A DNA stretch of 64,000 bases from Kineosporia babensis (GTDB lineage: Bacteria; Actinomycetota; Actinomycetes; Actinomycetales; Kineosporiaceae): NCBI RefSeq assembly GCF_021129305.1, contig NZ_JAJOMB010000006.1:248001-312000 (forward strand). The letters run 5' to 3'. Under the pieces are notes generated by a model that made no database searches, was not told the DNA's origin, and saw only the letters and a list, made by a program, of their open reading frames with translations. Every line of letters starts with the position of its first letter. The first letter of the stretch is position 1. A program made the position numbers and the translations under genes. This document shows positions 1 to 64,000 of this stretch, one piece after another.

Positions 1-1
1 C

Positions 2-280
2 GACGACGTGGTCCGGGTCACCGACCTGGACTGTGTGGTGAGCTGCCGCCGCCTGGCCCGCTCCGAGGCGATCCTGGCCGGCGGCTCCTCCGGCGCCGCC
101 GTCGCCGCCCTGAACATCCTGGCCCAGCGCATCCCGGCCGGCTCGCGCTGCGTGATGATCTTCCCGGACGGCGGGGACCGCTACCTGGACACCATCTACT
201 CCGACGAGTGGGTCAGCCGGCACTTCGGTGACGTCTTCGACCACTGGCGCCCGGCCCAGCCGGTGGGGGCAGCATGCTGA
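2..280 (+). CDS. C-terminal part of a SbnA-like PLP-dependent 2,3-diaminopropionate synthase (5' end outside window)
   Basis: The frame is open from the first bases, so only the last 92 or so residues are present. The segment GGSSGAAVAAL looks like the glycine/serine-rich phosphate-binding loop of cysteine-synthase-fold PLP enzymes, and the tail DGGDRYLDTIYSDEW matches the end of that fold. In staphyloferrin B and related pathways SbnA joins O-phosphoserine to glutamate, and SbnB then releases L-2,3-diaminopropionate. The next gene is SbnB-like and overlaps this one by 7 bases, which is the main reason for calling SbnA rather than an ordinary cysteine synthase. The active-site lysine lies upstream of the window and cannot be checked. 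Confidence 0.8.
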   Translation, partial: DDVVRVTDLDCVVSCRRLARSEAILAGGSSGAAVAALNILAQRIPAGSRCVMIFPDGGDRYLDTIYSDEWVSRHFGDVFDHWRPAQPVGAAC

Positions 281-1281
281 TCATCGACCACGCCAGCGTC
301 CGCAAGATCCTGCACAACCGCGAACACGAGCTGATCTCGCTGGTCGGGCGGACCTACGCCGAGCACGACCGGGGGCGCAGCGCCCTGCCACACTCGATCT
401 TCCTGCGCTTTCCCGACCAGCCGGCCGACCGGATCATCGGCCTGCCCGCCTACCTGGACGGCCCGCCCCGGGCCGGGATCAAGTGGATCTCCTCGTTCCC
501 CGGCAACATCGAGACCGGTCAGGAACGGGCCAGTGCCGCGATCATCCTGAACTCGATGAGCACCGGGCACCCGCAGGCCCTGGTCGAGGGCTCGCTGATC
601 TCGGCCCAGCGCACCGCTGCGAGCGCCGCTCTGGCCGCCCGCGAGCTCAGCGTCCCGGGCGCCCGGGACGGCCTGGTCCTGATCGGTTGCGGCGTGATCA
701 ATCTCGAGGTGCTCCGGTTCGTCCGGGCGGCCCTTCCGGAACTGTCCCGGGTGACGGTGTACGACACCGACCCGGCCCGCGCCCAGGCCTTCGCCGCCAA
801 GATCAAGGGCCTCACCGTCGGGGTGGCCGGGCACCTGGAGCAGGCACTGCAGGCCGACCCGCTGATCAGCCTGGCCACCAACGCCGCCACCCCGCACCTG
901 GACCTGACCGGCGCCGACCCGCAGACCACCGTGCTGCACGTCTCGCTGCGGGACCTGAGCGTGGAGACCGTCCTGGCCGCCGACAACGTCGTCGACGACA
1001 CCGACCACGTCTGCCGCGAACGGACCTCGCTGCACCTGGCCGAGCAGCAGACCGGTTCCCGCGACTTCGTCACCGCGACGATCGGCGGGCTGATCCGGGG
1101 CGAGGGCCCGTCCGTGCGCACCGACGCGGGCCGCCCCCGGCCGGTGATCTTCTCCCCGTTCGGCCTGGGCGTGCTCGACCTGGCCCTGGCCGACCTGGTC
1201 GTCACCCGGGCCCGGCAGCAGGGGCTGGGCGTGGCGGTCGATGACTTCCTGCCCGTCGCAACCCCACAGACCGTGCACTGA
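274..1281 (+). CDS. SbnB-like 2,3-diaminopropionate biosynthesis dehydrogenase (ornithine cyclodeaminase/mu-crystallin family)
   Basis: This 335-residue protein belongs to the ornithine cyclodeaminase/mu-crystallin family. GIKWISSFPGN (about residues 78-88) and a Rossmann segment VLIGCGVINLEVLRF near residue 136 match SbnB. By family, SbnB oxidatively hydrolyses N-(1-amino-1-carboxyethyl)-glutamate to L-2,3-diaminopropionate and 2-oxoglutarate using NAD+. The ATG at 274 overlaps the end of the SbnA-like gene and has a G-rich stretch just upstream. The NRPS starts 11 bases after the stop, so precursor supply and assembly line are co-transcribed. Assignment to Dap synthesis rests on the SbnA neighbour; a plain cyclodeaminase is the alternative. 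Confidence 0.85.
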   Translation: MLIIDHASVRKILHNREHELISLVGRTYAEHDRGRSALPHSIFLRFPDQPADRIIGLPAYLDGPPRAGIKWISSFPGNIETGQERASAAIILNSMSTGHPQALVEGSLISAQRTAASAALAARELSVPGARDGLVLIGCGVINLEVLRFVRAALPELSRVTVYDTDPARAQAFAAKIKGLTVGVAGHLEQALQADPLISLATNAATPHLDLTGADPQTTVLHVSLRDLSVETVLAADNVVDDTDHVCRERTSLHLAEQQTGSRDFVTATIGGLIRGEGPSVRTDAGRPRPVIFSPFGLGVLDLALADLVVTRARQQGLGVAVDDFLPVATPQTVH

Positions 1282-1292
1282 AAGGACTTTCG

Positions 1293-4200
1293 ATGAACTC
1301 CTTGGTCACCAGCTCCGCCGGTCCGGCCGTGAAGCGCGGGGACGGCGACCAACTACGGGTGCTGCTGCCCGGCCTGGTCGCCGAACGGATCGACAGCGAC
1401 CCGGACGCCCCGGCCGTCACCTTCGGCGGCCGCAGCACCGACTACGCCACCCTCGGGGCCCGGGCCGCGGCCGTGGCGCAGCGCCTGCGCGCTCGCGGCG
1501 TGCGCCGGGGCGACCCGGTCGGCGTGTGCCTGAACCGACACCCCGACCTGGTCGCGGCCCTGCTCGGGGTCTGGTGGGCGGGGGCGGCCTACGTGCCGCT
1601 CGACCCGAACCACCCGGACGATCGGCTGGCCTGGATGGCCGCCGACGCCGGCGTCCGGGTCACCCTCACCCACAGCGACCTGGCCGGCCGGCTGGAGCGC
1701 GAGGTCGAGATCCTGGACGACCTGACCGCCACCGCCACCGACGAGCCGGTCAGCGTGCTGCCGGTGACCGCCGAGGACGCGGCCTACATCATGTACACGT
1801 CCGGTTCGACCGGGCGGCCCAAGGGCATCGTGATCAGCCACGGCGGCATCGCCAACCGGGTGCTGTGGACGGTGCGCACCCACGGCCTGGGCCCGGGCGA
1901 CCGGGTGCTGCAGAAGACCTCCACCGGTTTCGACGCCGCGGTCTGGGAGTTCTTCGCCCCCCTGGTCAGCGGCGCCACCGTCGCCCTGGCCCCGCTCGGC
2001 GCCGAGCGCGATCCGCAGCTGATGGTCGCGGCGATCGCCGAGCAGGACATCACCGTGCTGCAGGGCGTGCCCTCGGTGCTGCGCCGCCTGGTCGCCGAAC
2101 CCGCCTGGCCCAGCTGCAGTTCGCTGCGCCTGGTGTTCTCCGCGGGCGAGCCCCTGGACGGTGGCCTGGCCCGGGCGCTGGGTGCCGACGGCCGCGCCGA
2201 GGTGTGGAACACCTACGGCCCGACCGAGTGCTCGATCGACGTGAGCGCGCACCACAGCGATCCGGCCGCCCCCGACGGCCCGGTACCGATCGGCCGCCCG
2301 TTGGAGAACGTGCGGATCCTGTTGCTGGAACCCAGCGGCGACCCGGTGCCGATCGGGGTCCCGGGCGAGATCCACGTGGGTGGCGCCGGTCTGGGCCGCG
2401 GCTACCTGAACCAGCCCGCGCTGACCGCCGAGCGGTTCGTCCCTGACCCGTACGGCGAGCGCGGCGCCCGCCTGTACCGCACCGGCGACCAGGCCCGCTG
2501 GCGCCCGGACGGCAGCCTGGAGTTCCTCGGCCGCCTGGACGACCAGGTCAAGGTCAACGGGGTGCGGATCGAGCCCGGTGAGGTGGAGGCCGCGCTGCTC
2601 GGGCATCCGGCGATCGAGGACGCGGCCGTCCTGGTCGAGGAGCACGAGCAGGGCAAGCGGCTGGTCGGCTACCTGGCCGGGACCGCGCTGCCCACCGTCG
2701 AGGCGGTCCGGCTGCACCTGCGCGAGCGGGTGCCCGAGGTGATGATCCCGGCCCGGTTCGTCCCGCTGGCGCAGTTCCCGCTGAACACCAGCGGCAAGAC
2801 CGACCGCAAGGCGCTGGCCGCGCTGGCCCCCGTGACCCGACGCAGTGTGGGCCCGCGCAACGCCGCCGAGGAGCTGATCGCCGAGATCTGGCGGGACCTG
2901 CTCGGGGTCGAGGAGGTCGGGGTCGAGGACGACTTCTTCGCCCTCGGCGCGACCTCGCTGGACGTGACCCGGCTGGCCACCCGGCTGCGGGCGCGCTGCG
3001 GCCGGGTGGACCTGCCGGGCCTGTTCGGCACCTTCACCCTGGCCGGCCAGGCCGCCCTGATCGGCCCCGCCGAACCGGAACCGATCAGCGTCCGCAAGGT
3101 CGATCGCACCGGCCCGCTGCCCCTGTCACCCGGCCAGCACCGGCTGTGGTTCCTGGACACCCTGCACCCCGGCAGCCCGGAATGGGTGGCCCCGCTCTTC
3201 CTGCGCCTGCCCGGCCAGGCCGACGAGCAGAACGTCCGCCAGGCCCTGCGCCACCTCGAGGAACGGCACGAGTCGCTGCGCACCCGCTACCCGGTGCGCG
3301 ACGGTGAGCCCACGCAGGTGGTGGGGCCGGCCGGTGAGATCGAGCTGCGCCTGGAGCAGGCCCCGGCCGAGAAGCTGGCCGGGCTCTTCGCCGAGCAGTT
3401 CGCCCGCGGGTTCGACCTGGCCACCGGCCCGCTGTGGCGGGCGCTGCTGGTGGACGTGCCCGAGCAGGACCCGGTGCTGCTGATCACCGTGCACCACATC
3501 GCCTCGGACGGCTGGTCCACCGCCGTGCTGGAGCGCGAGCTGCGGGCGCTGCTGGCCGGCGAGCAGCTGCCGGACCTGCCGGTGCAGTACGCCGACTACG
3601 CCGTCTGGCAGCGCGAGCACCGCACCGACGAGGCCCTCGCCGACGACCTGGCGTTCTGGCGGGCCGAACTGGCCGGCGCGATGCCGACCGAGCTGCTGAC
3701 CGACCGTCCCCGCCCCGCCCGCCGCAGCGGCGCGGGCGCCGGCGTCCAGGTGCGCATCCCACCCGCCCTGGCCCAGACCGTCGGGGAGTTCTCGCAGGCG
3801 CGCGGTGTCACCCCGTTCATGACCCTGCTGACCACGCTGGCCGCCCTGCTGTCGCGGCACACCGGCTCAGGCGACGTGGTGATCGGCACCCCGGTGGCGG
3901 GCCGCGACCGCGAGGAACTGGGCGGCGTGGTCGGGTTCTTCCTGAACTCGGTGGTGCTGCGCTGCCGCCTGGACGAGGACCTGGACGGCACGGGCGCCCT
4001 GGAACGGATCAAACGCACCTGCGCCGGGGCGTTCGCCCACCAGAACGTGCCGTTCGAGCGTCTGGTCACGGAACTGCAGCCGCAGCGCGACCTCTCGCGG
4101 ACCCCGCTCTACCAGGTCGCTTTCGACCTGCAGGAGGAGGGGGCGACCACGATGACCGCGGACCGGGCGGTGAACAAGGCGTTCCAGCAGTCCTGGAAGG

Positions 4201-6251
4201 TCTCCAAGACCGATCTGACGCTGTTCGTGCGCCGGGACGCCCACGGCGGCCTGGACGCCGCTTTCGAGTACTCCACCGAGCTTTTCGACCAGTCCACGGT
4301 GCGCCGGCTGGGCGAACGGTACGTGCGCCTGCTGCGGGCCATCGTGACCGAACCGGACCGCCGGCTCTCGACACTGGAACTGATGCCCGACGCCGAGGCC
4401 CGGCAGGTGCGGCAGTGGTCGGTCAACTACGGGCCGCTGCCGCGGACCTGCGTGTCCGAGGACGTCCGGGCGGCCGGGGCGATCAGCCCTGAGGCGGTGG
4501 CCGTGGAGTGCGGGACGCGCTCGCTCACCTACGCCGAGCTCGAGGCCCAGAGCAACCGGATCGCGCATCGGCTGAGCGATCTGGTCAGCGGTGAGGCGAC
4601 GGTCGCGGTCCTGCTGGATCGGGGTCCCGAGCTGATCGCCACCATGCTCGGCATCTGGAAGGCCGGGGCCGCCTACGTGCCCCTGGACCCCTCGTTCCCG
4701 GCCGCCCGGATCGCCGACATGCTGCACAGCGCCGGCACCACCGTGGCGATCACCGCAGCGGAATACGCGGACCGGTTCCCGGCCCAGATCAGGACTTTGG
4801 GACCGGAGGACGCCGACGGCTGCCCCGACACCCCGCCGGAGATCGAGCCGCACCTGGACCAGCTGGCCTACGTCATCTTCACCTCCGGCTCCACCGGGCG
4901 GCCGAAGGGCGTGGCCGTCACCCACCGCGGGCTGGCCAACCACGTGCACTGGGCCGCCCGCGAGCTGGCGGGTCAGGGCGCGGGCGGGGCCCCGCTGTTC
5001 TCGTCGGTGGCCTTCGACCTGGTGGTGCCCAACCTGTGGGCGCCGCTGGTGGCTGGGCAGCGGGTCTGGATGTACCCGCAGCCGGCCGAACTGGACGGTC
5101 TCGGAAAGGCTTTGACCCAGGCCGGGCGCTTCAGCTTCGTCAAGCTGACCCCGGGGCACCTGGAACTGCTGGAGCACCAGCTCACCCCGGCCCAGATGGA
5201 CCGGCTGGCCGAGGTGATCGTGGTGGCCGGAGAGGCGCTGGCCGGCCCGCTGGCCCAGCGCTGGCGCAACGTGCTGGGCGACGGCCGGCTGATCAACGAG
5301 TACGGCCCGACCGAGGCGTCGGTGGGCACCTGTGTGCACCCGGTCGTGGGCCGGGTGGAGACGGACGTGGTGCCGATCGGCCGGCCGTTGCCGAACCTGA
5401 CCATGCATGTCCTGCACGAGGACGGCCGTCCGGCCCCGATCGGGGCCGCCGGTGAGCTCTGGGTCGGGGGAGTCGGGGTGGCCCGCGGGTACATCGGCCG
5501 GCCCGACCTGACCGCCGAGCGGTTCGTCCCTGACCCCTGGGGATCGTCCGGGGCCCGGCTGTACCGCACCGGTGACCTGGCGCGGTTGCGGGGCGACGGG
5601 GCGGTGGAGTTCCTGGGGCGCGCCGACGACCAGGTGAAGATTCGGGGCTACCGGGTCGAGCCCGGGGAGGTCCGGGCCTGGCTGCTGGAGAACCCCGAAA
5701 TCAAGGACGCGGTGGTCCTGGCCGACGGTCCCCTCACCGACCAGAGGTTGCTGGCCTACTACGTCCCGGCCGGCCCGGCCGGGCCCGGTGACCTGGCCGC
5801 CTACTGCGCGCAGCGCCTGCCGGCCTACCTGATCCCGGCCGATTTCGTTGCGGTGGAGTCGATCCCGCTGACCGCCAACGGCAAGCTCGACCGTTCGGCC
5901 CTGCCGCAACCCGGCCGGCCGGACCAGGTGGCCCGCACCGCGCCGCGCAACCCGGCCGAGGAGCGGGTGGCGCAGATCTGGGCCGAGGTGCTCGGCGGGG
6001 CGCCGCAGGACGTGGACGTGCACACCAGCTTCTTCGCCGCCGGTGGGCACTCGATCCGCGCCGTGCAGCTGATCGCCGAGCTGAAATCCGCCTTCGGGGT
6101 GCAGTTGTCGATCCGCGCCGTGTTCGAGCGGCCTACCGTGGCCGAACTGGCCGAGGAGATCGAGGCGGCGATCGTCGCCGAGATCGGGCAGATGTCCGCC
6201 ACCGACCTGATGGCCCAGATGAAGGACCCGCTGGAGGAAGGAAACTCCTGA
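1293..6251 (+). CDS. Nonribosomal peptide synthetase, A-T-C-A-T (loading and second module)
   Basis: This 1652-residue synthetase starts at ATG after AAAGGA. Domain order: A1 (about 25-520, YTSGSTGRPKG), T1 (LGATSLD, about 550), C (about 605-1040, canonical HHIASDG near 735), A2 (about 1060-1555, FTSGSTGRPKG) and T2 (AAGGHS, about 1580). There is no leading C domain, so A1-T1 is probably the loading module. Read by eye against GrsA, the A1 pocket is D-A-W-Q-F-A-T-I-D, perhaps Glx-like. The A2 pocket is D-L-P-K-V-A-E-V-G, close to the Asn code and identical to two A domains in the large NRPS. The protein ends shortly after T2 with no release domain, so the dipeptide should pass to the next synthetase. 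Substrate calls are inferences. Confidence 0.95.
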   Translation: MNSLVTSSAGPAVKRGDGDQLRVLLPGLVAERIDSDPDAPAVTFGGRSTDYATLGARAAAVAQRLRARGVRRGDPVGVCLNRHPDLVAALLGVWWAGAAYVPLDPNHPDDRLAWMAADAGVRVTLTHSDLAGRLEREVEILDDLTATATDEPVSVLPVTAEDAAYIMYTSGSTGRPKGIVISHGGIANRVLWTVRTHGLGPGDRVLQKTSTGFDAAVWEFFAPLVSGATVALAPLGAERDPQLMVAAIAEQDITVLQGVPSVLRRLVAEPAWPSCSSLRLVFSAGEPLDGGLARALGADGRAEVWNTYGPTECSIDVSAHHSDPAAPDGPVPIGRPLENVRILLLEPSGDPVPIGVPGEIHVGGAGLGRGYLNQPALTAERFVPDPYGERGARLYRTGDQARWRPDGSLEFLGRLDDQVKVNGVRIEPGEVEAALLGHPAIEDAAVLVEEHEQGKRLVGYLAGTALPTVEAVRLHLRERVPEVMIPARFVPLAQFPLNTSGKTDRKALAALAPVTRRSVGPRNAAEELIAEIWRDLLGVEEVGVEDDFFALGATSLDVTRLATRLRARCGRVDLPGLFGTFTLAGQAALIGPAEPEPISVRKVDRTGPLPLSPGQHRLWFLDTLHPGSPEWVAPLFLRLPGQADEQNVRQALRHLEERHESLRTRYPVRDGEPTQVVGPAGEIELRLEQAPAEKLAGLFAEQFARGFDLATGPLWRALLVDVPEQDPVLLITVHHIASDGWSTAVLERELRALLAGEQLPDLPVQYADYAVWQREHRTDEALADDLAFWRAELAGAMPTELLTDRPRPARRSGAGAGVQVRIPPALAQTVGEFSQARGVTPFMTLLTTLAALLSRHTGSGDVVIGTPVAGRDREELGGVVGFFLNSVVLRCRLDEDLDGTGALERIKRTCAGAFAHQNVPFERLVTELQPQRDLSRTPLYQVAFDLQEEGATTMTADRAVNKAFQQSWKVSKTDLTLFVRRDAHGGLDAAFEYSTELFDQSTVRRLGERYVRLLRAIVTEPDRRLSTLELMPDAEARQVRQWSVNYGPLPRTCVSEDVRAAGAISPEAVAVECGTRSLTYAELEAQSNRIAHRLSDLVSGEATVAVLLDRGPELIATMLGIWKAGAAYVPLDPSFPAARIADMLHSAGTTVAITAAEYADRFPAQIRTLGPEDADGCPDTPPEIEPHLDQLAYVIFTSGSTGRPKGVAVTHRGLANHVHWAARELAGQGAGGAPLFSSVAFDLVVPNLWAPLVAGQRVWMYPQPAELDGLGKALTQAGRFSFVKLTPGHLELLEHQLTPAQMDRLAEVIVVAGEALAGPLAQRWRNVLGDGRLINEYGPTEASVGTCVHPVVGRVETDVVPIGRPLPNLTMHVLHEDGRPAPIGAAGELWVGGVGVARGYIGRPDLTAERFVPDPWGSSGARLYRTGDLARLRGDGAVEFLGRADDQVKIRGYRVEPGEVRAWLLENPEIKDAVVLADGPLTDQRLLAYYVPAGPAGPGDLAAYCAQRLPAYLIPADFVAVESIPLTANGKLDRSALPQPGRPDQVARTAPRNPAEERVAQIWAEVLGGAPQDVDVHTSFFAAGGHSIRAVQLIAELKSAFGVQLSIRAVFERPTVAELAEEIEAAIVAEIGQMSATDLMAQMKDPLEEGNS

Positions 6252-7147
6252 TGCGTCATCTGATCTCGATCGCCGACCTGAGTGATGCCGAACTGCAGGA
6301 CATCGTGGCCCGGGGCGCCGCGTTCGCCGCGGGCGAGCGCTCCCGGGCCCTGGCCGAGGCGGTGATCGGCGTGTACTTCCGCAAGACCTCGACCCGTACC
6401 CGCACCGCGTTCTCCAGCGGAGCCCTGCGGCTGGGCGCCCAGATCATCGCCTACGGCCCGGAGGATCTGCAGACCAACACCGGTGAGACGCTGCAGGACA
6501 CCGGCCGGGTCTTCGCCCGGATGCTCGACGGCCTGGTCGCCCGGACCGCCGCGCCCACCGCCGAGCTGCGCGCCTGGGCCGGCCAGGACCGGATGGCGGT
6601 GGTCAACGCGATGACCACCGAGGAGCACCCCACCCAGGCGCTCACCGACCTGACCACGCTGCTGCAGCATTTCGGCCGGATCGAAGGGCTGCGGGTGCTG
6701 TACCTGGGCGAGGGCAACAACACCGCGGTCGCCCTGGCCCGGGCCCTGCCCCGCTTCCCCGGCGCCTTCCTGGACCTGCGCACCCCGGCCGGTTACGGGG
6801 TGCCGCGGGAGGTGGTCGCGGCGGCCGGGGCGGGGGTGCGCCAGCAGCACGACCTGGACGGGCTGGACTCTGACTACGACGTCATCTACACCACCCGCTG
6901 GCAGACCACCGGCACCAGCAAGCCCGACCCGGACTGGCGCACCCGCTTCGCCCCGTTCCAGGTCGGCGAGCAGCTGTGGCGCACCAGCCCGAAAGCCGTC
7001 TTCATGCACGACCTTCCGGCGCACCGAGGTGAGGAGGTCACCGCGCCGGTGCTGGACGGCCCGCACAGCATCGCCTTCGACCAGGCCGGGAACAAGCTGT
7101 ACAGCGCCATGGCCGTCCTGGAATGGTGCCTGGCCGGTTCCCGGTGA
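6251..7147 (+). CDS. Ornithine/aspartate carbamoyltransferase-like enzyme of the peptide pathway
   Basis: This 298-residue protein has the carbamoyl-phosphate loop STRTRT (about residue 46), the HPTQALTDL motif (about 127), and HDLPAHRGEE near 256 where ornithine carbamoyltransferases have HCLP. The Cys-to-Asp change there, in the amino-acid-binding loop, suggests a different amine acceptor. Its start overlaps the NRPS stop (TGATG), so it belongs to the peptide operon. The reaction would transfer a carbamoyl group from carbamoyl phosphate to an amine. With a diaminopropionate supply in the same operon, free Dap (giving 3-ureidoalanine) or a peptide-bound side chain are plausible acceptors. 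An arginine-biosynthesis role is less likely here. Confidence 0.88.
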   Translation: MRHLISIADLSDAELQDIVARGAAFAAGERSRALAEAVIGVYFRKTSTRTRTAFSSGALRLGAQIIAYGPEDLQTNTGETLQDTGRVFARMLDGLVARTAAPTAELRAWAGQDRMAVVNAMTTEEHPTQALTDLTTLLQHFGRIEGLRVLYLGEGNNTAVALARALPRFPGAFLDLRTPAGYGVPREVVAAAGAGVRQQHDLDGLDSDYDVIYTTRWQTTGTSKPDPDWRTRFAPFQVGEQLWRTSPKAVFMHDLPAHRGEEVTAPVLDGPHSIAFDQAGNKLYSAMAVLEWCLAGSR

Positions 7148-8448
7148 CCCTCGCCGAGCCCACCGCCCGGCCGGTACCGGAACAGCAGCCGGAGCCGGAG
7201 GTCCCGCTCGGGCGCAACCGGCAGTTCCTGCGGATGTGGGCCGGCTCGGGCGCGGCGGTGCTGGCCGAGCGGTTCAGCGCGGCCCCGTTCACCTTCGTGG
7301 TGATCTACGAGGGGTACGCCAAGAGCCTGGCCGGGCTGGTCGCTTTCGCGGCGTTGCTGCCGCAGCTGCTGGTCCAGCTGCCGGCCGGGGTCCTGGTCGA
7401 CCGCTGGGACCGGCGCCGGGTGATGATCGTGGCCGACCTGGTGCGGCTGGCCGGGGTCGCCTCGGTGGCGGTGGCGCTGATGCTCGGGCACGTCTGGATC
7501 TGGCACCTGGTGGCGGTGGCCTTCGTCCAGGGCACCTTCACCGTCTTCTACACCCTCTCCGAGCGGGCCGCGGTCCGGTTCGTGGTGCCGAAACACCAGC
7601 TTCCGGACGCCCTGGCCCGCAACGAGGCCCGGGGGCGGGCGGCCGCGCTCGGCGGGCACCCGGCCGGCGGCACACTCTACGAAATCACCCGCTGGGCCCC
7701 GTTCACCTCCAGCGCCGTGCTGTATCTGCTCTCGCTGCTGGCGATCGTGTCGTTGCGCGGGCCGATGCCGCCGCCCGAACGCCAGCAGCCCCGGTCCCCG
7801 TTCGCCGAGGCCCGCGAGGGACTGGCCTGGGTCTGGCGGGAGCGGGACCTGCGGATCGCTCTGGCCCTGATCGCCGTCAGCAACATGATCTTCCAGGGCA
7901 TCATCCTCTCGCTGCAGTTCATCGCCAAGGACGGTGGCCACTCACCGCTGTCGGTCAGCCTGATCCTGGCCGCCGGAGGGATCGGCGGCCTGGGCGGGGC
8001 CCTGCTGGGCGGACGCTGGATCCAGCGCTCGGGGATGGAGCGCATCATGGTGCGTACCTACCTGGCCTGGGCGCTGGTGCTGCCCGGGATGGTCCTGACC
8101 AACGACCCGTGGCTGCTCGGCGGTCTTTTCCTGCTGATGTCCGGGATCGGGGCCGCGGTCACCGTGGCCGGCACCGTGCACCAGATGCGGGTCACCCCCG
8201 AGCGGCTGCAGGGCCGGGTCGGCAGCGTCGTGTTCCTGATGGTCTCCGGCTGCAGCGCGTTCGGCGCCCTGGGCGCCGGATACCTGCTGCAGGAGACCGG
8301 AACCCACACCTCGATGCTGGTCTTCGCGGCCGTGATGGCCCTGCTGGCGCTGATCGCCGTGCTGGTCTTCGGCCGCCCGCGGCGCCCGCGCGGCCGGCAC
8401 CTGGCCCCACGGCCCCCGCGCTCACGGCGCGGGCGGCACTGCTGGTGA
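7144..8448 (+). CDS. MFS transporter, probable peptide exporter
   Basis: The 434-residue protein starts at GTG 7144, overlapping the carbamoyltransferase stop by 4 bases. Multiple hydrophobic segments are visible from about residue 30 to the end, and the cytoplasmic loop GVLVDRWDRRRVMI is the classical MFS loop 2-3 signature (DRWDRR). A second half with similar spacing (GGALLGGRWIQRSGMERIM) follows a central loop. The family moves small molecules across the cytoplasmic membrane by proton exchange. In this operon the likely job is exporting the peptide or a precursor; substrate cannot be read from sequence. It ends with an Arg/Pro-rich cytoplasmic tail. Confidence 0.85.
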   Translation: MTLAEPTARPVPEQQPEPEVPLGRNRQFLRMWAGSGAAVLAERFSAAPFTFVVIYEGYAKSLAGLVAFAALLPQLLVQLPAGVLVDRWDRRRVMIVADLVRLAGVASVAVALMLGHVWIWHLVAVAFVQGTFTVFYTLSERAAVRFVVPKHQLPDALARNEARGRAAALGGHPAGGTLYEITRWAPFTSSAVLYLLSLLAIVSLRGPMPPPERQQPRSPFAEAREGLAWVWRERDLRIALALIAVSNMIFQGIILSLQFIAKDGGHSPLSVSLILAAGGIGGLGGALLGGRWIQRSGMERIMVRTYLAWALVLPGMVLTNDPWLLGGLFLLMSGIGAAVTVAGTVHQMRVTPERLQGRVGSVVFLMVSGCSAFGALGAGYLLQETGTHTSMLVFAAVMALLALIAVLVFGRPRRPRGRHLAPRPPRSRRGRHCW

Positions 8449-8532
8449 GCGATATCGGAAACGTATAGACGCGGGTGAGAACTTTCCGGTGTCCGGTAGA
8501 GATCACGCTCAGAGAAAGGGTCTTCACCGATC

Positions 8533-9462
8533 ATGAGCTGGCAGCCACACGAGATCACGCCCGAGACCGTCGCCGCCCCCGCCACCGCGGCGGGCCTGGT
8601 CGACCACCTGCGCGCCGAGGCCGCGCTGGACCACCTGCTGACCGAGCACAAAGCCCTGGTGTTCCGCGGTTTCGGGGTCACCCCCGAGACCCTGGAGAGC
8701 GCCATCGACCTGCTCCTGCCGAACCGGCTGGCCTACGTGCACGGCAACTCGCCCCGCACCAAGGTGGGCAAGAACGTGTACACCTCCACCGAGTACCCGC
8801 CCGAGTACACCATCTCCATGCACAACGAACTGTCCTACGCCGCCACCTGGCCGGCCCGGCTGATGTTCTTCTGCGAGGTCGCCCCGACCACCGGCGGCGC
8901 CACCCCGATCGTCGACGGCACCGCCTGGCTGGAGGCGCTGGACGACGAGGTGCGCGACGCGTTCGCCGCCGGGGTGCGCTACACCCAGAACCTGCACGAC
9001 GGGCTGGGTCTGGGCAAGAGCTGGCAGGACACCTTCGAGTCGACCGACCGCGACCAGGTCCAGGAGCTGCTCACCGACTCCGGCGCCACCTGGGAGTGGA
9101 AGCGCGACGGGGGGCTGCGCGTGCACATGGTCCGCCCCTCCACGATCAAGCACCCGGTGAACCACAACGAGGTCTGGTTCAACCAGTCCGACCAGTGGCA
9201 CTCGGCCGCGCTCGGCGACGAGACCGCCGCCGCCCTGGCCAGGATCATGCCCGAGGACGAGCTGCCGCAGTCGGTCACCTTCGCCGACGGCAGCCCGATC
9301 CCCGGCGAGTACGCGATCCAGGTCCGCGACCGGGGCCTGGAGGTGGCCGTGGACGTGCCCTGGAACTCCGGCGACCTGATGCTGATCGACAACATCTCGG
9401 TCGGCCACGGCCGCCGCTCGTTCACCGGCCCGCGGCGGGTCCTCGTCGCGATGTCCGACTGA
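8533..9462 (+). CDS. SyrP-like TauD/TfdA-family Fe(II)/2-oxoglutarate dioxygenase (first copy)
   Basis: A 309-residue protein with the facial triad HxE in MHNELSY (about residues 96-102) and the distal His in VGHGRRSFTGPRR near the C-terminus. The stretch YTSTEYPPEYTISMHNE followed by GGATPIVDG is characteristic of the SyrP group. Members hydroxylate the beta carbon of amino acids, often tethered to a carrier protein, as SyrP does for Asp in syringomycin. ATG is preceded by GAGAAAGGG about 12 bases upstream. A second paralogue follows 15 bases after the stop. Likely substrate: one of the Asn-like or Dap-derived residues; this is inference. Confidence 0.88.
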   Translation: MSWQPHEITPETVAAPATAAGLVDHLRAEAALDHLLTEHKALVFRGFGVTPETLESAIDLLLPNRLAYVHGNSPRTKVGKNVYTSTEYPPEYTISMHNELSYAATWPARLMFFCEVAPTTGGATPIVDGTAWLEALDDEVRDAFAAGVRYTQNLHDGLGLGKSWQDTFESTDRDQVQELLTDSGATWEWKRDGGLRVHMVRPSTIKHPVNHNEVWFNQSDQWHSAALGDETAAALARIMPEDELPQSVTFADGSPIPGEYAIQVRDRGLEVAVDVPWNSGDLMLIDNISVGHGRRSFTGPRRVLVAMSD

Positions 9463-9476
9463 GGCCGGGGCACCTG

Positions 9477-10499
9477 ATGAGCGAGCAGACGATGCTGCCG
9501 GCCCTGGTCGAGCACGACGGCAGCGCAGCCTCGGTACTGGAACGGATCTCGGGCGATCGCCCGGCGCTGCGCCGCCGCCTGGTGGAGCGCGGGGCCGTGC
9601 TGCTGCGCGGCTTCGACATCGGGGGAGTGGACGGCTTCGCCGAGGTGGTGCGCGCCTTCTCCGGCGACGACCCGCTGACCTACGCCGAGCGTTCCTCACC
9701 CCGGCACAGCATCAAGGGCGACATCTACACCTCGACCGACTACCCGCCGGCCGAGGAGATCTTCCTGCACAACGAGAACTCCTACCAGGCGGTCTGGCCG
9801 CGCACCCTGTTCTTCCACTGCCTGCGCGAGCCGCTGACCGAGGGCGCCACCCCGCTGGCCGACATCCGCGAGATCTGGCGGCTGGTCGACCCTTCGGTGC
9901 GGGAGGAGTTCACCCGCCGCCGCTGGCGTGTGGTGCGCAACTTCCACCCCGGCTTCGGGGTGCCCTGGCGCGAGGTGTTCGGCACCGCCGACCGCGCGCA
10001 GATCGAGCAGTACTGCCGCGAGCGCGGTATGCAGGCCGAATGGCTGGGCCGCGACTCGATGCGCACCACCGCGGTGCGCGAGGCCGTCCACACCCATCCG
10101 GTCTCCGGGGAACCGGTCTGGTTCAACCACACCACGTTCTTCCATGTGAGCACCCTGAGCACAGAGGTACGGGAGGGACTGTTGGGCATCTTCGACGAAG
10201 CAGATCTTCCGACCAACACGTACTTTGGGGACGGTGGCCGAATACCGGACGACGTGATGGAGCACCTGCGCGCCTGCTACCGGCAGGCCTCCCGGCGCTT
10301 CGACTGGCGCCAGGGCGACGTCCTGGTGGTGGACAACATGGCCGCCGCGCACGGCCGGGAACCGTTCACCGGTCCCCGCCGGATCGCGGTGGCCATGGCC
10401 GAACCGTCAACCGCAGCCAACACCGCCACAACAGCCACAGCAGCCACCAAAGCCCCGGCCGAGGTGCGGTTACCGCAGCCGGCGCCGGTCACCGGCTGA
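9477..10499 (+). CDS. SyrP-like TauD/TfdA-family Fe(II)/2-oxoglutarate dioxygenase (second copy)
   Basis: A 340-residue paralogue of the preceding gene with the same layout: YTSTDYPPAEEIFLHNENSY carries HxE (about residues 101-103), GGATPL is replaced by EGATPLADI, and the distal His is in AAAHGREPFTGPRR. Two tandem oxygenases suggest two different hydroxylated positions, or hydroxylation followed by further oxidation. I start it at ATG 9477; the longer open frame upstream overlaps the first copy and is a shadow. The last 35 or so residues are an Ala/Thr/Pro-rich tail absent from the first copy, and this tail contains a rare TTA leucine codon at 10470-10472. Confidence 0.86.
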   Translation: MSEQTMLPALVEHDGSAASVLERISGDRPALRRRLVERGAVLLRGFDIGGVDGFAEVVRAFSGDDPLTYAERSSPRHSIKGDIYTSTDYPPAEEIFLHNENSYQAVWPRTLFFHCLREPLTEGATPLADIREIWRLVDPSVREEFTRRRWRVVRNFHPGFGVPWREVFGTADRAQIEQYCRERGMQAEWLGRDSMRTTAVREAVHTHPVSGEPVWFNHTTFFHVSTLSTEVREGLLGIFDEADLPTNTYFGDGGRIPDDVMEHLRACYRQASRRFDWRQGDVLVVDNMAAAHGREPFTGPRRIAVAMAEPSTAANTATTATAATKAPAEVRLPQPAPVTG

Positions 10500-10617
10500 G
10501 GGCTGATGCAGTGTCCGGCCGACGCGACGGCACAACCGGGGGTGGTGCTGGGTACAGGGTGGAAACGGGTACTGCCGTACTCGCGGGTCCTACGCCCGGT
10601 TGCCTACCTTCGAAGAC

Positions 10618-11907
10618 ATGGATGAAGGGGAAGTGCAGACGGTGAGCGGACGGCAGACCGCGCTCACCGTCCTGCGCGGCCCGTTGCGCCGCGAGGCCTG
10701 GCGGGACACCGCCTATCTGTGCGTCAACGTGCCGCTCGGCATCACCGGGGCGGTCGGGGTGCTGCTCCTGCTCACCCTGACCGCCACCCTGGCCGTGACC
10801 GTGATCGGTGCCCTGATCAGCCTGGGCGTCCTGCTCGGGCTGGTCCGGGTCCTCACCGACCTGCAGCGCTCGCGGCACCTGGCCTTCCGGCAGATCCCGA
10901 TCCCGCCCGACGAGCGCGACTACGCCGGACGGGGGTGGTTCGGCCGCCGGGCCACCGACCTGCGCTCGGAGGGGTTCTGGCGCCAGGTCGGCTACCACCT
11001 GCTGTCGGCCTTCTTCGGTGCCGGGGCGCTGCTGGTCGGGCTCGGCTGGGCGGCCGGGGTGACGCTCACCCTGCTGCCCGCCTACGCCTGGTGGGTGCCG
11101 CTGGGCGGGCCCTACGCCAGCGACCTGCGCCTGGCCCTCGCCCAGGTCGGGCTGTTCCTGGTCGGCGTGGTGGTGCTGCTGGCCACCCCGCTGCTGGCGA
11201 TCGGCCTGGCCGAGGTGGACTCGCGGGTCTCGCAGGCGCTGCTCGGGCAGAACCGGCGGCTGCAGCTGGACCGCCGGCTCACCGCCGTCGGGGCCAGCCG
11301 GGCGGCCGCGGTCAGCGCCGCCGACGCCGAGCGCCGGCGGATCGAGCGCGACCTGCACGACGGCGTGCAGCAGCGGCTGATGTCGCTGGCGATGAATCTG
11401 GGCATTCTGCGCACCGCGCACCCGGACCTGGCCGAAGGCACCCGGCTGGCCGTGCAGGACGCCCACGAAGAGGCCAAACTGGTGCTGTCGGAGCTGCGGG
11501 ACCTGGTCCGCGGACTGTACCCGGCGGTCCTGGACGACCGCGGGCTGGACGCGGCGCTGTCCGGGATCGCGGCCCGCTCGGCGGTGCCGGTCCGGCTGCA
11601 GGTGGACCTGCCCGAGCAGCGCCCGCCGATCGCCCTGGAGGCGGTGGCCTACTTCGTGGTGGCGGAGACCCTGACCAACGCGGTACGCCATTCCGGGGCC
11701 ACGGCCGTCGACATCGATGTGCGGATGGCCGCCGACGTGCTGCGGGTACAGGTCACCGACGACGGCTGCGGTGGGGCCCGGCCCGGCGGCGGGTCCGGCC
11801 TGAAGGGCCTGAACGACCGGGTGACCTCGGTCGACGGCACGCTCGACATCGACAGCCCCACCGGGGGACCGACCACGATCACCGCGGAGTTGCCGTGCGC
11901 GTTCTGA
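10618..11907 (+). CDS. NarL-type sensor histidine kinase
   Basis: A 429-residue membrane kinase. Hydrophobic segments occur near residues 35-80 and 135-200; the HisKA_3-type dimerisation motif ERRRIERDLHDGVQQRL (phospho-acceptor His about residue 247) follows. The HATPase region has ETLTNAVRHS (N box) and DDGCGG...GSGLKGLNDR (G boxes). Its partner response regulator overlaps it by 13 bases. ATG 10618 has no ribosome-binding site, but a TACCTT hexamer lies at 10605-10610 where a leaderless promoter -10 box would sit. GTG 10642, with GGGGAA upstream, is the alternative start. The pair precedes a DUF4097-like protein and an ABC exporter, an arrangement typical of cell-envelope stress or self-resistance modules. 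Confidence 0.9.
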   Translation: MDEGEVQTVSGRQTALTVLRGPLRREAWRDTAYLCVNVPLGITGAVGVLLLLTLTATLAVTVIGALISLGVLLGLVRVLTDLQRSRHLAFRQIPIPPDERDYAGRGWFGRRATDLRSEGFWRQVGYHLLSAFFGAGALLVGLGWAAGVTLTLLPAYAWWVPLGGPYASDLRLALAQVGLFLVGVVVLLATPLLAIGLAEVDSRVSQALLGQNRRLQLDRRLTAVGASRAAAVSAADAERRRIERDLHDGVQQRLMSLAMNLGILRTAHPDLAEGTRLAVQDAHEEAKLVLSELRDLVRGLYPAVLDDRGLDAALSGIAARSAVPVRLQVDLPEQRPPIALEAVAYFVVAETLTNAVRHSGATAVDIDVRMAADVLRVQVTDDGCGGARPGGGSGLKGLNDRVTSVDGTLDIDSPTGGPTTITAELPCAF

Positions 11908-12572
11908 TCGCCGAGGACTCGGTGCTGCTGCGCGAGGGCCTGGCCAAGCTGCTGGAGATGAACGGCCTGGCGGTCAGCGCCGCCGTCGGGGACGCCGAGG
12001 CCCTGCTGGACTCGGTCGCCCAGGACCCGCCCGACCTGGCCGTGATCGACGTGCGGATGCCGCCCGAGATGACCGACGACGGGCTGCGGGCCGCCCTGCA
12101 GATCCGCCGCGAGCAGCCCGGCGTCGCGATCGTGGTGCTTTCCCAGAGCGTGGAGGAACGCTACGCCAACGAACTGCTGGCCACCGGTACCGAACGGGTC
12201 GGCTACCTGCTCAAGGACCGGGTGGCCGACGTCCAGGAGTTCGTCGACGCGGTCCGCCGGGTGGCCGGTGGGGGCACCGCCCTGGACCCGGAAGTGGTCT
12301 CCCAGCTCCTGCTGCGCCGCCGTAGCCCGATCGAGTTGCTCTCCCCGCGCGAGCGCGAGGTGCTCGAGGTGATGGCCCAGGGGCGCTCCAACGCCGGTAT
12401 CGCGGCCGCGCTGACGATCAGCGAGAGCGCCGTGGCCAAGCACATCAACGCGATCTTCACGAAACTCGACATCACCGGGGGCGAGGAGGACCACCGCCGG
12501 GTACTCGCAGTGCTGCGGTACCTGGGGGCGCAGGACTCCACGGATCCCACGAGCGGCGGAGGCCGACGATGA
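11895..12572 (+). CDS. NarL/LuxR-family response regulator
   Basis: Starting at GTG 11895 inside the kinase gene, this 225-residue protein has a receiver domain (MRVLIAEDSVLLREGL, phospho-acceptor Asp in LAVIDVRMPP, Lys in YLLKDRV) and a C-terminal LuxR-type helix-turn-helix (LSPREREVLEVMAQGRSN, SAVAKHINAIFTKL). It should be phosphorylated by the overlapping histidine kinase and then control the following DUF4097-like and ABC-exporter genes, or the peptide cluster. A longer frame upstream exists but is a shadow of the kinase gene. The stop overlaps the next ATG (ATGA). Confidence 0.93.
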   Translation: MRVLIAEDSVLLREGLAKLLEMNGLAVSAAVGDAEALLDSVAQDPPDLAVIDVRMPPEMTDDGLRAALQIRREQPGVAIVVLSQSVEERYANELLATGTERVGYLLKDRVADVQEFVDAVRRVAGGGTALDPEVVSQLLLRRRSPIELLSPREREVLEVMAQGRSNAGIAAALTISESAVAKHINAIFTKLDITGGEEDHRRVLAVLRYLGAQDSTDPTSGGGRR

Positions 12573-13348
12573 GTACACAGCTGAGGGCCGCCTGGCTGGC
12601 CGCCGGAGCGGTCGTGACCGTGATCGTCCTGGTCTCGATGGGCCGGGTGTTCGCCGGGGCCGCCGTGACACCCGAGCGCACCGGTGACGAGCAGACCCTG
12701 GTGCACACGGTCAGCAAGGTCGTCATCGATTCCAACGCCGGCGACGCCGTGCTCACCACCGGCCCGGCCGGCCAGGTCACCCTGGAGCGCGAGACGGTCT
12801 CCTCGATCGGCGCCAGTCCGGAGGTGGACCAGCGCTGGGAGGGCGACGTGCTGCACATCCAGGCCCGCTGCCCCGAGGGTGGGGTGGCCGGGATCGGCGA
12901 CTGCGCGGCCGATTTCACCCTGGAGGTGCCCGCCGACGCCGACGTCGACCTGCGCACCGAGGCCGGCACGCTGAGCGTCACCGGGATCACCGGTGACGTC
13001 AAGGCGGCCAGCGACGCCGGCGACATCGAACTGTCCGGCCTGGGCGGCGGCATCCACGCCCGCACCGAGTCCGGGAGCATCAACGGGCGCGACCTGAAGT
13101 CCGCCCGCACCGACGTCGAGGCCCAGGCCGGCGACGCCCAGCTGCAGTACGTCGCGGCACCGCGCGAGGTCCGGGCGGTGACCAGTGCCGGGGACGTCTC
13201 GGTCCTGGTCCCGTCGGGGCCCTACGCGGTCGTCGCCAGTTCGCAGTCGCAGGAGGCGACGGTGGGCTTCACTCCCGATCCGGACGCCGAGTCCACGATC
13301 ACGGCCACCGTGCAGGCCGGCAGCGTCGAGGTCGGTTACACCGACTGA
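12569..13348 (+). CDS. DUF4097-like membrane-anchored beta-helical protein
   Basis: A 259-residue protein with one N-terminal transmembrane segment (AAWLAAGAVVTVIVLVSM, about 6-23). After it comes a repetitive beta-rich exterior domain with recurring segments such as DVDLRTEAGTLSVTGITGDVK and AGDIELSGLGGGIHARTESG, the pattern of DUF4097/adhesin-like beta helices. It overlaps the response regulator stop by 4 bases. Proteins of this sort often accompany envelope-stress two-component systems and ABC transporters; the molecular role is not known. It may act as an accessory sensor for the kinase, which is inference from position only. Confidence 0.75.
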   Translation: MSTQLRAAWLAAGAVVTVIVLVSMGRVFAGAAVTPERTGDEQTLVHTVSKVVIDSNAGDAVLTTGPAGQVTLERETVSSIGASPEVDQRWEGDVLHIQARCPEGGVAGIGDCAADFTLEVPADADVDLRTEAGTLSVTGITGDVKAASDAGDIELSGLGGGIHARTESGSINGRDLKSARTDVEAQAGDAQLQYVAAPREVRAVTSAGDVSVLVPSGPYAVVASSQSQEATVGFTPDPDAESTITATVQAGSVEVGYTD

Positions 13349-13415
13349 CCGTCCGAACGTCTGACCGGGTGAGCGTGCGACCCGGAGTCCGTCAGCATCG
13401 ACCAGTGGGGGAATC

Positions 13416-14225
13416 ATGCGAGGCAAGAGCAGCGAGCAGATCATGGAAGAACAGCCGGGTGCCCGGGCCGAGCGCGGTTTCGCGCCGCAGGCCGTGCAGA
13501 TCACCCAGCTGAGCCGCACCTACCGCACCGGCGGCACCGTCGTGCGGGCCCTGGACGAGGTCAGCATCGCCTTTCCGGTGGGCAGTTTCACCGCGATCAT
13601 GGGCCCCTCCGGTTCCGGCAAGTCCACCCTGCTGCAGTGCGCGGCCGGGCTCGACCGGCCCGACTCCGGGCAGGTGACGATCGGTGGCACCGACCTGACC
13701 GGGCTGGACGAGACCGCGCTGACCCTGTTGCGGCGCGACCACATCGGTTTCGTGTTCCAGTCGTTCAACCTGCTGCCCTCTCTGAGTGCCACCCAGAACG
13801 TCGAGCTGCCGCTGCGGCTGGCCGGCGTGCGCCCCGACCGGGCCACCGTGGCCCGGGCGCTGGCGGCGGTCGGCCTGGCCGACCGTGCCGGGCACCGGCC
13901 CGCCCAGCTCTCCGGCGGCCAGCAGCAGCGGGTGGCCATCGCCCGGGCCCTGGTGGCCCGACCGGCGGTGCTGTTCGCCGACGAGCCGACCGGCGCGCTC
14001 GACGCCGCCACCGGCAAGGAACTGCTGGCCACCCTGCGCACCCTGCTGCAGGACCCGGACGCCGGGCTGGACAGCATCGTGATGGTCACCCACGACCCGG
14101 TGGTCGCCGCGCACGCCGACCGGGTGGTCTTCCTGGCCGACGGCCGGCTGGTCGGCGAGCTGCTGCGGCCCACCGCCGCGCAGGTGGCCGCGCGGATGAC
14201 CGGACTGGAGGCGGACCGGTGCTGA
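13416..14225 (+). CDS. ABC transporter ATP-binding protein (MacB/LolD type)
   Basis: A 269-residue ATPase with Walker A GPSGSGKST (about residue 66), Q loop FVFQSFNLLPSL, signature LSGGQQQRVAIARAL, Walker B VLFADEPTGALD and the H-loop VTHDP. The motifs match the MacB/LolD group that pairs with FtsX-type permeases. ATG 13416 follows GGGGGA; an internal ATG at 13443 (MEEQPG) is an alternative. The permease begins inside its last codons. With the two-component system and DUF4097-like gene upstream it forms an apparent sensing-and-export module, likely for self-protection or envelope stress caused by the peptide. Confidence 0.95.
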   Translation: MRGKSSEQIMEEQPGARAERGFAPQAVQITQLSRTYRTGGTVVRALDEVSIAFPVGSFTAIMGPSGSGKSTLLQCAAGLDRPDSGQVTIGGTDLTGLDETALTLLRRDHIGFVFQSFNLLPSLSATQNVELPLRLAGVRPDRATVARALAAVGLADRAGHRPAQLSGGQQQRVAIARALVARPAVLFADEPTGALDAATGKELLATLRTLLQDPDAGLDSIVMVTHDPVVAAHADRVVFLADGRLVGELLRPTAAQVAARMTGLEADRC

Positions 14226-16714
14226 CCGTCGCCGCGCAGACCCTGCGGGCCCGCTGGGTCGGCTTCAGCGGCAGCGTCGTGGCCCTGGTGCTCGGCGTCG
14301 CCCAGATCGCCGCGGTCGGCCTGCTGCTGTGCGCCAGCATGTCCCGGCCCGACCGCGCCCCGGAACGCTTCGCCGCCGCCCCCGCCGTGGTCTTCGCGAC
14401 CGACCCGGAATGGAACCCGGTCCACCACGACCTGCACCAGCGCCCGCTGCAGGAGGCCCAGGGCGTGGACCCGGCCCTGGTCCGGGACCTGCGCGCCGAC
14501 GGCCCGGTCACCCTCGACCGCAGCTTCGAGGTGCGCCTGCCCGACGGCCCGGAGAACGGCCTCGGCCATCCCTGGGAGGTGGCCCGTTTCGGCGGCTACC
14601 AGCTGACTTCCGGTGCCGCCCCGACCGGTTCGGACCAGGTCGTGGTTCCGGAAGGTACCGGCCTGAACGTCGGTGCCCGGACCAACGTCTGGACTCCGGA
14701 AGGCGCCCGGACGTACACCGTCAGCGGCCTTTCGAACGACGTCGGCTACGAGGACGCGGTGTTCTTCAGCACCGCCGAGGCCGCGCGGATCTCGCCGCGG
14801 ATCCAGGCCGTGGTCCCCAGCGCCCCGCTCGCCCAGGTGGAGCAGACCACCGGCGACCGGGCCGAGGTGCTCACCGGCCAGCGCAAGCACATCCTGGACG
14901 AGAGCCGGGCCCAGGACCTCGAGGACATCGACAACACCGTCACCCTGCTGCCGGTGATGGCCGGCGTCGCCGGGCTCACCGCGGTCTTCGTGGTCGCCTC
15001 CACCTTCGCCTTCACCGTGGTGCAGCGCCGTCGTGAGATCGCCCTGCTGCGCGCCGTCGGGGCCACCAGCAAGCAGGTGCGCCGGATGGTGCTCGGCGAG
15101 GCCGCCCTGGTCGGTGCCGGAGCTTCCCTGGCCGGCTGCGCCCTCGGCCTGGCCGGGGCGAACGTCCTGGCCGGCTGGCTGCACCGGCTGGGCATCGCGC
15201 CGGAAGGGTTCGGCATCCACGGCCCCTACCTGACACTGGTCGTGCTCCCGCTGGTCGCCGCGTTCGTGACCGGGGTGCTGATGGCCGTGCTCGGCGTGGT
15301 CGTGGCGGCCGGGCGAGCCGCGCGGATCCGCCCGCTGGAGGCGCTGCGCGAGGCCGACGCCGACGACTCGGCCGGCCAGCGGGGCCGCCGGGTGATCGCC
15401 GGGCTGGCCCTGGTCACCGCCCTCGGCGTGATGGCCTGGATCGGCTGGCTCAACCCGGCCATCACGCTCTCGCCGAACAGCTACGTGCCGATGCTGCTGG
15501 TCCCGGTGATCGCGTTCGCCCTGCTCGCCCCGGTGGCGGTCGGCCCGCTCACCCGCCTGCTGATGCGGCCGCTGAGCGGATCCCGGCACGCCGGGCCGAT
15601 GCTGGTGCGCGAGAGCGCCCTGACCGCCCGCCGCCGCACCGCCGCCACCGCCGCCCCGGTCCTGCTCACCGTCGGGATCGCGACGTCTCTGCTGGCCGCC
15701 ACCGGCTCGATCGGGATGGCCCGCGACAACGGGGTCCGCAACCGCGTCGACGCGCCGTACACGATCTCCCCGGACCAGGCCCCGGGCGTCAGCCTCAGCG
15801 ACATCGACCGGATGCAGGAGAGCCTGCCCGGCGGTCAGGTCGTCGCCCCGGTGCACACCACCGTCTACACCCAGGACGAGGACGAGTGGGAGGAGAACGA
15901 GGCCGAGGTGATCTACGGCGGGGCGCTGAGCAGCGTGCTCGACCTGCCGATGGTGGAGGGCTCGGCCGAGAACCTCGACGCGGACGGTTTCGTGGTGCCG
16001 CAGATGTGGAACTACGAGGTCGGTGAACTGGTTCCGGTGAACCTGGGCCACGGCGATCCGGTCGAGCTCACCGTCACCGGCGTGTACGAGGCGCTGCGCG
16101 GGGACGACATCGGCTACCTGTCCGGCGATCACGCGGCCAGCACGGCCTACGCCTCCAACGGCATGGCCCGGCGCGCCTTCGTGGTCCCGCCGGCCGGGAT
16201 GAGCCAGGAGCAGGTGCAGGCCGCGCTGGGTGAGCTGGCCACCACGGCCGGGCTGAAGCTGCAGCCGACCGCGCAGTTCGAGGTCGCCGAGGACGCCGCG
16301 GCCCAGCACCTGATCGAGGTCCGGCAGCGTTCGGTCGCGGTGATCGTGGTGCTGTTCTGCTTCATCGCGGTGCTCAACACCCTGCTGATGGCCACCGCCG
16401 ACCGGCGCCGCGACCTGGCCGTGCTGCGGATGGCCGGCGCCACCCCCCGGCAGGTCCTGCGGGTCTTCGCCGGGGAGTCGGTCCTGGTCGGCGTGATCGG
16501 CGTGGTCCTGGCGCTGATCGCCTCCGGCCTGAACCTGATCGGGCTGCGGTTCGCGCTGAGCGACATGTTCGGCACCACCGCGATCCAGATGCCCTGGCTG
16601 CCGGTGATCGGGATCACCGCGGTCGGGCTCGCCCTGGCCGTGCTCGGCGCGGTGCTGCCCGCCCTGGCCGCCGGGCGCGGACCGGCCGCGGCCCGGGCCG
16701 GTCTCCGCGAATAA
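14219..16714 (+). CDS. FtsX-type ABC transporter permease, two-unit
   Basis: An 831-residue permease starting at GTG 14219, overlapping the ATPase by 7 bases. An N-terminal membrane helix is followed by an extracellular domain, then a first three-helix FtsX block (VTLLPVMAGVAGLTAVFVV with QRRREIALLRAVGATSKQV). A second extracellular domain and a second FtsX block follow (IVVLFCFIAVLNTLLMAT with DRRRDLAVLRMAGATPRQV). The duplicated FtsX layout is usual for actinobacterial permeases of this length. It should work with the preceding ATPase to remove compounds from the membrane or outer leaflet. A strong terminator lies about 60 bases downstream, ending this transcript. Confidence 0.93.
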   Translation: MLTVAAQTLRARWVGFSGSVVALVLGVAQIAAVGLLLCASMSRPDRAPERFAAAPAVVFATDPEWNPVHHDLHQRPLQEAQGVDPALVRDLRADGPVTLDRSFEVRLPDGPENGLGHPWEVARFGGYQLTSGAAPTGSDQVVVPEGTGLNVGARTNVWTPEGARTYTVSGLSNDVGYEDAVFFSTAEAARISPRIQAVVPSAPLAQVEQTTGDRAEVLTGQRKHILDESRAQDLEDIDNTVTLLPVMAGVAGLTAVFVVASTFAFTVVQRRREIALLRAVGATSKQVRRMVLGEAALVGAGASLAGCALGLAGANVLAGWLHRLGIAPEGFGIHGPYLTLVVLPLVAAFVTGVLMAVLGVVVAAGRAARIRPLEALREADADDSAGQRGRRVIAGLALVTALGVMAWIGWLNPAITLSPNSYVPMLLVPVIAFALLAPVAVGPLTRLLMRPLSGSRHAGPMLVRESALTARRRTAATAAPVLLTVGIATSLLAATGSIGMARDNGVRNRVDAPYTISPDQAPGVSLSDIDRMQESLPGGQVVAPVHTTVYTQDEDEWEENEAEVIYGGALSSVLDLPMVEGSAENLDADGFVVPQMWNYEVGELVPVNLGHGDPVELTVTGVYEALRGDDIGYLSGDHAASTAYASNGMARRAFVVPPAGMSQEQVQAALGELATTAGLKLQPTAQFEVAEDAAAQHLIEVRQRSVAVIVVLFCFIAVLNTLLMATADRRRDLAVLRMAGATPRQVLRVFAGESVLVGVIGVVLALIASGLNLIGLRFALSDMFGTTAIQMPWLPVIGITAVGLALAVLGAVLPALAAGRGPAAARAGLRE

Positions 16715-16776
16715 GGCCTACCCGAAGAAGGGCTGCCTGAACAAGGCCTGCGCGAACCAGAACAGCCCCACCAAGG

Positions 16777-16823
16777 ACGACGGCGGTGCCGGGACCGGAA
16801 GGTCCCGGCACCGCCGTCGTTTT
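16777..16823 (+). terminator. Rho-independent terminator with a perfect 20-bp stem
   Basis: The arm at 16777-16796 is the exact reverse complement of 16801-16820, with loop GGAA at 16797-16800, followed by a T run (TTTT counting the last stem base). It lies 63 bases after the permease stop and 110 bases before the MbtH gene, so it separates the sensing/export genes from the second NRPS transcript. A new promoter for mbtH is expected between 16824 and 16920. Confidence 0.9.
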
Positions 16824-16932
16824 GGCGGATCCGAGCTCGATATAGGTCGTGTATAGCCCCCTCCGGGACTCTGTCTGCATCGGGACGTCCGGCGTCCCTT
16901 CCCCAAGACCGCAGACAGACAAGGAGCCCGCG

Positions 16933-17133
16933 ATGAGCAACGAGCCCCGTTTCCAGGTGGTGCTGAACGACGAGGAGCAGTACTCGGTCTGGCCGGCCGG
17001 GCGGGACCTGCCCGACGGCTGGCACGCCGAGGGCACCGAGGGCCCCAAGGAGCAGTGCCTGGCCCGGATCAGCGAGGTCTGGACCGACATGCGCCCGCGC
17101 AGCCTGCGGGAGCGGATGGCCGCACAGGCCTGA
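16933..17133 (+). CDS. MbtH-like protein
   Basis: A 66-residue MbtH family protein. The conserved set [23 protein letters not shown] and the W-T-D-M-R-P-R-S-L end are present. MbtH proteins bind NRPS adenylation domains and allow them to fold and activate amino acids. ATG 16933 has a strong AAGGAG six bases upstream; the longer open frame from 16849 lacks such a site and is rejected. It sits 41 bases before the large NRPS and probably serves the six A domains of the cluster. Confidence 0.97.
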
Positions 17134-17174
17134 CCTTTTCAGCATCCATCGGCACACGGCCTGAGGGCGGGAAC

Positions 17175-20100
17175 ATGAGCACGGACGAGTTGGAGACCAT
17201 CGACACGGTCGAGGCATCGGCCGCGACCGCAGTGGAGTCGGCGCGCCAGGAGTTGCTGCGCCGCCGGCTCGGCGGCCTGCGGGTCGAGCAGTCGGCCCGG
17301 GCCGAGCCGGACGAGATCGTCCGGGCCGACCGCACCGCCCCGCTGCCGTTGTCCGCCGGGCAGCAGCAGATGTGGTTCCTCAGCCGCCTGGAGCCGGAGA
17401 GCTGGGAGTACGTGGTCCCGCTGGCGGTCCGCCTGCACGGCCCGCTCGACGCCCAGCGGATGCGCCGGGCGCTGAGCGGCATCGTCGCCCGGCACGAGGT
17501 GCTGCGCACCCGGTACGTGCTCGATGGCACCGCCCCGGTCCAGGTCGTCGACCCGCCCGCCGACCTGGACCTGCCGGTCGACGACGTGTCCGGCCGGCCC
17601 GAGAGCGAGCAGGAAGCGCTGGGCATCGCCCGGCGCGAACCCGGCCGGCCGTTCGACCTGGAGCAGCAGTGGCCGTTGCGGGCCCGGCTGATCCGGCTCG
17701 GCCCGGTGGAGCACATCCTGGTCGTGGTCTTCCACCACATCGCCTGCGACGCCTGGTCGGTGCGGCAGTTCGCCCAGGAACTGGGCGTCCTCTACGGCGG
17801 CGGAGCCCTGCCCGCGCTGGCCGTGCAGTACGCCGACCACGCCGCGCACGAGCGCGCGTTCCTGACCGGAGACGGCCTGGAGCGCCAGATGTCGTACTGG
17901 CGCAACGAACTCGAGGGCATCGGCACCCTCGCCCTGCCGACCGACCGGCCCCGACCGGCGGTGCGCAGCAGCGAGGGCGACGCGGTCCGCTTCGAGATCG
18001 GCGCCGAACTCTCGCAGCGAACCGCCGACCTCGGGCGGCGCTACGATGCCACCCCGTTCATGGTGATGCTCACCGCCTTCCAGGTGCTGCTGTCGAGATA
18101 CACCGGAAGCCAGGACATCCCGGTCGGAACGGTGATGTCCGGCCGCGGCCGGCCTGAGCTGCAGTCGCTGATCGGCTACGCCATCAACAGCCTGGTGATG
18201 CGGGCCCGCTGGCAGGGCGAGGCCGGTTTCGGCGACCTCCTCACCCGCTCCCGCAGCACCGTCCTGGGCGCCTTCGACCACCAGGCCGTGCCGTTCGCCC
18301 GACTGGTCGACGAACTCCAGCCTGAGCGCGACCTCTCCCGCAGCCCGCTGTTCCAGGTCGCCTTCACCATGCACGAATCCCGCCAGGACGCCTTCGCCCT
18401 GTCCGGCCTGAGCGCGCAACCACTGGAGAACACCTCCCGGGTGTCCCGTTTCGACCTGACCCTGCAGATCACCCAGGACCCCGACGGCGGGCTCAGCGGA
18501 TCACTGGAATTCGTCAGCGCACTGTTCGACCGGGCCACCATCACCCGGATGTCCCGGCACCTGATCCGGCTGCTCGAGCAGGCCTGCGCCGACCCGATCT
18601 CCCCGGTCTCCCGGCTGGAGCTGCTGGACGGCGAGGAACTGGCCCTGGTCACTCCCGCCCCCGCAACCGGAACCTCACCGACGTCCACCATTGTGGACGT
18701 TTTCGAGCAGCAGTGCGCGAGAACCCCCGATGCGGTGGCGGTCGTGAGCGGCCGGCACGAACTCACCTACGCCGAACTGAACGCCCGCGCCAACCGGATC
18801 GCCCACCTGCTGCGCTCGCGCGGCGTCGGCGTCGAGGAGCCGGTGGGACTGTGCCTGGAGCACGGACCGCAGCTGCTGCCCGCTCTGCTCGGCATCCTGA
18901 AGTCCGGAGCCGCGTACCTGCCGCTGGACCCGGCGCACCCGGCCGACCGGATCGCCTACATGGTCTCCGACTCGAAAACCCGCCTGGTGATCACCACCGG
19001 CGCCCACGCGTCCCTGATCGAGACCGCCCCGCTGCTCCTGCTGGACCGCGACGAGCAGCTCCTGGCCGCCCAGCCGGACACCGACCCGGCACCGGTGAAC
19101 CGGCCGGAGAACCTGATCTACGTGATCTACACCTCCGGCTCCACCGGGCGGCCGAAGGGCGTCACGCTCACCCACGCCAACCTGCACCGGCTGCTCACCA
19201 CCACCGAACGGCACTACCACTTCGGCCCGGACGACACCTGGGCCCTGTCACACTCCTACGCCTTCGACTTCTCGGCCTGGGAACTGTGGGGCTCGCTGGC
19301 CACCGGCGGCCGGCTGGTCGTGGTCTCGCACGAGGAGCGCCGCTCGCCCGAGGAGTTCCTCGACCTGCTGCTGCGGCACCGGGTCACCGTGCTGAACCAG
19401 ACCCCGTCCGCCTTCCGCGGCCTGGTCGATCTGGCCGCCGCCGCAGACCCGCGGATCGACGAACTCGACGTCCGGGTGGTCATTTTCGGCGGTGAGAAGC
19501 TGATCATGCCCGACCTGGCCCCCTGGGTGGCCCGACGCGGCCCGGAGCGCACCGAGCTGGTCAACATGTACGGCATCACCGAGACCACCGTGCACAGCAC
19601 CTATCACCGGGTCACCGGCGCAGACCTGGTGCCCGGCAGCGGGAACCAGGTCGGCTACCCGCTCGACGACACCTCGATCTTCCTGCTCGACAAGGCCGGC
19701 CAGCCGGTGCCGGTCGGGGTGACCGGCGAGATCCACGTCGGTGGGCCCAGCGTGGCCCGCGGCTACCTGGGCCGCCCGGACCTGACCGCGCAGCGCTTCG
19801 TGCCCGACCCGTACGGCCCGCGCGGCGCCCGGCTCTACCGTTCCGGAGACCTGGCCCGCCGCTGCCCGGACGGCAGCCTGGAATTCCTCGGCCGCGCCGA
19901 CGACCAGGTGAAGGTACGCGGCTTCCGGATCGAGCTCGGCGAGATCCGCTCTGTGCTGCAGAACCACGAAACCGTCCGCGACGCCGTGGTACTGGTGCGC
20001 GAGGACGTCCCGGGCGACAAGCGCATCGTCGCCTACACCGTTCCGGAGGCCGGGGCCGTCCCGAACCCGGCCGAGCTGAAGACCTTCCTGAACCGCCACC

Positions 20101-23100
20101 TGCCCGAGTACATGGTGCCCAGCGCATTCGTACCGGTGAGCGGGATCCCGCTGACCAACAACGGCAAGGTCGACAAGGCCGCGCTGCCCACCCCCGGCCG
20201 CGCCGCCCTCGCCAGCGCCCAGGAGTACGTGGCCCCCCGCACCTCGGCCGAGGAGCAGATCGCCCGGGCCTGGCTGGAGGTGCTCTCCGTCGACCGGATC
20301 GGCGTCGACGACGGGTTCTTCGAGATCGGCGGCGACTCGATCGCCGCCGTCGCGCTGGTCGGGGCCCTGCGCAAGAGCGGTGTGAACGTCAGCGTGCGCG
20401 ACGTCTTCGAGCACCGGACGATCGCCCGGCTGGCTTCCCACGTCTCCCAGCAGGACGCCCTCGCGGCAGAAACCGGCATCGAGCCGTTCGCCCTGGTCCG
20501 CCCCGAGGACCAGGCACTGCTGCCCGAAGGCCTGAGCGACGCCTACCCGCTGGCCCAGGTGCAGCTGGGCATGGTGGTCGAGATGCTCGCCGACACCAGC
20601 CGCCGGGTGTACCACAACTCCACCTGCTTCCGGATCATCGACGACCAGCCGTTCTCCGGCGAGGCCTTCCGCACCGCCGTCGCCCACGTCCTGGCCCGGC
20701 ACGAGATCCTGCGCACCGCGTTCGAGCTGGAGCGCTACTCGGTACCGATGCAGCTGGTCTACACCGAGACCGAGCCCCCGGTCGGCTGGCGCACCCTGAC
20801 CGGCGGGGACCACGAGGCCGACCTGCGCGCGTTCATGGCCCAGGAGCGCTCCCGGCTGTTCGACCTCACCCACCCCGGCCTGGTGCGGTTCTTCGCCCAC
20901 GAGACGCCCGGCGAGGGCGGCTGGTGGATGACGCTCACCGAGTGCCACGCCGTGCTGGAGGGTTGGAGCCACCACTCGCTGCTGATGGAGCTGGTCTCGG
21001 TCTACCGGCAGGTGCGTGACGGCCGGCCGGTCACCGCGCCCGAGCCGGCCGCCGTGCGCTACGCCGACTTCATCGCCGCCGAGCTGGCCGCGCTGGAAGG
21101 CGAGCAGGACCGGGCCTACTGGCAGGGCGTCGTCGAGGACCACGAGCGCCTGACCCTGCCGGACGTCTGGGCCGAGGCCCCCGACGCGGTCGGTGTGAAC
21201 CGGACCTGGGTGCTCTACCGCGACCTGGAGCCGCAGCTGCGGCAGCTGGCCGCCGGGCTCGGCGTATCGATGAAGACGGTGATGCTCTCCACCCACCTGA
21301 GCGTGATGAGCCGGATCACCGACGCCCCGGCCTTCCACTCCGGCCTGGTCACCAACGCCCGCCCGGAGGCCCAGGGCGCCGAACGGGTGGCCGGGGTCTA
21401 CCTGAACCCGCTGCCGTTCCCGTTCCGCCGCGAGCAGGCCCGCACCTGGGGCGAGACGCTGCAGCAGGTCTTCGCCACCGAACTCGAGCTGTGGCCCCAC
21501 CGGCGCTTCCCGATGGGCGCCATGCAGCGCGAGTTCAACGACGGAAACCGGCTGCTGGACGTCCGGTTCAGCTACCAGGACTTCCGCCAGGTCGACGCCG
21601 ACGTGATCGACTACGCCGCCACGATCGACGACAGCCCCACCGAGTTCCCGCTCGGGGTCTCCACCCGCGCCGGGTTCCTGGTGCTCACCGCCCAGAACCG
21701 GTACATCGCCCCGGACCGGCTGAAGGCGCTGGGCGAGAGGTACCGCAGCGTGCTCGAGGCCATGATCGCGGACGGTCCGGACGGCCGGGTCGTCGTTCCG
21801 GCCGGTGCCGCGGACTGGGGCGTGGGCGAGCAGCCGCTCAGCGGATCCGGGGTCAGCGTGCTCACCGCGGTCGAGGGCACCGCACTGCGACGCCCGAAAA
21901 CCGCTGCGGTCTGGTGCAACGGCGAAAGCCTGAACTTCGCCGACCTGGACGCCCGCGCCGCGAAGATCGCCGGGCTGCTGGAAAAAACTGGAGTAGGCCG
22001 AGGCTCGGTGGTCGGGGTGTTGCTGGAGCGCGGCCCCGACCTGATCGCCGCCCTGCTCGGCGTCTGGAAGGCCGGCGCCGCGTTCGTCCCGCTGGACGAG
22101 GCCTTCCCGGCCGACCGGGTGGCCTACATGCTCGCCACCGCCGGCGCCGAGGTGGTGCTGACACAGGACGCCTACACCGACCGTTTCGACTGCCAGGTGC
22201 TCACCCTCGACCAAGCGAAAACGCCGATCAGCCAGCGGATCGCGGCGGATCCGGACGAGCTGGCCTACGTGATCTTCACCTCGGGCTCGACCGGCCGGCC
22301 GAAGGGCGTGGCCGTCACCCACCGCGGTCTGGCCAACCACGTCGCCTGGGCCACCTCCGATCTGGCCCTGCGCGGGCCGGGCGGTTCGGCGCTGTTCTCG
22401 TCGGTGGCCTTCGACCTGGTGGTCCCGAACATCTGGGCCGCGCTGAGCACCGGGCAGCCGGTGCACGTCATCCCGCCCTCGGTCGATCTGGCCGAGCTGG
22501 GAACGGCTTTGGTGAGTTCGCTGCGGGCCGCCAACTCCTCCGGCTTCAGCTTCCTCAAGATGACGCCCGGGCACCTGGAAGTCCTGGGCCGGCAGCTGGA
22601 GGACGCAGTGCTGGCCGACCTGGCCGCGGTCACGGTCGTCGCCGGTGAAGCTCTCCCGGGAACGCTGGCCGAGCGCTGGCGGGGGCTGCTGGGCGACGGT
22701 CGCCTGATCAACGAGTACGGGCCCACCGAGGCCTCGGTGGGCACCTGCATCCTGCCCATTACCGGCAACCCGGGCACGGGCGTGGTGCCGATCGGGCGTT
22801 CGCTGCCGGGCATGCGGATGTACGTGCTGGATCAAGACCTTCAAACAGTGGACGTCGGTGTGCCGGGGGAGTTGTACGTCGGTGGTGTGGGGGTGGCCCG
22901 GGGCTACATCGGCCGTCCCGATCTTACCGCCGAGCGTTTCCTTCCGGATCCCTTCACCGGCGGTCGGATGTACCGCACCGGAGACCGGGTCCGCTGGGTC
23001 TCCGGCCCGGATTCGGCACTGGTGGTGGACTTCCTGGGGCGGATGGACGACCAGGTGAAGGTCCGGGGCTACCGGATCGAGCTGGGTGAGGTTGCCGCTG

Positions 23101-26100
23101 TTGCTCAGCAGTGCCCGGGTGTGGGTGAAGCGGTGGCGGTGGTGGACGGAACTGGTGCGGACGCTCGTCTGGTCTGTTACTTCACCGGGCCCGAAGCGTC
23201 CATGGTTGAGAAGTTCTGCCGTGATCGCCTGCCCGAGTACATGGTCGCCTCGGTGTTCCTGCGGCTGGACGAGATGCCGCTGAACCGCAACGGCAAGATC
23301 GACCGCAAGGCCCTGCCCGCGGTCGAAACCCCTCAGGAACACGAGTACATCGAGCCCGCGAACGATCAGGAAGCACTGATCGCCCGGATCTGGTGCGAGG
23401 TGCTCGACGTCGACCGGGTCAGCGTGGAGGACAACTTCTTCGCCGTCGGCGGCCACTCGATCCGGGCCATCGCCCTGGTCGGCGCGCTCCGGGCCGCGGG
23501 CCTGCCGGCGCAGGTGAAGGACGTCTTCGAACTGCGCACCGTCCGGGCCCTGGCGGCCGGGCTGAGCCCCGAAGCAGCCGCGGAGGAGAACGAGTGTGTC
23601 CAGCCGTTCTCGCTGATCGGTGACGGCGACCGGTCGCTGCTGCCCGACGGCCTGACCGACGCCTACCCGCTGGCCCAGGTGCAGCTCGGCATGCTGGTCG
23701 AGATGCTGGCCGACGACAGCCGCAACCGCTACCACAACACTGCCTCCTTCCGGGTCCGGGACGGCCGTCCGTTCCGGGTCGAGGACCTGCAGCGCTCGGC
23801 CGCAGCGGTGCTCGAGCGGCACGAAATGCTGCGCACCTGCTTCGATCTGGACCGCTACTCGGTCCCGATGCAGCTGGTGCACGCCACCGCCGTCATGCCG
23901 GTGCAGGTACGGGATCTGCGGGGGCTGAGCCGGGAACAGCTCGAGGAGGATCTGCGGGTCTTCACCGGGCAGGAGCGGGCCACCCTCTTCGACCTGCAGC
24001 AGGCCCCGCTGATGCGGATCACCGCGCACGTCGAGAGCGACGAGGCCTGGTGGATGTCGGTCAGCGTGTGCCACCCGATCACCGAGGGCTGGTCGCATCG
24101 CGCACTGCTGATGGAGCTGGTCGAGGGGTACCTGCAAGAAGCCGGAACCCCGACCGGGGAGAAGCCCGGCGTTCGTTACGCCGACTTCGTCGCCGCCGAA
24201 CTGGAGTCCCTGAACGGCTCGCAGGACCGCGAGTTCTGGCAGGACACCATCGACGAGCACGAGCGGTTCGTCCTGCCCGAGGGCTGGGGCTCCGGACACG
24301 GGAGCCACGTGATCCGGGTGCCGCTGGAGGATCTGCGCGAGCGGCTGCAGGAGCGGGCGGCGCAGGCCGACGCCTCGCTGAAGAGCGTGCTGCTGTCCGC
24401 GCACCTGGCCGTGCTCGGCCGCCTGAGTGACCTCGCCTCCTTCCACACCGGTCTGGTCTGCAGCGGCCGGCCCGAGGTGCTGGGCTCGGAAAAGGTCTAC
24501 GGCATGTACCTGAACACGGTGCCGTTCCCGCACCGCCGGGTCGCGGGCAGCTGGGGCGAGCTGATCCGGCAGACCTTCGCCACCGAGGCCGGGATCTGGC
24601 CGCACCGGCGCTTCCCGATGCCCGAGATCCAGCGGATGGCCGGCGACGGAAGGCTTCTGGACACCCGGTTCAGCTACCTCGATCTTGATCGGGCGCAGGG
24701 CGAGGACCGGGTCGACGCCGAATCCGGGCTGGGCGAGGGCGCCACCGAGTTCGGCCTGGCGGTGGCGGCCCGCGGCAGCGAGATCCTGCTGACCGTCGAT
24801 GCCGCCCGGCTGTCCCTGAGCTCGGCCGAACGCCTGGCCGCGGCCTACCGCTCGGCTCTGCAGGCGCTGGCCTCGGAAGGGCTGGAAAGCCCAGTGGCGG
24901 TAACGGGACTGACGGTGGACGTCAGTGTGGGCGAAGGCCTGCCGCCGGTTCCGGGCGCTGCGGTCAGTGTGCCCGCGGCGATCGCGACCACCGCAGCCCG
25001 GATGCCCGGCCTGACCGCCATCTGGTGCGACGGCGCGCGAGTCGGCTTCGGTGAGCTCGAGGTGCGGGCCTCCCGCCTGGCCCACCATCTGCAAAGCCTG
25101 GGCTGCGGGCGCGGTTCGGTGGTCGGCGTGCTGCAGGAGCGCGGTCCGGCCCTGATCGTCAGCCTGCTCGCGGTCTGGAAGACCGGCGCCGCGTACGTTC
25201 CTCTGGACAGCACGTTTCCGGCCGACCGGGTCGAGTACATGCTGCAAACCGCGGGCGCACAGCTGGTTCTCACCCAGCAGTCGCTGGCGGATGCCGCGGC
25301 GGCCTTCCCGGCCGTGGTGGTGGACGGCGCCGATCAGGTGGCGATCGCAGCGGCCTCGCCCGAGCCGGTCCAGGCCGAGATCGATCTGGACGAGCTGGCC
25401 TACGTCATCTTCACCTCCGGTTCGACCGGGCGGCCGAAGGGCGTGGCGGTGCCGCACCGGGGTCTGGCCAACCACGTCGCCTGGGCGGTGCACGAGCTGG
25501 CAACCGCGGGGACGGGTGGCGCGGCGTTGTTCTCGTCGGTCGCCTTCGACCTGGTGGTGCCGAACCTCTGGGCCCCGCTGATCGCCGGCCAGCCGGTGCA
25601 CGTGGTGCCGGAATCCGTTGACCCTTCGGAACTCGGTCAGGCCCTGCAGGATTCGCTGAAGGCCGGTGGGCAGGCCGGTTTCAGCTTCCTGAAGCTCACT
25701 CCGGGGCACCTGGAGGTGCTCGGCCGCCAGCTCGAGGACGACGTTCTGGCGCGGTTCGCCGGCTTGATCGTGGTGGCTGGTGAAGCCCTTCCGGGAGCGC
25801 TGGCCGAGCGTTGGCGGGGCCTGCTGGGTGACGGCCGGCTGGTGAACGAGTACGGGCCCACGGAGGCGTCGGTCGGCACCTGTGTCCTGCCGGTGGCCGG
25901 CTCGCAGGGATCGGGGGTGGTGCCGATTGGGCGTTCGCTGCCGGGGATGCGGATGTATGTGCTGGATGAGGATCTTCAAACGGTGGACGTCGGTGTGCCG
26001 GGGGAGTTGTACGTCGGTGGTGTGGGGGTGGCTCGGGGGTACGTCGGCCGTCCCGATCTGACCGCGGAGCGTTTCTTGCCGGATCCTTTCACTGGCGGTC

Positions 26101-28130
26101 GGATGTACCGCACCGGAGACCGGGTCCGCTGGGTCTCGCGCCCGCCGGTCGATGGTGATCCTTCGGGATCGACTTCGCCTCTGGTAGTGGACTTCCTGGG
26201 CCGGGTGGACGACCAGGTGAAGGTCCGGGGCTACCGGATCGAGCTGGGTGAGGTCGCCGCTGTTGCCCAGCAGTGCCCGGGTGTGGGTGAAGCGGTGGCG
26301 GTGGTGGACGGAACTGGTGCGGACGCTCGTCTGGTCTGTTACTTCACCGGGCCCGAAGCGTCCGTGGTTGAGAAGTTCTGCCGTGATCGTCTGCCGGAGT
26401 ACATGGTGGCGTCGGTGTTCCTGCGGCTGGACGAGATGCCGCTGAACCGCAACGGCAAGATCGACCGGAAGGCCCTGCCGGCCGCCGAGGTCGAAAGCAC
26501 CTTCGTCGCGCCGGCCACGGAACGGGAGGCGCTGATCGCCCGGATCTGGTGCGAGGTGCTCGACGTCGACCGGGTCAGCGTGGAAGACAACTTCTTCGCC
26601 GTCGGCGGTCACTCGATCCGGGCCATCGCCCTGGTCGGCGCGCTCCGGGCCGCCGGGTGCGAGGTTCAGGTCAAGGACGTGTTCCAGCACCGCACCGTGC
26701 GCGCCCTGGCCCGGGTGGTCCGGGCCGCGCAGAGTGCCACCGGTCTGGTGGTGCCGCCGTTCTCGATGGTCAGCGAGGCCGATCGTTCCCGGCTGCCGGA
26801 GGATGCGACCGACGCCTACCCGCTGGCCCAGGTGCAGTTGGGCATGATCGTGGAGATGCTCGGCGACGAAGCGCAGCAGCGCTACGTCAACGCGTCGACG
26901 TTCGTGATCCGCGACGGCCGGCCGTTCCGGCCCGAGGCCCTGCAGCGGGCGGCCGAGACGGTGGTGGCCCGGCACGAAATGCTGCGCACATCAATTCATC
27001 TCGACGAGTACTCGGAGCCGCTGCAGGTCGTGCACCGGAACGCCGCGATCGCGGTCCGAGTGGTCGATGTGCGCGGCCAGGACGAGGAGTCCGCGGTCCG
27101 TGAGTGGCTGCGGGCCGAACGTTCTGCCGCCTTCGACCTCAGCACCCCGCCGATGCTGCGGATCGGGGCCCTGATCACGGACGGGGACTCGTGGCGCCTG
27201 GCCTTCACGCACTGCCACGCGATCACCGAGGGCTGGAGTCAGCAGAACCTGCTGATAGAGGTGCTCGAGCTCTACCGTTCCTCCTGCGAGGGAAAGAAAC
27301 TGGCCTGGAGCGCACCGGCCTCTCGGTACGCCGAGTTCATCGCGGCCGAACGTCAGGCCCTGGCCGATCAGGACGATCGCGCGTTCTGGCAGGACGTGGT
27401 GGACCGGCATCGTCGCTTCGCTCTGCCGGAGGGCTGGGGCGATCCCGCCGACGCCCCTCGCCAGCAGATCAAGCTGAGGATCGAGTTCCGGGACCTGGAG
27501 CCGCAGCTGCGGGAACTGGCTCGCAGCGAGCAGGTCTCGTTCAAGAGCGTGCTGCTCTCCGCCCACCTGAAGGTGCTGAGCCAGCTCACCGGTGAGCAGG
27601 CCTTCCACGCCGGGCTGGTCAGCAGCGGCCGCCCGGAGAGCGAGGGCTCCGAACGGGTCTACGGCATGTTCCTGAACACCCTGCCGTTCCCGTACGAGCG
27701 CAGCGCGCTCAGCTGGCGCGACCTGGTCCGGCAGACCTTCGACACCGAGGCCGCGATCTGGGGCCACCGGCGCTTCCCGCTGCCGGAGATCCAGCGGATG
27801 GCCGGGGACCGCCAGCTGTTGCCCGTGATGTTCAACTACACCGACTTCCAGCAGGTCGTCGACGGGGAACGGGTGGACGTGCGCGGCGGGTCCTCGGACG
27901 GCGCCAACGAGTTCCTGATGTCGGTGAACACCCAGCCCGGTCAGCTCACGCTGCGCCTGGTCAACCACGCGGTGGCCCGGGCCGGGGCCGAGCAGATCGC
28001 CGCGATGTACCGCACGGTCCTGGAGGTCATGGCCGCCGACCCGGACGGCCCGGCGCAGCCGGCGCTGGTCTCCGAGGCCGAGCGCAACCGGCTGCTGCAC
28101 GAGTTCAACGACACGGACGTGGAGTGGTGA
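17175..28130 (+). CDS. Large nonribosomal peptide synthetase, C-A-T-C-A-T-C-A-T-C
   Basis: A 3651-residue synthetase. Domains (approximate residues): C1 55-480, A1 505-1010, T1 1050, C2 1103-1535, A2 1562-2045, T2 2090, C3 2143-2570, A3 2596-3105, T3 3145, C4 3196-3640. The A1 pocket reads D-F-W-N-I-G-M-V-H, the Thr code. A2 and A3 both read D-L-P-K-V-A-E-V-G, Asn-like and equal to A2 of the first NRPS. C1 carries HHIACDA (last Gly replaced by Ala). C2, C3 and C4 carry CHxxxEG (CHAVLEG, CHPITEG, CHAITEG) instead of HHxxxDG, keeping the catalytic second His. No epimerisation domain is visible. It ends with C4, whose acceptor A-T pair is on the next protein. ATG 17175 follows GAGGGCGGG; I reject the longer frame upstream, which overlaps mbtH. 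Confidence 0.97.
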   Translation: MSTDELETIDTVEASAATAVESARQELLRRRLGGLRVEQSARAEPDEIVRADRTAPLPLSAGQQQMWFLSRLEPESWEYVVPLAVRLHGPLDAQRMRRALSGIVARHEVLRTRYVLDGTAPVQVVDPPADLDLPVDDVSGRPESEQEALGIARREPGRPFDLEQQWPLRARLIRLGPVEHILVVVFHHIACDAWSVRQFAQELGVLYGGGALPALAVQYADHAAHERAFLTGDGLERQMSYWRNELEGIGTLALPTDRPRPAVRSSEGDAVRFEIGAELSQRTADLGRRYDATPFMVMLTAFQVLLSRYTGSQDIPVGTVMSGRGRPELQSLIGYAINSLVMRARWQGEAGFGDLLTRSRSTVLGAFDHQAVPFARLVDELQPERDLSRSPLFQVAFTMHESRQDAFALSGLSAQPLENTSRVSRFDLTLQITQDPDGGLSGSLEFVSALFDRATITRMSRHLIRLLEQACADPISPVSRLELLDGEELALVTPAPATGTSPTSTIVDVFEQQCARTPDAVAVVSGRHELTYAELNARANRIAHLLRSRGVGVEEPVGLCLEHGPQLLPALLGILKSGAAYLPLDPAHPADRIAYMVSDSKTRLVITTGAHASLIETAPLLLLDRDEQLLAAQPDTDPAPVNRPENLIYVIYTSGSTGRPKGVTLTHANLHRLLTTTERHYHFGPDDTWALSHSYAFDFSAWELWGSLATGGRLVVVSHEERRSPEEFLDLLLRHRVTVLNQTPSAFRGLVDLAAAADPRIDELDVRVVIFGGEKLIMPDLAPWVARRGPERTELVNMYGITETTVHSTYHRVTGADLVPGSGNQVGYPLDDTSIFLLDKAGQPVPVGVTGEIHVGGPSVARGYLGRPDLTAQRFVPDPYGPRGARLYRSGDLARRCPDGSLEFLGRADDQVKVRGFRIELGEIRSVLQNHETVRDAVVLVREDVPGDKRIVAYTVPEAGAVPNPAELKTFLNRHLPEYMVPSAFVPVSGIPLTNNGKVDKAALPTPGRAALASAQEYVAPRTSAEEQIARAWLEVLSVDRIGVDDGFFEIGGDSIAAVALVGALRKSGVNVSVRDVFEHRTIARLASHVSQQDALAAETGIEPFALVRPEDQALLPEGLSDAYPLAQVQLGMVVEMLADTSRRVYHNSTCFRIIDDQPFSGEAFRTAVAHVLARHEILRTAFELERYSVPMQLVYTETEPPVGWRTLTGGDHEADLRAFMAQERSRLFDLTHPGLVRFFAHETPGEGGWWMTLTECHAVLEGWSHHSLLMELVSVYRQVRDGRPVTAPEPAAVRYADFIAAELAALEGEQDRAYWQGVVEDHERLTLPDVWAEAPDAVGVNRTWVLYRDLEPQLRQLAAGLGVSMKTVMLSTHLSVMSRITDAPAFHSGLVTNARPEAQGAERVAGVYLNPLPFPFRREQARTWGETLQQVFATELELWPHRRFPMGAMQREFNDGNRLLDVRFSYQDFRQVDADVIDYAATIDDSPTEFPLGVSTRAGFLVLTAQNRYIAPDRLKALGERYRSVLEAMIADGPDGRVVVPAGAADWGVGEQPLSGSGVSVLTAVEGTALRRPKTAAVWCNGESLNFADLDARAAKIAGLLEKTGVGRGSVVGVLLERGPDLIAALLGVWKAGAAFVPLDEAFPADRVAYMLATAGAEVVLTQDAYTDRFDCQVLTLDQAKTPISQRIAADPDELAYVIFTSGSTGRPKGVAVTHRGLANHVAWATSDLALRGPGGSALFSSVAFDLVVPNIWAALSTGQPVHVIPPSVDLAELGTALVSSLRAANSSGFSFLKMTPGHLEVLGRQLEDAVLADLAAVTVVAGEALPGTLAERWRGLLGDGRLINEYGPTEASVGTCILPITGNPGTGVVPIGRSLPGMRMYVLDQDLQTVDVGVPGELYVGGVGVARGYIGRPDLTAERFLPDPFTGGRMYRTGDRVRWVSGPDSALVVDFLGRMDDQVKVRGYRIELGEVAAVAQQCPGVGEAVAVVDGTGADARLVCYFTGPEASMVEKFCRDRLPEYMVASVFLRLDEMPLNRNGKIDRKALPAVETPQEHEYIEPANDQEALIARIWCEVLDVDRVSVEDNFFAVGGHSIRAIALVGALRAAGLPAQVKDVFELRTVRALAAGLSPEAAAEENECVQPFSLIGDGDRSLLPDGLTDAYPLAQVQLGMLVEMLADDSRNRYHNTASFRVRDGRPFRVEDLQRSAAAVLERHEMLRTCFDLDRYSVPMQLVHATAVMPVQVRDLRGLSREQLEEDLRVFTGQERATLFDLQQAPLMRITAHVESDEAWWMSVSVCHPITEGWSHRALLMELVEGYLQEAGTPTGEKPGVRYADFVAAELESLNGSQDREFWQDTIDEHERFVLPEGWGSGHGSHVIRVPLEDLRERLQERAAQADASLKSVLLSAHLAVLGRLSDLASFHTGLVCSGRPEVLGSEKVYGMYLNTVPFPHRRVAGSWGELIRQTFATEAGIWPHRRFPMPEIQRMAGDGRLLDTRFSYLDLDRAQGEDRVDAESGLGEGATEFGLAVAARGSEILLTVDAARLSLSSAERLAAAYRSALQALASEGLESPVAVTGLTVDVSVGEGLPPVPGAAVSVPAAIATTAARMPGLTAIWCDGARVGFGELEVRASRLAHHLQSLGCGRGSVVGVLQERGPALIVSLLAVWKTGAAYVPLDSTFPADRVEYMLQTAGAQLVLTQQSLADAAAAFPAVVVDGADQVAIAAASPEPVQAEIDLDELAYVIFTSGSTGRPKGVAVPHRGLANHVAWAVHELATAGTGGAALFSSVAFDLVVPNLWAPLIAGQPVHVVPESVDPSELGQALQDSLKAGGQAGFSFLKLTPGHLEVLGRQLEDDVLARFAGLIVVAGEALPGALAERWRGLLGDGRLVNEYGPTEASVGTCVLPVAGSQGSGVVPIGRSLPGMRMYVLDEDLQTVDVGVPGELYVGGVGVARGYVGRPDLTAERFLPDPFTGGRMYRTGDRVRWVSRPPVDGDPSGSTSPLVVDFLGRVDDQVKVRGYRIELGEVAAVAQQCPGVGEAVAVVDGTGADARLVCYFTGPEASVVEKFCRDRLPEYMVASVFLRLDEMPLNRNGKIDRKALPAAEVESTFVAPATEREALIARIWCEVLDVDRVSVEDNFFAVGGHSIRAIALVGALRAAGCEVQVKDVFQHRTVRALARVVRAAQSATGLVVPPFSMVSEADRSRLPEDATDAYPLAQVQLGMIVEMLGDEAQQRYVNASTFVIRDGRPFRPEALQRAAETVVARHEMLRTSIHLDEYSEPLQVVHRNAAIAVRVVDVRGQDEESAVREWLRAERSAAFDLSTPPMLRIGALITDGDSWRLAFTHCHAITEGWSQQNLLIEVLELYRSSCEGKKLAWSAPASRYAEFIAAERQALADQDDRAFWQDVVDRHRRFALPEGWGDPADAPRQQIKLRIEFRDLEPQLRELARSEQVSFKSVLLSAHLKVLSQLTGEQAFHAGLVSSGRPESEGSERVYGMFLNTLPFPYERSALSWRDLVRQTFDTEAAIWGHRRFPLPEIQRMAGDRQLLPVMFNYTDFQQVVDGERVDVRGGSSDGANEFLMSVNTQPGQLTLRLVNHAVARAGAEQIAAMYRTVLEVMAADPDGPAQPALVSEAERNRLLHEFNDTDVEW
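22851..23320 (+). repeat. Direct repeat, copy 1: A-domain C-terminal segment of module 2
   Basis: This stretch (end of the large A-subdomain through A8-A10) is nearly the same DNA as 25986-26482 in the next module. The copies share long identical runs, for example across the GGVGVARGY, DDQVKVRGYRIELGE and VVDGTGADARLVCYFTGPEAS codons. They differ mainly by a 27-base insertion in copy 2 just after WVS. Codons here use more T in third position than the flanking DNA. This points to recent duplication or gene conversion within the gene. Confidence 0.85.
25986..26482 (+). repeat. Direct repeat, copy 2: A-domain C-terminal segment of module 3
   Basis: This is the second copy of the segment at 22851-23320. 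Copy 2 carries nine extra residues after the WVS motif (RPPVDGDPSGSTSPL against GPDSAL). The same substrate pocket occurs in both modules, which fits module duplication followed by homogenisation. Confidence 0.85.
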
Positions 28131-28131
28131 G

Positions 28132-30858
28132 ATGACTCTGACAACGGAACGGCCGCGCGTACGGGGCCCGGTCGCCAGCCTGGCCGCCTGCTTCACCGAG
28201 CAGGCCGCCCGCACCCCGCAGGCCACGGCGGTGCTGGTCGGCGGTCGCCGGATCAGCTACGCCGACCTGGCAGCCGAATCGGCCCGCCGGGCTGGGGCGC
28301 TGGCCCGGGCCGGGGTCGGGCCTGACCAGGTGGTGGGGGTGATGCTCGGGCGCTCCGAGCACGCCCTGGCCGCGATGCTGGGCGTCTGGCGGGCCGGCGC
28401 GGCCTACCTGCCGATCGACCCGGCCCTGCCGCCGGACCGCATCGATTACATGCTGGCCACGGCCGGTGTTCAGGTGGTGCTCACCGAGAGCAGCCTGACC
28501 TCCCGCCTGCCGGAGGCATTCACCGGCCGCACCGTCCTGATCGGCGATTCGGGTCCCGAGCCGGAGCCCCTGGACGACCGGGACCTGCTGGCCTACGTGC
28601 TCTTCACCTCCGGCTCCACCGGACGGCCGAAGGGCGTGCAGATCAGCCGCCGGGCCCTGATCAACCTACTGTTCTCAGTCCGGGCCCGGCTGAACGCGGG
28701 GCCCGGGCACGTCTGGCTGGCCGCCACCTCGTTCTCGTTCGACATCTCGATGGCCGAGCTCTGGCTGCCGCTGATCACCGGCGGCACCGTGGTCCTGGCC
28801 ACCGACGAGCAGGTGCACGACCCGCTGGCCCTGTGCGGGCTGCTCTCCAGCCACGGAGTGACCCACCTGCAGGCCACGCCCTCGGGCTGGCGCCTGCTGC
28901 TGGCGGCCGGCTTCGGCGAGCGCGCGGTCACCGCGATCACCACGGGGGAGGCCTGCCCGCGCAGTCTGGCGGTCGAGCTCAGCCGCCGGGTGCCGGTCCT
29001 GCACAACCTGTACGGGCCCACCGAGACCACGGTCTGGTCGACGGGCTGGCCCATTCCGGTGGGCAGCGACGGTGGCGTGGCGATCGGCCGGCCCCTGCAC
29101 AACACCCGGGCCTACGTGCTGGGCGCCGACCTTGAGCCGGTGGCCCCGGGGGCCGTCGGTGAGCTGTACCTGGCCGGTGACGGGGTGGCGCGGGGTTATG
29201 CGCGTCGCCCGGACCTGACCGCGGAACGCTTCGTGCCGGAGCCCTTCGGCCGTTCCGGTGCCCGGATGTACTGGACCGGTGACCTGGCCCGGATGCGGCC
29301 GGACGGTGAACTGGAATGCCTGGGCCGGGTCGATCACCAGGTCAAGCTGCGCGGCCACCGGATCGAACTGGGCGAGATCGAGGAGTGCCTGCGGCGTCAT
29401 CCGGAGGTGGGCGATGCGGTGGTCGTGCTCAAGGAGGACCCGGAGGGCGACAAGAGCCTCGTCGCCTACGCCACCGGCGGCTCCGGCCTGCGCGAGTACC
29501 TGGGCCGGGAGCTACCGGCGTACATGGTTCCGGCCGCGGTCGTCGTGCTGGCCGAGTTGCCGTTGCTGCCCTCCGGCAAGGTGGACCGCAACGCCCTGCC
29601 TGACCCCTCCGGCGCCGACTACGAGGAGGCGGCCGAGCACGTCGAGGCCCGGACCAGGACCGAACGGCTGATCGTCCAGCTCTGCGCCGAGACACTCGGC
29701 CGGGGCCGGATCAGCGTGCAGGAGAAGTTCTCCCGCCTGGGCATCGACTCACTGCGCATCGTCACCCTGCTCGGCGCCGCCCGCCGCGCAGGCCTGAAGG
29801 TGCAGCTGAAGACCTTGCTGATGTCCGAGAACATCGAGCAGCTGGCCGCGAACATCGACCGGGCCCCGCGTTCGCTGGTCTCGTTCGGCCTGCGGCAGGC
29901 GCTCGAGGAGAACGACGTTCCCGGGGCGAGCCTGGCCGTGATCCGGGACGGTGAGATCGCCGAGCTGAGCACGGCCGGGGTGGTGACGCCCGGGGGAGCA
30001 GCGACGACCGAGCAGACCCGCTTCCACGTCGGGTCGATCAGCAAGCACGTCAGCGCCTGCCTGGCCCTGCGCCTGGTCGACCGGGGTCTGCTGAACCTCG
30101 ACCAGGACGTCAACATGCACCTGCGACGCTGGCCGGTGCCGGGCGGATTCGGGCCGGTGACCGTGCGGCACCTGCTCGCGAACCGCTCGGGACTGTCCCC
30201 GACGCCGTCCGTCTGGTATCCGCCGTCGGCGACCACACCGTCCCTCATTGATCTGTTGCAGGGAAAGACCACCGAACAGGACGACCCGATCCGCCGGGAC
30301 AGCGCTCCGGAGAGCACTTTCCAGAAGAACGGCTCGCACTGGGCGGTGCTGCAGCTGCTTCTGGAGGACCGCACCCGGACCGCCTTCGCCGATCTGGCCG
30401 ACGAGCTGGTCTTCGGCCCGCTCGGCCTGACCGGCAGCACCTTCCGGCACGACTTCGACGACCGGCCGAGGGCTCTGGGCCACGACGCGATGGGCCAGCC
30501 GTTGGACGGCGGCTGGCGTACCCGGCCGACGACGGCCGCCAACGGCTTGTGGAGTACCGCCGCGGACCTGGCCCGGATCGCCGTGGACCTCCGGCACGCC
30601 TACCGCGGAGAGCCGGCCACCCTGCTCTCGCCCGGGGCGGCCCGGCAGATGCTCACCCTGCAGCATCCCGGCAGCTTCTACGGCCTGGGAACCGTGCTGG
30701 ACGACAGCGAGTTCGGCCATGCAGGCGAGGTACCCGGCTTCCGGGCTATCAGCATGACCGGGATCGAGTCCGGCACCGGCTTCGTGGCCCTGACCAACTC
30801 GGACGCCGGCAAGGCCGTCCTCACCAGCACCGCCGACCTGATCAGGAGCGCCCCGTGA
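28132..30858 (+). CDS. NRPS A-T protein fused to a beta-lactamase/PBP-like domain (probable termination module)
   Basis: A 908-residue protein one base after the large NRPS. An A domain (about 15-515; FTSGSTGRPKG; PSGKVDRNALP) is followed by a T domain (LGIDSLR, Ser about 541) and a serine beta-lactamase/penicillin-binding-protein fold (about 590-905). That last domain has SISK (SxxK, about 635) and HAGEVPGF (HxG region, near 863). The usual YxN appears as QKN, so its Tyr seems missing. The A pocket reads D-I-A-Q-I-T-L-V-W, which I cannot match to a known code. It needs the C4 domain of the preceding protein. PBP-type thioesterases release and cyclise peptides but are usually separate proteins; here one is in cis and no ordinary thioesterase domain exists, so it probably releases the product. 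A hydrolase or non-catalytic role is also possible. Confidence 0.92.
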   Translation: MTLTTERPRVRGPVASLAACFTEQAARTPQATAVLVGGRRISYADLAAESARRAGALARAGVGPDQVVGVMLGRSEHALAAMLGVWRAGAAYLPIDPALPPDRIDYMLATAGVQVVLTESSLTSRLPEAFTGRTVLIGDSGPEPEPLDDRDLLAYVLFTSGSTGRPKGVQISRRALINLLFSVRARLNAGPGHVWLAATSFSFDISMAELWLPLITGGTVVLATDEQVHDPLALCGLLSSHGVTHLQATPSGWRLLLAAGFGERAVTAITTGEACPRSLAVELSRRVPVLHNLYGPTETTVWSTGWPIPVGSDGGVAIGRPLHNTRAYVLGADLEPVAPGAVGELYLAGDGVARGYARRPDLTAERFVPEPFGRSGARMYWTGDLARMRPDGELECLGRVDHQVKLRGHRIELGEIEECLRRHPEVGDAVVVLKEDPEGDKSLVAYATGGSGLREYLGRELPAYMVPAAVVVLAELPLLPSGKVDRNALPDPSGADYEEAAEHVEARTRTERLIVQLCAETLGRGRISVQEKFSRLGIDSLRIVTLLGAARRAGLKVQLKTLLMSENIEQLAANIDRAPRSLVSFGLRQALEENDVPGASLAVIRDGEIAELSTAGVVTPGGAATTEQTRFHVGSISKHVSACLALRLVDRGLLNLDQDVNMHLRRWPVPGGFGPVTVRHLLANRSGLSPTPSVWYPPSATTPSLIDLLQGKTTEQDDPIRRDSAPESTFQKNGSHWAVLQLLLEDRTRTAFADLADELVFGPLGLTGSTFRHDFDDRPRALGHDAMGQPLDGGWRTRPTTAANGLWSTAADLARIAVDLRHAYRGEPATLLSPGAARQMLTLQHPGSFYGLGTVLDDSEFGHAGEVPGFRAISMTGIESGTGFVALTNSDAGKAVLTSTADLIRSAP

Positions 30859-31652
30859 CCCAGACCAGCGAACGCCTGATCGTGAAAGTGACCACCCCCG
30901 TGAATCACCCGGTGTTCCAGGGGCACTACCCCGGCTTCCCGCTGGTGCCGGGCGCCTACCTGGTCGACGTGGTCAGCCGGGCGTTCCCGGACAGGTCCGA
31001 ACTCCTCGAGGTCGAGCAGTGCCGGTTCGTCGGCCCGACCTTTCCCGGTGAGGAGATCGTCGCCGACATCACCGCGGACGGCCCGCTGTACAGCGCCATG
31101 GTCACCGCTGCCGGACGGCCTTCGGCCCAGATTCGTTTCCGCCGAGGAACCTTTGAACCGGCCGGGACCTCCTCTGCCGTAGAGGATCTGCCGGTGATTC
31201 TCGACCGGGCCGCGATCGCCGGGATCGTGCCCCACCGCCCCCCGATCCTGCTGGCCGATCAGGTCAGCGAACTCGTCCCGGGCCGGCGGGCGACGGTTCA
31301 CCACACCGTGCCGGACGAGCCGGTCTGGCTCGAGCCGGTGGGCGAATTCCTGCCCCCGGCCCTGCTGCTGGAGTCCTGGGCCCAGGCGGCACTGGTCATG
31401 CTGCTCGCCGAGAACCCGCACCCGGACGTGAACGTCGGCGGCGTACCGGTGGCGGGAACGGCCGAGCGGGTGACCTTCGGGCCGCGAGTGCGCCCAGGGA
31501 TGCGGATCGACCACGAGATCACCTTCGTCCGTAACCTGGGCGGCATGAGCATCGTTCGCGGCGGCAGCCGGGTCAACGGCGTCCCGGTGCTCGAGATCGG
31601 CCGTCTGGTGACCACTCTCGCCTCCATCGAGCAGCTCCTGGTGGTGTCGTGA
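30855..31652 (+). CDS. Tandem hotdog-fold protein, FabZ/FabA-like dehydratase type
   Basis: A 265-residue protein made of two hotdog units, starting at GTG 30855 with a 4-base overlap on the NRPS. Unit 1 (about 1-125) has GHYPGFPLVPGAYLVDVV, matching the catalytic His segment of FabZ (GHFPxxPxxPGV), but Asp where the helix Glu is expected. Unit 2 (about 130-265) has VPHRPPILLADQV like the FabZ N-terminus and LLLESWAQAA with the helix Glu, but no His. The halves look complementary, forming one pseudo-dimeric active site. Family chemistry is dehydration of a beta-hydroxyacyl thioester. Next to two beta-hydroxylases, removing water from a carrier-bound hydroxy amino acid is possible; a lipid or acyl-starter role is the alternative. 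Confidence 0.8.
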   Translation: MTQTSERLIVKVTTPVNHPVFQGHYPGFPLVPGAYLVDVVSRAFPDRSELLEVEQCRFVGPTFPGEEIVADITADGPLYSAMVTAAGRPSAQIRFRRGTFEPAGTSSAVEDLPVILDRAAIAGIVPHRPPILLADQVSELVPGRRATVHHTVPDEPVWLEPVGEFLPPALLLESWAQAALVMLLAENPHPDVNVGGVPVAGTAERVTFGPRVRPGMRIDHEITFVRNLGGMSIVRGGSRVNGVPVLEIGRLVTTLASIEQLLVVS

Positions 31653-32365
31653 CCTGGGTGCGTCAATGGCCGGCCCGCAGCACCCGCGCCCGCCGGTTCG
31701 TCTGCTTCCCTCCGGCGGGCGCCGGGGCCGGGTTCTACCGGGACTGGGCCCCGGCGCTGCCGGCCGACTGCGAGCTGTGGTCCGTGCAGTACCCCGGCCG
31801 GGAAGACCGTTTCGGCGAGCCGCTGATCGCCGACCTGCAGACCATGGCCGACCAGATCGCCGCCGTGCCGGGCCTGCTCGACGGCACCCCGCTGTGGCTG
31901 TTCGGGCACAGCATGGGGGCGCTGCTCGCGTACGAGGTGGCCCGCCGGATCGAGCCCGCCGCACCCCTGCAGCGCCTGGTCGTCTCCGGCCGGATCGCCC
32001 GGCGCCACCAGAAACCCGGAACGCTCTACCAACTGGACGACGACGCCTTCTCCGCGCAGGTGCTCAAGCTCGGCGGCGTTCCCGAGGTGCTGCTGGCCGA
32101 CCCGGAGATGCGAGCCGTGCTGCTACCGATCATGCGCTCCGACTACCAGGCCGTCGAAACCTACTCGGCCCAGCCGCATCCGCCGCTGCAGACCCCGGTC
32201 CTGGCCCTGGCCGGCACCGACGACCAGCACGCCCCACCGCCCGCGATGGAGCACTGGTCGGACATCACCACCGGCCCGTTCCGGCTGGCCGCGCACCCGG
32301 GCGGGCACTTCTTCCTGGTGCCCGAACTCCAGAACGTGCTGCGCGACGTCCTGGCTCCACTGTGA
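31649..32365 (+). CDS. Type II thioesterase (alpha/beta hydrolase) of the NRPS cluster
   Basis: A 238-residue stand-alone thioesterase with the nucleophile elbow GHSMGALLAYEVARRI (Ser about residue 90), FVCFPPAGAGAGFYRDW near the N-terminus, and a C-terminal catalytic His in HPGGHFFL. Type II enzymes clear misprimed acyl groups from carrier proteins. GTG 31649 overlaps the preceding stop by 4 bases. This is the last recognisable gene of the peptide cluster; 205 bases without a gene (32366-32570) follow, in which I see a lower-GC stretch near 32485-32540 that may hold the promoter of the next operon but no clear hairpin. Confidence 0.93.
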   Translation: MTWVRQWPARSTRARRFVCFPPAGAGAGFYRDWAPALPADCELWSVQYPGREDRFGEPLIADLQTMADQIAAVPGLLDGTPLWLFGHSMGALLAYEVARRIEPAAPLQRLVVSGRIARRHQKPGTLYQLDDDAFSAQVLKLGGVPEVLLADPEMRAVLLPIMRSDYQAVETYSAQPHPPLQTPVLALAGTDDQHAPPPAMEHWSDITTGPFRLAAHPGGHFFLVPELQNVLRDVLAPL

Positions 32366-32570
32366 CGGGAGGACGAGTCGCGCTCGCCGGCGATTAGGTG
32401 ATTTCCCCCTGGCCAGCGGCCCTATCTGATCATTTGGTGTCGTCATCGCGGGGTATCGCCGGGAGCGGCTGCCCCATTGGCCGATGAATTGCACAAAGCT
32501 GCATGCGGCGGCTTTAGGACTGTTTTAATGCTCGCGTCCGGTAGGTCGGGTTCCATCAACCGGGAGCGAC

Positions 32571-34946
32571 ATGAGCGCTCAGCAAGATCTCGTCCGCCTG
32601 CGAGACTCCGCCGCCCAGTGGGCCGGCCGGGTGCTCGGCCATCCCGCCCATCAACTCCTCGACCCTCGCCTCGTCGCTGACATCGGGCGGCACCTCGAAC
32701 TCCTCGAACAGGCCGCGCTGGCTCCGGTGCGGGTGGGGTTCGCGGGCGGGTTCAGCACCGGTAAGTCCGTATTGCTGGGCGCTCTGCTGGGTCTGGGCGA
32801 CCTGCTGCCGGCCAGCGCCCCGGCCACCACCGCCGTGATCACCGAGATCCACCCGCGCCCCGGCCCCGACGTGCTCGTGGACGAGCGGGCCGAGGTCCGC
32901 TTCCTGAGCCGGCGGCAGGTCGAGGAGTACCGCGACCGGCTGGTGTCCGGCCTGGCCGCCGAGTCGGGACGTCCGGCCCCGTCCGACCGGGCTTCCTGGC
33001 CCGCGCTGACCGACTGGTGTCGGGAAATCCTCTGGCCCACCGGCCTGGTCGAGACCCGGGTCCGCGAGTTCCTGGCCCTGCGGGACGCTGCGATCAGCTT
33101 CGACTGGCTGCCGGATCGCGAGCCGCTGGACCTGGAATGGGCCACGGTGCGGCGGAATCTGGTGACCATCGAGCTGGACAACGGCCCACCGAACTGGATG
33201 CTGCCCCCGCCGGCCCGGATCCCGACCACCGGATTCGATCCCGACATCCTGCGTCGCAGCAGCCGTCTGGTCGAGCGGGTGGTTGTGGGAGTGCAGGTGC
33301 CGGAACGGTTCTGGCCCTTGGAGCGCACCCGGATCGGTGACGACGTGGTGTTGCTGGACACCCCGGGCCGGGGCGGTACGTCGGCCAAGGTCCGCGACGA
33401 CCTGCTGCTGATCAACGAGATGCCGGTCCTGGACGCGCTGGTCGTGATGTGCGATCCGATGCGCCCGGACGCGGACGACGTGCAGCAGTTGCTGCGGGAG
33501 TTCGTCGCCGCCGGAGGTGAGCGTGGGCTGGTCGTGATCAACCGGTTCAATCTGGCCGAGGTCGGCCAGAGCGCGCTGCAGTCCGGGACGGGCCCGATCA
33601 CCGAGGCCGACCTGCTCGCCGATCCGGCCTACGCCACCTTGCGGGCGGTCTGGCAGACGGCCACCTCGCTGGGGACGGACACTCCGGCGGCCGCTGCGGA
33701 GACAGCGATCACCTCGGTGGTGGCGGCCTGGGCGCTGGGGCGGACCCAGGACCGGCCGCCGGTGCCGCTGCCTGCGGGAAAGACCGAGGCGGAATGGAAA
33801 CAGGAGATTGCGGAGCAGGCCGGCCGGTGGCGAGAGCTGGCCTCCCGGATGCAGCCGGCCCACGGAACTCTGGCCACGGCGCTGACCGACTACGCGGCCG
33901 ACGGCGGACTGGCCCGGTTGCGCGGGTTGCTCAGCACACAGACGGTGCGGGTGGGGGTGGCGCGCAAGAGTGCTCGGGTGCGCCGTCTGCACGACGAGCT
34001 GGAACAGTTATGTGCGACGGCGATGATTCCGTTGCGGGAGTGGGACGCGAGCGTCGAGGACAGCGAGACGCAAGCCCGGCACAGGCTGGAACAGCAGTTC
34101 ATCGACGCCAAGATCAGCCTGAATGTGACGCTCGAGCGCTGCAACGTGGATGTCTTCACCCAGACCTTCACCCTCTCCGGCGGGCGTAGTGGTCCTGAGG
34201 AGGTCAACCGCCGGGTACTGGAGGACGTCTTCGGCTGGACTGCGTGGGGACGCTTGTGGGACAGCGTGCACAGCCAGGAGTTGCGGGGTGGCGGGTCGGG
34301 GATGCCCCGTACGACGGACGCGCTGCTGCCCGCCTTCCGTGAGTCGGTGGAACGGGCTCACCTGGTCGGGGTCGAGGTGGCCGACCGGATGGTGGCTCGC
34401 TGGGCCGCGGTCCGGGAACGGGAAATGGCCGATCAGCTGGACGATCTCATCGACGTCTTCGAGGCGATCGGTCCGGTGCTGGATGAGCGTCATCAGCCGG
34501 TACGGGACTGGCTGGGCGATGCGGTCCAGACCGAGTGGCTCCTGGACCCGGCCGAGGCCCCTGAGCCCCGGGAAACCGCGGCGCCGGAGCCGGCCCGGAC
34601 TGCGGACGAGCTTTTTCCCCTGCGGCTCGGCCGTGGCCTTCCCTGGGCTGACGAGCGGACCGGCGACCAGCAGCGACTGCATCAGATGCAGATCATCCGA
34701 GTGCGCAACGAACTGGCGGCTGCGGCGGTCCGGGCCGGTCACCGGGCTCTGGCGGGTCGGCTCAAGGAACTGGTGAGCAGAGTGCGCCGACTGCTCGACG
34801 GACACCAGAACGCCTGGTTCGAGCTGACTGACCTTCAGAAACGGGTGGTCGACACCGCCTACCCGAGCAAGATCCAGGCCGAGGCCACCTCGCCCGAGCC
34901 GCACCGCGACGACCCGATCAAGCCGCAGCCCCGGAAGAAGGTCTGA
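32571..34946 (+). CDS. Dynamin-like GTPase, SrfC-like
   Basis: A 791-residue protein with a dynamin-type GTPase domain. P-loop GGFSTGKS is at about residue 60, the switch-I Thr likely in APATTAVIT, G3 as LLDTPGRGG near 261, and G4 as VINRFN near 322 where NKxD is usual. A long, mainly helical C-terminal half follows and no transmembrane helix is evident. The next gene is Hsp70/SrfB-like, the same pair as in the srfABC loci of enterobacteria, where SrfC is the large P-loop partner. Dynamin-like proteins remodel or bind membranes upon GTP hydrolysis. A rare TTA leucine codon lies at 34008-34010. It is the first gene of a six-gene operon. Confidence 0.85.
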   Translation: MSAQQDLVRLRDSAAQWAGRVLGHPAHQLLDPRLVADIGRHLELLEQAALAPVRVGFAGGFSTGKSVLLGALLGLGDLLPASAPATTAVITEIHPRPGPDVLVDERAEVRFLSRRQVEEYRDRLVSGLAAESGRPAPSDRASWPALTDWCREILWPTGLVETRVREFLALRDAAISFDWLPDREPLDLEWATVRRNLVTIELDNGPPNWMLPPPARIPTTGFDPDILRRSSRLVERVVVGVQVPERFWPLERTRIGDDVVLLDTPGRGGTSAKVRDDLLLINEMPVLDALVVMCDPMRPDADDVQQLLREFVAAGGERGLVVINRFNLAEVGQSALQSGTGPITEADLLADPAYATLRAVWQTATSLGTDTPAAAAETAITSVVAAWALGRTQDRPPVPLPAGKTEAEWKQEIAEQAGRWRELASRMQPAHGTLATALTDYAADGGLARLRGLLSTQTVRVGVARKSARVRRLHDELEQLCATAMIPLREWDASVEDSETQARHRLEQQFIDAKISLNVTLERCNVDVFTQTFTLSGGRSGPEEVNRRVLEDVFGWTAWGRLWDSVHSQELRGGGSGMPRTTDALLPAFRESVERAHLVGVEVADRMVARWAAVREREMADQLDDLIDVFEAIGPVLDERHQPVRDWLGDAVQTEWLLDPAEAPEPRETAAPEPARTADELFPLRLGRGLPWADERTGDQQRLHQMQIIRVRNELAAAAVRAGHRALAGRLKELVSRVRRLLDGHQNAWFELTDLQKRVVDTAYPSKIQAEATSPEPHRDDPIKPQPRKKV

Positions 34947-34949
34947 GCC

Positions 34950-37900
34950 ATGGCGCTGGAGATCGGTTTCAGTTCCCCGAACCTGTCGGCCGGTTCGGAC
35001 CCGCAGCAGGGTCTGCAGCTTCCGATGATCGCGGGCCGAGTGTGCCTGCCCGACCTGACCCTGACCACCACCGACGGCCGGGCCGCCTACCTGGACCACC
35101 TGGCGGTGACCGGCGCCGGAGAATCGGCGACGGCGACCGCCCTGGCCGAGTCGTGGCAGGCCTCGGACCGGGCGATCAACCCGGTGCTCAGGATCCCGGC
35201 CACCTGGACGGCGGTGGCCGGGCCCGGGCCGGTCGAGCTGAGCATCGTGGTCAGTTACCGGGAGCAGGACATCGCGGGCAACTGGCTGCGTCCGGAGATG
35301 ACCCCACCGGCCCGGCGCACCGTGCGGGTCGCCTGGGGACCGGGTGGCGCAGCGGGGAAACCGGCCACTCCTGAACCCGCCGAGGCCACAACCGCAACCC
35401 AGAACGAAACCGCAGCCTCGGAGCCGGAATCGGTACCGGACCCGTCCGTCGGCACTGCTCGGCCCTCCACCGAGGTGCACCACGGCATCGCTGCGATCGA
35501 CTTCGGAACCACGGCCTGCACGGTCACCTTGTGGGACGAGCAGCACGCCCGGCAGCCGGTGCTCCCGGAAAGCCAGGCCCAACTGCTGCGGGACGAGACG
35601 ATCGCCCTGCTGAGCGCGAAGGGCCCGCTGACCCTGAACGGGGCGTGGGAACAGCTCACGCAGCGGGTGGCGGCCACGGTTCAGCCGTCCGGTGGCGATC
35701 TGCAGTCCCTGGTCGCTGCCCTGAGCCGCGGCACCACCAGCAACAGCAACCTGCTCCAGGAGACGTTGAAGGCACTGGAGAGCCAGAGCCAGTACACCGC
35801 CCGCCCGTCTCTGCGGGCCTGGCTGACCGAGTCGCTGCACCGGATGTACGCCCAGACCTTGGCCGCCCCGGCGCCGGAACACTGGCAGCTGTGGCTGGTC
35901 CCGTTCGGGGTCAAGGACGAACCGCAGGTGCCGGCCACGGTCAGCGTCAGCCGCACCAGCAAGAAGGTGGAGCAGGTCGGGCAGCCGATCGACGACCCGG
36001 ACGGCGAGAAGGTGGTGCTGCCCAGCCTGAAACGGCACTTCGGCCGGGACGAGGCCCGCGAGGTAGCCGAGCTCGGCCTGGCCACAGACGAGGTCATCGC
36101 CGAGGCGATCGGCTGGCTGATCGGCCGGACCAACGAGTTCATCCTGGGTACCGAGGGGCTGGACCATCACCGGCTGAACCGGGTGGTGTGCACCTACCCC
36201 ACCGCGATGCCCGGCGCGGCCCGGCGCCGGCTGCAGCAGCTCGTCGCCTCCGCCGCCGGGGTGAACGAGGTGAACATCCGCTACGACGAGGCGATCGCGG
36301 CCGGGTTCTACTTCCTGATGCGCGACATCGGCAGCGATCGGGAGCTCGGGATCGAGGCGTTGTGGGCCCGGATGCGCCCCACCGAGAACCCGGGCGTCCG
36401 GACCGAGAACCTGCTGGTGGTGGACATCGGCGGCGGCACCACCGACATCGCCCTTTTCACGATGAACCTCCAGGACGCCACCCCGCACCTGGCCGATGTG
36501 CCGCCGCACCGCAGCGGCCGGTACTACCGGATCAGCCCCGAGCTGCGCGGCAGCAACGGCTGGGCCAACCGGGGCGGGGACTACCTGACGTTGTGCGTCT
36601 TCCACCTGCTTAAGGCCACCGTCGCGGATGCTCTGCTGCGCAGCTACCCGCAGGAGGCCACCGACGCCGGGCACTGGCTGGACGAGCGGATGAAGCAGCT
36701 GTCCAAGATTGGCGAGTGGTGGGACGACCAGAGCAGCCGCTACCGGCCGGGCTCCCTGATCGAGGCCGAGTTCACACATCTGAAGGACAACCTCTGGAAG
36801 AAAGGTTCCATCACCGGGCCTGCGCATCGTGCCGTGGTCGAGCAGGTGGTGCCGACCCGGTGGCGCGACGCGTCCGAGGAGCCTGCGGCCCAGAGGCGCC
36901 GCTCGGCCTTCAACCAACTCTGGCGACTGGCCGAGGCAGCCAAGATCGGTCCTCTGGGGAACGGCCGTGACTACACCGTGCCGCAGCCTGAACTGGCCTC
37001 GCTGATAGGGTTTCTGACCGGCCAGACGCTTACCGCCGACGTCGGCCGGCTGCGGACGGAGCCGCTGGGTGCCACCACCTTCGCCGAGGTCGCCGGCGTA
37101 CTGCTGAAGAAGCTGGCGAATCTGGCCGCCGCGCTGGTGAACGGGCGGTTCGAGGGCAGTCCGCAGCGGATCGACCGGCTGGTGTTGACCGGCCGGGCCA
37201 GCAGCCTGGACCTGGTCCGCGAGGTGTTCGGCGAGGTCTTCGCCGAGAGTGCGGCCCGGCACGGCCTCATCGAGTGGGACCCGACCGCGCTGCAGGTGGA
37301 CCAGCGCGGAGCCAAGAGCGCCACCTCGATCGGGGCAGTCTGGGCCGAGCGGATGCGGTTGCTCAGCCGCCGTCCGGAGAACGCCGAGGACGTGGCCCGG
37401 GCCGGGAACCTGGAGATCCGGGTCGAGGTCGACAATGTGTTCCAGACTCTGCCGGCCACCTTCACCGTGACCCGCAGCAGTTCCTACGAAACGGTTTTCC
37501 AGGCGAACCAGGAGTTCGAGGTGGAGTCCGGTGACCGGCGCCGCCTGGAGTACCCGCTCAAAAGCGTGCCCCGGGTCCTGAACATCCACCGGAAGATCGA
37601 CGGGGACGACCCGATGTTGTGGGGATCCTTCGACCCTGCACAGACGGCCCGGAACGAAGGATACGAGCCGGCCATTCCTTCGCCCGATGCCAAAGAGTCC
37701 GATGACCTCTGGCTGGCCCGGATCCAGTCCAGAGTGGAGATCAACCCGCACCTCGAACTCACCCTGCACCTGTGGAACGTCGGCGACAACCCGGCGCTGA
37801 GCGGGCCGGCCCAGGTGGTCGACGGGCCGGCCACACCGCTGACGGCCGAGAAACCCACGAACCTGCTGGATCTGGCCCGGCGCCTGAGGGTGCGGATCGG

Positions 37901-38339
37901 GAACGCCGACGACCGTCTCGGGCGGGTGGTGTTCCCCGGTGACGGCGAGCTGACCTGGACTCACGTGTTCGCCGAGTCCGAGAACCCCAAGTCGCCGCTG
38001 CGGCGGGGTCTGGTGAGCTCGCAGCCGCTGCCCAGGGCCGGCTCCGAGGGCTGGCAGTTCTTCCTGACCTCGCTCGCGGACCGTGAGCCAGGGCAGCCCG
38101 GCGAACGAGTGGACGAGCGGGTCGCCTCACCCGCGGTCGCCGTACTGAACGGGGCCACCGGCTGGTACGCCAGCCTGGACGAGGCCGGGCAGTTGCGGGT
38201 GCATCCCGGGAAGCCGCGCTACCTGAAGGCCTCCAGTCTTCGCGAGATGGACGACAACCCCGGCGCGGTCTTCTCCACCCCGATGAGTGCCCGGGGCGGC
38301 GAGGACGAGTCCTCCGACCCGTTCAACGGTCTGCAATGA
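34950..38339 (+). CDS. Hsp70/actin-fold ATPase, SrfB-like
   Basis: A 1129-residue protein three bases after the GTPase gene. An N-terminal domain (about 1-145, beta-rich) and a low-complexity linker precede an Hsp70/actin-type ATPase. Phosphate-1 motif AAIDFGTTACTVTLW is near 178, phosphate-2 VVDIGGGTTDIALF near 490, and an adenosine-type motif LTGRASSLDLVREVFG near 746. The size and the very long insertions match SrfB proteins rather than DnaK; there is no classical substrate-binding C-terminus. The remaining 350 residues look beta-rich. It probably forms a nucleotide-dependent complex with the dynamin-like partner; function is not established. Confidence 0.82.
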   Translation: MALEIGFSSPNLSAGSDPQQGLQLPMIAGRVCLPDLTLTTTDGRAAYLDHLAVTGAGESATATALAESWQASDRAINPVLRIPATWTAVAGPGPVELSIVVSYREQDIAGNWLRPEMTPPARRTVRVAWGPGGAAGKPATPEPAEATTATQNETAASEPESVPDPSVGTARPSTEVHHGIAAIDFGTTACTVTLWDEQHARQPVLPESQAQLLRDETIALLSAKGPLTLNGAWEQLTQRVAATVQPSGGDLQSLVAALSRGTTSNSNLLQETLKALESQSQYTARPSLRAWLTESLHRMYAQTLAAPAPEHWQLWLVPFGVKDEPQVPATVSVSRTSKKVEQVGQPIDDPDGEKVVLPSLKRHFGRDEAREVAELGLATDEVIAEAIGWLIGRTNEFILGTEGLDHHRLNRVVCTYPTAMPGAARRRLQQLVASAAGVNEVNIRYDEAIAAGFYFLMRDIGSDRELGIEALWARMRPTENPGVRTENLLVVDIGGGTTDIALFTMNLQDATPHLADVPPHRSGRYYRISPELRGSNGWANRGGDYLTLCVFHLLKATVADALLRSYPQEATDAGHWLDERMKQLSKIGEWWDDQSSRYRPGSLIEAEFTHLKDNLWKKGSITGPAHRAVVEQVVPTRWRDASEEPAAQRRRSAFNQLWRLAEAAKIGPLGNGRDYTVPQPELASLIGFLTGQTLTADVGRLRTEPLGATTFAEVAGVLLKKLANLAAALVNGRFEGSPQRIDRLVLTGRASSLDLVREVFGEVFAESAARHGLIEWDPTALQVDQRGAKSATSIGAVWAERMRLLSRRPENAEDVARAGNLEIRVEVDNVFQTLPATFTVTRSSSYETVFQANQEFEVESGDRRRLEYPLKSVPRVLNIHRKIDGDDPMLWGSFDPAQTARNEGYEPAIPSPDAKESDDLWLARIQSRVEINPHLELTLHLWNVGDNPALSGPAQVVDGPATPLTAEKPTNLLDLARRLRVRIGNADDRLGRVVFPGDGELTWTHVFAESENPKSPLRRGLVSSQPLPRAGSEGWQFFLTSLADREPGQPGERVDERVASPAVAVLNGATGWYASLDEAGQLRVHPGKPRYLKASSLREMDDNPGAVFSTPMSARGGEDESSDPFNGLQ

Positions 38340-39373
38340 GCACGTCCGGGTTGTCGCTGGAGGAGGCCCTGAGAGATCTGCTGTTCCAGCAGGACCTGCG
38401 GGTGGGCGTGGTGGTGCGCAGCCATCTGGTCGGGCTGCGCGCCGCCCTCGCCGAAGAGGCTTTGCCGCCTGCTCATCCGAGCCGGGACGCCCTGGACACA
38501 GTGCAGCGGGAACTGGCGAAACTGCTCGGGTTGCCCTCGGGCAACAGGGTAAGGGTCGGGCCACCCCCGGAACCCGCAGAGAGCCCCGTAGGCCAGCCGT
38601 TCGACCCACCACCACCGCTGCCGACCCAGCCGATTCAACCTGTCCCGAGCGTCCCGCCCGGTGTGCTGGCCCTGCGCCAGTCAGCAGCCGAGGCCGAACG
38701 TCTGCGCGCCGACATCCCCTCCTCCGGACCCTGGACCGACATCCCCAGCCTGGACGAGCGTCTGGCGATCGTGGCGGCGCAGCCGGAAGGCGCGCCCGGG
38801 CTGCGGTTGTCTCCTGACGCTGCGATCCCCGGCGACATCGCCGACACCTTGCAGCTACGGCCCGGAGACTACGGCCCGGACCACCGCCTGGCCGTGGCCG
38901 GCGCCCAGCTCCTCGCCCTCGCCCCGCTCGATCCGGACCTGCGCGACCACCTGCCGTCGTCACCGACGTCATCCGCCCGAAACCCGGCCCGTCCGGCCGA
39001 CCTGGCCGCTCTACGGGCCGATCTGATGGCCCGCCTGTACGAGTACGCGGCCCAGACCGAACCCCAGGCGAAGCTGCTGGGCATGCTCCGCGTGGCCGAG
39101 GCTCTGAGCTCGGTGCGGCATAACTTCACCCCGCCGGACGACAGCTGGTGGTCGGCCTGGCACCGGCGGGTCCAGGACGAGGTCTACGAGTTCTCCCGGC
39201 ACGTGAGCGGCGCCCAGCTGACCGTGCTGTCCGGGCCGTACCAGAGCATCAAGGACCAGACCGACAACGACGCCCTGGTCAGCGGCCCGCGCGGCACCGT
39301 CTACGCCTGCCTGCGGATGTGGGCCAGGATCGGCGAGAAAACCTATCCAGGGCGGGTTCTCGTTGCCGGATGA
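38336..39373 (+). CDS. Protein of unknown function in the dynamin/Hsp70-like operon
   Basis: A 345-residue soluble protein that I do not recognise. It overlaps the Hsp70-like gene by 4 bases (ATGA). Residues 1-65 look helical (EEALRDLLFQQDLRVGVVV); a Pro-rich linker spans about 75-110; the rest is mixed, with a helix-rich segment (LMARLYEYAAQTEPQAKLLGMLRVAEAL) and a W-rich patch (DDSWWSAWHRR). No catalytic motif or membrane segment is visible. Its fixed position between the SrfB-like protein and the kinase suggests an adaptor joining the two halves of the operon. Confidence 0.8.
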   Translation: MSTSGLSLEEALRDLLFQQDLRVGVVVRSHLVGLRAALAEEALPPAHPSRDALDTVQRELAKLLGLPSGNRVRVGPPPEPAESPVGQPFDPPPPLPTQPIQPVPSVPPGVLALRQSAAEAERLRADIPSSGPWTDIPSLDERLAIVAAQPEGAPGLRLSPDAAIPGDIADTLQLRPGDYGPDHRLAVAGAQLLALAPLDPDLRDHLPSSPTSSARNPARPADLAALRADLMARLYEYAAQTEPQAKLLGMLRVAEALSSVRHNFTPPDDSWWSAWHRRVQDEVYEFSRHVSGAQLTVLSGPYQSIKDQTDNDALVSGPRGTVYACLRMWARIGEKTYPGRVLVAG

Positions 39374-41201
39374 ACACCGGCGACTGAGCGCGCACCAGTA
39401 TCTGGCCGCCCTGAAAGACCCGGCCGGAGCCTTCACCGATGCCCGGCTGCGCACCGCCCGCCCCGTGCGCGGAACCCGCAACCAGCCGGTCCAGCGCCTG
39501 GGACAGCACGCCGTCGTCTACCGGCTGAAAGTACCGGACGGGACGCAGTACGCCCTGCGCTGCTTCTTCCGGCCCAGCGACGCGCACCAGGACCGCTACC
39601 GGATCCAGGCCCGGCTGAAGCACAGCCATCAGGCCCGGCAGGTACCGGAACTGACGGTCTGGGAGTACCTGCCGCAGGGCATGACGGTCGAGAACGAGCC
39701 CACCCCGGTCCTGCTCGGGCCCTGGCGCAGCGGGGTCAGCCTGGACACCGCGATCCAGCAACGCCTGGACCAGCCGCAGCAACTGCGCATCATCGAGGCC
39801 CGCTGGGTGGACCTGATCCGGCGTCTGGACAGTTCCGGCATCGTCCACGGCGACCTGCAGCACGGCAACGTCCTGGTCGATCCGGCCGTGGACGGGTCCG
39901 GCCTGTACTTGGTCGATCCGGACAGCCTGTGGACGCCGGCGCTGGCCCGGGTGCCGCCCCCGGCCGAGGCCGGGCATCCGAACTACCGTCATCCGCAGGC
40001 CTCCGTGGCCCAGTGGGGGCCCGGCGGCGACCGCTTCAGCAGCCACGTGATCGACCTGTCGCTGCTTGCCCTGGCCGCGCAGCCGCACCTGTGGGAGAGG
40101 TACCACGACGACCACAATCTGATCTTCACCGCCGAGGACCTGCAGGCCCCCGGAACCACCCGGCTGTGGCGGGAACTGTCCGACTCGCCCGACCGGACGG
40201 TCCGGGAACGAGCAGCCCGGCTGGCCGAGTTGTGCCGGGCCTCGGCCCAGAAACTCCCGCTGCTGATCAGCACCGTCAAACCGGTCGAGCAACCGCCCGT
40301 CACGGTGAACGCCACCCCACCACCCGCACCACCGCAACCGGTTCCGAAGACCCAGCCCGAACGTCCTCAAGTCAAAAGCCCACCCGTCGAATCCCCGCCC
40401 CCAGCGGCCATCGCCCGCCCCACCCATCTGATCCTGCTCCTCGTCCTGGCCATCGGCCTCGACCTGCAGCAGTACGCCTCCGAGGACCTCGCACCCGGAG
40501 CGCCGGGCGTCGTGCGAGCCACCGCCGACGGACTCTGGATCGTCAGCCTGGCCGGAATCCTGATCTGGCCACGCGCCCGGCCGGTGCTGGCCGCGCTGGC
40601 AGGTGGGGCCGCCTTCGCCCTCGTCGTGATGAGCGTGGGCTGGTTCGCCGTCGTGCTGCCGCTGCTGGATCCGGACGAGATCGCCCAGGGAGAAGAGTTC
40701 TACGCCGGGGCAGCGGTCTGCTACCTGATCGCGCTCGCAAGTTTCTTCCTGGTCTGGAAACACGCCCCGCAGCGTCCGGCCGAGCGCAGCGTCACCCGGC
40801 TGTATCTGGCCGGGGCAGTAAGCATTCTGCTGGCCGAAGGGCTCCTGCTCGACCAAGGAGCCGACGTCGTCCACGGCGGATGGCACACCCCGCTGGGCTA
40901 CCCCTCCGGCGTACACCCCGTAGCCCAGGTGATCGGGGTCAGCGCGGTGGTGGGCGCCGTGCTGATGCTGTTCGCCCTCGCCGCTCTGGTCCGGCGCAGC
41001 CTGGCCTGGCTGATCGCGATGACCACCGTCCTCGCGACCCGTCTGGTGGTCACGGAAGACCACTGGGAATGGCGGGAACTGGCCGACCCGTGGGACCGGA
41101 TCGCCCCACTGGCCTACTGGGTGGCGATAGCCGCCTTCGTCCTGTGCGCAGTGACCGTTCCGCTGGCCCGCCGCAGCGCCGAACCTCAAGGAGCACCGTG
41201 A
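39363..41201 (+). CDS. Membrane-anchored protein kinase-like protein (TerY-P-type triad kinase)
   Basis: A 612-residue protein; the open frame allows a TTG start at 39363, overlapping the preceding gene by 11 bases. A protein-kinase-like domain spans about 35-300 with catalytic loop HGDLQHGNVLV (about 162) and LVDPDSLW where DFG is expected. The usual VAIK lysine appears as YALRCFF, with Arg. A Pro-rich linker (about 315-350) is followed by seven or eight membrane helices (about 353-605). Kinase, vWA and PP2C genes in a row are the composition of the TerY-P triad. The Arg for Lys change raises the chance of weak or altered kinase activity. The start codon is uncertain. Confidence 0.8.
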   Translation: MPDEHRRLSAHQYLAALKDPAGAFTDARLRTARPVRGTRNQPVQRLGQHAVVYRLKVPDGTQYALRCFFRPSDAHQDRYRIQARLKHSHQARQVPELTVWEYLPQGMTVENEPTPVLLGPWRSGVSLDTAIQQRLDQPQQLRIIEARWVDLIRRLDSSGIVHGDLQHGNVLVDPAVDGSGLYLVDPDSLWTPALARVPPPAEAGHPNYRHPQASVAQWGPGGDRFSSHVIDLSLLALAAQPHLWERYHDDHNLIFTAEDLQAPGTTRLWRELSDSPDRTVRERAARLAELCRASAQKLPLLISTVKPVEQPPVTVNATPPPAPPQPVPKTQPERPQVKSPPVESPPPAAIARPTHLILLLVLAIGLDLQQYASEDLAPGAPGVVRATADGLWIVSLAGILIWPRARPVLAALAGGAAFALVVMSVGWFAVVLPLLDPDEIAQGEEFYAGAAVCYLIALASFFLVWKHAPQRPAERSVTRLYLAGAVSILLAEGLLLDQGADVVHGGWHTPLGYPSGVHPVAQVIGVSAVVGAVLMLFALAALVRRSLAWLIAMTTVLATRLVVTEDHWEWRELADPWDRIAPLAYWVAIAAFVLCAVTVPLARRSAEPQGAP

Positions 41202-41980
41202 CCTACACCCGAAGGATGAGCACCCGCTACCCCGGCTGCGTCGTCGTCCTGATCGACCAGTCCGCCTCGATGGCCGAGGACATCGCCGGGCACACCGGAA
41301 TCACCCGTGCCCAGGCGGTGGCCTCGGCGGCCGACGGCCTGCTGGACGAACTCGTGCAGCGCTGCGTCAAGGACGACGACCAGGTCAAACCCTGGTGCGA
41401 CGTGGCGGTGCTGGGCTACGGCGGCCAGGGAATCGTCTCGATGTTCCCGCCCGGCTTCGTCTCCACCTCCGAACTCGACCGGTTCGCCCTGCCCAGCGCA
41501 ACGGCCCAGGACGAGTTCGACACCGGGATGCACTGGATCAAGCCGATGTTCGACGGGCACACCCCGATGGCCGAGGCGCTGCAGCGGGCACACCAGATGA
41601 TCCGGGGCTGGATCCAGAAGCACCCGGACTCGTTCCCGCCGGTCGTCCTCAACGTGACCGACGGCATGGCCAACACCGCCGATCCGCACGAGCCCGCCGC
41701 CGCCCTGCGCCGGCTCGGCACCAGCGACGGAAACGCCCTGCTGTTCAACCTGCACCTGTCCAGCAGCCAGGCGCAGCGCGTCGAGTACCCGGCCACCACA
41801 CCGGTTCTGGAGGACAAGTACGCCGCCGCGCTGTTCGACATGTCCAGCGAGATCCCACCCCAGCTGGTCGAGACCTCGCGCTTTCCGCTGCAGCCCGGCG
41901 CTCGCGGGTTCGTGTTCAACGGTGGTGCCGCGGCGCTGCTGCACTTCTTCATGTGGGGAACGCCGGTCGGTGCGCTGTGA
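41198..41980 (+). CDS. vWA-domain protein (TerY-like)
   Basis: A 260-residue stand-alone von Willebrand A domain with a complete MIDAS: DQSASM (D20), the Thr in HTPMAEAL and the Asp in NVTDGMAN. GTG 41198 overlaps the kinase stop and has AAGGAG five bases upstream; ATG 41216 is an alternative. There is no signal peptide or membrane helix, so it is cytoplasmic. TerY-type vWA proteins bind partners through the metal site, and the adjacent kinase and phosphatase suggest regulation by reversible phosphorylation. Confidence 0.9.
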   Translation: MTYTRRMSTRYPGCVVVLIDQSASMAEDIAGHTGITRAQAVASAADGLLDELVQRCVKDDDQVKPWCDVAVLGYGGQGIVSMFPPGFVSTSELDRFALPSATAQDEFDTGMHWIKPMFDGHTPMAEALQRAHQMIRGWIQKHPDSFPPVVLNVTDGMANTADPHEPAAALRRLGTSDGNALLFNLHLSSSQAQRVEYPATTPVLEDKYAAALFDMSSEIPPQLVETSRFPLQPGARGFVFNGGAAALLHFFMWGTPVGAL

Positions 41981-42651
41981 CGTTCCCGATCGCTGAGCTG
42001 ATTTCCCTTCCCCGGCGACACGGTTCATCGCCCGATGGGGAAGATGCCGGCGGTTTCGACGAGGTTCGCGGCCGGTTCGTGCTCAGCGACGGCGCAGGGT
42101 CGGCCTTCTCGGCCCGGACCTGGGCGCGGACACTGGTGCGGCACTTCATCAACGATCCGGAGGCCGGCTGGCACGAGCAGGCGGTGGCGTCCTGGCGGGC
42201 CGGCCTGACCCTGCGTACTCCTCGTACTCGCCGGGCGGCCGAGCAGGGCAGCGCCGCGACTCTGGTCGGTCTAGCCATGGCGGACGGGGTGGGCTGGCAG
42301 GCGACAGCGGTGGGCGATTCCTGTCTGTACGTTCTCCGCGCTGAGAACAACCTGTTGCCAGAGGCTTTCCCGATCGCCTGGGGAGACCGGTTTCCGGCTG
42401 CTCCCGAGCTGTGGACGACCGGTCGGCCTCCGCGCCTGGCCCGGCTCGCCGGTACTGCGGCCCCCGGCGACGTCCTGATTCTGGCCACCGACGCGGTGGC
42501 CCGCTGGGCGTCCGCCGGTCCGCCCTCGATCTGGCGCTGGCTGGCCACGACCGAAACGGAGCAACTGTCGGCGACGCTGGCCAAGTACCGGGACGAGAGC
42601 GAGATCGAGGACGACGACCTGTCGGTCCTGATCGTCCGGCCGCCTCTCTAA
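41977..42651 (+). CDS. PP2C-type serine/threonine phosphatase
   Basis: A 224-residue PP2C domain. Metal-binding and catalytic elements appear in order: VLSDGAGS (D38), a Gly-rich AATLVGLAM strand, TAVGDSCLYVL, LILATDAVARW, and DDDLSVLIV at the end. GTG 41977 overlaps the vWA gene by 4 bases. As the last gene of the operon it would reverse phosphorylation by the kinase-like protein. A 107-base gap follows, then a secreted glycosidase gene of unrelated function. Confidence 0.9.
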   Translation: MTFPIAELISLPRRHGSSPDGEDAGGFDEVRGRFVLSDGAGSAFSARTWARTLVRHFINDPEAGWHEQAVASWRAGLTLRTPRTRRAAEQGSAATLVGLAMADGVGWQATAVGDSCLYVLRAENNLLPEAFPIAWGDRFPAAPELWTTGRPPRLARLAGTAAPGDVLILATDAVARWASAGPPSIWRWLATTETEQLSATLAKYRDESEIEDDDLSVLIVRPPL

Positions 42652-42758
42652 CACCTGTCCGATATGTGATTTTTGTACACCTATCGACATCGTTGCCGCA
42701 CCGGGTAAGAATGGCGGGCGCCACTGCGACGTCATCGGCGAGCGAAAGGTGGGCAACG

Positions 42759-45584
42759 ATGCCCGGTTCCCGAACGCTGAGGAAAGTGCTGGTCATCGCC
42801 CTGGCGGTGGTGCTGTCGACGGTGGCTCTGGTGCCCTCGGCACAGGCTGCGGGACCGGCCCCGGCCGGGCGGTCGCAGGTGGTCTCCGGCCCGGCTCGCT
42901 TCCAGGTGCTCTCGCCCACCCTGATCCGGACCGAGTACGCCGGCGACCAGAAGTTCGTGGACGCCGGAACGTTCAACGTGGTGGGCCGTGACTCGTTCGG
43001 CCCACCCCGCTTCACCACCCGCACGTCCAAGGGCTGGCTGAGCATCGACACCGGAAAGCTCCTGCTGCGCTACAAGATCGGTTCCGGCCGCTTCGCCGAC
43101 GACAACCTGCAGATCAGCCTGAAGGCCGGGCCGCAGTCGGTAGAGGCTGCTCCGTGGGCCGGGCAGGGCGTGGTGGCCTGCGACTTCGGCAAGCTGTGCG
43201 AGGCCGAGAAGCTGGACCTGGACGGGCTGGCCCTGGCGACGAACCATTCCGGCTACACCGGGGGTGGTTTCGTGGCCGGATACGAAGGCTCCGGCAATGC
43301 TCTGCGGTTCTCGGTGGCGGCGCCGTCGGCCGGGACGTTCCAGTTGGCCGTGCGGTACGCGAATGCGCAGGGCGGCGACGGGCAGAGCACCGAGCGGACC
43401 TTGCGCGCGGTGGTGGACGGGGACGCGGGCCGTCAGTTCACGCTGCCGCCCACCGGCTCGTGGAGCACCTGGTCGGTGGTCAACGTGCCGCTCGAGCTTC
43501 CGGCCGGCCAGCACGAGGTGAAGATTGTTCGGGGACCGGCCGAGTCGGGGAACCTGAACATCGACAGTCTCGCGGTGCAGCCGACCGGGGCGGCCTACCC
43601 GTCGCCGTCAGTGCCAGAACCACAGCCCTGCTCATTCGGAGACGTCTGTGAGGCCGAGCGCGGTGAACTCGCCGGCGGCGCGAAATCGGCAGACGACCAC
43701 AACGGCGCCTCAGCAGGAAGTTTCGTGGCCGGGCTGGAGAAGATCGGCGCCGTGGGCACCCTGACCGTGACCGACGTGCCCAAGGCCGGCTCGTACTGGA
43801 TCCAGGTGCGTTACGCCAACGGCAAGGCCGGTTCGCAACCCGTCCAGTCACGCGAGCTGAGCGTGCAGGCCGGGGGCGGGCCGACGTCCATCATTGATCT
43901 GAAGCCGACCAGTGGATGGGACTACTGGCGCACCGTGGCGGCGCCGGTCCGGCTGGCCGCCGGGACGAACCAGGTGAAGCTCGGCTGCCCGACCGAAGCC
44001 AGCTGCCACGTCAACCTCGACACCGTCGCCTTCACCAAGGCCAAGACGCCGCTGCTGGCCCCGCACGCCCCGCTGGGCGGCTACCGGCGCGGCCTGGACG
44101 GCGTCGACGGGGTGGCCCGGACGACGCCGGGCCTGCTGTTCCAGGACGGCTGGTCGCTGCTCGACGACACGGCATCGGCGCTTTGGCAGCCGAAGACGAA
44201 GAAGGTCACTCAGCGCGCGGCGGTCAGCGGCGGCTACCAGGACGGTTACGTCTTCGGCTACGGGCAGGACTACGACACCGCCCTCAGCGACCTGTCCCGG
44301 CTCACCGGGCCCACGCTGCTGCTGCCCAAGTGGGCCTACGGAGTCTGGTACGCCGAGTACTACGACCGCACGGCCGCCGACTTCCAGGACGTGATCGTGC
44401 CCCGCTTCAAGGCCGAGGGCGTGCCACTGGACGTGCTGGTGGTGGACACCGACTACAAGACGCCGGACCTGTGGAACGGCTGGTCGATCGACACCACGAA
44501 GTTCCCCGACCCCAAGGGCTTCTTCGACTGGGCCAAGCAGCAGGGCCTGCACACCACCCTGAACATCCATCCCAGCATCATGGGCAACGACCCGCTGTTC
44601 CCGGCCGCGCAGGAACGGGCCAAGGGCAAGCTGTCCCGTAGTGGCTGCAACGGCGGCCCGGACTGCTACACCTTCGACTGGGGCGATCCGGACCAGCTCG
44701 CGGCCTACCTGAACCTGCACGATGAGATGGAGAGCTACGGCGTCGACTTCTGGTGGCTGGACTGGTGCTGCGACGCCTCCCGTTCCACGCTGCCGGGCGT
44801 GACCCCGGACGCCTGGATCAACCAGCAGTACGCCGAGCGCAACGGTTTCGCGTTCAGCCGGGCCTACGGCTCGCTGCAGGCCGGTGGGTACGGCAACCCC
44901 GCGCCGGTGCCGACCGGACCGTGGGCCGACAAGCGCACCACGCTGCACTTCACCGGCGACACCATCTCCACCTGGGCGTCGTTGCAGGCCCAGGTGGGTC
45001 ATGCCCCGGCCGAGGGCGCGGCCACCGGGCTGGCGGCCGTCAGTCACGACATCGGTGGGCACACCGGAGGACTGCAGGAGCCCGGGTCCGAGCCCGGCAG
45101 CACGAAACTGCCGGACGACCTGTACGCCCGCTGGGTGCAGCTGGGCACCTTCCAGCCGATCGACCGGCTGCACTCCAACCACAGCGACCGGCTGCCCTGG
45201 CAGTACGGCCCCGCCGCGGAGGCATCGGCCAAGAAGTTCCTGAAGCTGCGCCGCACTCTGCTGCCCTACACCTACAAGGCGGCGCAGGAGGCCACCCGTA
45301 CCGGCACCCCGATCACGCGTCCGCTGTACCTCGCGTACCCGAAGGAGCAGGAGGCGTACGCCACGGCTGGATCCCAGTACCTCTACGGGCCGGACCTTCT
45401 CGTCGCTCCCGCCACCAGCCCGGGAACCAGCGCCACCACCTCGGTCTGGTTCCCGCCGGGCAGCACCTGGATCGACGGGTTCACCGGCAAGAAGTACCGC
45501 GGGGGCACCACCGCCGAGATCACCACCACCCTGGACACCATGCCGGTGTTCGTCCGTTCCGGAGCCCGGGTGCCCGGGTTCTGA
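42759..45584 (+). CDS. Secreted glycoside hydrolase family 31 enzyme with two inserted CBM35/6-like modules
   Basis: A 941-residue protein with a signal peptide (RKVLVIALAVVLSTVALV, cleavage likely after PSAQA). The GH31 N-terminal beta domain starts near residue 30 but is interrupted at about 140 by two related carbohydrate-binding modules (about 142-280 and 288-427; each begins CxFGxxCEAE). It then resumes with the catalytic barrel: DTDYKTPDLWNGW, the probable nucleophile in DFWWLDWCCD, TGDTISTW and HDIGGHTGG, with FQPIDRLHSNHSD further on. GH31 members are retaining alpha-glycosidases or transglycosylases. Location beside uronate catabolism suggests trimming of a uronate-containing or alpha-glucan polymer outside the cell. 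The stop is directly followed by the convergent stop of the next gene. Confidence 0.9.
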   Translation: MPGSRTLRKVLVIALAVVLSTVALVPSAQAAGPAPAGRSQVVSGPARFQVLSPTLIRTEYAGDQKFVDAGTFNVVGRDSFGPPRFTTRTSKGWLSIDTGKLLLRYKIGSGRFADDNLQISLKAGPQSVEAAPWAGQGVVACDFGKLCEAEKLDLDGLALATNHSGYTGGGFVAGYEGSGNALRFSVAAPSAGTFQLAVRYANAQGGDGQSTERTLRAVVDGDAGRQFTLPPTGSWSTWSVVNVPLELPAGQHEVKIVRGPAESGNLNIDSLAVQPTGAAYPSPSVPEPQPCSFGDVCEAERGELAGGAKSADDHNGASAGSFVAGLEKIGAVGTLTVTDVPKAGSYWIQVRYANGKAGSQPVQSRELSVQAGGGPTSIIDLKPTSGWDYWRTVAAPVRLAAGTNQVKLGCPTEASCHVNLDTVAFTKAKTPLLAPHAPLGGYRRGLDGVDGVARTTPGLLFQDGWSLLDDTASALWQPKTKKVTQRAAVSGGYQDGYVFGYGQDYDTALSDLSRLTGPTLLLPKWAYGVWYAEYYDRTAADFQDVIVPRFKAEGVPLDVLVVDTDYKTPDLWNGWSIDTTKFPDPKGFFDWAKQQGLHTTLNIHPSIMGNDPLFPAAQERAKGKLSRSGCNGGPDCYTFDWGDPDQLAAYLNLHDEMESYGVDFWWLDWCCDASRSTLPGVTPDAWINQQYAERNGFAFSRAYGSLQAGGYGNPAPVPTGPWADKRTTLHFTGDTISTWASLQAQVGHAPAEGAATGLAAVSHDIGGHTGGLQEPGSEPGSTKLPDDLYARWVQLGTFQPIDRLHSNHSDRLPWQYGPAAEASAKKFLKLRRTLLPYTYKAAQEATRTGTPITRPLYLAYPKEQEAYATAGSQYLYGPDLLVAPATSPGTSATTSVWFPPGSTWIDGFTGKKYRGGTTAEITTTLDTMPVFVRSGARVPGF

Positions 45585-47003
45585 TCAGGTCAGGTCCACT
45601 CCCAGACCGAGGTCCGCCACGTCCACCGGCATCCGGCTGACCAGCGAGCGGTTGGCGGCGATCCCCACCGCCACCGCCCGCACCCCGTCCAGGTATCCGG
45701 CGGCCCGACTCAGGGGGTCGTCGCCGAGGCGAAGGTCGCGGCGGAAGACGTCTTTCAGCAGAATGGCGTCACCGCCGCCGTGCCCGCCGATGCCGGCGGG
45801 AATCGGGTACTCCTGGGCCCGGCCCCAATGCCGCTGCACCAGAAGACGATCGCGTTGCGGGCGCTGGTCGTCCGTGGAATCGGCGTGGGTGGCCGAGGGG
45901 TCGAGGACCACCTGACCCTGCTCGTCCAGGTCGATGAAACCGCGCTCGACCACGTCGAGTTCGGCCCGCCCCTCGGTGCCGTTGACCGTGACCCGGTAGC
46001 CCTCCCAGGGGGAGTGGGCGTTGAGCGAGTACGTCATGGTGGCGCCGCCCGCGTACTCCACCAGCAGCGACATGTTGTCCTCGATGGTGACGCCGGGGGC
46101 GAACGGATCCTGGTCGCGCCGGTAGCCGTCGTAGTGCTCGGAGTCGAGGTAGAGGGCCTTGAGGCGGGGGTCCTGGCGCAGGTCCAGGGCGAACGGGTCG
46201 CCGGCTACTCCGGTGCCGCGCTCCGGGCGCTCACCCAGACCGCGCTGGGCGGCGGCCTCGGCGCCGTAGAACTTCAGTCCGCCCAACGCGAAAACCCTTG
46301 CGGGGGAGTCTCCCAGCCACCAGTTGACCAGATCGAAGTGGTGACTGGACTTGTGGATCAGCAGGCCGCCGGAGTTGGCCTTGTCGCGGTGCCAGCGGCG
46401 GAAGTAGTCGGCGCCGTGCATGGTGTCCAGCACCCACTCGAAGTGCACGCTGGTGACCTGCCCGATCCGGCCGGACGTGATCACCTCGCGCAGGCTCGAA
46501 TTGCGCGGTGCATAGCGGTAGTTGAACGTCATCACCACGTCGCGGCCGGTCTCGGCGACCGCATCGGTGATCAGCCGGCAGCCCTCGGCCGTGGTGGTCA
46601 GCGGCTTCTCCACCACCGCGTCGGCGCCGGCCCGCAGCGCCCGGTCCACCAGTTCGGCGTGGTGCACGTCGGGGGAGGTGACGATGACGACGTCCACCCG
46701 GTTCTCCTTGACCATCAGCTCAAGGTCCTTGGGGGCGTAACGGGGCAGGCCCAGTGAGCCGTCGTAGTAGTCGATGCGCCCCGGGTTCGGGTCGCACCAG
46801 GCCACGATCTCGCCGACGTCGGCGTGCTCGCCGCGCAGCGCGTCGATGTACATGCCGGCGCGGTGGCCGGTTCCGACAACGGAGTAGCGGCGGCGCGGGC
46901 GGCCCTCGGGCACCGGCGCGAACTCGGGAATCACGCTGGGGGAGGCGCTGGGGCCGGCCTTGGCCGGCGGGGCGGTGGGGTTCTGGTCGATCGGGCTGCT
47001 CAC
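45585..47003 (-). CDS. Gfo/Idh/MocA-family oxidoreductase
   Basis: A 472-residue NAD(P)-dependent sugar oxidoreductase. After a Pro/Ala-rich leader of about 40 residues comes the Rossmann segment YSVVGTGHRAGMYI, then VVIVTSPDVHHAELV and the family's EKPLTTTAEGC motif with the catalytic Lys. It starts at GTG 47003, with AGGAG upstream, 14 bases after the uxaC stop, so the two are co-transcribed. It likely oxidises or reduces a sugar or sugar acid from the glycan the locus degrades. The exact substrate cannot be read. Confidence 0.88.
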   Translation of the reverse strand: MSSPIDQNPTAPPAKAGPSASPSVIPEFAPVPEGRPRRRYSVVGTGHRAGMYIDALRGEHADVGEIVAWCDPNPGRIDYYDGSLGLPRYAPKDLELMVKENRVDVVIVTSPDVHHAELVDRALRAGADAVVEKPLTTTAEGCRLITDAVAETGRDVVMTFNYRYAPRNSSLREVITSGRIGQVTSVHFEWVLDTMHGADYFRRWHRDKANSGGLLIHKSSHHFDLVNWWLGDSPARVFALGGLKFYGAEAAAQRGLGERPERGTGVAGDPFALDLRQDPRLKALYLDSEHYDGYRRDQDPFAPGVTIEDNMSLLVEYAGGATMTYSLNAHSPWEGYRVTVNGTEGRAELDVVERGFIDLDEQGQVVLDPSATHADSTDDQRPQRDRLLVQRHWGRAQEYPIPAGIGGHGGGDAILLKDVFRRDLRLGDDPLSRAAGYLDGVRAVAVGIAANRSLVSRMPVDVADLGLGVDLT

Positions 47004-47017
47004 CGGAGACTCCTGAT

Positions 47018-48421
47018 TCAGCTGCGTGCGTAGGCGATCTTGGGCAGGTTGTAGGCGAGATCGACGGCCGTCTCGGCGGCTTCGTCCTCGGTCAGCCGGT
47101 GCTCGGCGACCAGGGCGGCGAGGTAGCCGGCGTCGATCCGGCGGGACAGGTCGTGCCGGGCCGGGATGGAGGCGTAGGCGCGGGTGTCGTCCACGAAGCC
47201 GGAGGTGTTGTAGAAACCGGCTGTCTCGGTGGCGCTCTCGCGGAATCGGCGCATCGCGTGGGGGCTGTCCAGGAACCACCAGGGGGCGCCTAGACGCACG
47301 GACGAGTACACGCCGGCCAGCGGGGCGAGCTCCCGGCTGTAGCTGGTCTCGTCGATGGTGAACAGGATCAGCCGCAGGCGTGGATCCATCCCGAACTCCT
47401 CGAGCAACGGCCTCAGTCCGCGGGTGAATTCGATGCCCACCGGGATGTCCCAGCCGCGGTCCGGGCCGAAGGCGGCGGCCGAGGTGCTGTGGTGGTCGCG
47501 CAGGACGCCCGGGTGCAGTTGCATGACCAGGCCGTCCTCGGTGGACATCCGGGCCATCACGTGCAGCATGTGGCCGGCGAACGCGGCGGCGGCTGTCTCG
47601 CTCACCTTCCCGGTCAGAGCGTCCTGGTAGATGGAGGACGCTTGCGGCTGGCTCAGCGGGGTGGTGTCGGCGAGGTAGTGGCCATGGTCGGTGGCCAGCG
47701 CGCCGGCCTCGATGAACGCGGCCCGGCGCTGACGGAGGGCGGCCAGGTAGCCGGTGTAGTCGCCGGTGTCGATACCGGAGACCTGGCTCAAGGTGGCGAC
47801 GTCCGTGGCCCAGGAGGGGCGGCTCAGATGGGTGAGGGCGTCGGGACGGAACGTCGGGATCACCCGCTGCCCGTAGCCGTCGGCCGCCAGTTTGGCGTGG
47901 TGTTCCAGCTGCGCGGTGGCCGGGTCGGTGGTGGCCAGGAGCTCGATGTCGAAGCGGTCGAGCAGGGCCCGGGGCCGGAACGACGGGCGGCTCAGGACCG
48001 CCGAGATCTGCTCGTACAGCTCGTCGGCGGTCTCGGCCGAGGGAACGGTGCTGACCCCGAAGACCTCCACGAGCTCGTGCTCCAGCCAGTAGCGCGAGGG
48101 AGTGCCGCGGAACAGGTGCCAGTGCCGGCAGAAGGTGCGCCAGATCTCGCGCGGCCCGGCCGCGGGCTGCCCGACGCCCAGCGCCTGGGGCGAGACGCCC
48201 TGCGAGTAGAGCATCCGGGTGACGTAGTGATCGGGGGTGACCAGCAGCGCGGCCGGATCGCCGAACGGTGAGTCGTCGGCCAGGGCCTGGGCCTCGACGT
48301 GGCCGTGCATCGAGACGATCGGCAGCCCCGAGGTCTGCGCGTAGATCCGGCGGGCCAGCTCCCGCACGGCCGGATCGGTGGGCAGCGCGCGGTCGGGATG
48401 CAACGTCAGCGTTGTCGGCAT
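47018..48421 (-). CDS. uxaC: Glucuronate/galacturonate isomerase (uronate isomerase)
   Basis: A 467-residue uronate isomerase. It has MHGHVEAQALADDSPFGDPAALLVTPDHYVTRML near the N-terminus (metal-binding HxH), LFTIDETSYSRELAPLAGVY, and GFYNTSGFVDDTRAY near the end. It converts D-glucuronate to D-fructuronate and D-galacturonate to D-tagaturonate, the first step of the Ashwell pathway. I choose ATG at 48421; a TTG two codons upstream is also open. A perfect palindrome lies two bases upstream of this ATG, covering the ribosome-binding region, so the divergent LacI regulator should block it directly. The lacI-uxaA-uxuB-like genes run the other way. Confidence 0.93.
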   Translation of the reverse strand: MPTTLTLHPDRALPTDPAVRELARRIYAQTSGLPIVSMHGHVEAQALADDSPFGDPAALLVTPDHYVTRMLYSQGVSPQALGVGQPAAGPREIWRTFCRHWHLFRGTPSRYWLEHELVEVFGVSTVPSAETADELYEQISAVLSRPSFRPRALLDRFDIELLATTDPATAQLEHHAKLAADGYGQRVIPTFRPDALTHLSRPSWATDVATLSQVSGIDTGDYTGYLAALRQRRAAFIEAGALATDHGHYLADTTPLSQPQASSIYQDALTGKVSETAAAAFAGHMLHVMARMSTEDGLVMQLHPGVLRDHHSTSAAAFGPDRGWDIPVGIEFTRGLRPLLEEFGMDPRLRLILFTIDETSYSRELAPLAGVYSSVRLGAPWWFLDSPHAMRRFRESATETAGFYNTSGFVDDTRAYASIPARHDLSRRIDAGYLAALVAEHRLTEDEAAETAVDLAYNLPKIAYARS

Positions 48422-48422
48422 G

Positions 48423-48436
48423 TGCAAACCTTTGCA
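48423..48436. promoter_or_regulatory. LacI-type operator O1, TGCAAACCTTTGCA
   Basis: A perfect inverted repeat (TGCAAA-CC-TTTGCA) two bases upstream of the uxaC start codon. The same 14 bases recur at 48471. The two are 48 bases apart in the divergent uxaC/lacI intergenic region, an arrangement suited to cooperative binding by the LacI-family regulator encoded alongside. Confidence 0.88.
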
Positions 48437-48470
48437 TCTGAAACGCTTCTGTCAAGCCTCGTTCCGATCC

Positions 48471-48484
48471 TGCAAACCTTTGCA
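48471..48484. promoter_or_regulatory. LacI-type operator O2, TGCAAACCTTTGCA
   Basis: This exact second copy of the palindrome at 48423 lies 43 bases upstream of the lacI start. Two identical perfect operators between divergent genes indicate joint control of both transcripts and autoregulation. Confidence 0.88.
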
Positions 48485-48526
48485 GAGTGGGCCAGGTGCG
48501 GCATGATGCCGGGAGGAGGTGAGGCG

Positions 48527-49522
48527 ATGGCGGTGACGCTGCGCGATGTGGCGCTGGCTGCGGGGGTCTCGCCCTCCACGGTCTCCCGGGCGCTGACCGT
48601 GCCGGAGAAGGTGGACGAGCGCACCCGCGAGCGCATCCTCACCCTGGCCGCCGAGCTCGGCTACCGGCCCAACCGGGCGGCCCGCGGCCTGATCACCGGC
48701 CGCACCGGCAACCTCGGGCTGCTGGTGCCGGACCTGGCCAACCCGTTCTTCCCCGGCCTGGTCAAGGCGATCCAGGCCCGCGCGCTGGAGTCGGACTACC
48801 AGGTGTTCGTGGTGGACACCGACGAGGACGTCGCGCTCGAGCCGGAGCTGATCCGGCAGCTGGCCAAGCAGGTGGACGGGCTGCTGCTGTGCTCGCCCCG
48901 GATGCGCCCGGCCACGCTGCGCGAGGCCACCGAGGCCACGCCCACGGTGCTGGTCAACCGGGCGCTGGCCCGGGTCTCCTCGGTGACCTTCGAGAACGGT
49001 GAGGGTACGAGCGCGCTGATCCGGCACCTGGCCGGTCTGGGGCACCGCCGGATCGGGTTCGTCGGTGGTCCGGCGGGCAGCTGGTCGGGGGCCCAGCGGC
49101 TGCGGGGGGTGCGCACCGCCTGTGCTACGGCGGGACTTCTCCTGCACGAACTGGGCCAGGTGGCGCCGACCTTCGAGGGTGGCACGTCAGCCCTGGAGCT
49201 GGTGCTGCGAGCGCCGGTCACCGCCGTGGTCGCGTACAACGACCTGGTGGCGATCGGCCTGAGCCAGGCCCTGGCCGAGCGGTCGATCGAGGTGCCGGGC
49301 CGGATCAGTGTGGCCGGCTTCGACGACATCCCGATGGCCGGGATGATCCGGCCCTCGCTGACCACCGTGGCCATGCCGCTGGCCCGGGCCGGGTCGGCCG
49401 CGGTCGATCTGCTGCTGCGACACCTCGGTGAACCCGAACCCCGGGTCCGCCAGATCCAGGTCCCGACCGCTCTGCGGGTGCGCGGATCGACCGGCCCGTC
49501 CCTCGGATTGGATGAATCATGA
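48527..49522 (+). CDS. LacI-family regulator of the uronate genes
   Basis: A 331-residue repressor with the N-terminal LacI helix-turn-helix (VTLRDVALAAGVSPSTVSRAL, residues 3-23), hinge (GYRPNRAARGLITGRTGNLGLLVPD) and a periplasmic-binding-protein-like effector domain. ATG 48527 follows GGGAGGAGGTGAGG; longer in-frame extensions cross the operators and are unlikely. Two perfect palindromes in the upstream region are its probable sites, and a uronate or its keto derivative the probable inducer. The stop overlaps uxaA by 4 bases. Confidence 0.95.
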   Translation: MAVTLRDVALAAGVSPSTVSRALTVPEKVDERTRERILTLAAELGYRPNRAARGLITGRTGNLGLLVPDLANPFFPGLVKAIQARALESDYQVFVVDTDEDVALEPELIRQLAKQVDGLLLCSPRMRPATLREATEATPTVLVNRALARVSSVTFENGEGTSALIRHLAGLGHRRIGFVGGPAGSWSGAQRLRGVRTACATAGLLLHELGQVAPTFEGGTSALELVLRAPVTAVVAYNDLVAIGLSQALAERSIEVPGRISVAGFDDIPMAGMIRPSLTTVAMPLARAGSAAVDLLLRHLGEPEPRVRQIQVPTALRVRGSTGPSLGLDES

Positions 49523-51036
49523 GCCTTCTGCTGCGCCTGGCCGCCGACGACGATGTTGCGATCGTGCGTCGCGCTGTGGCTGCCGGTGATGCGCTGAGCC
49601 CCGGACTGGTTGCGCTGGAGGAGATTCCGGCCGGTCACAAGGCCGTGCTGCGGGATCTGCCGGCCGCCGCCGAGGTGCGCAAGTACGGTCAGGTGATCGG
49701 GGTGACCACCCGGGCGGTGCGGGCGGGCGAGCATCTGCACACCCAGAATCTGGCCTTCGTCGACGGCGGGGCCTCGGCCTCCACGGCGATCGGGCACGGT
49801 TCGGTCCTGGAGTTGCCGGCGGATCTGCGCCGCACCTTCATGGGGTATCACCGGGCCGACGGCCGGGTCGGTACCCGTAACAGCATTGCGGTGCTCACCA
49901 CGGTGAACTGCTCGGCCGGGGTGGCCAAGGCGATCGCCCGGCGCACCGACGACGCGGTGCGGGAAGAGACCGGCGGACGAGTGGACGGGGTGGTCGCCCT
50001 CACCCACGGCACCGGTTGTGGAATGGCGAACAGCGGCCCGGGCTGGGACATCCTGCGCCGCACCCTGACCGGGTACGCCCGGCACCCCAACATCGGCGGG
50101 CTGGTGGTGGTCGGGCTCGGCTGCGAGATCAATGAGATGACGGGGGTGCTGGCCGATCTGGATCTGTCACCGGAGGTTCCCCTCGTCTCATACACGATTC
50201 AGGACGCCGGGGGCACCAAGGCCGCGGTGGCGAAGGGTGTCGAGGTGGTCCGGGAGATGGCTGAGTCCCTGGCCGGTCAGGAACGGCGTGAGGCCGGGGT
50301 CGATCAGCTGATTCTGGGCCTGCAGTGCGGAGGTTCGGACGGCTGGTCCGGGCTGACCGCCAACCCGGCGCTCGGGGTGGCCAGCGACCTGTTGGTGGCG
50401 GCCGGGGGCAGCAGCATCCTGGGCGAGACCCCGGAGATCTACGGCGCGGAGGTGCTGCTGATGCGCCGGGCGCTGTCCGGGCAGGTGGCCCAGGAGGTGC
50501 GGGACCGGATCGAGTGGTGGCGCGAGTACACCGCCTCGCTCGGCACCTCTTTGGACGGAAACCCGTCCCCGGGCAACAAGGCCGGGGGCATCACCACCAT
50601 CCTGGAGAAGTCGCTGGGCGCGGTGGCCAAGGCCGGTCACAGCCCGCTGTCGGCGGTGGTCGGGTACGCGCAACCGGTGCCGACGCCTGGCCTGACGTTC
50701 ATGGACACCCCCGGCTACGACCCGGTTTCGGTGACCGGGATGGTCGCCGGCGGGGCGAACGTCCTGTGTTTCACGACCGGCCGCGGTTCGGTTCTGGGAA
50801 GCCGTCCGGCGCCCACCCTGAAACTTGCCACCAATCGTCAGCTGGCCCGGTCGATGGCCGACGACATCGACATCGACTGCTCGGGCATCGTCGAGGAGGG
50901 CATCGACGTGGCCGCGATCGGCCGCCAGATCTACGACCGGGTGCTCGAGGTTGCCTCCGGAGAACTCACCCGCAGCGAGGAACTCGGCGCGGGGCAGGAA
51001 GAGATCGTGCCCTGGCAGATCGGAGCCGTACTGTGA
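49519..51036 (+). CDS. uxaA: Altronate dehydratase (UxaA family, with N-terminal SAF domain)
   Basis: A 505-residue protein: a SAF domain (about 1-80, GDALSPGLVALEEIPAGHKAVL), then the altronate/galactarate dehydratase domain beginning FMGYHRADGRVGTRNSIAVL. Conserved motifs include THGTGCGM, LGLQCGGSDGWSGLTANPALG and FTTGRGSVLGS. It removes water from D-altronate to give 2-keto-3-deoxygluconate. It overlaps lacI and the next gene by 4 bases each. Galactarate or mannonate-type activity cannot be excluded, but uronate isomerase nearby supports altronate. Confidence 0.9.
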   Translation: MSLLLRLAADDDVAIVRRAVAAGDALSPGLVALEEIPAGHKAVLRDLPAAAEVRKYGQVIGVTTRAVRAGEHLHTQNLAFVDGGASASTAIGHGSVLELPADLRRTFMGYHRADGRVGTRNSIAVLTTVNCSAGVAKAIARRTDDAVREETGGRVDGVVALTHGTGCGMANSGPGWDILRRTLTGYARHPNIGGLVVVGLGCEINEMTGVLADLDLSPEVPLVSYTIQDAGGTKAAVAKGVEVVREMAESLAGQERREAGVDQLILGLQCGGSDGWSGLTANPALGVASDLLVAAGGSSILGETPEIYGAEVLLMRRALSGQVAQEVRDRIEWWREYTASLGTSLDGNPSPGNKAGGITTILEKSLGAVAKAGHSPLSAVVGYAQPVPTPGLTFMDTPGYDPVSVTGMVAGGANVLCFTTGRGSVLGSRPAPTLKLATNRQLARSMADDIDIDCSGIVEEGIDVAAIGRQIYDRVLEVASGELTRSEELGAGQEEIVPWQIGAVL

Positions 51037-52358
51037 AACGCCTTTCCTCGGAGACTTTGACCGGCGCCCAGAGATCTTTCGGCCCGGACGTCCCGGTGCA
51101 GATCGTGCACCTGGGCATCGGTGCCTTCCACCGCGCCCATCAGGCCGTCTACACCCAGCAGGCCGGAGCGGGGGAGTGGGGCATCTGCGGAGTGACGCAG
51201 CGCTCGGCCACGGTTGCCGAGCAGTTGCGCCCGCAGGACGGCCTGTACTCGGTGCTGACCCGGGGCGCCGACGAGCAGCGCCTCGACGTCGTCGACGTGG
51301 TGCGGGACGTGGTGGACGGCAGCGCGGAACCCGAGCGGCTCACCGCCCGGCTGGCCGATCCCGAGGTCAAGGTCGTGACGCTGACGATCACCGAGAAGGG
51401 CTACCGGCTGGGCCCGGGCGGGGCTCTGGACCGGCTGATCGCCGGCCTGGCCGCCCGGCAGGCGGGTTCCGGCGCACCGCTGAGCGTGCTCTCGTGCGAC
51501 AACCTCAACGGCAACGGCGAGGTGCTGCGCGACCTGGTCCTGGCCCACAGCCCGGGTGATCTGGCCGACTGGGTGCTGCGGAACGTGAGCTTCCCCAGTT
51601 CGATGGTCGACCGGATCGTCCCGGCCACCACCGACGCCGACCGGGAACAGGCCGCCGCCCAGCTCGGTGCGCACGATGCTGCGCTGGTGGTCGCGGAACC
51701 GTTCCGGCAGTGGGTGATCCAGGACGACTTTGCCGCCGGGCGGCCTGCCTGGGAGAACGCCGGTGCCGAGATCGTTGCGGACGTGGCACCTTACGAGCGG
51801 CGAAAACTGCGGGTCCTGAACGGCGCGCACTCGTTGCTGGCCTATCTCGGGGCGCTGGCCGGCCACCAGACCATCGCCCAGGCCGCGTCCGACGAGGTGC
51901 TGGCGCAGGCCGCCTGGCGGCTGATCGAGCAGGACGTGGCGCCCACCCTGGCCGAGGACGGGCTGGAGGTGCTGGGATACGGCAAGGTCGTTCTGGACCG
52001 GTTCCGTAATCCGGCCCTGCCGCACCGCACCACGCAGGTCGCCATGGACGGCAGCCTGAAACTCGGCCCGCGCCTGCTGGGCACGATCCGGGACGCCCGC
52101 GCGAGCGGAAGGCTGCCCGAGTCAGCGCTGCTGGGGGTGGCGGCCTGGATGGCCTACGTCGAGGCCACCACCACCGACGGCGACCTTCCCCTCGACGACC
52201 CGCACGCCGACGTCCTCAGTTCGGCCGTGAAGTCCGGGGACGTGGTGGACTCGCTGCTGGCCGTGGACCAGGTGTTCGGCCCCGATCTGCGTGAGGACAC
52301 GGCCGTGCGGTCGGCCTTGACCGACCTGCTGCCGCTGGCCCGGAGCTTCCGCCGCTAA
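51033..52358 (+). CDS. Mannitol dehydrogenase-family oxidoreductase, fructuronate/tagaturonate reductase type
   Basis: A 441-residue polyol dehydrogenase with IVHLGIGAFHRAHQAVYTQ (about 22-40) and TLTITEKGYRL, both typical of the mannitol dehydrogenase family that includes UxuB. The catalytic Lys region LRVLNGAHSLLAYLG is present. It should reduce fructuronate or tagaturonate with NADH, linking UxaC to UxaA. GTG 51033 overlaps uxaA. Which uronate epimer it uses is open; the UxaA partner favours tagaturonate to altronate, while the family resemblance is to UxuB. Confidence 0.87.
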   Translation: MKRLSSETLTGAQRSFGPDVPVQIVHLGIGAFHRAHQAVYTQQAGAGEWGICGVTQRSATVAEQLRPQDGLYSVLTRGADEQRLDVVDVVRDVVDGSAEPERLTARLADPEVKVVTLTITEKGYRLGPGGALDRLIAGLAARQAGSGAPLSVLSCDNLNGNGEVLRDLVLAHSPGDLADWVLRNVSFPSSMVDRIVPATTDADREQAAAQLGAHDAALVVAEPFRQWVIQDDFAAGRPAWENAGAEIVADVAPYERRKLRVLNGAHSLLAYLGALAGHQTIAQAASDEVLAQAAWRLIEQDVAPTLAEDGLEVLGYGKVVLDRFRNPALPHRTTQVAMDGSLKLGPRLLGTIRDARASGRLPESALLGVAAWMAYVEATTTDGDLPLDDPHADVLSSAVKSGDVVDSLLAVDQVFGPDLREDTAVRSALTDLLPLARSFRR

Positions 52359-52410
52359 AGGTTCCGGGAGCGACAGGAGGGGCGGACGGGATCAGCGTTT
52401 GCGGTGATCG

Positions 52411-52426
52411 GTGACGTCCGGGTCAC
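52411..52426. promoter_or_regulatory. Candidate CRP/FNR operator GTGAC-N6-GTCAC
   Basis: A perfect 5-bp inverted repeat with a 6-base spacer sits about 50 bases upstream of the CRP/FNR-family gene. It closely resembles the classical TGTGA-N6-TCACA layout of cyclic-nucleotide receptor sites. It may be autoregulatory. No other copy was searched for systematically. Confidence 0.55.
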
Positions 52427-52478
52427 AGATGGCAAACAGGGCTCGGACGGTGCTGCCCCGGTGCGTATGGTCGTGGTC

Positions 52479-53162
52479 ATGTCGCAGGAGGCGATCTGGC
52501 CGGCGAAGAGTTTTCTGGGGCGCCTGCCGGGGGAGATGCGTAACTCGATCCTGTCCCGGGGGCATGCCCGGCACTACGAGGACGGGCAGGAGGCGATCGT
52601 CGAGGGCACCGAGTCGCCCTTCGTGCTGATCGTCCTGTCCGGCTGGTTCAAGATCGTCGCGACCATGCAGACCGGTAAGGAGGCGCTGGTCGCGGTCCGG
52701 GCCGGCGGGGACCTGATCGGCGAGCTCGGGGTCATGGAGGACACTCCGCGGGTGGCCACGGTGCGGGCCAGCGGGCCGGTGGACGTGCGGGTGATCAGCC
52801 GGCTCGACTTCCGCGAGCTGCTGGCCGAGATGTCCGAGGTCGCGGCGGCGGTGAGCGGGGTGATCGCGAGCCGGCTGCGGGTGGCCACGCGCCGGCAGGT
52901 CGAGTTCACCACCTGCCCCAGCGATGTCCGGGTGGCCCGGATCCTGCTGGAGCTGATGGTGGCGCACGGCCGGCCGGTCCGCGGCGGAGTGATGATCGAC
53001 GTCGCGCTCACCCAGCCGGAACTGGCCGGGCTCTCCGGCTGCACCGAGCCGACCGTGCACCGGGTCCTGACCGTGCTGCGCCGGCAGAAGGTGGTGGAGA
53101 CCGGCTACAAGCGGGTGGTGGTGCTCAACGAGGACGAGCTGGCCCGGCGCGCCGAGGGCTGA
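52479..53162 (+). CDS. CRP/FNR-family transcription regulator with cyclic-nucleotide-binding domain
   Basis: A 227-residue regulator: a cNMP-binding beta roll (about 15-125) with a phosphate-binding cassette GELGVMEDTPRVATVRA that keeps the Arg used for the cyclic phosphate, a long helix, and a winged helix (LTQPELAGLSGCTEPTVHRVL, about 170-190). There is no cysteine cluster for FeS binding. Start choice between ATG 52479 and 52467 is open; neither has a strong ribosome-binding site. It converges, with 16 bases between stops, on an operon holding a nucleotide-cyclase-like gene and a PycTM-like gene, so it might answer the same nucleotide; that link is inference. Confidence 0.9.
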   Translation: MSQEAIWPAKSFLGRLPGEMRNSILSRGHARHYEDGQEAIVEGTESPFVLIVLSGWFKIVATMQTGKEALVAVRAGGDLIGELGVMEDTPRVATVRASGPVDVRVISRLDFRELLAEMSEVAAAVSGVIASRLRVATRRQVEFTTCPSDVRVARILLELMVAHGRPVRGGVMIDVALTQPELAGLSGCTEPTVHRVLTVLRRQKVVETGYKRVVVLNEDELARRAEG

Positions 53163-53178
53163 GCCCGGCCATCAGTTC

Positions 53179-53685
53179 TCACCACGCCAGGACGGCCAGA
53201 GCGAGGGCGGGGAGTGCGGCCAGGCCGAAGAGGGCCAGACCGGCGTTCAGATAACGGTTCTTGGTCACCGCGATCCGGGCGATCAGTTCGGAGACCGCCC
53301 AGACCTCGGCGGCCAGCACCTGCGGATCGTGCAGGGTCGGGGGTGTGCCGAGCGCGGCCACTCCCGGGTAGGAGAAGCGGTTGGCGGTGCGCGCGTGCGG
53401 CATCCGGGGCCGCAGCGCCTGCCCCAGACAGACCGCCGAACCGGCGGCCAGAAGGAACAGCAACCCGCCGAAGATCCAGGTGAGCACTCCGCGTCCGCCG
53501 CCCCCGACGTCCTTCAATTGGCCGCCCTGACTGATCAGGACGCTGAACACCCCGGCCTCGATCGCCGCGAGAATGTTGGCTTTGCCGTCGGCCTGCTGCA
53601 CGGTCTGCTGAAAATGGTTGAGCGCGGCCAGCGCCACTTCCAGGTGGGACTGGCCGGTGAGCTCCTCGGCCACGGTGTCGGTCAT
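53179..53685 (-). CDS. PycTM-like (DUF5706) membrane protein, candidate Pycsar-type effector
   Basis: A 168-residue protein with the segment QQADGKANILAAIEAGVF (about 31-47), the conserved ADxKA start of the DUF5706/PycTM family. A membrane helix follows at about 67-88 (LTWIFGGLLFLLAAGSAVCLG) and a last one at about 145-167. A helix with ELIARIAVTKNRYLN precedes the last span. In Pycsar systems a transmembrane effector of this family is switched on by cUMP or cCMP made by a cognate cyclase and damages the membrane. It has a strong GGAGGAAGG ribosome-binding site and ends a four-gene minus-strand operon that begins with a cyclase-like gene. Assignment is from motif memory, not a search. Confidence 0.75.
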   Translation of the reverse strand: MTDTVAEELTGQSHLEVALAALNHFQQTVQQADGKANILAAIEAGVFSVLISQGGQLKDVGGGGRGVLTWIFGGLLFLLAAGSAVCLGQALRPRMPHARTANRFSYPGVAALGTPPTLHDPQVLAAEVWAVSELIARIAVTKNRYLNAGLALFGLAALPALALAVLAW

Positions 53686-53694
53686 GCCTTCCTC

Positions 53695-54567
53695 CTACGC
53701 GTAGTCCTGGTCGTACGGCTCGTCCTCCGGCGGCGGAGGCGGGCCCGGCCGGGAGGAACCGTTCAGCTGCGCCGGGGGTGGTCCCTCGTCGGCCGACAGA
53801 GCGCTCAGGTCACCGAGCAGACGCTGGCGGACGGCGGCCAGGTCCACATCCTGCAGACCGTTGTTGCTCTGCAGCAGGCGCAGCAGCTCCAGCCGGGTGT
53901 CCCGGTCGATCTGCCGGTTCTTGGACACCAGGTCGATCACGGCCCGGGAGTCGCCCGGGTTGTTGGCGATGTGCACGGCCAGGCCCGAGGGGTCACCCCT
54001 CATCGCCAGGTTCACCGCTTCCACCTTGCGCGCGCCGATCTCGTCCTCGACCATCTGCTGACCGAGGCGGGAATCGATCGTCAGCATGACGAAACAGGTC
54101 TGGATGGTGATGCCCTCGGGCATCCGGCCGGTGCGGGCCCCGAACCGCGCGTTGATCGCGGCCGTCGCCTCGTGCGCCTGGTGCGCCTCGAACTGTGATG
54201 ACAACGGCCACATCAGCGATCGCAGCCGCTCGGTCAGGAACTGCTGGCCGTCGCCGAGGTTCTGCGAGACGGCCAGGCCGGGCCGGTCGACGAACCAGCT
54301 CACGTTCACCTCGGCGCCGAAGAAGAACGCACTCCTCAGCGCGGCCAGCTGGTAGTAGAACGTGGAGCGCTTGACCGTCACGTCGACCAGGTACCGGCGC
54401 CGGATGGTCAGCCGCTCCGACATCGAAGGGGTGCGGCCCTCGGCCACGACAGAACCGTCGCCGCTCGCGTAGACCACCGTATGGCCGGGCACCGCCGGGC
54501 CCAGAGCCAGGCCGTTCACCGATTCCTCGCGCACCAGAGGCAGACTCCGCGGGGGCTCGTGCATCAT
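53695..54567 (-). CDS. Cytoplasmic protein with possible SPFH/band-7-like domain
   Basis: A 290-residue protein starting at ATG 54567, overlapping the NTPase stop, with AAGGAG upstream. After about 70 beta-rich residues, the segment EVNVSWFVDRPGLAVSQNL through ITIQTCFVMLTIDS (about 90-185) reads like an SPFH domain: a V-x-D-P-like strand pair, a long helix, then G-I-x-V-x-x. Following helices and a disordered Pro/Asp-rich tail (about 255-290) complete it. No transmembrane segment is visible. SPFH proteins scaffold membrane microdomains, which would suit a partner of the membrane protein encoded 9 bases downstream. The fold call is tentative and alternatives are open. Confidence 0.5.
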   Translation of the reverse strand: MMHEPPRSLPLVREESVNGLALGPAVPGHTVVYASGDGSVVAEGRTPSMSERLTIRRRYLVDVTVKRSTFYYQLAALRSAFFFGAEVNVSWFVDRPGLAVSQNLGDGQQFLTERLRSLMWPLSSQFEAHQAHEATAAINARFGARTGRMPEGITIQTCFVMLTIDSRLGQQMVEDEIGARKVEAVNLAMRGDPSGLAVHIANNPGDSRAVIDLVSKNRQIDRDTRLELLRLLQSNNGLQDVDLAAVRQRLLGDLSALSADEGPPPAQLNGSSRPGPPPPPEDEPYDQDYA

Positions 54568-56735
54568 GCCGCTATCTCCTTCTCCACCCAGGCCCCCAGA
54601 TGGGGTGCCGTGCCGTCGGTTCCGTTCCAGCTGCGGGCGGTGGCCCGCAGGATCTGCCGGGTCCGGGGGTCGAACGCGACCTGCTGCAGCATCCGCTGCA
54701 TCTCCCGTCGGGCCTGCGGATCTGCGTCGCACAACCGGGCCCAGTAGGTCAGCACGCTGCGGGCCCGGGTACTCAGGTCGGAGTTCAGGGTGTGCCACCA
54801 GAGCCAGACGATCTGATGGCGCCGGGTGCTGTCGGCGATGGTCAGCTGCAGCAGCGTCGGCCACCGGCCGTCCCCGTCGCTCACCAGGTCCCAGGCGATC
54901 AGCAGGAAGAAGAACCGGCCGGTCCAGGCCATGTCGTCCTTGCGCAGGTTGGCCCACTGGTACATCTGGTTCACGACCTCGCCGAAGTACAGCTGGGGGT
55001 CGTGCACCACCAGGGTGGCCAGGCCGTCGGCCACCTCCCGGCGGACCGCGTACGACTCGTCGCGGGCCAGCCGCAGCAGCGCGGCCGGCAAGAGCTCGTC
55101 CCGCTCGATCAGCGCGGGCGCCTCGTCCCGAACGGCGCCCAGCGCGTAGATGCGCGCGGCGGTGCAGCGCAGGTTCGGATCATCGGCCCGCTCCCACTCC
55201 TCGGTCATCAGCCGCAGGGCCGGGCGCATCTGGGCATCCCGGGCGGCGAAGGTCAGGGCGGTGGCGGCGGCATCACGCAACCGTTCGTGCTGCGACTTGG
55301 CCCAGTTCAGCAGCAGCAAGCCGTACATGTGGTCGAAGGCCTGCACGGTCAGGGCCCCGACGGCGGTAGCCGCCCGGGAACGGATCCCGGCCGCCGCCCG
55401 CGCGCCGAGATGGTCCAGCCAGTGCACCAGCGCGATCCGGCTCTCCCGGTACTCCGTCCACACATGCAGGAACAGGCGGGGACCGAAATCCGCCTGGGCG
55501 TAACGGATCACCTCGATGTCGACCTTGCCGTAGCGGGTCCAGAACAGAGCCGGCTCGATCACCGCACCCAGTTGCTGCATCTCCCGCCGCCGGGAGGTGC
55601 CGAACGGATCGGCCGGGCGCTCGCGGCGGTCGCGGTCCGACCGGAACGGGTCGAGCTCGCCGAGCAGCCGGGTGGCGGCGTCGGCGATCACCTCGTGCGG
55701 CTGCCCCTGCAGCACGGCCAGAGCGATGGCCAGGCAGCGGGTACGCAGATCGGGCAGTTCGGCGAACCAGTCGGCGACGTCGGACTCCCCTCGGCCCTTC
55801 AGGGACGGTTCGAGCAGGGCCCGCAGCGAGGGCGCCTCGGGTGAGCACCGGGCCAGCTGATCGGCGATCTCACTCGCGGTGGCCAGCCGGGTCTGCGGTC
55901 CGAGGTGATCGGCGACGATGCCGGCCAGGTCGGGGTGAGCCAGCAGGCCGGGCAAGCGGTCTCGGCCCACCGCCCCCAGCCGGTGTTTGAGGACGGCGGT
56001 GAGCACCTCCATCCGCTGCGGGCCGGGCCCGAAGTCGACGTGCCCGACGAGCGGGCCGGACTGGGGCAGCCGGGACAGGTTGCTGACGGTGATCACCAGG
56101 CGGATCTTGCGGTCGCGCAGCTGGACGGCGAGCGCATCGAGGTCGAACGCGCGCATCGGGGCCGCCGGGGACTCGCCCGGTTCCTCGCTGAGGATCAGCG
56201 CGGCACAGGTCTCGGGCAGGTCGCCGACGGACAGGTCGCCGAGCCGGGTGGCCGGGTCGAGTTTGTGGATCTGCTCGGGCTCGGACCGGTTGAGCGCATG
56301 GACGGCCGCGGCGGTGCGCCCGCTGCCCAGCGGGCCGGTGACCACCGTGATCGGGAACTCCTGTACGGCCTGGCTCAGCCGGGTCGCGCCGGGACTGCCG
56401 ACGAAAGCCAGAACAGAGACTTCTCTTTCGTCGTCCGACAGTTCGTAGAGCCGGATCCTGGTGTCGTGACGGCCGGTGATGACCGTGACGTTCTTGTCCC
56501 GGCCGACGTAGTCGTTACCGACGTAGCGGTGCCAGGCCCGGCCGGCCTCCTGGCGCTGGTGTTCGTTGTCGGTCTTCTGTCCGGGTGAGTGGGTGCTGTC
56601 CTCGCTGAAGGCCTTGTCGAAGCTGTTCTTCTCGGCCGGTTTCGGCTTCTCGGCGGCGGCCGGGGCCTGGGCCTCGGGTTCTTTGGCCGGCGCGGGCTGG
56701 GGTTGTGCCGGCTTCTCGGAGTCGTTGTCAGCCAT
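54564..56735 (-). CDS. P-loop NTPase with helical-repeat C-terminus (STAND-like), N-terminal homotypic motif
   Basis: A 723-residue protein. Residues 1-65 are Pro/Ala/Glu-rich and disordered; residues 72-88 hold the motif VGNDYVGRDKNVTVITG shared with the upstream cyclase-like protein. A P-loop GPLGSGRTAAA follows near 127, with Arg in place of the Walker A Lys, and a possible Walker B strand CAALILSEEP near 178. From about 320 to the end it is helical, with HEAT-like pairs (LRDAAATALTFAARD, LRCTAARIYALGAV, VRREVADGLATLVV). The layout fits STAND-type sensors: N-terminal signalling motif, switch NTPase, repeat sensor. ATG 56735 overlaps the cyclase gene by 8 bases; GTG 56753 is an alternative. 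Confidence 0.75.
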   Translation of the reverse strand: MADNDSEKPAQPQPAPAKEPEAQAPAAAEKPKPAEKNSFDKAFSEDSTHSPGQKTDNEHQRQEAGRAWHRYVGNDYVGRDKNVTVITGRHDTRIRLYELSDDEREVSVLAFVGSPGATRLSQAVQEFPITVVTGPLGSGRTAAAVHALNRSEPEQIHKLDPATRLGDLSVGDLPETCAALILSEEPGESPAAPMRAFDLDALAVQLRDRKIRLVITVSNLSRLPQSGPLVGHVDFGPGPQRMEVLTAVLKHRLGAVGRDRLPGLLAHPDLAGIVADHLGPQTRLATASEIADQLARCSPEAPSLRALLEPSLKGRGESDVADWFAELPDLRTRCLAIALAVLQGQPHEVIADAATRLLGELDPFRSDRDRRERPADPFGTSRRREMQQLGAVIEPALFWTRYGKVDIEVIRYAQADFGPRLFLHVWTEYRESRIALVHWLDHLGARAAAGIRSRAATAVGALTVQAFDHMYGLLLLNWAKSQHERLRDAAATALTFAARDAQMRPALRLMTEEWERADDPNLRCTAARIYALGAVRDEAPALIERDELLPAALLRLARDESYAVRREVADGLATLVVHDPQLYFGEVVNQMYQWANLRKDDMAWTGRFFFLLIAWDLVSDGDGRWPTLLQLTIADSTRRHQIVWLWWHTLNSDLSTRARSVLTYWARLCDADPQARREMQRMLQQVAFDPRTRQILRATARSWNGTDGTAPHLGAWVEKEIAA
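56472..56522 (-). other. Homotypic (possibly amyloid-like) motif in the NTPase N-terminus
   Basis: Codes residues 72-88, VGNDYVGRDKNVTVITG. It matches residues 229-245 of the cyclase-like protein at 12 of the 13 positions VG-DY-(V/I)-(G/A)-RDKN-x-T-(V/I), allowing conservative changes. Short G/N/D-rich beta-prone motifs shared between a signalling protein and a STAND NTPase are known to drive homotypic amyloid-type assembly in bacteria. Confidence 0.7.
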
Positions 56736-57489
56736 GGAAGGTCGCGTTGGCACCGCTGGAATGAATCGTGGTGTTCTTGTCCCGCGCTATGTAATCTCTG
56801 CCGACGCTGACGTGAGTCGGCGGGTGATCGGCCTCGGGCTCGGCCGGCGTGGGAAGAGGCGGATCGGGTAGGGCCGAATCCATCGGCAGGGAAGGTGTTT
56901 CCAGGCCGGGCAGCTGGACGTGCACCGTGCCGCTGCGCTCCTTGGCCTGGAACGGCGCCGACCGGAAGCTGTGCAGATCGGACCGGCCGGACTTCTCGAG
57001 CTTGTGGTACCAGTCGTCCGGGATCCCCAGGACCAGGTAGGCCTCGGGCACCTCGGTGAGAAGAGCTCGTAGCAGCGGCAGGTCGACGATCCGGCAGGCC
57101 TCGTCGATCGGGTCCCCGGACCAGCCGTCGAAGCCCTGGCCCGGCTGGTCCCGGCTGATCTCGCCGATGTTCAGGGCCAGCCGCAGCCGGATCGTGTGCG
57201 CCGCCGAGGCCCCCAGCGCGTGCAACCGCAGCTGCTCCCGCAGGGTGAGTGCGAACCGGGCGGTGAGCTGGTCCCGGGTGGTGGTGGCCTCGAGCAGCAC
57301 GGCGGCCCCGTCGCCCCGGTCGATGATGTCGATCAATTGCTTCCCCGGATCGATTCCGGAATCGCCGAGAGCGGCCAGAAGGATGTCCTTCAATGATCGG
57401 CGCAGCATTCTCTTGACGAAGTCGGTTCGGGCGCTCGAGGCTTCGATGTCGACCACGGCGATGAATGCCGTGCGCGTGGTTTCGGGCAT
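56728..57489 (-). CDS. Class III nucleotide-cyclase-like protein with C-terminal homotypic motif
   Basis: A 253-residue protein; residues 5-190 follow the class III cyclase pattern. First metal Asp is D14 in AVVDIEASS, second D60 in DRGDGAAVLL; LRLALNIGEI (103-111) matches the RIGIHTGE strand. DPIDEACRIVD (126-136) matches the VNxAARL segment, keeping the Arg (R133) while Asn is Asp (D129). After a Pro-rich linker the last 30 residues hold VGRDYIARDKNTTIHSS, the same motif as in the downstream NTPase. It is the first gene of an operon ending in a PycTM-like protein, so synthesis of a cyclic nucleotide signal is the leading idea. A binding-only cyclase homologue is the alternative. Confidence 0.75.
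   Translation of the reverse strand: MPETTRTAFIAVVDIEASSARTDFVKRMLRRSLKDILLAALGDSGIDPGKQLIDIIDRGDGAAVLLEATTTRDQLTARFALTLREQLRLHALGASAAHTIRLRLALNIGEISRDQPGQGFDGWSGDPIDEACRIVDLPLLRALLTEVPEAYLVLGIPDDWYHKLEKSGRSDLHSFRSAPFQAKERSGTVHVQLPGLETPSLPMDSALPDPPLPTPAEPEADHPPTHVSVGRDYIARDKNTTIHSSGANATFHG
56755..56805 (-). other. Homotypic (possibly amyloid-like) motif at the cyclase-like C-terminus
   Basis: Codes residues 229-245, VGRDYIARDKNTTIHSS, near the C-terminus after a Pro-rich linker. The partner copy is at 56472-56522. The amino acids agree better than the codons do, which suggests the pairing is maintained by selection on the protein. Confidence 0.7.
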
Positions 57490-57946
57490 GCTGATCCATT
57501 CTCCGGCGGGCTGACTTCGGGCTCAGGTATACCCCTGCCGGCGCCGGTCAATACCGGCGAATGAGGGGATTCGGGCTTTTGCCGTGCGGCGGCGGTGCGT
57601 GACGACGGCCAGGACTCGTCCTGCCCTTTCGGGCGGAGTGGGTGGTTTACGTCTCACGCATCGTAGACAGCTTTGTGCTCGTGGTGGGGTGAAAGCGTCA
57701 GATTGTTCGGGTGATCGGTCGCCCGGTGTTGGGCGGCTGGGTGTTATCCCCGGGGTAAGTCCGGGTCCTTGGCATCAATTGAGGAATTCTGCGGCGTATT
57801 GGACCGCGGCACCTTATGGTCGACCTCGGAACCGTCGTACGGATCGCGCCGCGACTGCCTGAGCCTGCGCTTTTCGTGATCACGGCCGGTGCCGCCGATA
57901 CCTGTTTCCAGTCTCTGATCCGGTTCGGGGAAGTAGGCCAGAAATC
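57490..57946. other. Divergent intergenic region, 457 bases, no gene seen
   Basis: Lies between the minus-strand cyclase operon and the plus-strand vWA gene and must hold both promoters. It contains a palindrome at 57542-57559, a short GCCC-TTTC-GGGC hairpin near 57630, and a lower-GC stretch around 57770-57830. Short open frames here lack ribosome-binding sites or recognisable content. Confidence 0.7.
57542..57559. promoter_or_regulatory. Inverted repeat CGCCGGT-CAAT-ACCGGCG upstream of the cyclase operon
   Basis: A perfect 7-bp inverted repeat with a 4-base loop about 50 bases upstream of the cyclase-like start. It could be an operator or an RNA hairpin in the leader; nothing else distinguishes the two. 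Confidence 0.4.
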
Positions 57947-60568
57947 ATGAAGAAGCGCTTCATTGCCGGTCGCCGCTTACTGATACCGAGCGTTGTCGCG
58001 GTCCTGGTTGCCTTGCCGCTCGCGGGGGTGGCCACGGCCGGCCCGGGGCCGGCCCGGCTCGCGGCGGAGGCGGCGGAGGAGATCGAACCAGCGGTGATGG
58101 ATGCCGTGGTCCTGGTGGACCAGTCCGGCAGTCTCTCCGACGAGGACGTGGCCCGGGAGAGCGAAGCCGTCTCGGCGATCGCGCAGAGCGGGCTCAGCGC
58201 GCGAAGCCGGGTCACCGTAGTGGGTTTCGGCAGCAACAACGGCGGGCAGAGCGCCACCACCACCTTCTGCCCGCCGACGATCCTGCGGGACTCCGCCGCC
58301 CGGCAGTCGCTGGCCGACTGCTCGGACACGATCGCCCGGCGCACTGCTGAGGAGGGGAACGACACCGATCACGCCGCCGCGGTGGGTCAGGCGATCGATG
58401 TCCTGCAGCAGGATTCGCCGAAGGGTGCGATCAAGGCGGTGTTCTTCCTGACCGACGGGCGCCTGGACGTACGCAACAGCCCGAACTACGGCGCCGCGCA
58501 GGACCGGAACGCGGCCGCCCAGGTGCAGCTGGACAAGCACCTGGCCACGGCCAAGGACCAGGGGATCCAGGTCTGGCCGCTGGGTTTCGGTGCGGAGATC
58601 GACGAACCGGCTCTGCAGGCCCTGGCCGCGGGCGGTGCTCAGGGGGACGTCCGGTGCCAGGCGAAGCCGCAGGCCCGGGTGGTGCGCTCCTCGGCCGACG
58701 TGCAGTGGACGCTGGTGAAGGCGGCCGCCGGGGCCACCTGCTCCTTCGTCGAGGATCCGGACACCGGGAAGATCGACCCGAACGGCACCGAGGACCTCAA
58801 GGTCTCGATCTCCCCGCTGGCCACCAACGGCTCGATCATCGTCGCCAAGGGCGATCCCGCGATCAAGGTCACCTACCTGAAGCCGGGCGGTGGCGAGGTG
58901 ACTTCCAGCGGGCAGCAGGGGGAATCGACGTACGAGCGCAGCGGTGACAACACCAGGACCGACACGCTCAGCATCGTCAATCCCGATCCCGGCGAGTGGA
59001 CGGTACGCCTGGAGGCGCCGAAAGGGATTGAGAGGCAGCAGATCGGGGCCACCGTGGTCTGGCAGGGCGCGCTGCGGACGTTCTTGGTCACCGATCCGCC
59101 CTCGCCCAAGCCGGGCGAGGAGTTCACGGTGTCCATGTCCCTGCTTACCCGCAAGGGCCGGATCACCGACGCGGACCTGCTGACCGGGATGTCGGTCGGG
59201 GTGAAGGCGCAGGCTGCCGGTGGCGCTGAGACAGATGTGCCGATGAGTGACAACGGGAAGGGCTCGGACCCCAAGGGTTCCGACGGTGAGTACACCGGCA
59301 CGATGACCGCACCCGACCAGGAGGGCGCGCTCGGCCTGCGGGGCTCGGTCACCGGGGCCGGCGTCTACAACACCGACGTCCCGCTGGAGTTGATCGTCGC
59401 TGCCGACGTCATTCGTCCGCAGGTGCGGTTCGAGTTCGACACGCCCGATCAGACCTGGGCCGGTGAGACCATCGCGGGCACGCTCAAGGTGAACAATCCG
59501 GGCGAGACGCGGGACGTGCAGATCCAGGCCGAGGACCCGACCGGGACGCTTCAGGCCGGGGTGAACCCCGGTGGTGCGTTCTCGTTGCCGTCGGGAGACA
59601 GCGAACGTGACGTGGAGCTGAGCGTGCTCCCGGAAAGTAGTAACGGTGAAGCAGCTCTCAGCGTCAACCTGGTCGATGCCGCCGGTCAGCAGGTCTACGG
59701 CAACACCCTGCTGTCGGTCGAGGTGCGGGACGAGCCCAGTTGGATCGAGAAGAACCGCACGCTGCTGATCGCGCTGTTCCTGCTCGTGGTGCTGGCTGGG
59801 CTGGCGCTGCTCGTCGCCCGGCAGGCCCGCCGGCGGCGGCTGGACGTCCGTAAGCTCACGGTACTCCTGAAGACCGAGGACGGCTCGCAGTTCAGCCTCA
59901 AGGCTCGCACGGGATGGTCCGACCAGTTCAGCTTCGTGATCCGGGCGCCGGAAGACCTGTCCCGGCGGCTGTCGTTCCCGAGCCCGGGCGATGCGGAGAT
60001 CTACCGCCTGCGCCGGGCCGCGCGGAACGTGGTGCGGCTGAGGACGCCTCAGGGCGAGCAGATCAACCTGCAGAACGGGAAGTTCGAGACGCTGCCCGAA
60101 TCCCCGGAGCTGAGCATCGGGGTTCAGGACGACCGCCGGCGGGTCCCGGCCAAGAAGCCGCGAAAGAACAAGCCCGAGCCGGTCACTCCCGATCGGGGGT
60201 CGGCGGACATCTACGACGGCTACCCGGGCGGCGATGACGTTTACGGCGCAGCCGCAGACCCCTATGGCAGCTCCGATTCTCAGGGCCCGAGCGGTTCTGG
60301 GCGGGGAGGGCGGACCGAGAAGGACACCGACCCCTTCGGTTCCGATTCCTACACCGGTGCGTCCAGCGTCCATAGTTCTGAACCTTACGGCGGCGACCCC
60401 TTCGGCGGCGACCCGTACGGCGGAAACCCCGGCGGGAGTGACCCGTACAGCGGAAGTTCTTACGGGAGTGACCCGTACGGAGGCGACGATCCGTACGGCA
60501 GCCGGCCGAAAACGTCTTCAGGCCGGTCGACCGCGGCCACGCACGACAGCGACGACCCGTATGCCTAG
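57947..60568 (+). CDS. Secreted, membrane-anchored vWA-domain protein with DPYGG-repeat tail
   Basis: An 873-residue protein. A signal peptide or anchor (RRLLIPSVVAVLVALPLAGVATA) precedes an extracellular vWA domain with MIDAS DQSGSLS (D58) and FLTDGRLD. Beta-sandwich regions follow (about 280-600), then one membrane helix (TLLIALFLLVVLAGLALLVA, about 605-625) and a basic stop-transfer. The cytoplasmic part ends in a low-complexity tail rich in DPYGG/DPFGG units (about 755-845). A rare TTA codon is codon 11 (57977-57979). A tubulin-like gene follows 51 bases downstream; vWA and FtsZ/tubulin-like pairs are known in bacteria, where a membrane-remodelling role has been proposed. Confidence 0.88.
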   Translation: MKKRFIAGRRLLIPSVVAVLVALPLAGVATAGPGPARLAAEAAEEIEPAVMDAVVLVDQSGSLSDEDVARESEAVSAIAQSGLSARSRVTVVGFGSNNGGQSATTTFCPPTILRDSAARQSLADCSDTIARRTAEEGNDTDHAAAVGQAIDVLQQDSPKGAIKAVFFLTDGRLDVRNSPNYGAAQDRNAAAQVQLDKHLATAKDQGIQVWPLGFGAEIDEPALQALAAGGAQGDVRCQAKPQARVVRSSADVQWTLVKAAAGATCSFVEDPDTGKIDPNGTEDLKVSISPLATNGSIIVAKGDPAIKVTYLKPGGGEVTSSGQQGESTYERSGDNTRTDTLSIVNPDPGEWTVRLEAPKGIERQQIGATVVWQGALRTFLVTDPPSPKPGEEFTVSMSLLTRKGRITDADLLTGMSVGVKAQAAGGAETDVPMSDNGKGSDPKGSDGEYTGTMTAPDQEGALGLRGSVTGAGVYNTDVPLELIVAADVIRPQVRFEFDTPDQTWAGETIAGTLKVNNPGETRDVQIQAEDPTGTLQAGVNPGGAFSLPSGDSERDVELSVLPESSNGEAALSVNLVDAAGQQVYGNTLLSVEVRDEPSWIEKNRTLLIALFLLVVLAGLALLVARQARRRRLDVRKLTVLLKTEDGSQFSLKARTGWSDQFSFVIRAPEDLSRRLSFPSPGDAEIYRLRRAARNVVRLRTPQGEQINLQNGKFETLPESPELSIGVQDDRRRVPAKKPRKNKPEPVTPDRGSADIYDGYPGGDDVYGAAADPYGSSDSQGPSGSGRGGRTEKDTDPFGSDSYTGASSVHSSEPYGGDPFGGDPYGGNPGGSDPYSGSSYGSDPYGGDDPYGSRPKTSSGRSTAATHDSDDPYA

Positions 60569-60619
60569 GCCAGTCAAACCCTTTTCCTGGCAGCACCGAT
60601 CGAGCGGAGACGATCACGC

Positions 60620-63600
60620 ATGACCATGAGCCTCTATCAGCCGGTCCTTTTCGTCGGGTTGGGTGGTACCGGCGGTCACGTCGGTGTCGAGCTGGAACGT
60701 CGCCTGCGCGAGGAGATCTGCGGCCCGGACGGCGCCGCGTTCGCCGAGCAGTGGAAGCAGAGTTCGCTGCTGCCCTACCAGCTGCCCTCCTGCGTCCAGT
60801 TCGTCTACGCGGACGTGAACCAGGGCGACCTGGACCAGTTGCCCCTGCGCAGTGGCCTGGGGCCCGAGCATCTGCCCGCGGTGCACCGGACCGCGCATTT
60901 CGTCCGCAACCTGGTGCCCACCGTGGAGACCTACCCCCGGGTGGCCAGCAATCTGCGGTTGTCCTCGGGGGCGACCGTGAACTCCTGGCTGCCGCCCGAG
61001 CCCGGTGAGCCCAAGGTCTCGCCGCTGAAGCGCGGGGCCGGTCAGTTGCCGACGGTCGGGCGGGCGGCGCTGTTCGAGACCTTTCAGGACGGTGTGGGCC
61101 CGGCGATCGGTGATCTGAGCCGGGCGATCGGCAACCTGAGCAACAGCATCGAGGACCTGGACCACCTGGGCGGCCGGTGGAACGGGACGGTGGACGTCTT
61201 CGTTGCGTTCTCGGTGGCCGGAGGGACCGGGGCCGGGATCTTCTACGACTACCTGCACCTGATCGGCAAGGTCTTCAACGACACCGGCCTGAAAGCCCAG
61301 ATCTATCCGTTGGTTCTGATGCCGTCGGCGTTCACCGAGGGGCTGGGCGGAGGCCGTCCGGCGCAACTGAACGCCGGACGTTCGTTGCTGGATCTGTTCC
61401 GGTTGATCGACGAGCAGAACGGTGGGGACGCCCAGCGCAACCTGCGCGGCGAGAACCTGGACGGGCCGGGGATCGTCGATCCGGACGACGTGGCCGTGCG
61501 CTACCCGAAGGAGGGCGAGGTGCGGCTGGAACCGTCCACCGTCCAGACCGCCTTCCTGTTCTCGTTGCCGGTCGGGGCGCAGAAGGAGGACCTGCACCGC
61601 TCGATGGTCTCGCTGATGCTCTCCCTGGTGGGCTCGGAACTGGACGAGAAGAAGTCCGGCCACAACGCCCGGGTGGGTGACGATTTCCAGACGTTCTCGG
61701 CGAGTTTCATCAACGGCGGGGTGGACCGGGAGATCGACTCCTCGAACGGGATCGGCGGCTGCGGGGTCTCCACGGCGCTGGTGGCCTCGATGACGGTGCC
61801 CGAGGACGAGCTGGCCGACTTGGTGGCCGGCCGGCTGCTGCGGCATGCGGTGATCGAGCTCTCGGCGCCGTTGCCGGGCCGGGTCGAGCAGAACCGTCAG
61901 CCGATCGAGCGGTTGTTCGGCTCGTCCGGGATCGGGGAGATCCTGACCCGGCCGGTGCGGGGCGTGCATGAGCAGCAACCGGTCTCGGGAGCCAAGGACA
62001 TCACCGCGGCGCTGACCGACCGGGCCCGGGAGATGCAGGACGAGCTGGCCGAGCTGCGACTGCGGCTGCATCGGGAGATACCCCGGATGGTCGGCGATTT
62101 CGAGCCTCGCCGGGCCATCACCGAACTGCTGGGCGAGCTCGACGTGTTCCGGGTGCAGCGGGTGGCGGCCGGTCATCCCCGGCTGGCGGCGGAGATGGAC
62201 AAGCGGGGCGCCGAGGGGATGATGACGCTGCGGGTGGCCGAGCCGCCGCGCGCGGACCTGATGGAGACACCACCGCCGATCCCGCCTCTGCACGACCGGT
62301 TCCTGAGCCGCGTGAAGTGGGACGACGAGGAGCCGGTGGCCGCGCGCGAGGCCCAGGACCAGTGGTTCGCCTGGCGCACGCGCACCATCTGGAGCGCCAT
62401 CTGGAAGGAGTTCCGGCCGCAGTGGTCGATCACCTGGTCCACCGCCGCCACCCCGCTCAAGGGCATCACCGACGAGCTGTGGCGCCAGGCCCAGGCCGAC
62501 GAGCAGCGCTTCCAGGCCCGGGCCGAGAGCCTGGCCCGCACCCGGGTCGGGGTCTCGTACCTGCTGCCGCCCAACGGCGATCTGGAGCGCTTCTACGTCC
62601 GGGTCCGGCAGAACATGATCGACACCCGGGTGGACGACGGTCTGCTGCGCCCGGCCGCCCGCGAGGCCGAGCTGATCACCCAGCTGATCGGCGCCGAGGG
62701 CTGGCGCCAGGCCTACGACAAGACCCGCGACCAGAGCGCCGAGCAGATCGTCCTGCAACTGCGCGGGCGGGTGAAGGCCGAGGTCAAGAAGTTCTTCCGG
62801 GCCCGCCCACGGGGCCGGCAGCCGCTGCTGGCGCCGATCAGCGAGCGCTTGGCGGCCGCGGCCGGGGTCGCCCCGGGCGGGCAGTCGCTGCCGGAGGAGG
62901 ACATCGCCGACTTCCAGGCCAAGCTGGCCGGTCTGGTGCCCGGCGCCTTCAACCCGCAGGGCCCGGCCGGGCGGCCGGTGAAGGTGCTGATCTCCTACCC
63001 GGCCGCGGCCAAGAACGAGCAGATCGAGCAGTACCTGCGCGGTCAGGTGTTCCTGCCGGAGGGGGCCAAGGTCCAGCCCGAGTTCCGGCGCACCTCGGCC
63101 GAGACCATCTCGGTGGTGTTGTTCCGCACCGCGATGGGGGTCACCGAGGTCCGTGAAGTACGGGAGGTCCTGCGTACCTGGGCCGGAGCCCAGCACCGGG
63201 AGCAGCCCCGCGACTTCCTGAAGTGGCGCCAGCGCACCGGGTTCGACTTCTCCTACCTCGCCACCCGGGAGAAGCACCGGGTGATGATCCTGCACCGGAT
63301 CCTCAACGCGATGTGGAACGGGCGGGTGCGCACCAGCGGTGATCCGCGATCGCCCGAGGAGGTCAGCATCGAGATGGACGGCGGCACGACGATGATCCTG
63401 CCGCTCAAGCCGCTGGACCGGGCCTCCTCCTGGGCCAGCCTGCTGCGGGCCTACGAGGTGTGGACCCTGGACGACGACGCGGTCCGCAGCCGCTTCTGCG
63501 ACCAGCTGATGAACGAGTTGCCCAACGGCATCTCGGCCCGGCCGGACAAGCCCAGCGACCTGTACCTGACCTTCCGGGACGTCTCGCTCTCGCAGCCGGA

Positions 63601-63820
63601 CCTGATCACCGAGCAGCGCGAGAAGCTGCCGGCCGGCAGCCGGGGGATGGCCGACAGCGCCCTGAGCTTCTGGCAGAACACGCTCAAAGCCGCTCTGGAC
63701 ACGCCGTTCCGGGGCGTCGCCTCCCCGGTCCGGGACACCCTGCGGCATCTGGAGGACTCCTTCGCCGACCGCGACGAGGCGGGCCCGCGGCCCGAGCAGG
63801 ACGGGAGCCTGAAGTGGTGA
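60620..63820 (+). CDS. Tubulin-superfamily-like protein (FtsZ-like, large)
   Basis: A 1066-residue protein. The N-terminus PVLFVGLGGTGGHVGVELERRL carries the first nucleotide-binding loop, and VFVAFSVAGGTGAGIFYDYLHL (about 193-214) matches the tubulin signature GGGTGSG; FVYADVN near 57 fits the T3-side strand. These are the hallmarks of the large bacterial tubulin-like family seen next to vWA proteins. The remaining 700 residues are helix-rich with no motif I recognise. It probably binds GTP and polymerises beneath the membrane, with the vWA protein as anchor. ATG 60620 has a weak GGAGA upstream. The next gene starts inside its stop. Confidence 0.82.
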   Translation: MTMSLYQPVLFVGLGGTGGHVGVELERRLREEICGPDGAAFAEQWKQSSLLPYQLPSCVQFVYADVNQGDLDQLPLRSGLGPEHLPAVHRTAHFVRNLVPTVETYPRVASNLRLSSGATVNSWLPPEPGEPKVSPLKRGAGQLPTVGRAALFETFQDGVGPAIGDLSRAIGNLSNSIEDLDHLGGRWNGTVDVFVAFSVAGGTGAGIFYDYLHLIGKVFNDTGLKAQIYPLVLMPSAFTEGLGGGRPAQLNAGRSLLDLFRLIDEQNGGDAQRNLRGENLDGPGIVDPDDVAVRYPKEGEVRLEPSTVQTAFLFSLPVGAQKEDLHRSMVSLMLSLVGSELDEKKSGHNARVGDDFQTFSASFINGGVDREIDSSNGIGGCGVSTALVASMTVPEDELADLVAGRLLRHAVIELSAPLPGRVEQNRQPIERLFGSSGIGEILTRPVRGVHEQQPVSGAKDITAALTDRAREMQDELAELRLRLHREIPRMVGDFEPRRAITELLGELDVFRVQRVAAGHPRLAAEMDKRGAEGMMTLRVAEPPRADLMETPPPIPPLHDRFLSRVKWDDEEPVAAREAQDQWFAWRTRTIWSAIWKEFRPQWSITWSTAATPLKGITDELWRQAQADEQRFQARAESLARTRVGVSYLLPPNGDLERFYVRVRQNMIDTRVDDGLLRPAAREAELITQLIGAEGWRQAYDKTRDQSAEQIVLQLRGRVKAEVKKFFRARPRGRQPLLAPISERLAAAAGVAPGGQSLPEEDIADFQAKLAGLVPGAFNPQGPAGRPVKVLISYPAAAKNEQIEQYLRGQVFLPEGAKVQPEFRRTSAETISVVLFRTAMGVTEVREVREVLRTWAGAQHREQPRDFLKWRQRTGFDFSYLATREKHRVMILHRILNAMWNGRVRTSGDPRSPEEVSIEMDGGTTMILPLKPLDRASSWASLLRAYEVWTLDDDAVRSRFCDQLMNELPNGISARPDKPSDLYLTFRDVSLSQPDLITEQREKLPAGSRGMADSALSFWQNTLKAALDTPFRGVASPVRDTLRHLEDSFADRDEAGPRPEQDGSLKW

Positions 63821-64000
63821 GCATGCCGCTGGAGACACTGGAAGCGGTTCCCGGCCGGGTGGTGGTCCTGGACCTTCAGGGCACCTCGGCCGAGGCGGCC
63901 ACGGCCCGGGCCCGGGAGATCCTGGCCGACCGGGCCGGCGGTGATCTGGCCCGGATGGTGGTCCTGGACAGTGCCGCCGCGCTGTTCGCTCATCACGAGA
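63817..64000 (+). CDS. Start of a further gene of the vWA/tubulin-like operon (truncated by window edge)
   Basis: An open frame from GTG 63817 (4-base overlap with the tubulin-like stop; ATG 63823 is in the same frame) to the window end, about 61 residues. It reads MPLETLEAVPGRVVVLDLQG and continues with an Ala/Arg-rich helix and a second hydrophobic strand ARMVVLDSAAAL. Coding bias fits a real gene. No function can be assigned from this fragment. Confidence 0.7.
   Translation, partial: MSMPLETLEAVPGRVVVLDLQGTSAEAATARAREILADRAGGDLARMVVLDSAAALFAHHE

Follow-up and report, generated by a model that had tools for sequence, protein, structure and literature searches.

A Pycsar-like gene cluster of Kineosporia babensis in which a STAND-like NTPase may control a nucleotide cyclase

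Introduction

Is a locus that encodes a cyclase-like protein and a PycTM-like membrane protein, with two further genes between them, a Pycsar operon, a more elaborate alarm system or a physiological signalling module? This question is raised by a stretch of 64,000 nucleotides from Kineosporia babensis (contig NZ_JAJOMB010000006.1, hereafter the window). Pycsar is described in passages of PMC11224242 as a pyrimidine cyclase combined with a PycTM or PycTIR effector, and a sequence-only reading had interpreted the locus as a four-gene variant of it. In the present study we examined the encoded families, their conservation in other genomes and a short motif common to two of the proteins. A cyclic-nucleotide alarm module controlled by the NTPase is the explanation that we favour, with a probability of roughly one in two.

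Results and discussion

Layout of the cluster

The four ORFs, encoding a cyclase-like protein (CYC), a STAND-like NTPase (NTP), an SPFH-fold protein (SPFH) and a PycTM-like protein (PYC), all lie on the minus strand of the window (Table 1). NTP overlaps its neighbours CYC and SPFH by 8 and 4 bases, respectively, and a gap of 9 bases separates SPFH from PYC; the ORF coordinates thus bear out the compact layout reported previously. All four genes of the unit then proposed are present, but the cluster extends on both sides, to a Crp-type regulator (CRP) and to von Willebrand A (VWA) and tubulin-like (TUB) neighbours; these additions, and the paired motif described below, are absent from the sequence-only reading. 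CRP is convergent with PYC, ending 16 bases from the PYC stop, and VWA is divergent from CYC. Judged by eye only, VWA has apparent signal or membrane segments. The cluster runs past the window, with a double-GTPase (DO-GTPase2, 7.3e-7) encoded in the right flank, so that tubulin-like, vWA and double-GTPase genes occur together (57947-63820 plus right flank) as in GAP1-N2 GTPase/tubulin systems. A candidate GAP1-N2 ORF in this flank gave no GAP1 match in Pfam.

Table 1 Positions of the cluster genes and of the paired motif in the window
Feature	Position	Strand	Remarks
CRP, Crp/FNR-type regulator with cyclic-nucleotide-binding domain	52404..53162	+	PF00027 4.8e-17, PF13545 8.9e-15
PYC, PycTM-like membrane protein	53179..53685	-	168 aa
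SPFH, SPFH (band-7) fold protein (predicted)	53695..54567	-	290 aa
NTP, STAND-like P-loop NTPase with C-terminal HEAT-type repeats	54564..56735	-	723 aa
NTP N-terminal motif, residues 69-85	56481..56531	-	HRYVGNDYVGRDKNVTV; ungapped motif comparison
CYC, class III nucleotide cyclase-like	56728..57489	-	253 aa
CYC C-terminal motif, residues 226-242	56764..56814	-	HVSVGRDYIARDKNTTI; pairs with NTP N-terminal motif
VWA, von Willebrand A protein	57947..60568	+	PF00092 2.6e-9
TUB, tubulin-like protein	60620..63820	+	PF13809 2.1e-58

Conservation across Actinomycetes

Searches with NTP, SPFH and PYC each recovered the same neighbourhood in many Actinomycetes, across genera. Among 37 loci fetched with NTP, SPFH was found in 36, CYC in 33, CRP in 30 and PYC in 22, and among 20 loci entered through SPFH, NTP was found in 18, CYC in 15, CRP in 13 and PYC in 10. 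The absence of PYC from 15 of the 37 NTP-fetched loci includes at least two (L069 and L094) that are cut by contig ends. When 20 further loci were fetched through PYC, out of 52 places listed, CRP, CYC and NTP were nearby in seven; in 12 of the 20, no partner was seen within about 6 kb. A contiguous CYC-NTP-SPFH-PYC arrangement is present in eight other loci. The operon reading is therefore beyond chance, homologues being co-located in dozens of other loci, and the genes stay together elsewhere as had been anticipated. The recurrence counts around NTP indicate that the actual unit is larger than four genes and includes the Crp-type regulator.

What follows the core is more variable. The downstream cassettes differ between loci, comprising PYC, a vWA-PP2C-kinase triad or DUF4407, and a vWA/tubulin module or the vWA-PP2C-kinase triad is joined recurrently, not always. 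VWA and TUB homologues lie directly after PYC on the same strand in three loci (L050, L051 and L053). An obligatory role of TUB/VWA was ruled out, since CYC and NTP were absent from all five further loci fetched with TUB.

The counts bear on another reading of the locus, an ordinary two-gene Pycsar of cyclase and PycTM whose intervening genes are unrelated passengers. Its two components are both Pycsar components, and a reduced PYC-CRP-CYC cluster without NTP is found in the same genome. In the loci examined, however, PYC is found with the cyclase less often than NTP and SPFH are; the start/stop overlaps are coupled, the PycC models give no match and NTP and CYC have a co-varying motif in common. 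The conservation counts plus the motif pair largely refute this reading, which we consider very improbable.

Distribution and chromosomal setting are relevant to a different proposal, a physiological module for envelope-stress or developmental signalling, rather than defence, in which cyclase and Crp regulator would form a loop, SPFH and the PycTM-like protein would tune the membrane and the NTPase would report an internal cue. CRP belongs to the more constant partners (30/37 loci). Four genomes of one genus, probably Streptomyces, appear to have the cluster in one chromosomal position, with rpoC and rpsL on either side (from sequence for L048 and from gene sizes for L049, L054 and L055), and the fixed housekeeping position of some copies, next to rpoC, is as compatible with regulation as with defence. 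SPFH proteins are also generally associated with envelope homeostasis, in line with such a role. Against this, distribution within the genus is patchy, six genomes comprising the one that contains the window (match at 5e-168), two with weak matches (26-29% identity) and three without any, and the downstream cassettes swap. In addition, PycTM and vWA/GTPase/tubulin modules typify known or predicted conflict systems in the relevant part of PMC7159879. We regard the physiological alternative as rather unlikely.

A phylum-level search with NTP over 246 genomes found matches in at least 7, of which four were weak and confined to the P-loop; this count is a lower bound, as known carriers of the gene were missed (for example, genome G251). 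Plasmid searches gave no match to NTP, one weak match to CYC and three weak matches to SPFH, with neither CYC nor NTP seen near the latter.

Protein families

The CYC family profile matches class III cyclases in the PDB, with 3mr7 at 6e-5; a single-protein PDB search with CYC gave nothing useful. The active site of class III cyclases comprises two metal-binding Asp, a transition-state Asn and Arg, and a substrate Lys. In the alignment, CYC retains R133, K183 and both metal Asp, D14 and D60, which had already been pointed out; these and the profile match are in line with its assignment as cyclase-like. Both metal Asp are kept in 22 of 27 family rows. Position 129 is Asp in CYC, where 16 of the 27 rows have the catalytic (transition-state) Asn, and a metal Asp is lost in the NTP-adjacent cyclases of three loci (L061, L089 and L091) in the alignment, from which we conclude that cyclase activity is not universal. 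PADLOC returned no match for CYC, so the PycC models do not recognise the window cyclase, and only a single family row (1/27) was matched by the PycC model, at 0.018. The four family guesses of the sequence-only reading were essentially right; membership of the locus in Pycsar was not supported.

The Asn to Asp change at position 129 and the metal Asp losses in three NTP-adjacent relatives would suit a CYC that serves as a non-catalytic nucleotide-binding or decoy subunit, the membrane protein being gated by SPFH/vWA contacts or held shut by nucleotide instead of opened. An effector held shut is reportedly the arrangement in Panoptes. Further points in its favour are that Pfam recognised no cyclic-nucleotide-binding domain in PYC and that Panoptes provides a known decoy-cyclic-nucleotide system (part of PMC12657218). 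The retention of D14, D60, R133 and K183 in the window and of both metal Asp in most family rows argues against it, as does a protein with a cyclic-nucleotide-binding domain encoded alongside, and we judge this alternative to be improbable.

The P-loop of NTP is GPLGSGRT (residues 134-141), with Arg in place of the Walker A Lys that is present in 20 of 27 family rows. The proposed STAND-like character finds support in the family, nSTAND3 matching 15 of the 27 rows (best 3.1e-5), NACHT four and HEAT_2 nine, but not in the window protein itself, which has no STAND match and whose sole match was HEAT_2 at 0.017.

An SPFH/band-7 fold is predicted for the third protein, in agreement with the family first suggested for it; the AlphaFold2 model has a pLDDT of 82.8, and its top 36 hits in the structural comparison are all either SPFH/band-7 proteins or major vault protein. 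Pfam and PDB sequence searches offered no route to this assignment. The highest 19-residue hydropathy is 1.07, and hence the protein has no clear membrane anchor.

PYC matches the PADLOC PycTM model at 1.7e-7 over residues 15-166, and the Pfam family PF18967 at 5.4e-4, below the cut-off for PF18967, which matches 24 of 25 aligned PYC family rows (best 2.4e-22). A PycTM match of the 168-residue protein had been set beforehand as a check, which it passes; by this match PYC also belongs to a Pycsar effector family. Hydrophobic stretches are strongest at about residues 62-93 and 145-168. A single-protein PDB search with PYC gave nothing useful.

A paired motif in cyclase and NTPase

The C-terminus of CYC and the N-terminus of NTP carry matching motifs of 17 residues (Table 1). 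In an ungapped test the window pair scored 57, which was equalled by none of 200 shuffles, and its own partner ranked first of 35. Matched pairs averaged 36.5, versus 20.7 for permuted partners (sd 1.25, maximum of 5000 being 25.4) and 11.8 for shuffled tails, and p was ≤0.01 for 31 of the 35 CYC-NTP pairs, the other four lacking a significant match. Cyclases matched their own NTP better than the partner of their nearest relative in 23 comparisons, with 4 losses and 8 ties (Wilcoxon p 8e-4); the two motifs co-vary between loci. A gapped test also favours matched pairs (57.3 versus 42.5 permuted and 38.2 shuffled), but is confounded by Pro/Ala-rich stretches, for which reason we rely on the ungapped test.

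The motif match was found in 37 of 49 NTP-adjacent cyclases and in none of 17 cyclases without a neighbouring NTP, with the NTP adjacency of eleven cyclases assigned by hand. The CYC of the reduced PYC-CRP-CYC cluster described above has no motif match. Two pairs of loci (L037/L062 and L039/L067) are duplicates, without which the contrast is 36/48 versus 0/15. Matching short motifs at the N-terminus of a receptor and the C-terminus of an adjacent effector are the layout of amyloid-signalling receptor-effector pairs, to which this arrangement corresponds as judged from the motifs.

A second common motif, resembling NVxGWxxV, looked convincing by eye in SPFH, kinase and vWA proteins. The strict pattern had few matches (4/61 SPFH, 7/41 TerY-type vWA and 3/49 kinase) and none in NTP, CYC, CRP, PYC or PP2C, and the motif remains a lead.

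Proposed mechanism

In the alarm module that we favour, NTP would detect a trigger through its HEAT-type repeats as a sensor surface and oligomerise. Contact of its N-terminal motif with the counterpart at the CYC C-terminus would then bring CYC in, templating of a beta or amyloid-like assembly being the probable mode. Since class III cyclases function as dimers, clustering would switch CYC on. The cyclic nucleotide produced may act on the Crp-type regulator, changing transcription, and bind the PycTM-like protein, leading to membrane damage or depolarisation, with SPFH a putative scaffold positioning the effector at the membrane in a putative anti-phage or stress response. The fullest version of this scheme is more tentative, and we hold it to be possible rather than probable: actinobacteria would have an undescribed immune cascade that connects NLR/amyloid with cyclic-nucleotide signalling, in which an NLR-like (STAND) receptor activates the cyclase by amyloid-type motif templating and the nucleotide drives both a Crp factor and an SPFH-scaffolded PycTM effector.

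If true, Pycsar-type signalling would no longer be confined to two genes but would include a cascade under receptor control, the cyclase being kept off until infection or stress by its dependence on recruitment to the STAND NTPase through paired motifs. The vWA/tubulin and kinase/PP2C/vWA modules, predicted in 2020 from sequence only, could then share a cyclic-nucleotide front end, and a stand-alone SPFH scaffold would be placed in a conflict-type system.

Comparison with known systems

No description of this gene set was found in the open-access papers searched, and PMC4886424, the relevant part of which concerns DUF2652, was set aside. Tubulin-like, vWA and double-GTPase genes adjoin the window operon as in the GAP1-N2 GTPase-centred systems, whose tubulin and kinase/PP2C/vWA themes correspond to the two neighbour flavours seen here; in contrast, cyclase, SPFH, PycTM and Crp partners are not named in section 29 of PMC7159879, and the further TUB loci above show that the tubulin/vWA module can stand apart from the CYC-NTP core. 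In the vWA-component proteins of VMAP MoxR-vWA ternary systems, cNMP cyclase domains are often coupled to Band-7 (SPFH), and some related systems are linked to Crp-like regulators that recognise cNMPs (passages of PMC7159879). Those systems have the domains fused into a single vWA protein, with MoxR and VMAP as neighbours, whereas in the window cyclase and SPFH are separate genes accompanied by a STAND-like NTPase and PycTM.

The iSTAND2 systems include infrequent pairings of a cNMP cyclase with a STAND-type protein via a common adaptor domain; an EAD or death-like domain forms this link in the account given in part of PMC8195603, as against a 17-residue motif here. BASS pairs likewise have short matching motifs at the receptor N-terminus and the C-terminus of the neighbouring effector; compared by motif layout, the partner is a cyclase here and a Bell-domain effector in the relevant parts of PMC12261475 and PMC8086366. 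As in Pycsar (PMC11224242, in part), one operon encodes a cyclase of class III type together with a membrane protein of the PycTM family, but the window cyclase falls outside the PycC models and the locus further encodes a STAND-like NTPase, an SPFH protein and a Crp-type regulator, besides having the cyclase-NTPase motif pair. The cluster, which also recurs in other soil-type bacteria, would work in a Pycsar-like manner and seems to be a more elaborate, as yet undescribed relative of this anti-virus alarm system.

Gene layout and flanking genes

The genes for a class III nucleotide cyclase-like protein (CYC), a STAND-like P-loop NTPase (NTP), a band-7-fold protein (SPFH) and a PycTM-like membrane protein (PYC) run head-to-tail on the minus strand of the window, in a host genome of 9.4 Mb, with overlaps of 8 bases (CYC/NTP) and 4 bases (NTP/SPFH) and a gap of 9 bases (SPFH-PYC), bearing out the close packing described in the sequence-only reading. 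Beyond the window end lie two unassigned proteins, a double-GTPase (PF19993, 7.3e-7), another CYC-family protein and a CHAT protein.

Features of the locus, its flanks and other clusters
Feature	Position	Strand	Length	Arrangement or match
CYC	57489-56728	-	253 aa	
NTP	56735-54564	-	723 aa	
SPFH-like gene	54567-53695	-	290 aa	
PYC	53685-53179	-	168 aa	
Crp-type regulator (CRP)				convergent with PYC, end 16 bases from PYC; cyclic-nucleotide-binding domain, PF00027 4.8e-17
vWA protein				other flank, divergent from CYC; PF00092 2.6e-9
Tubulin-like protein				beside vWA gene, divergent from CYC; PF13809 2.1e-58
Second CYC-family protein and CHAT protein	L097 (window right flank) 6611-11113		375 aa; 1123 aa	after vWA/tubulin/double-GTPase; 8e-34 (CYC family)
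DUF4407 protein, L130	4645-6096			3.6e-54
DUF4407 protein, L135	6601-7974			1.1e-54
Reduced cluster	G000:C3:50715-53275 (L010 8704-11276)			
Further cluster	window ~33000-41200 (L098 148-8202)	+		

Conservation and gene order

The gene set was counted from three entry points. The SPFH protein matched 20 of 394 genomes of the class, the window's own included, and 20 stretches taken from the 19 other genomes held NTP (18), CYC (15), CRP (13), PYC (10), and vWA plus tubulin (3). An NTP alignment retrieved 37 loci from a named genome collection, among them Actinomadura, Nonomuraea, Herbidospora, Actinoplanes, Parafrankia, Kitasatospora and numerous Streptomyces; at phylum level, at least 7 of 246 genomes matched. 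Counted as present anywhere in the fetched stretch (≤10 kb each side), the 37 loci carried SPFH in 36, CYC in 33 (three of the four lacking it start at a contig end), CRP in 30 and PYC in 22, alongside PP2C and kinase (35 each), TerY-type vWA (31) and tubulin (4). Among six genomes of the genus, the window's alone has a close CYC.

The PYC alignment matched 39 of 296 class genomes at 52 places, of which 20 further places were fetched: CRP, CYC and NTP lay near PYC in seven and CRP only in one, while 12 had no CYC, NTP, SPFH or Crp-family match within ~6 kb of PYC. PycTM-family proteins thus also exist outside the CYC-NTP system, and the family seems wider than Pycsar. Such partnerless genes were seen at L129, L131-L134, L136, L138, L142-L145 and L148.

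The expectation that the four genes stay together in other genomes held, as CYC-NTP-SPFH-PYC is contiguous on one strand in eight loci (L048, L049, L050, L051, L053, L055, L141 and L146). A DUF4407 membrane protein separates SPFH from PYC in two loci, and in the named Streptomyces loci with PYC this gene instead precedes the convergent CRP gene. SPFH-PYC-vWA reads as a single operon in L051, given a 4-base SPFH/PYC overlap and a vWA start 6 bases downstream of PYC. The tubulin module is separable, since neither CYC nor NTP was found in the fetched stretches of five other tubulin loci. Four copies from one genus (L048, L049, L054 and L055) apparently lie between rpoC and rpsL, judged by sequence for L048 and by gene sizes for the rest. 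In the same genus L147, apparently at this site by sequence, has kept only CRP and PYC, perhaps as a remnant. In L061, L089 and L091, whose NTP-adjoining cyclase has lost the metal Asp residues, another cyclase-TPR protein adjoins the Crp gene of the locus and has both of these residues.

A motif shared by adjacent cyclases and NTPases

CYC carries a 17-residue stretch within its final ~30 residues that matches one in the N-terminal part of NTP; the window copies are HVSVGRDYIARDKNTTI (CYC 226-242) and HRYVGNDYVGRDKNVTV (NTP 69-85). The best ungapped score of adjacent pairs averaged 36.5 (n=35), compared with 20.7 for permuted partners (sd 1.25, maximum 25.4 in 5000), 11.8 for shuffled CYC tails (sd 0.75), and 10.9 and 13.1 when CYC tails were scored on other regions of their own NTP. 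Individually, 31 of the 35 pairs gave p ≤ 0.01, a level not reached by L077, L088, L094 and L096. Since part of this preference for the own partner is due to relatedness, each tail was also scored with the partner belonging to the NTP most similar to its own; its own partner did better in 23 cases, worse in 4 and equally in 8 (Wilcoxon p 8e-4), and at the 12 loci whose nearest relative had <60% identity it gave 8 wins, 2 losses and 2 ties (p 0.047). A significant match was present in 37 of 49 NTP-adjoining cyclases versus 0 of 17 others (lowest p 0.025), with adjacency assigned by hand for eleven cyclases and five of the 17, having no local NTP, scored against the window NTP; without a twice-fetched locus the contrast was 36/48 versus 0/15. 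The arrangement is the one that PMC12261475 describes for amyloid signalling motifs, found in receptor N-termini and in the C-termini of effectors encoded nearby.

A second short motif, NVxGWxxV-like, in the SPFH, kinase and TerY-type vWA proteins of L038-L043, L060 and L095 is suggestive by eye and weak by strict count. The reduced cluster in the host genome comprises a divergent PycTM-like gene, a Crp-type regulator and a cyclase-like gene; its cyclase tail has no motif match, and NTP and SPFH were not found in the 18 kb read. The further cluster, with dynamin-type-GTPase-like and kinase-like proteins (by eye only), is possibly another conflict-type system.

Proposed signalling module

The locus is most likely an NTP-controlled signalling module in which a putative cyclase, recruited by the motif, acts on the Crp-type protein and PYC. 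NTP would detect a trigger and oligomerise, its motif bringing in and clustering CYC. For the steps downstream of motif pairing we infer the following: clustered CYC would produce a cyclic nucleotide to which the Crp-type protein and PYC would react, with SPFH arranging the membrane side. Class III cyclases function as dimers, so clustering would be a natural switch. Counting against this mechanism are D129 of CYC, at the usual catalytic Asn position, the degenerate NTP P-loop (Walker A Lys to Arg), the loss of metal Asp in three NTP-adjoining cyclases (L061, L089 and L091), the 15 of 37 NTP loci in which PYC was not detected, and the apparently fixed rpoC-rpsL site of four copies from one genus, a position that would equally suit a housekeeping role.

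Comparison with known systems

No prior description of the CYC-NTP-SPFH-PYC-CRP set was found in the open-access literature searched. Of the Pycsar likeness suggested from sequence, the shared idea of a cyclase plus PycTM stands and membership is not supported: PycC models miss the cyclase, matching 1 of 27 family rows, at 0.018, and the operon is therefore not filed as Pycsar. Tubulin/vWA and kinase/PP2C/vWA themes surround GAP1-N2 GTPases in the consulted parts of Kaur et al. 2020 (PMC7159879), whose section 29 does not mention cyclase, SPFH, PycTM or Crp. Other passages of that paper describe VMAP systems whose vWA proteins contain cNMP cyclase domains coupled to Band-7 domains, and Crp-like regulators adjoining related systems, so these ingredients have been seen together before, arranged differently. 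The nearest conceptual precedent comes from Kaur et al. 2021 (PMC8195603), who report iSTAND2 infrequently paired with cyclases via shared adaptor domains.
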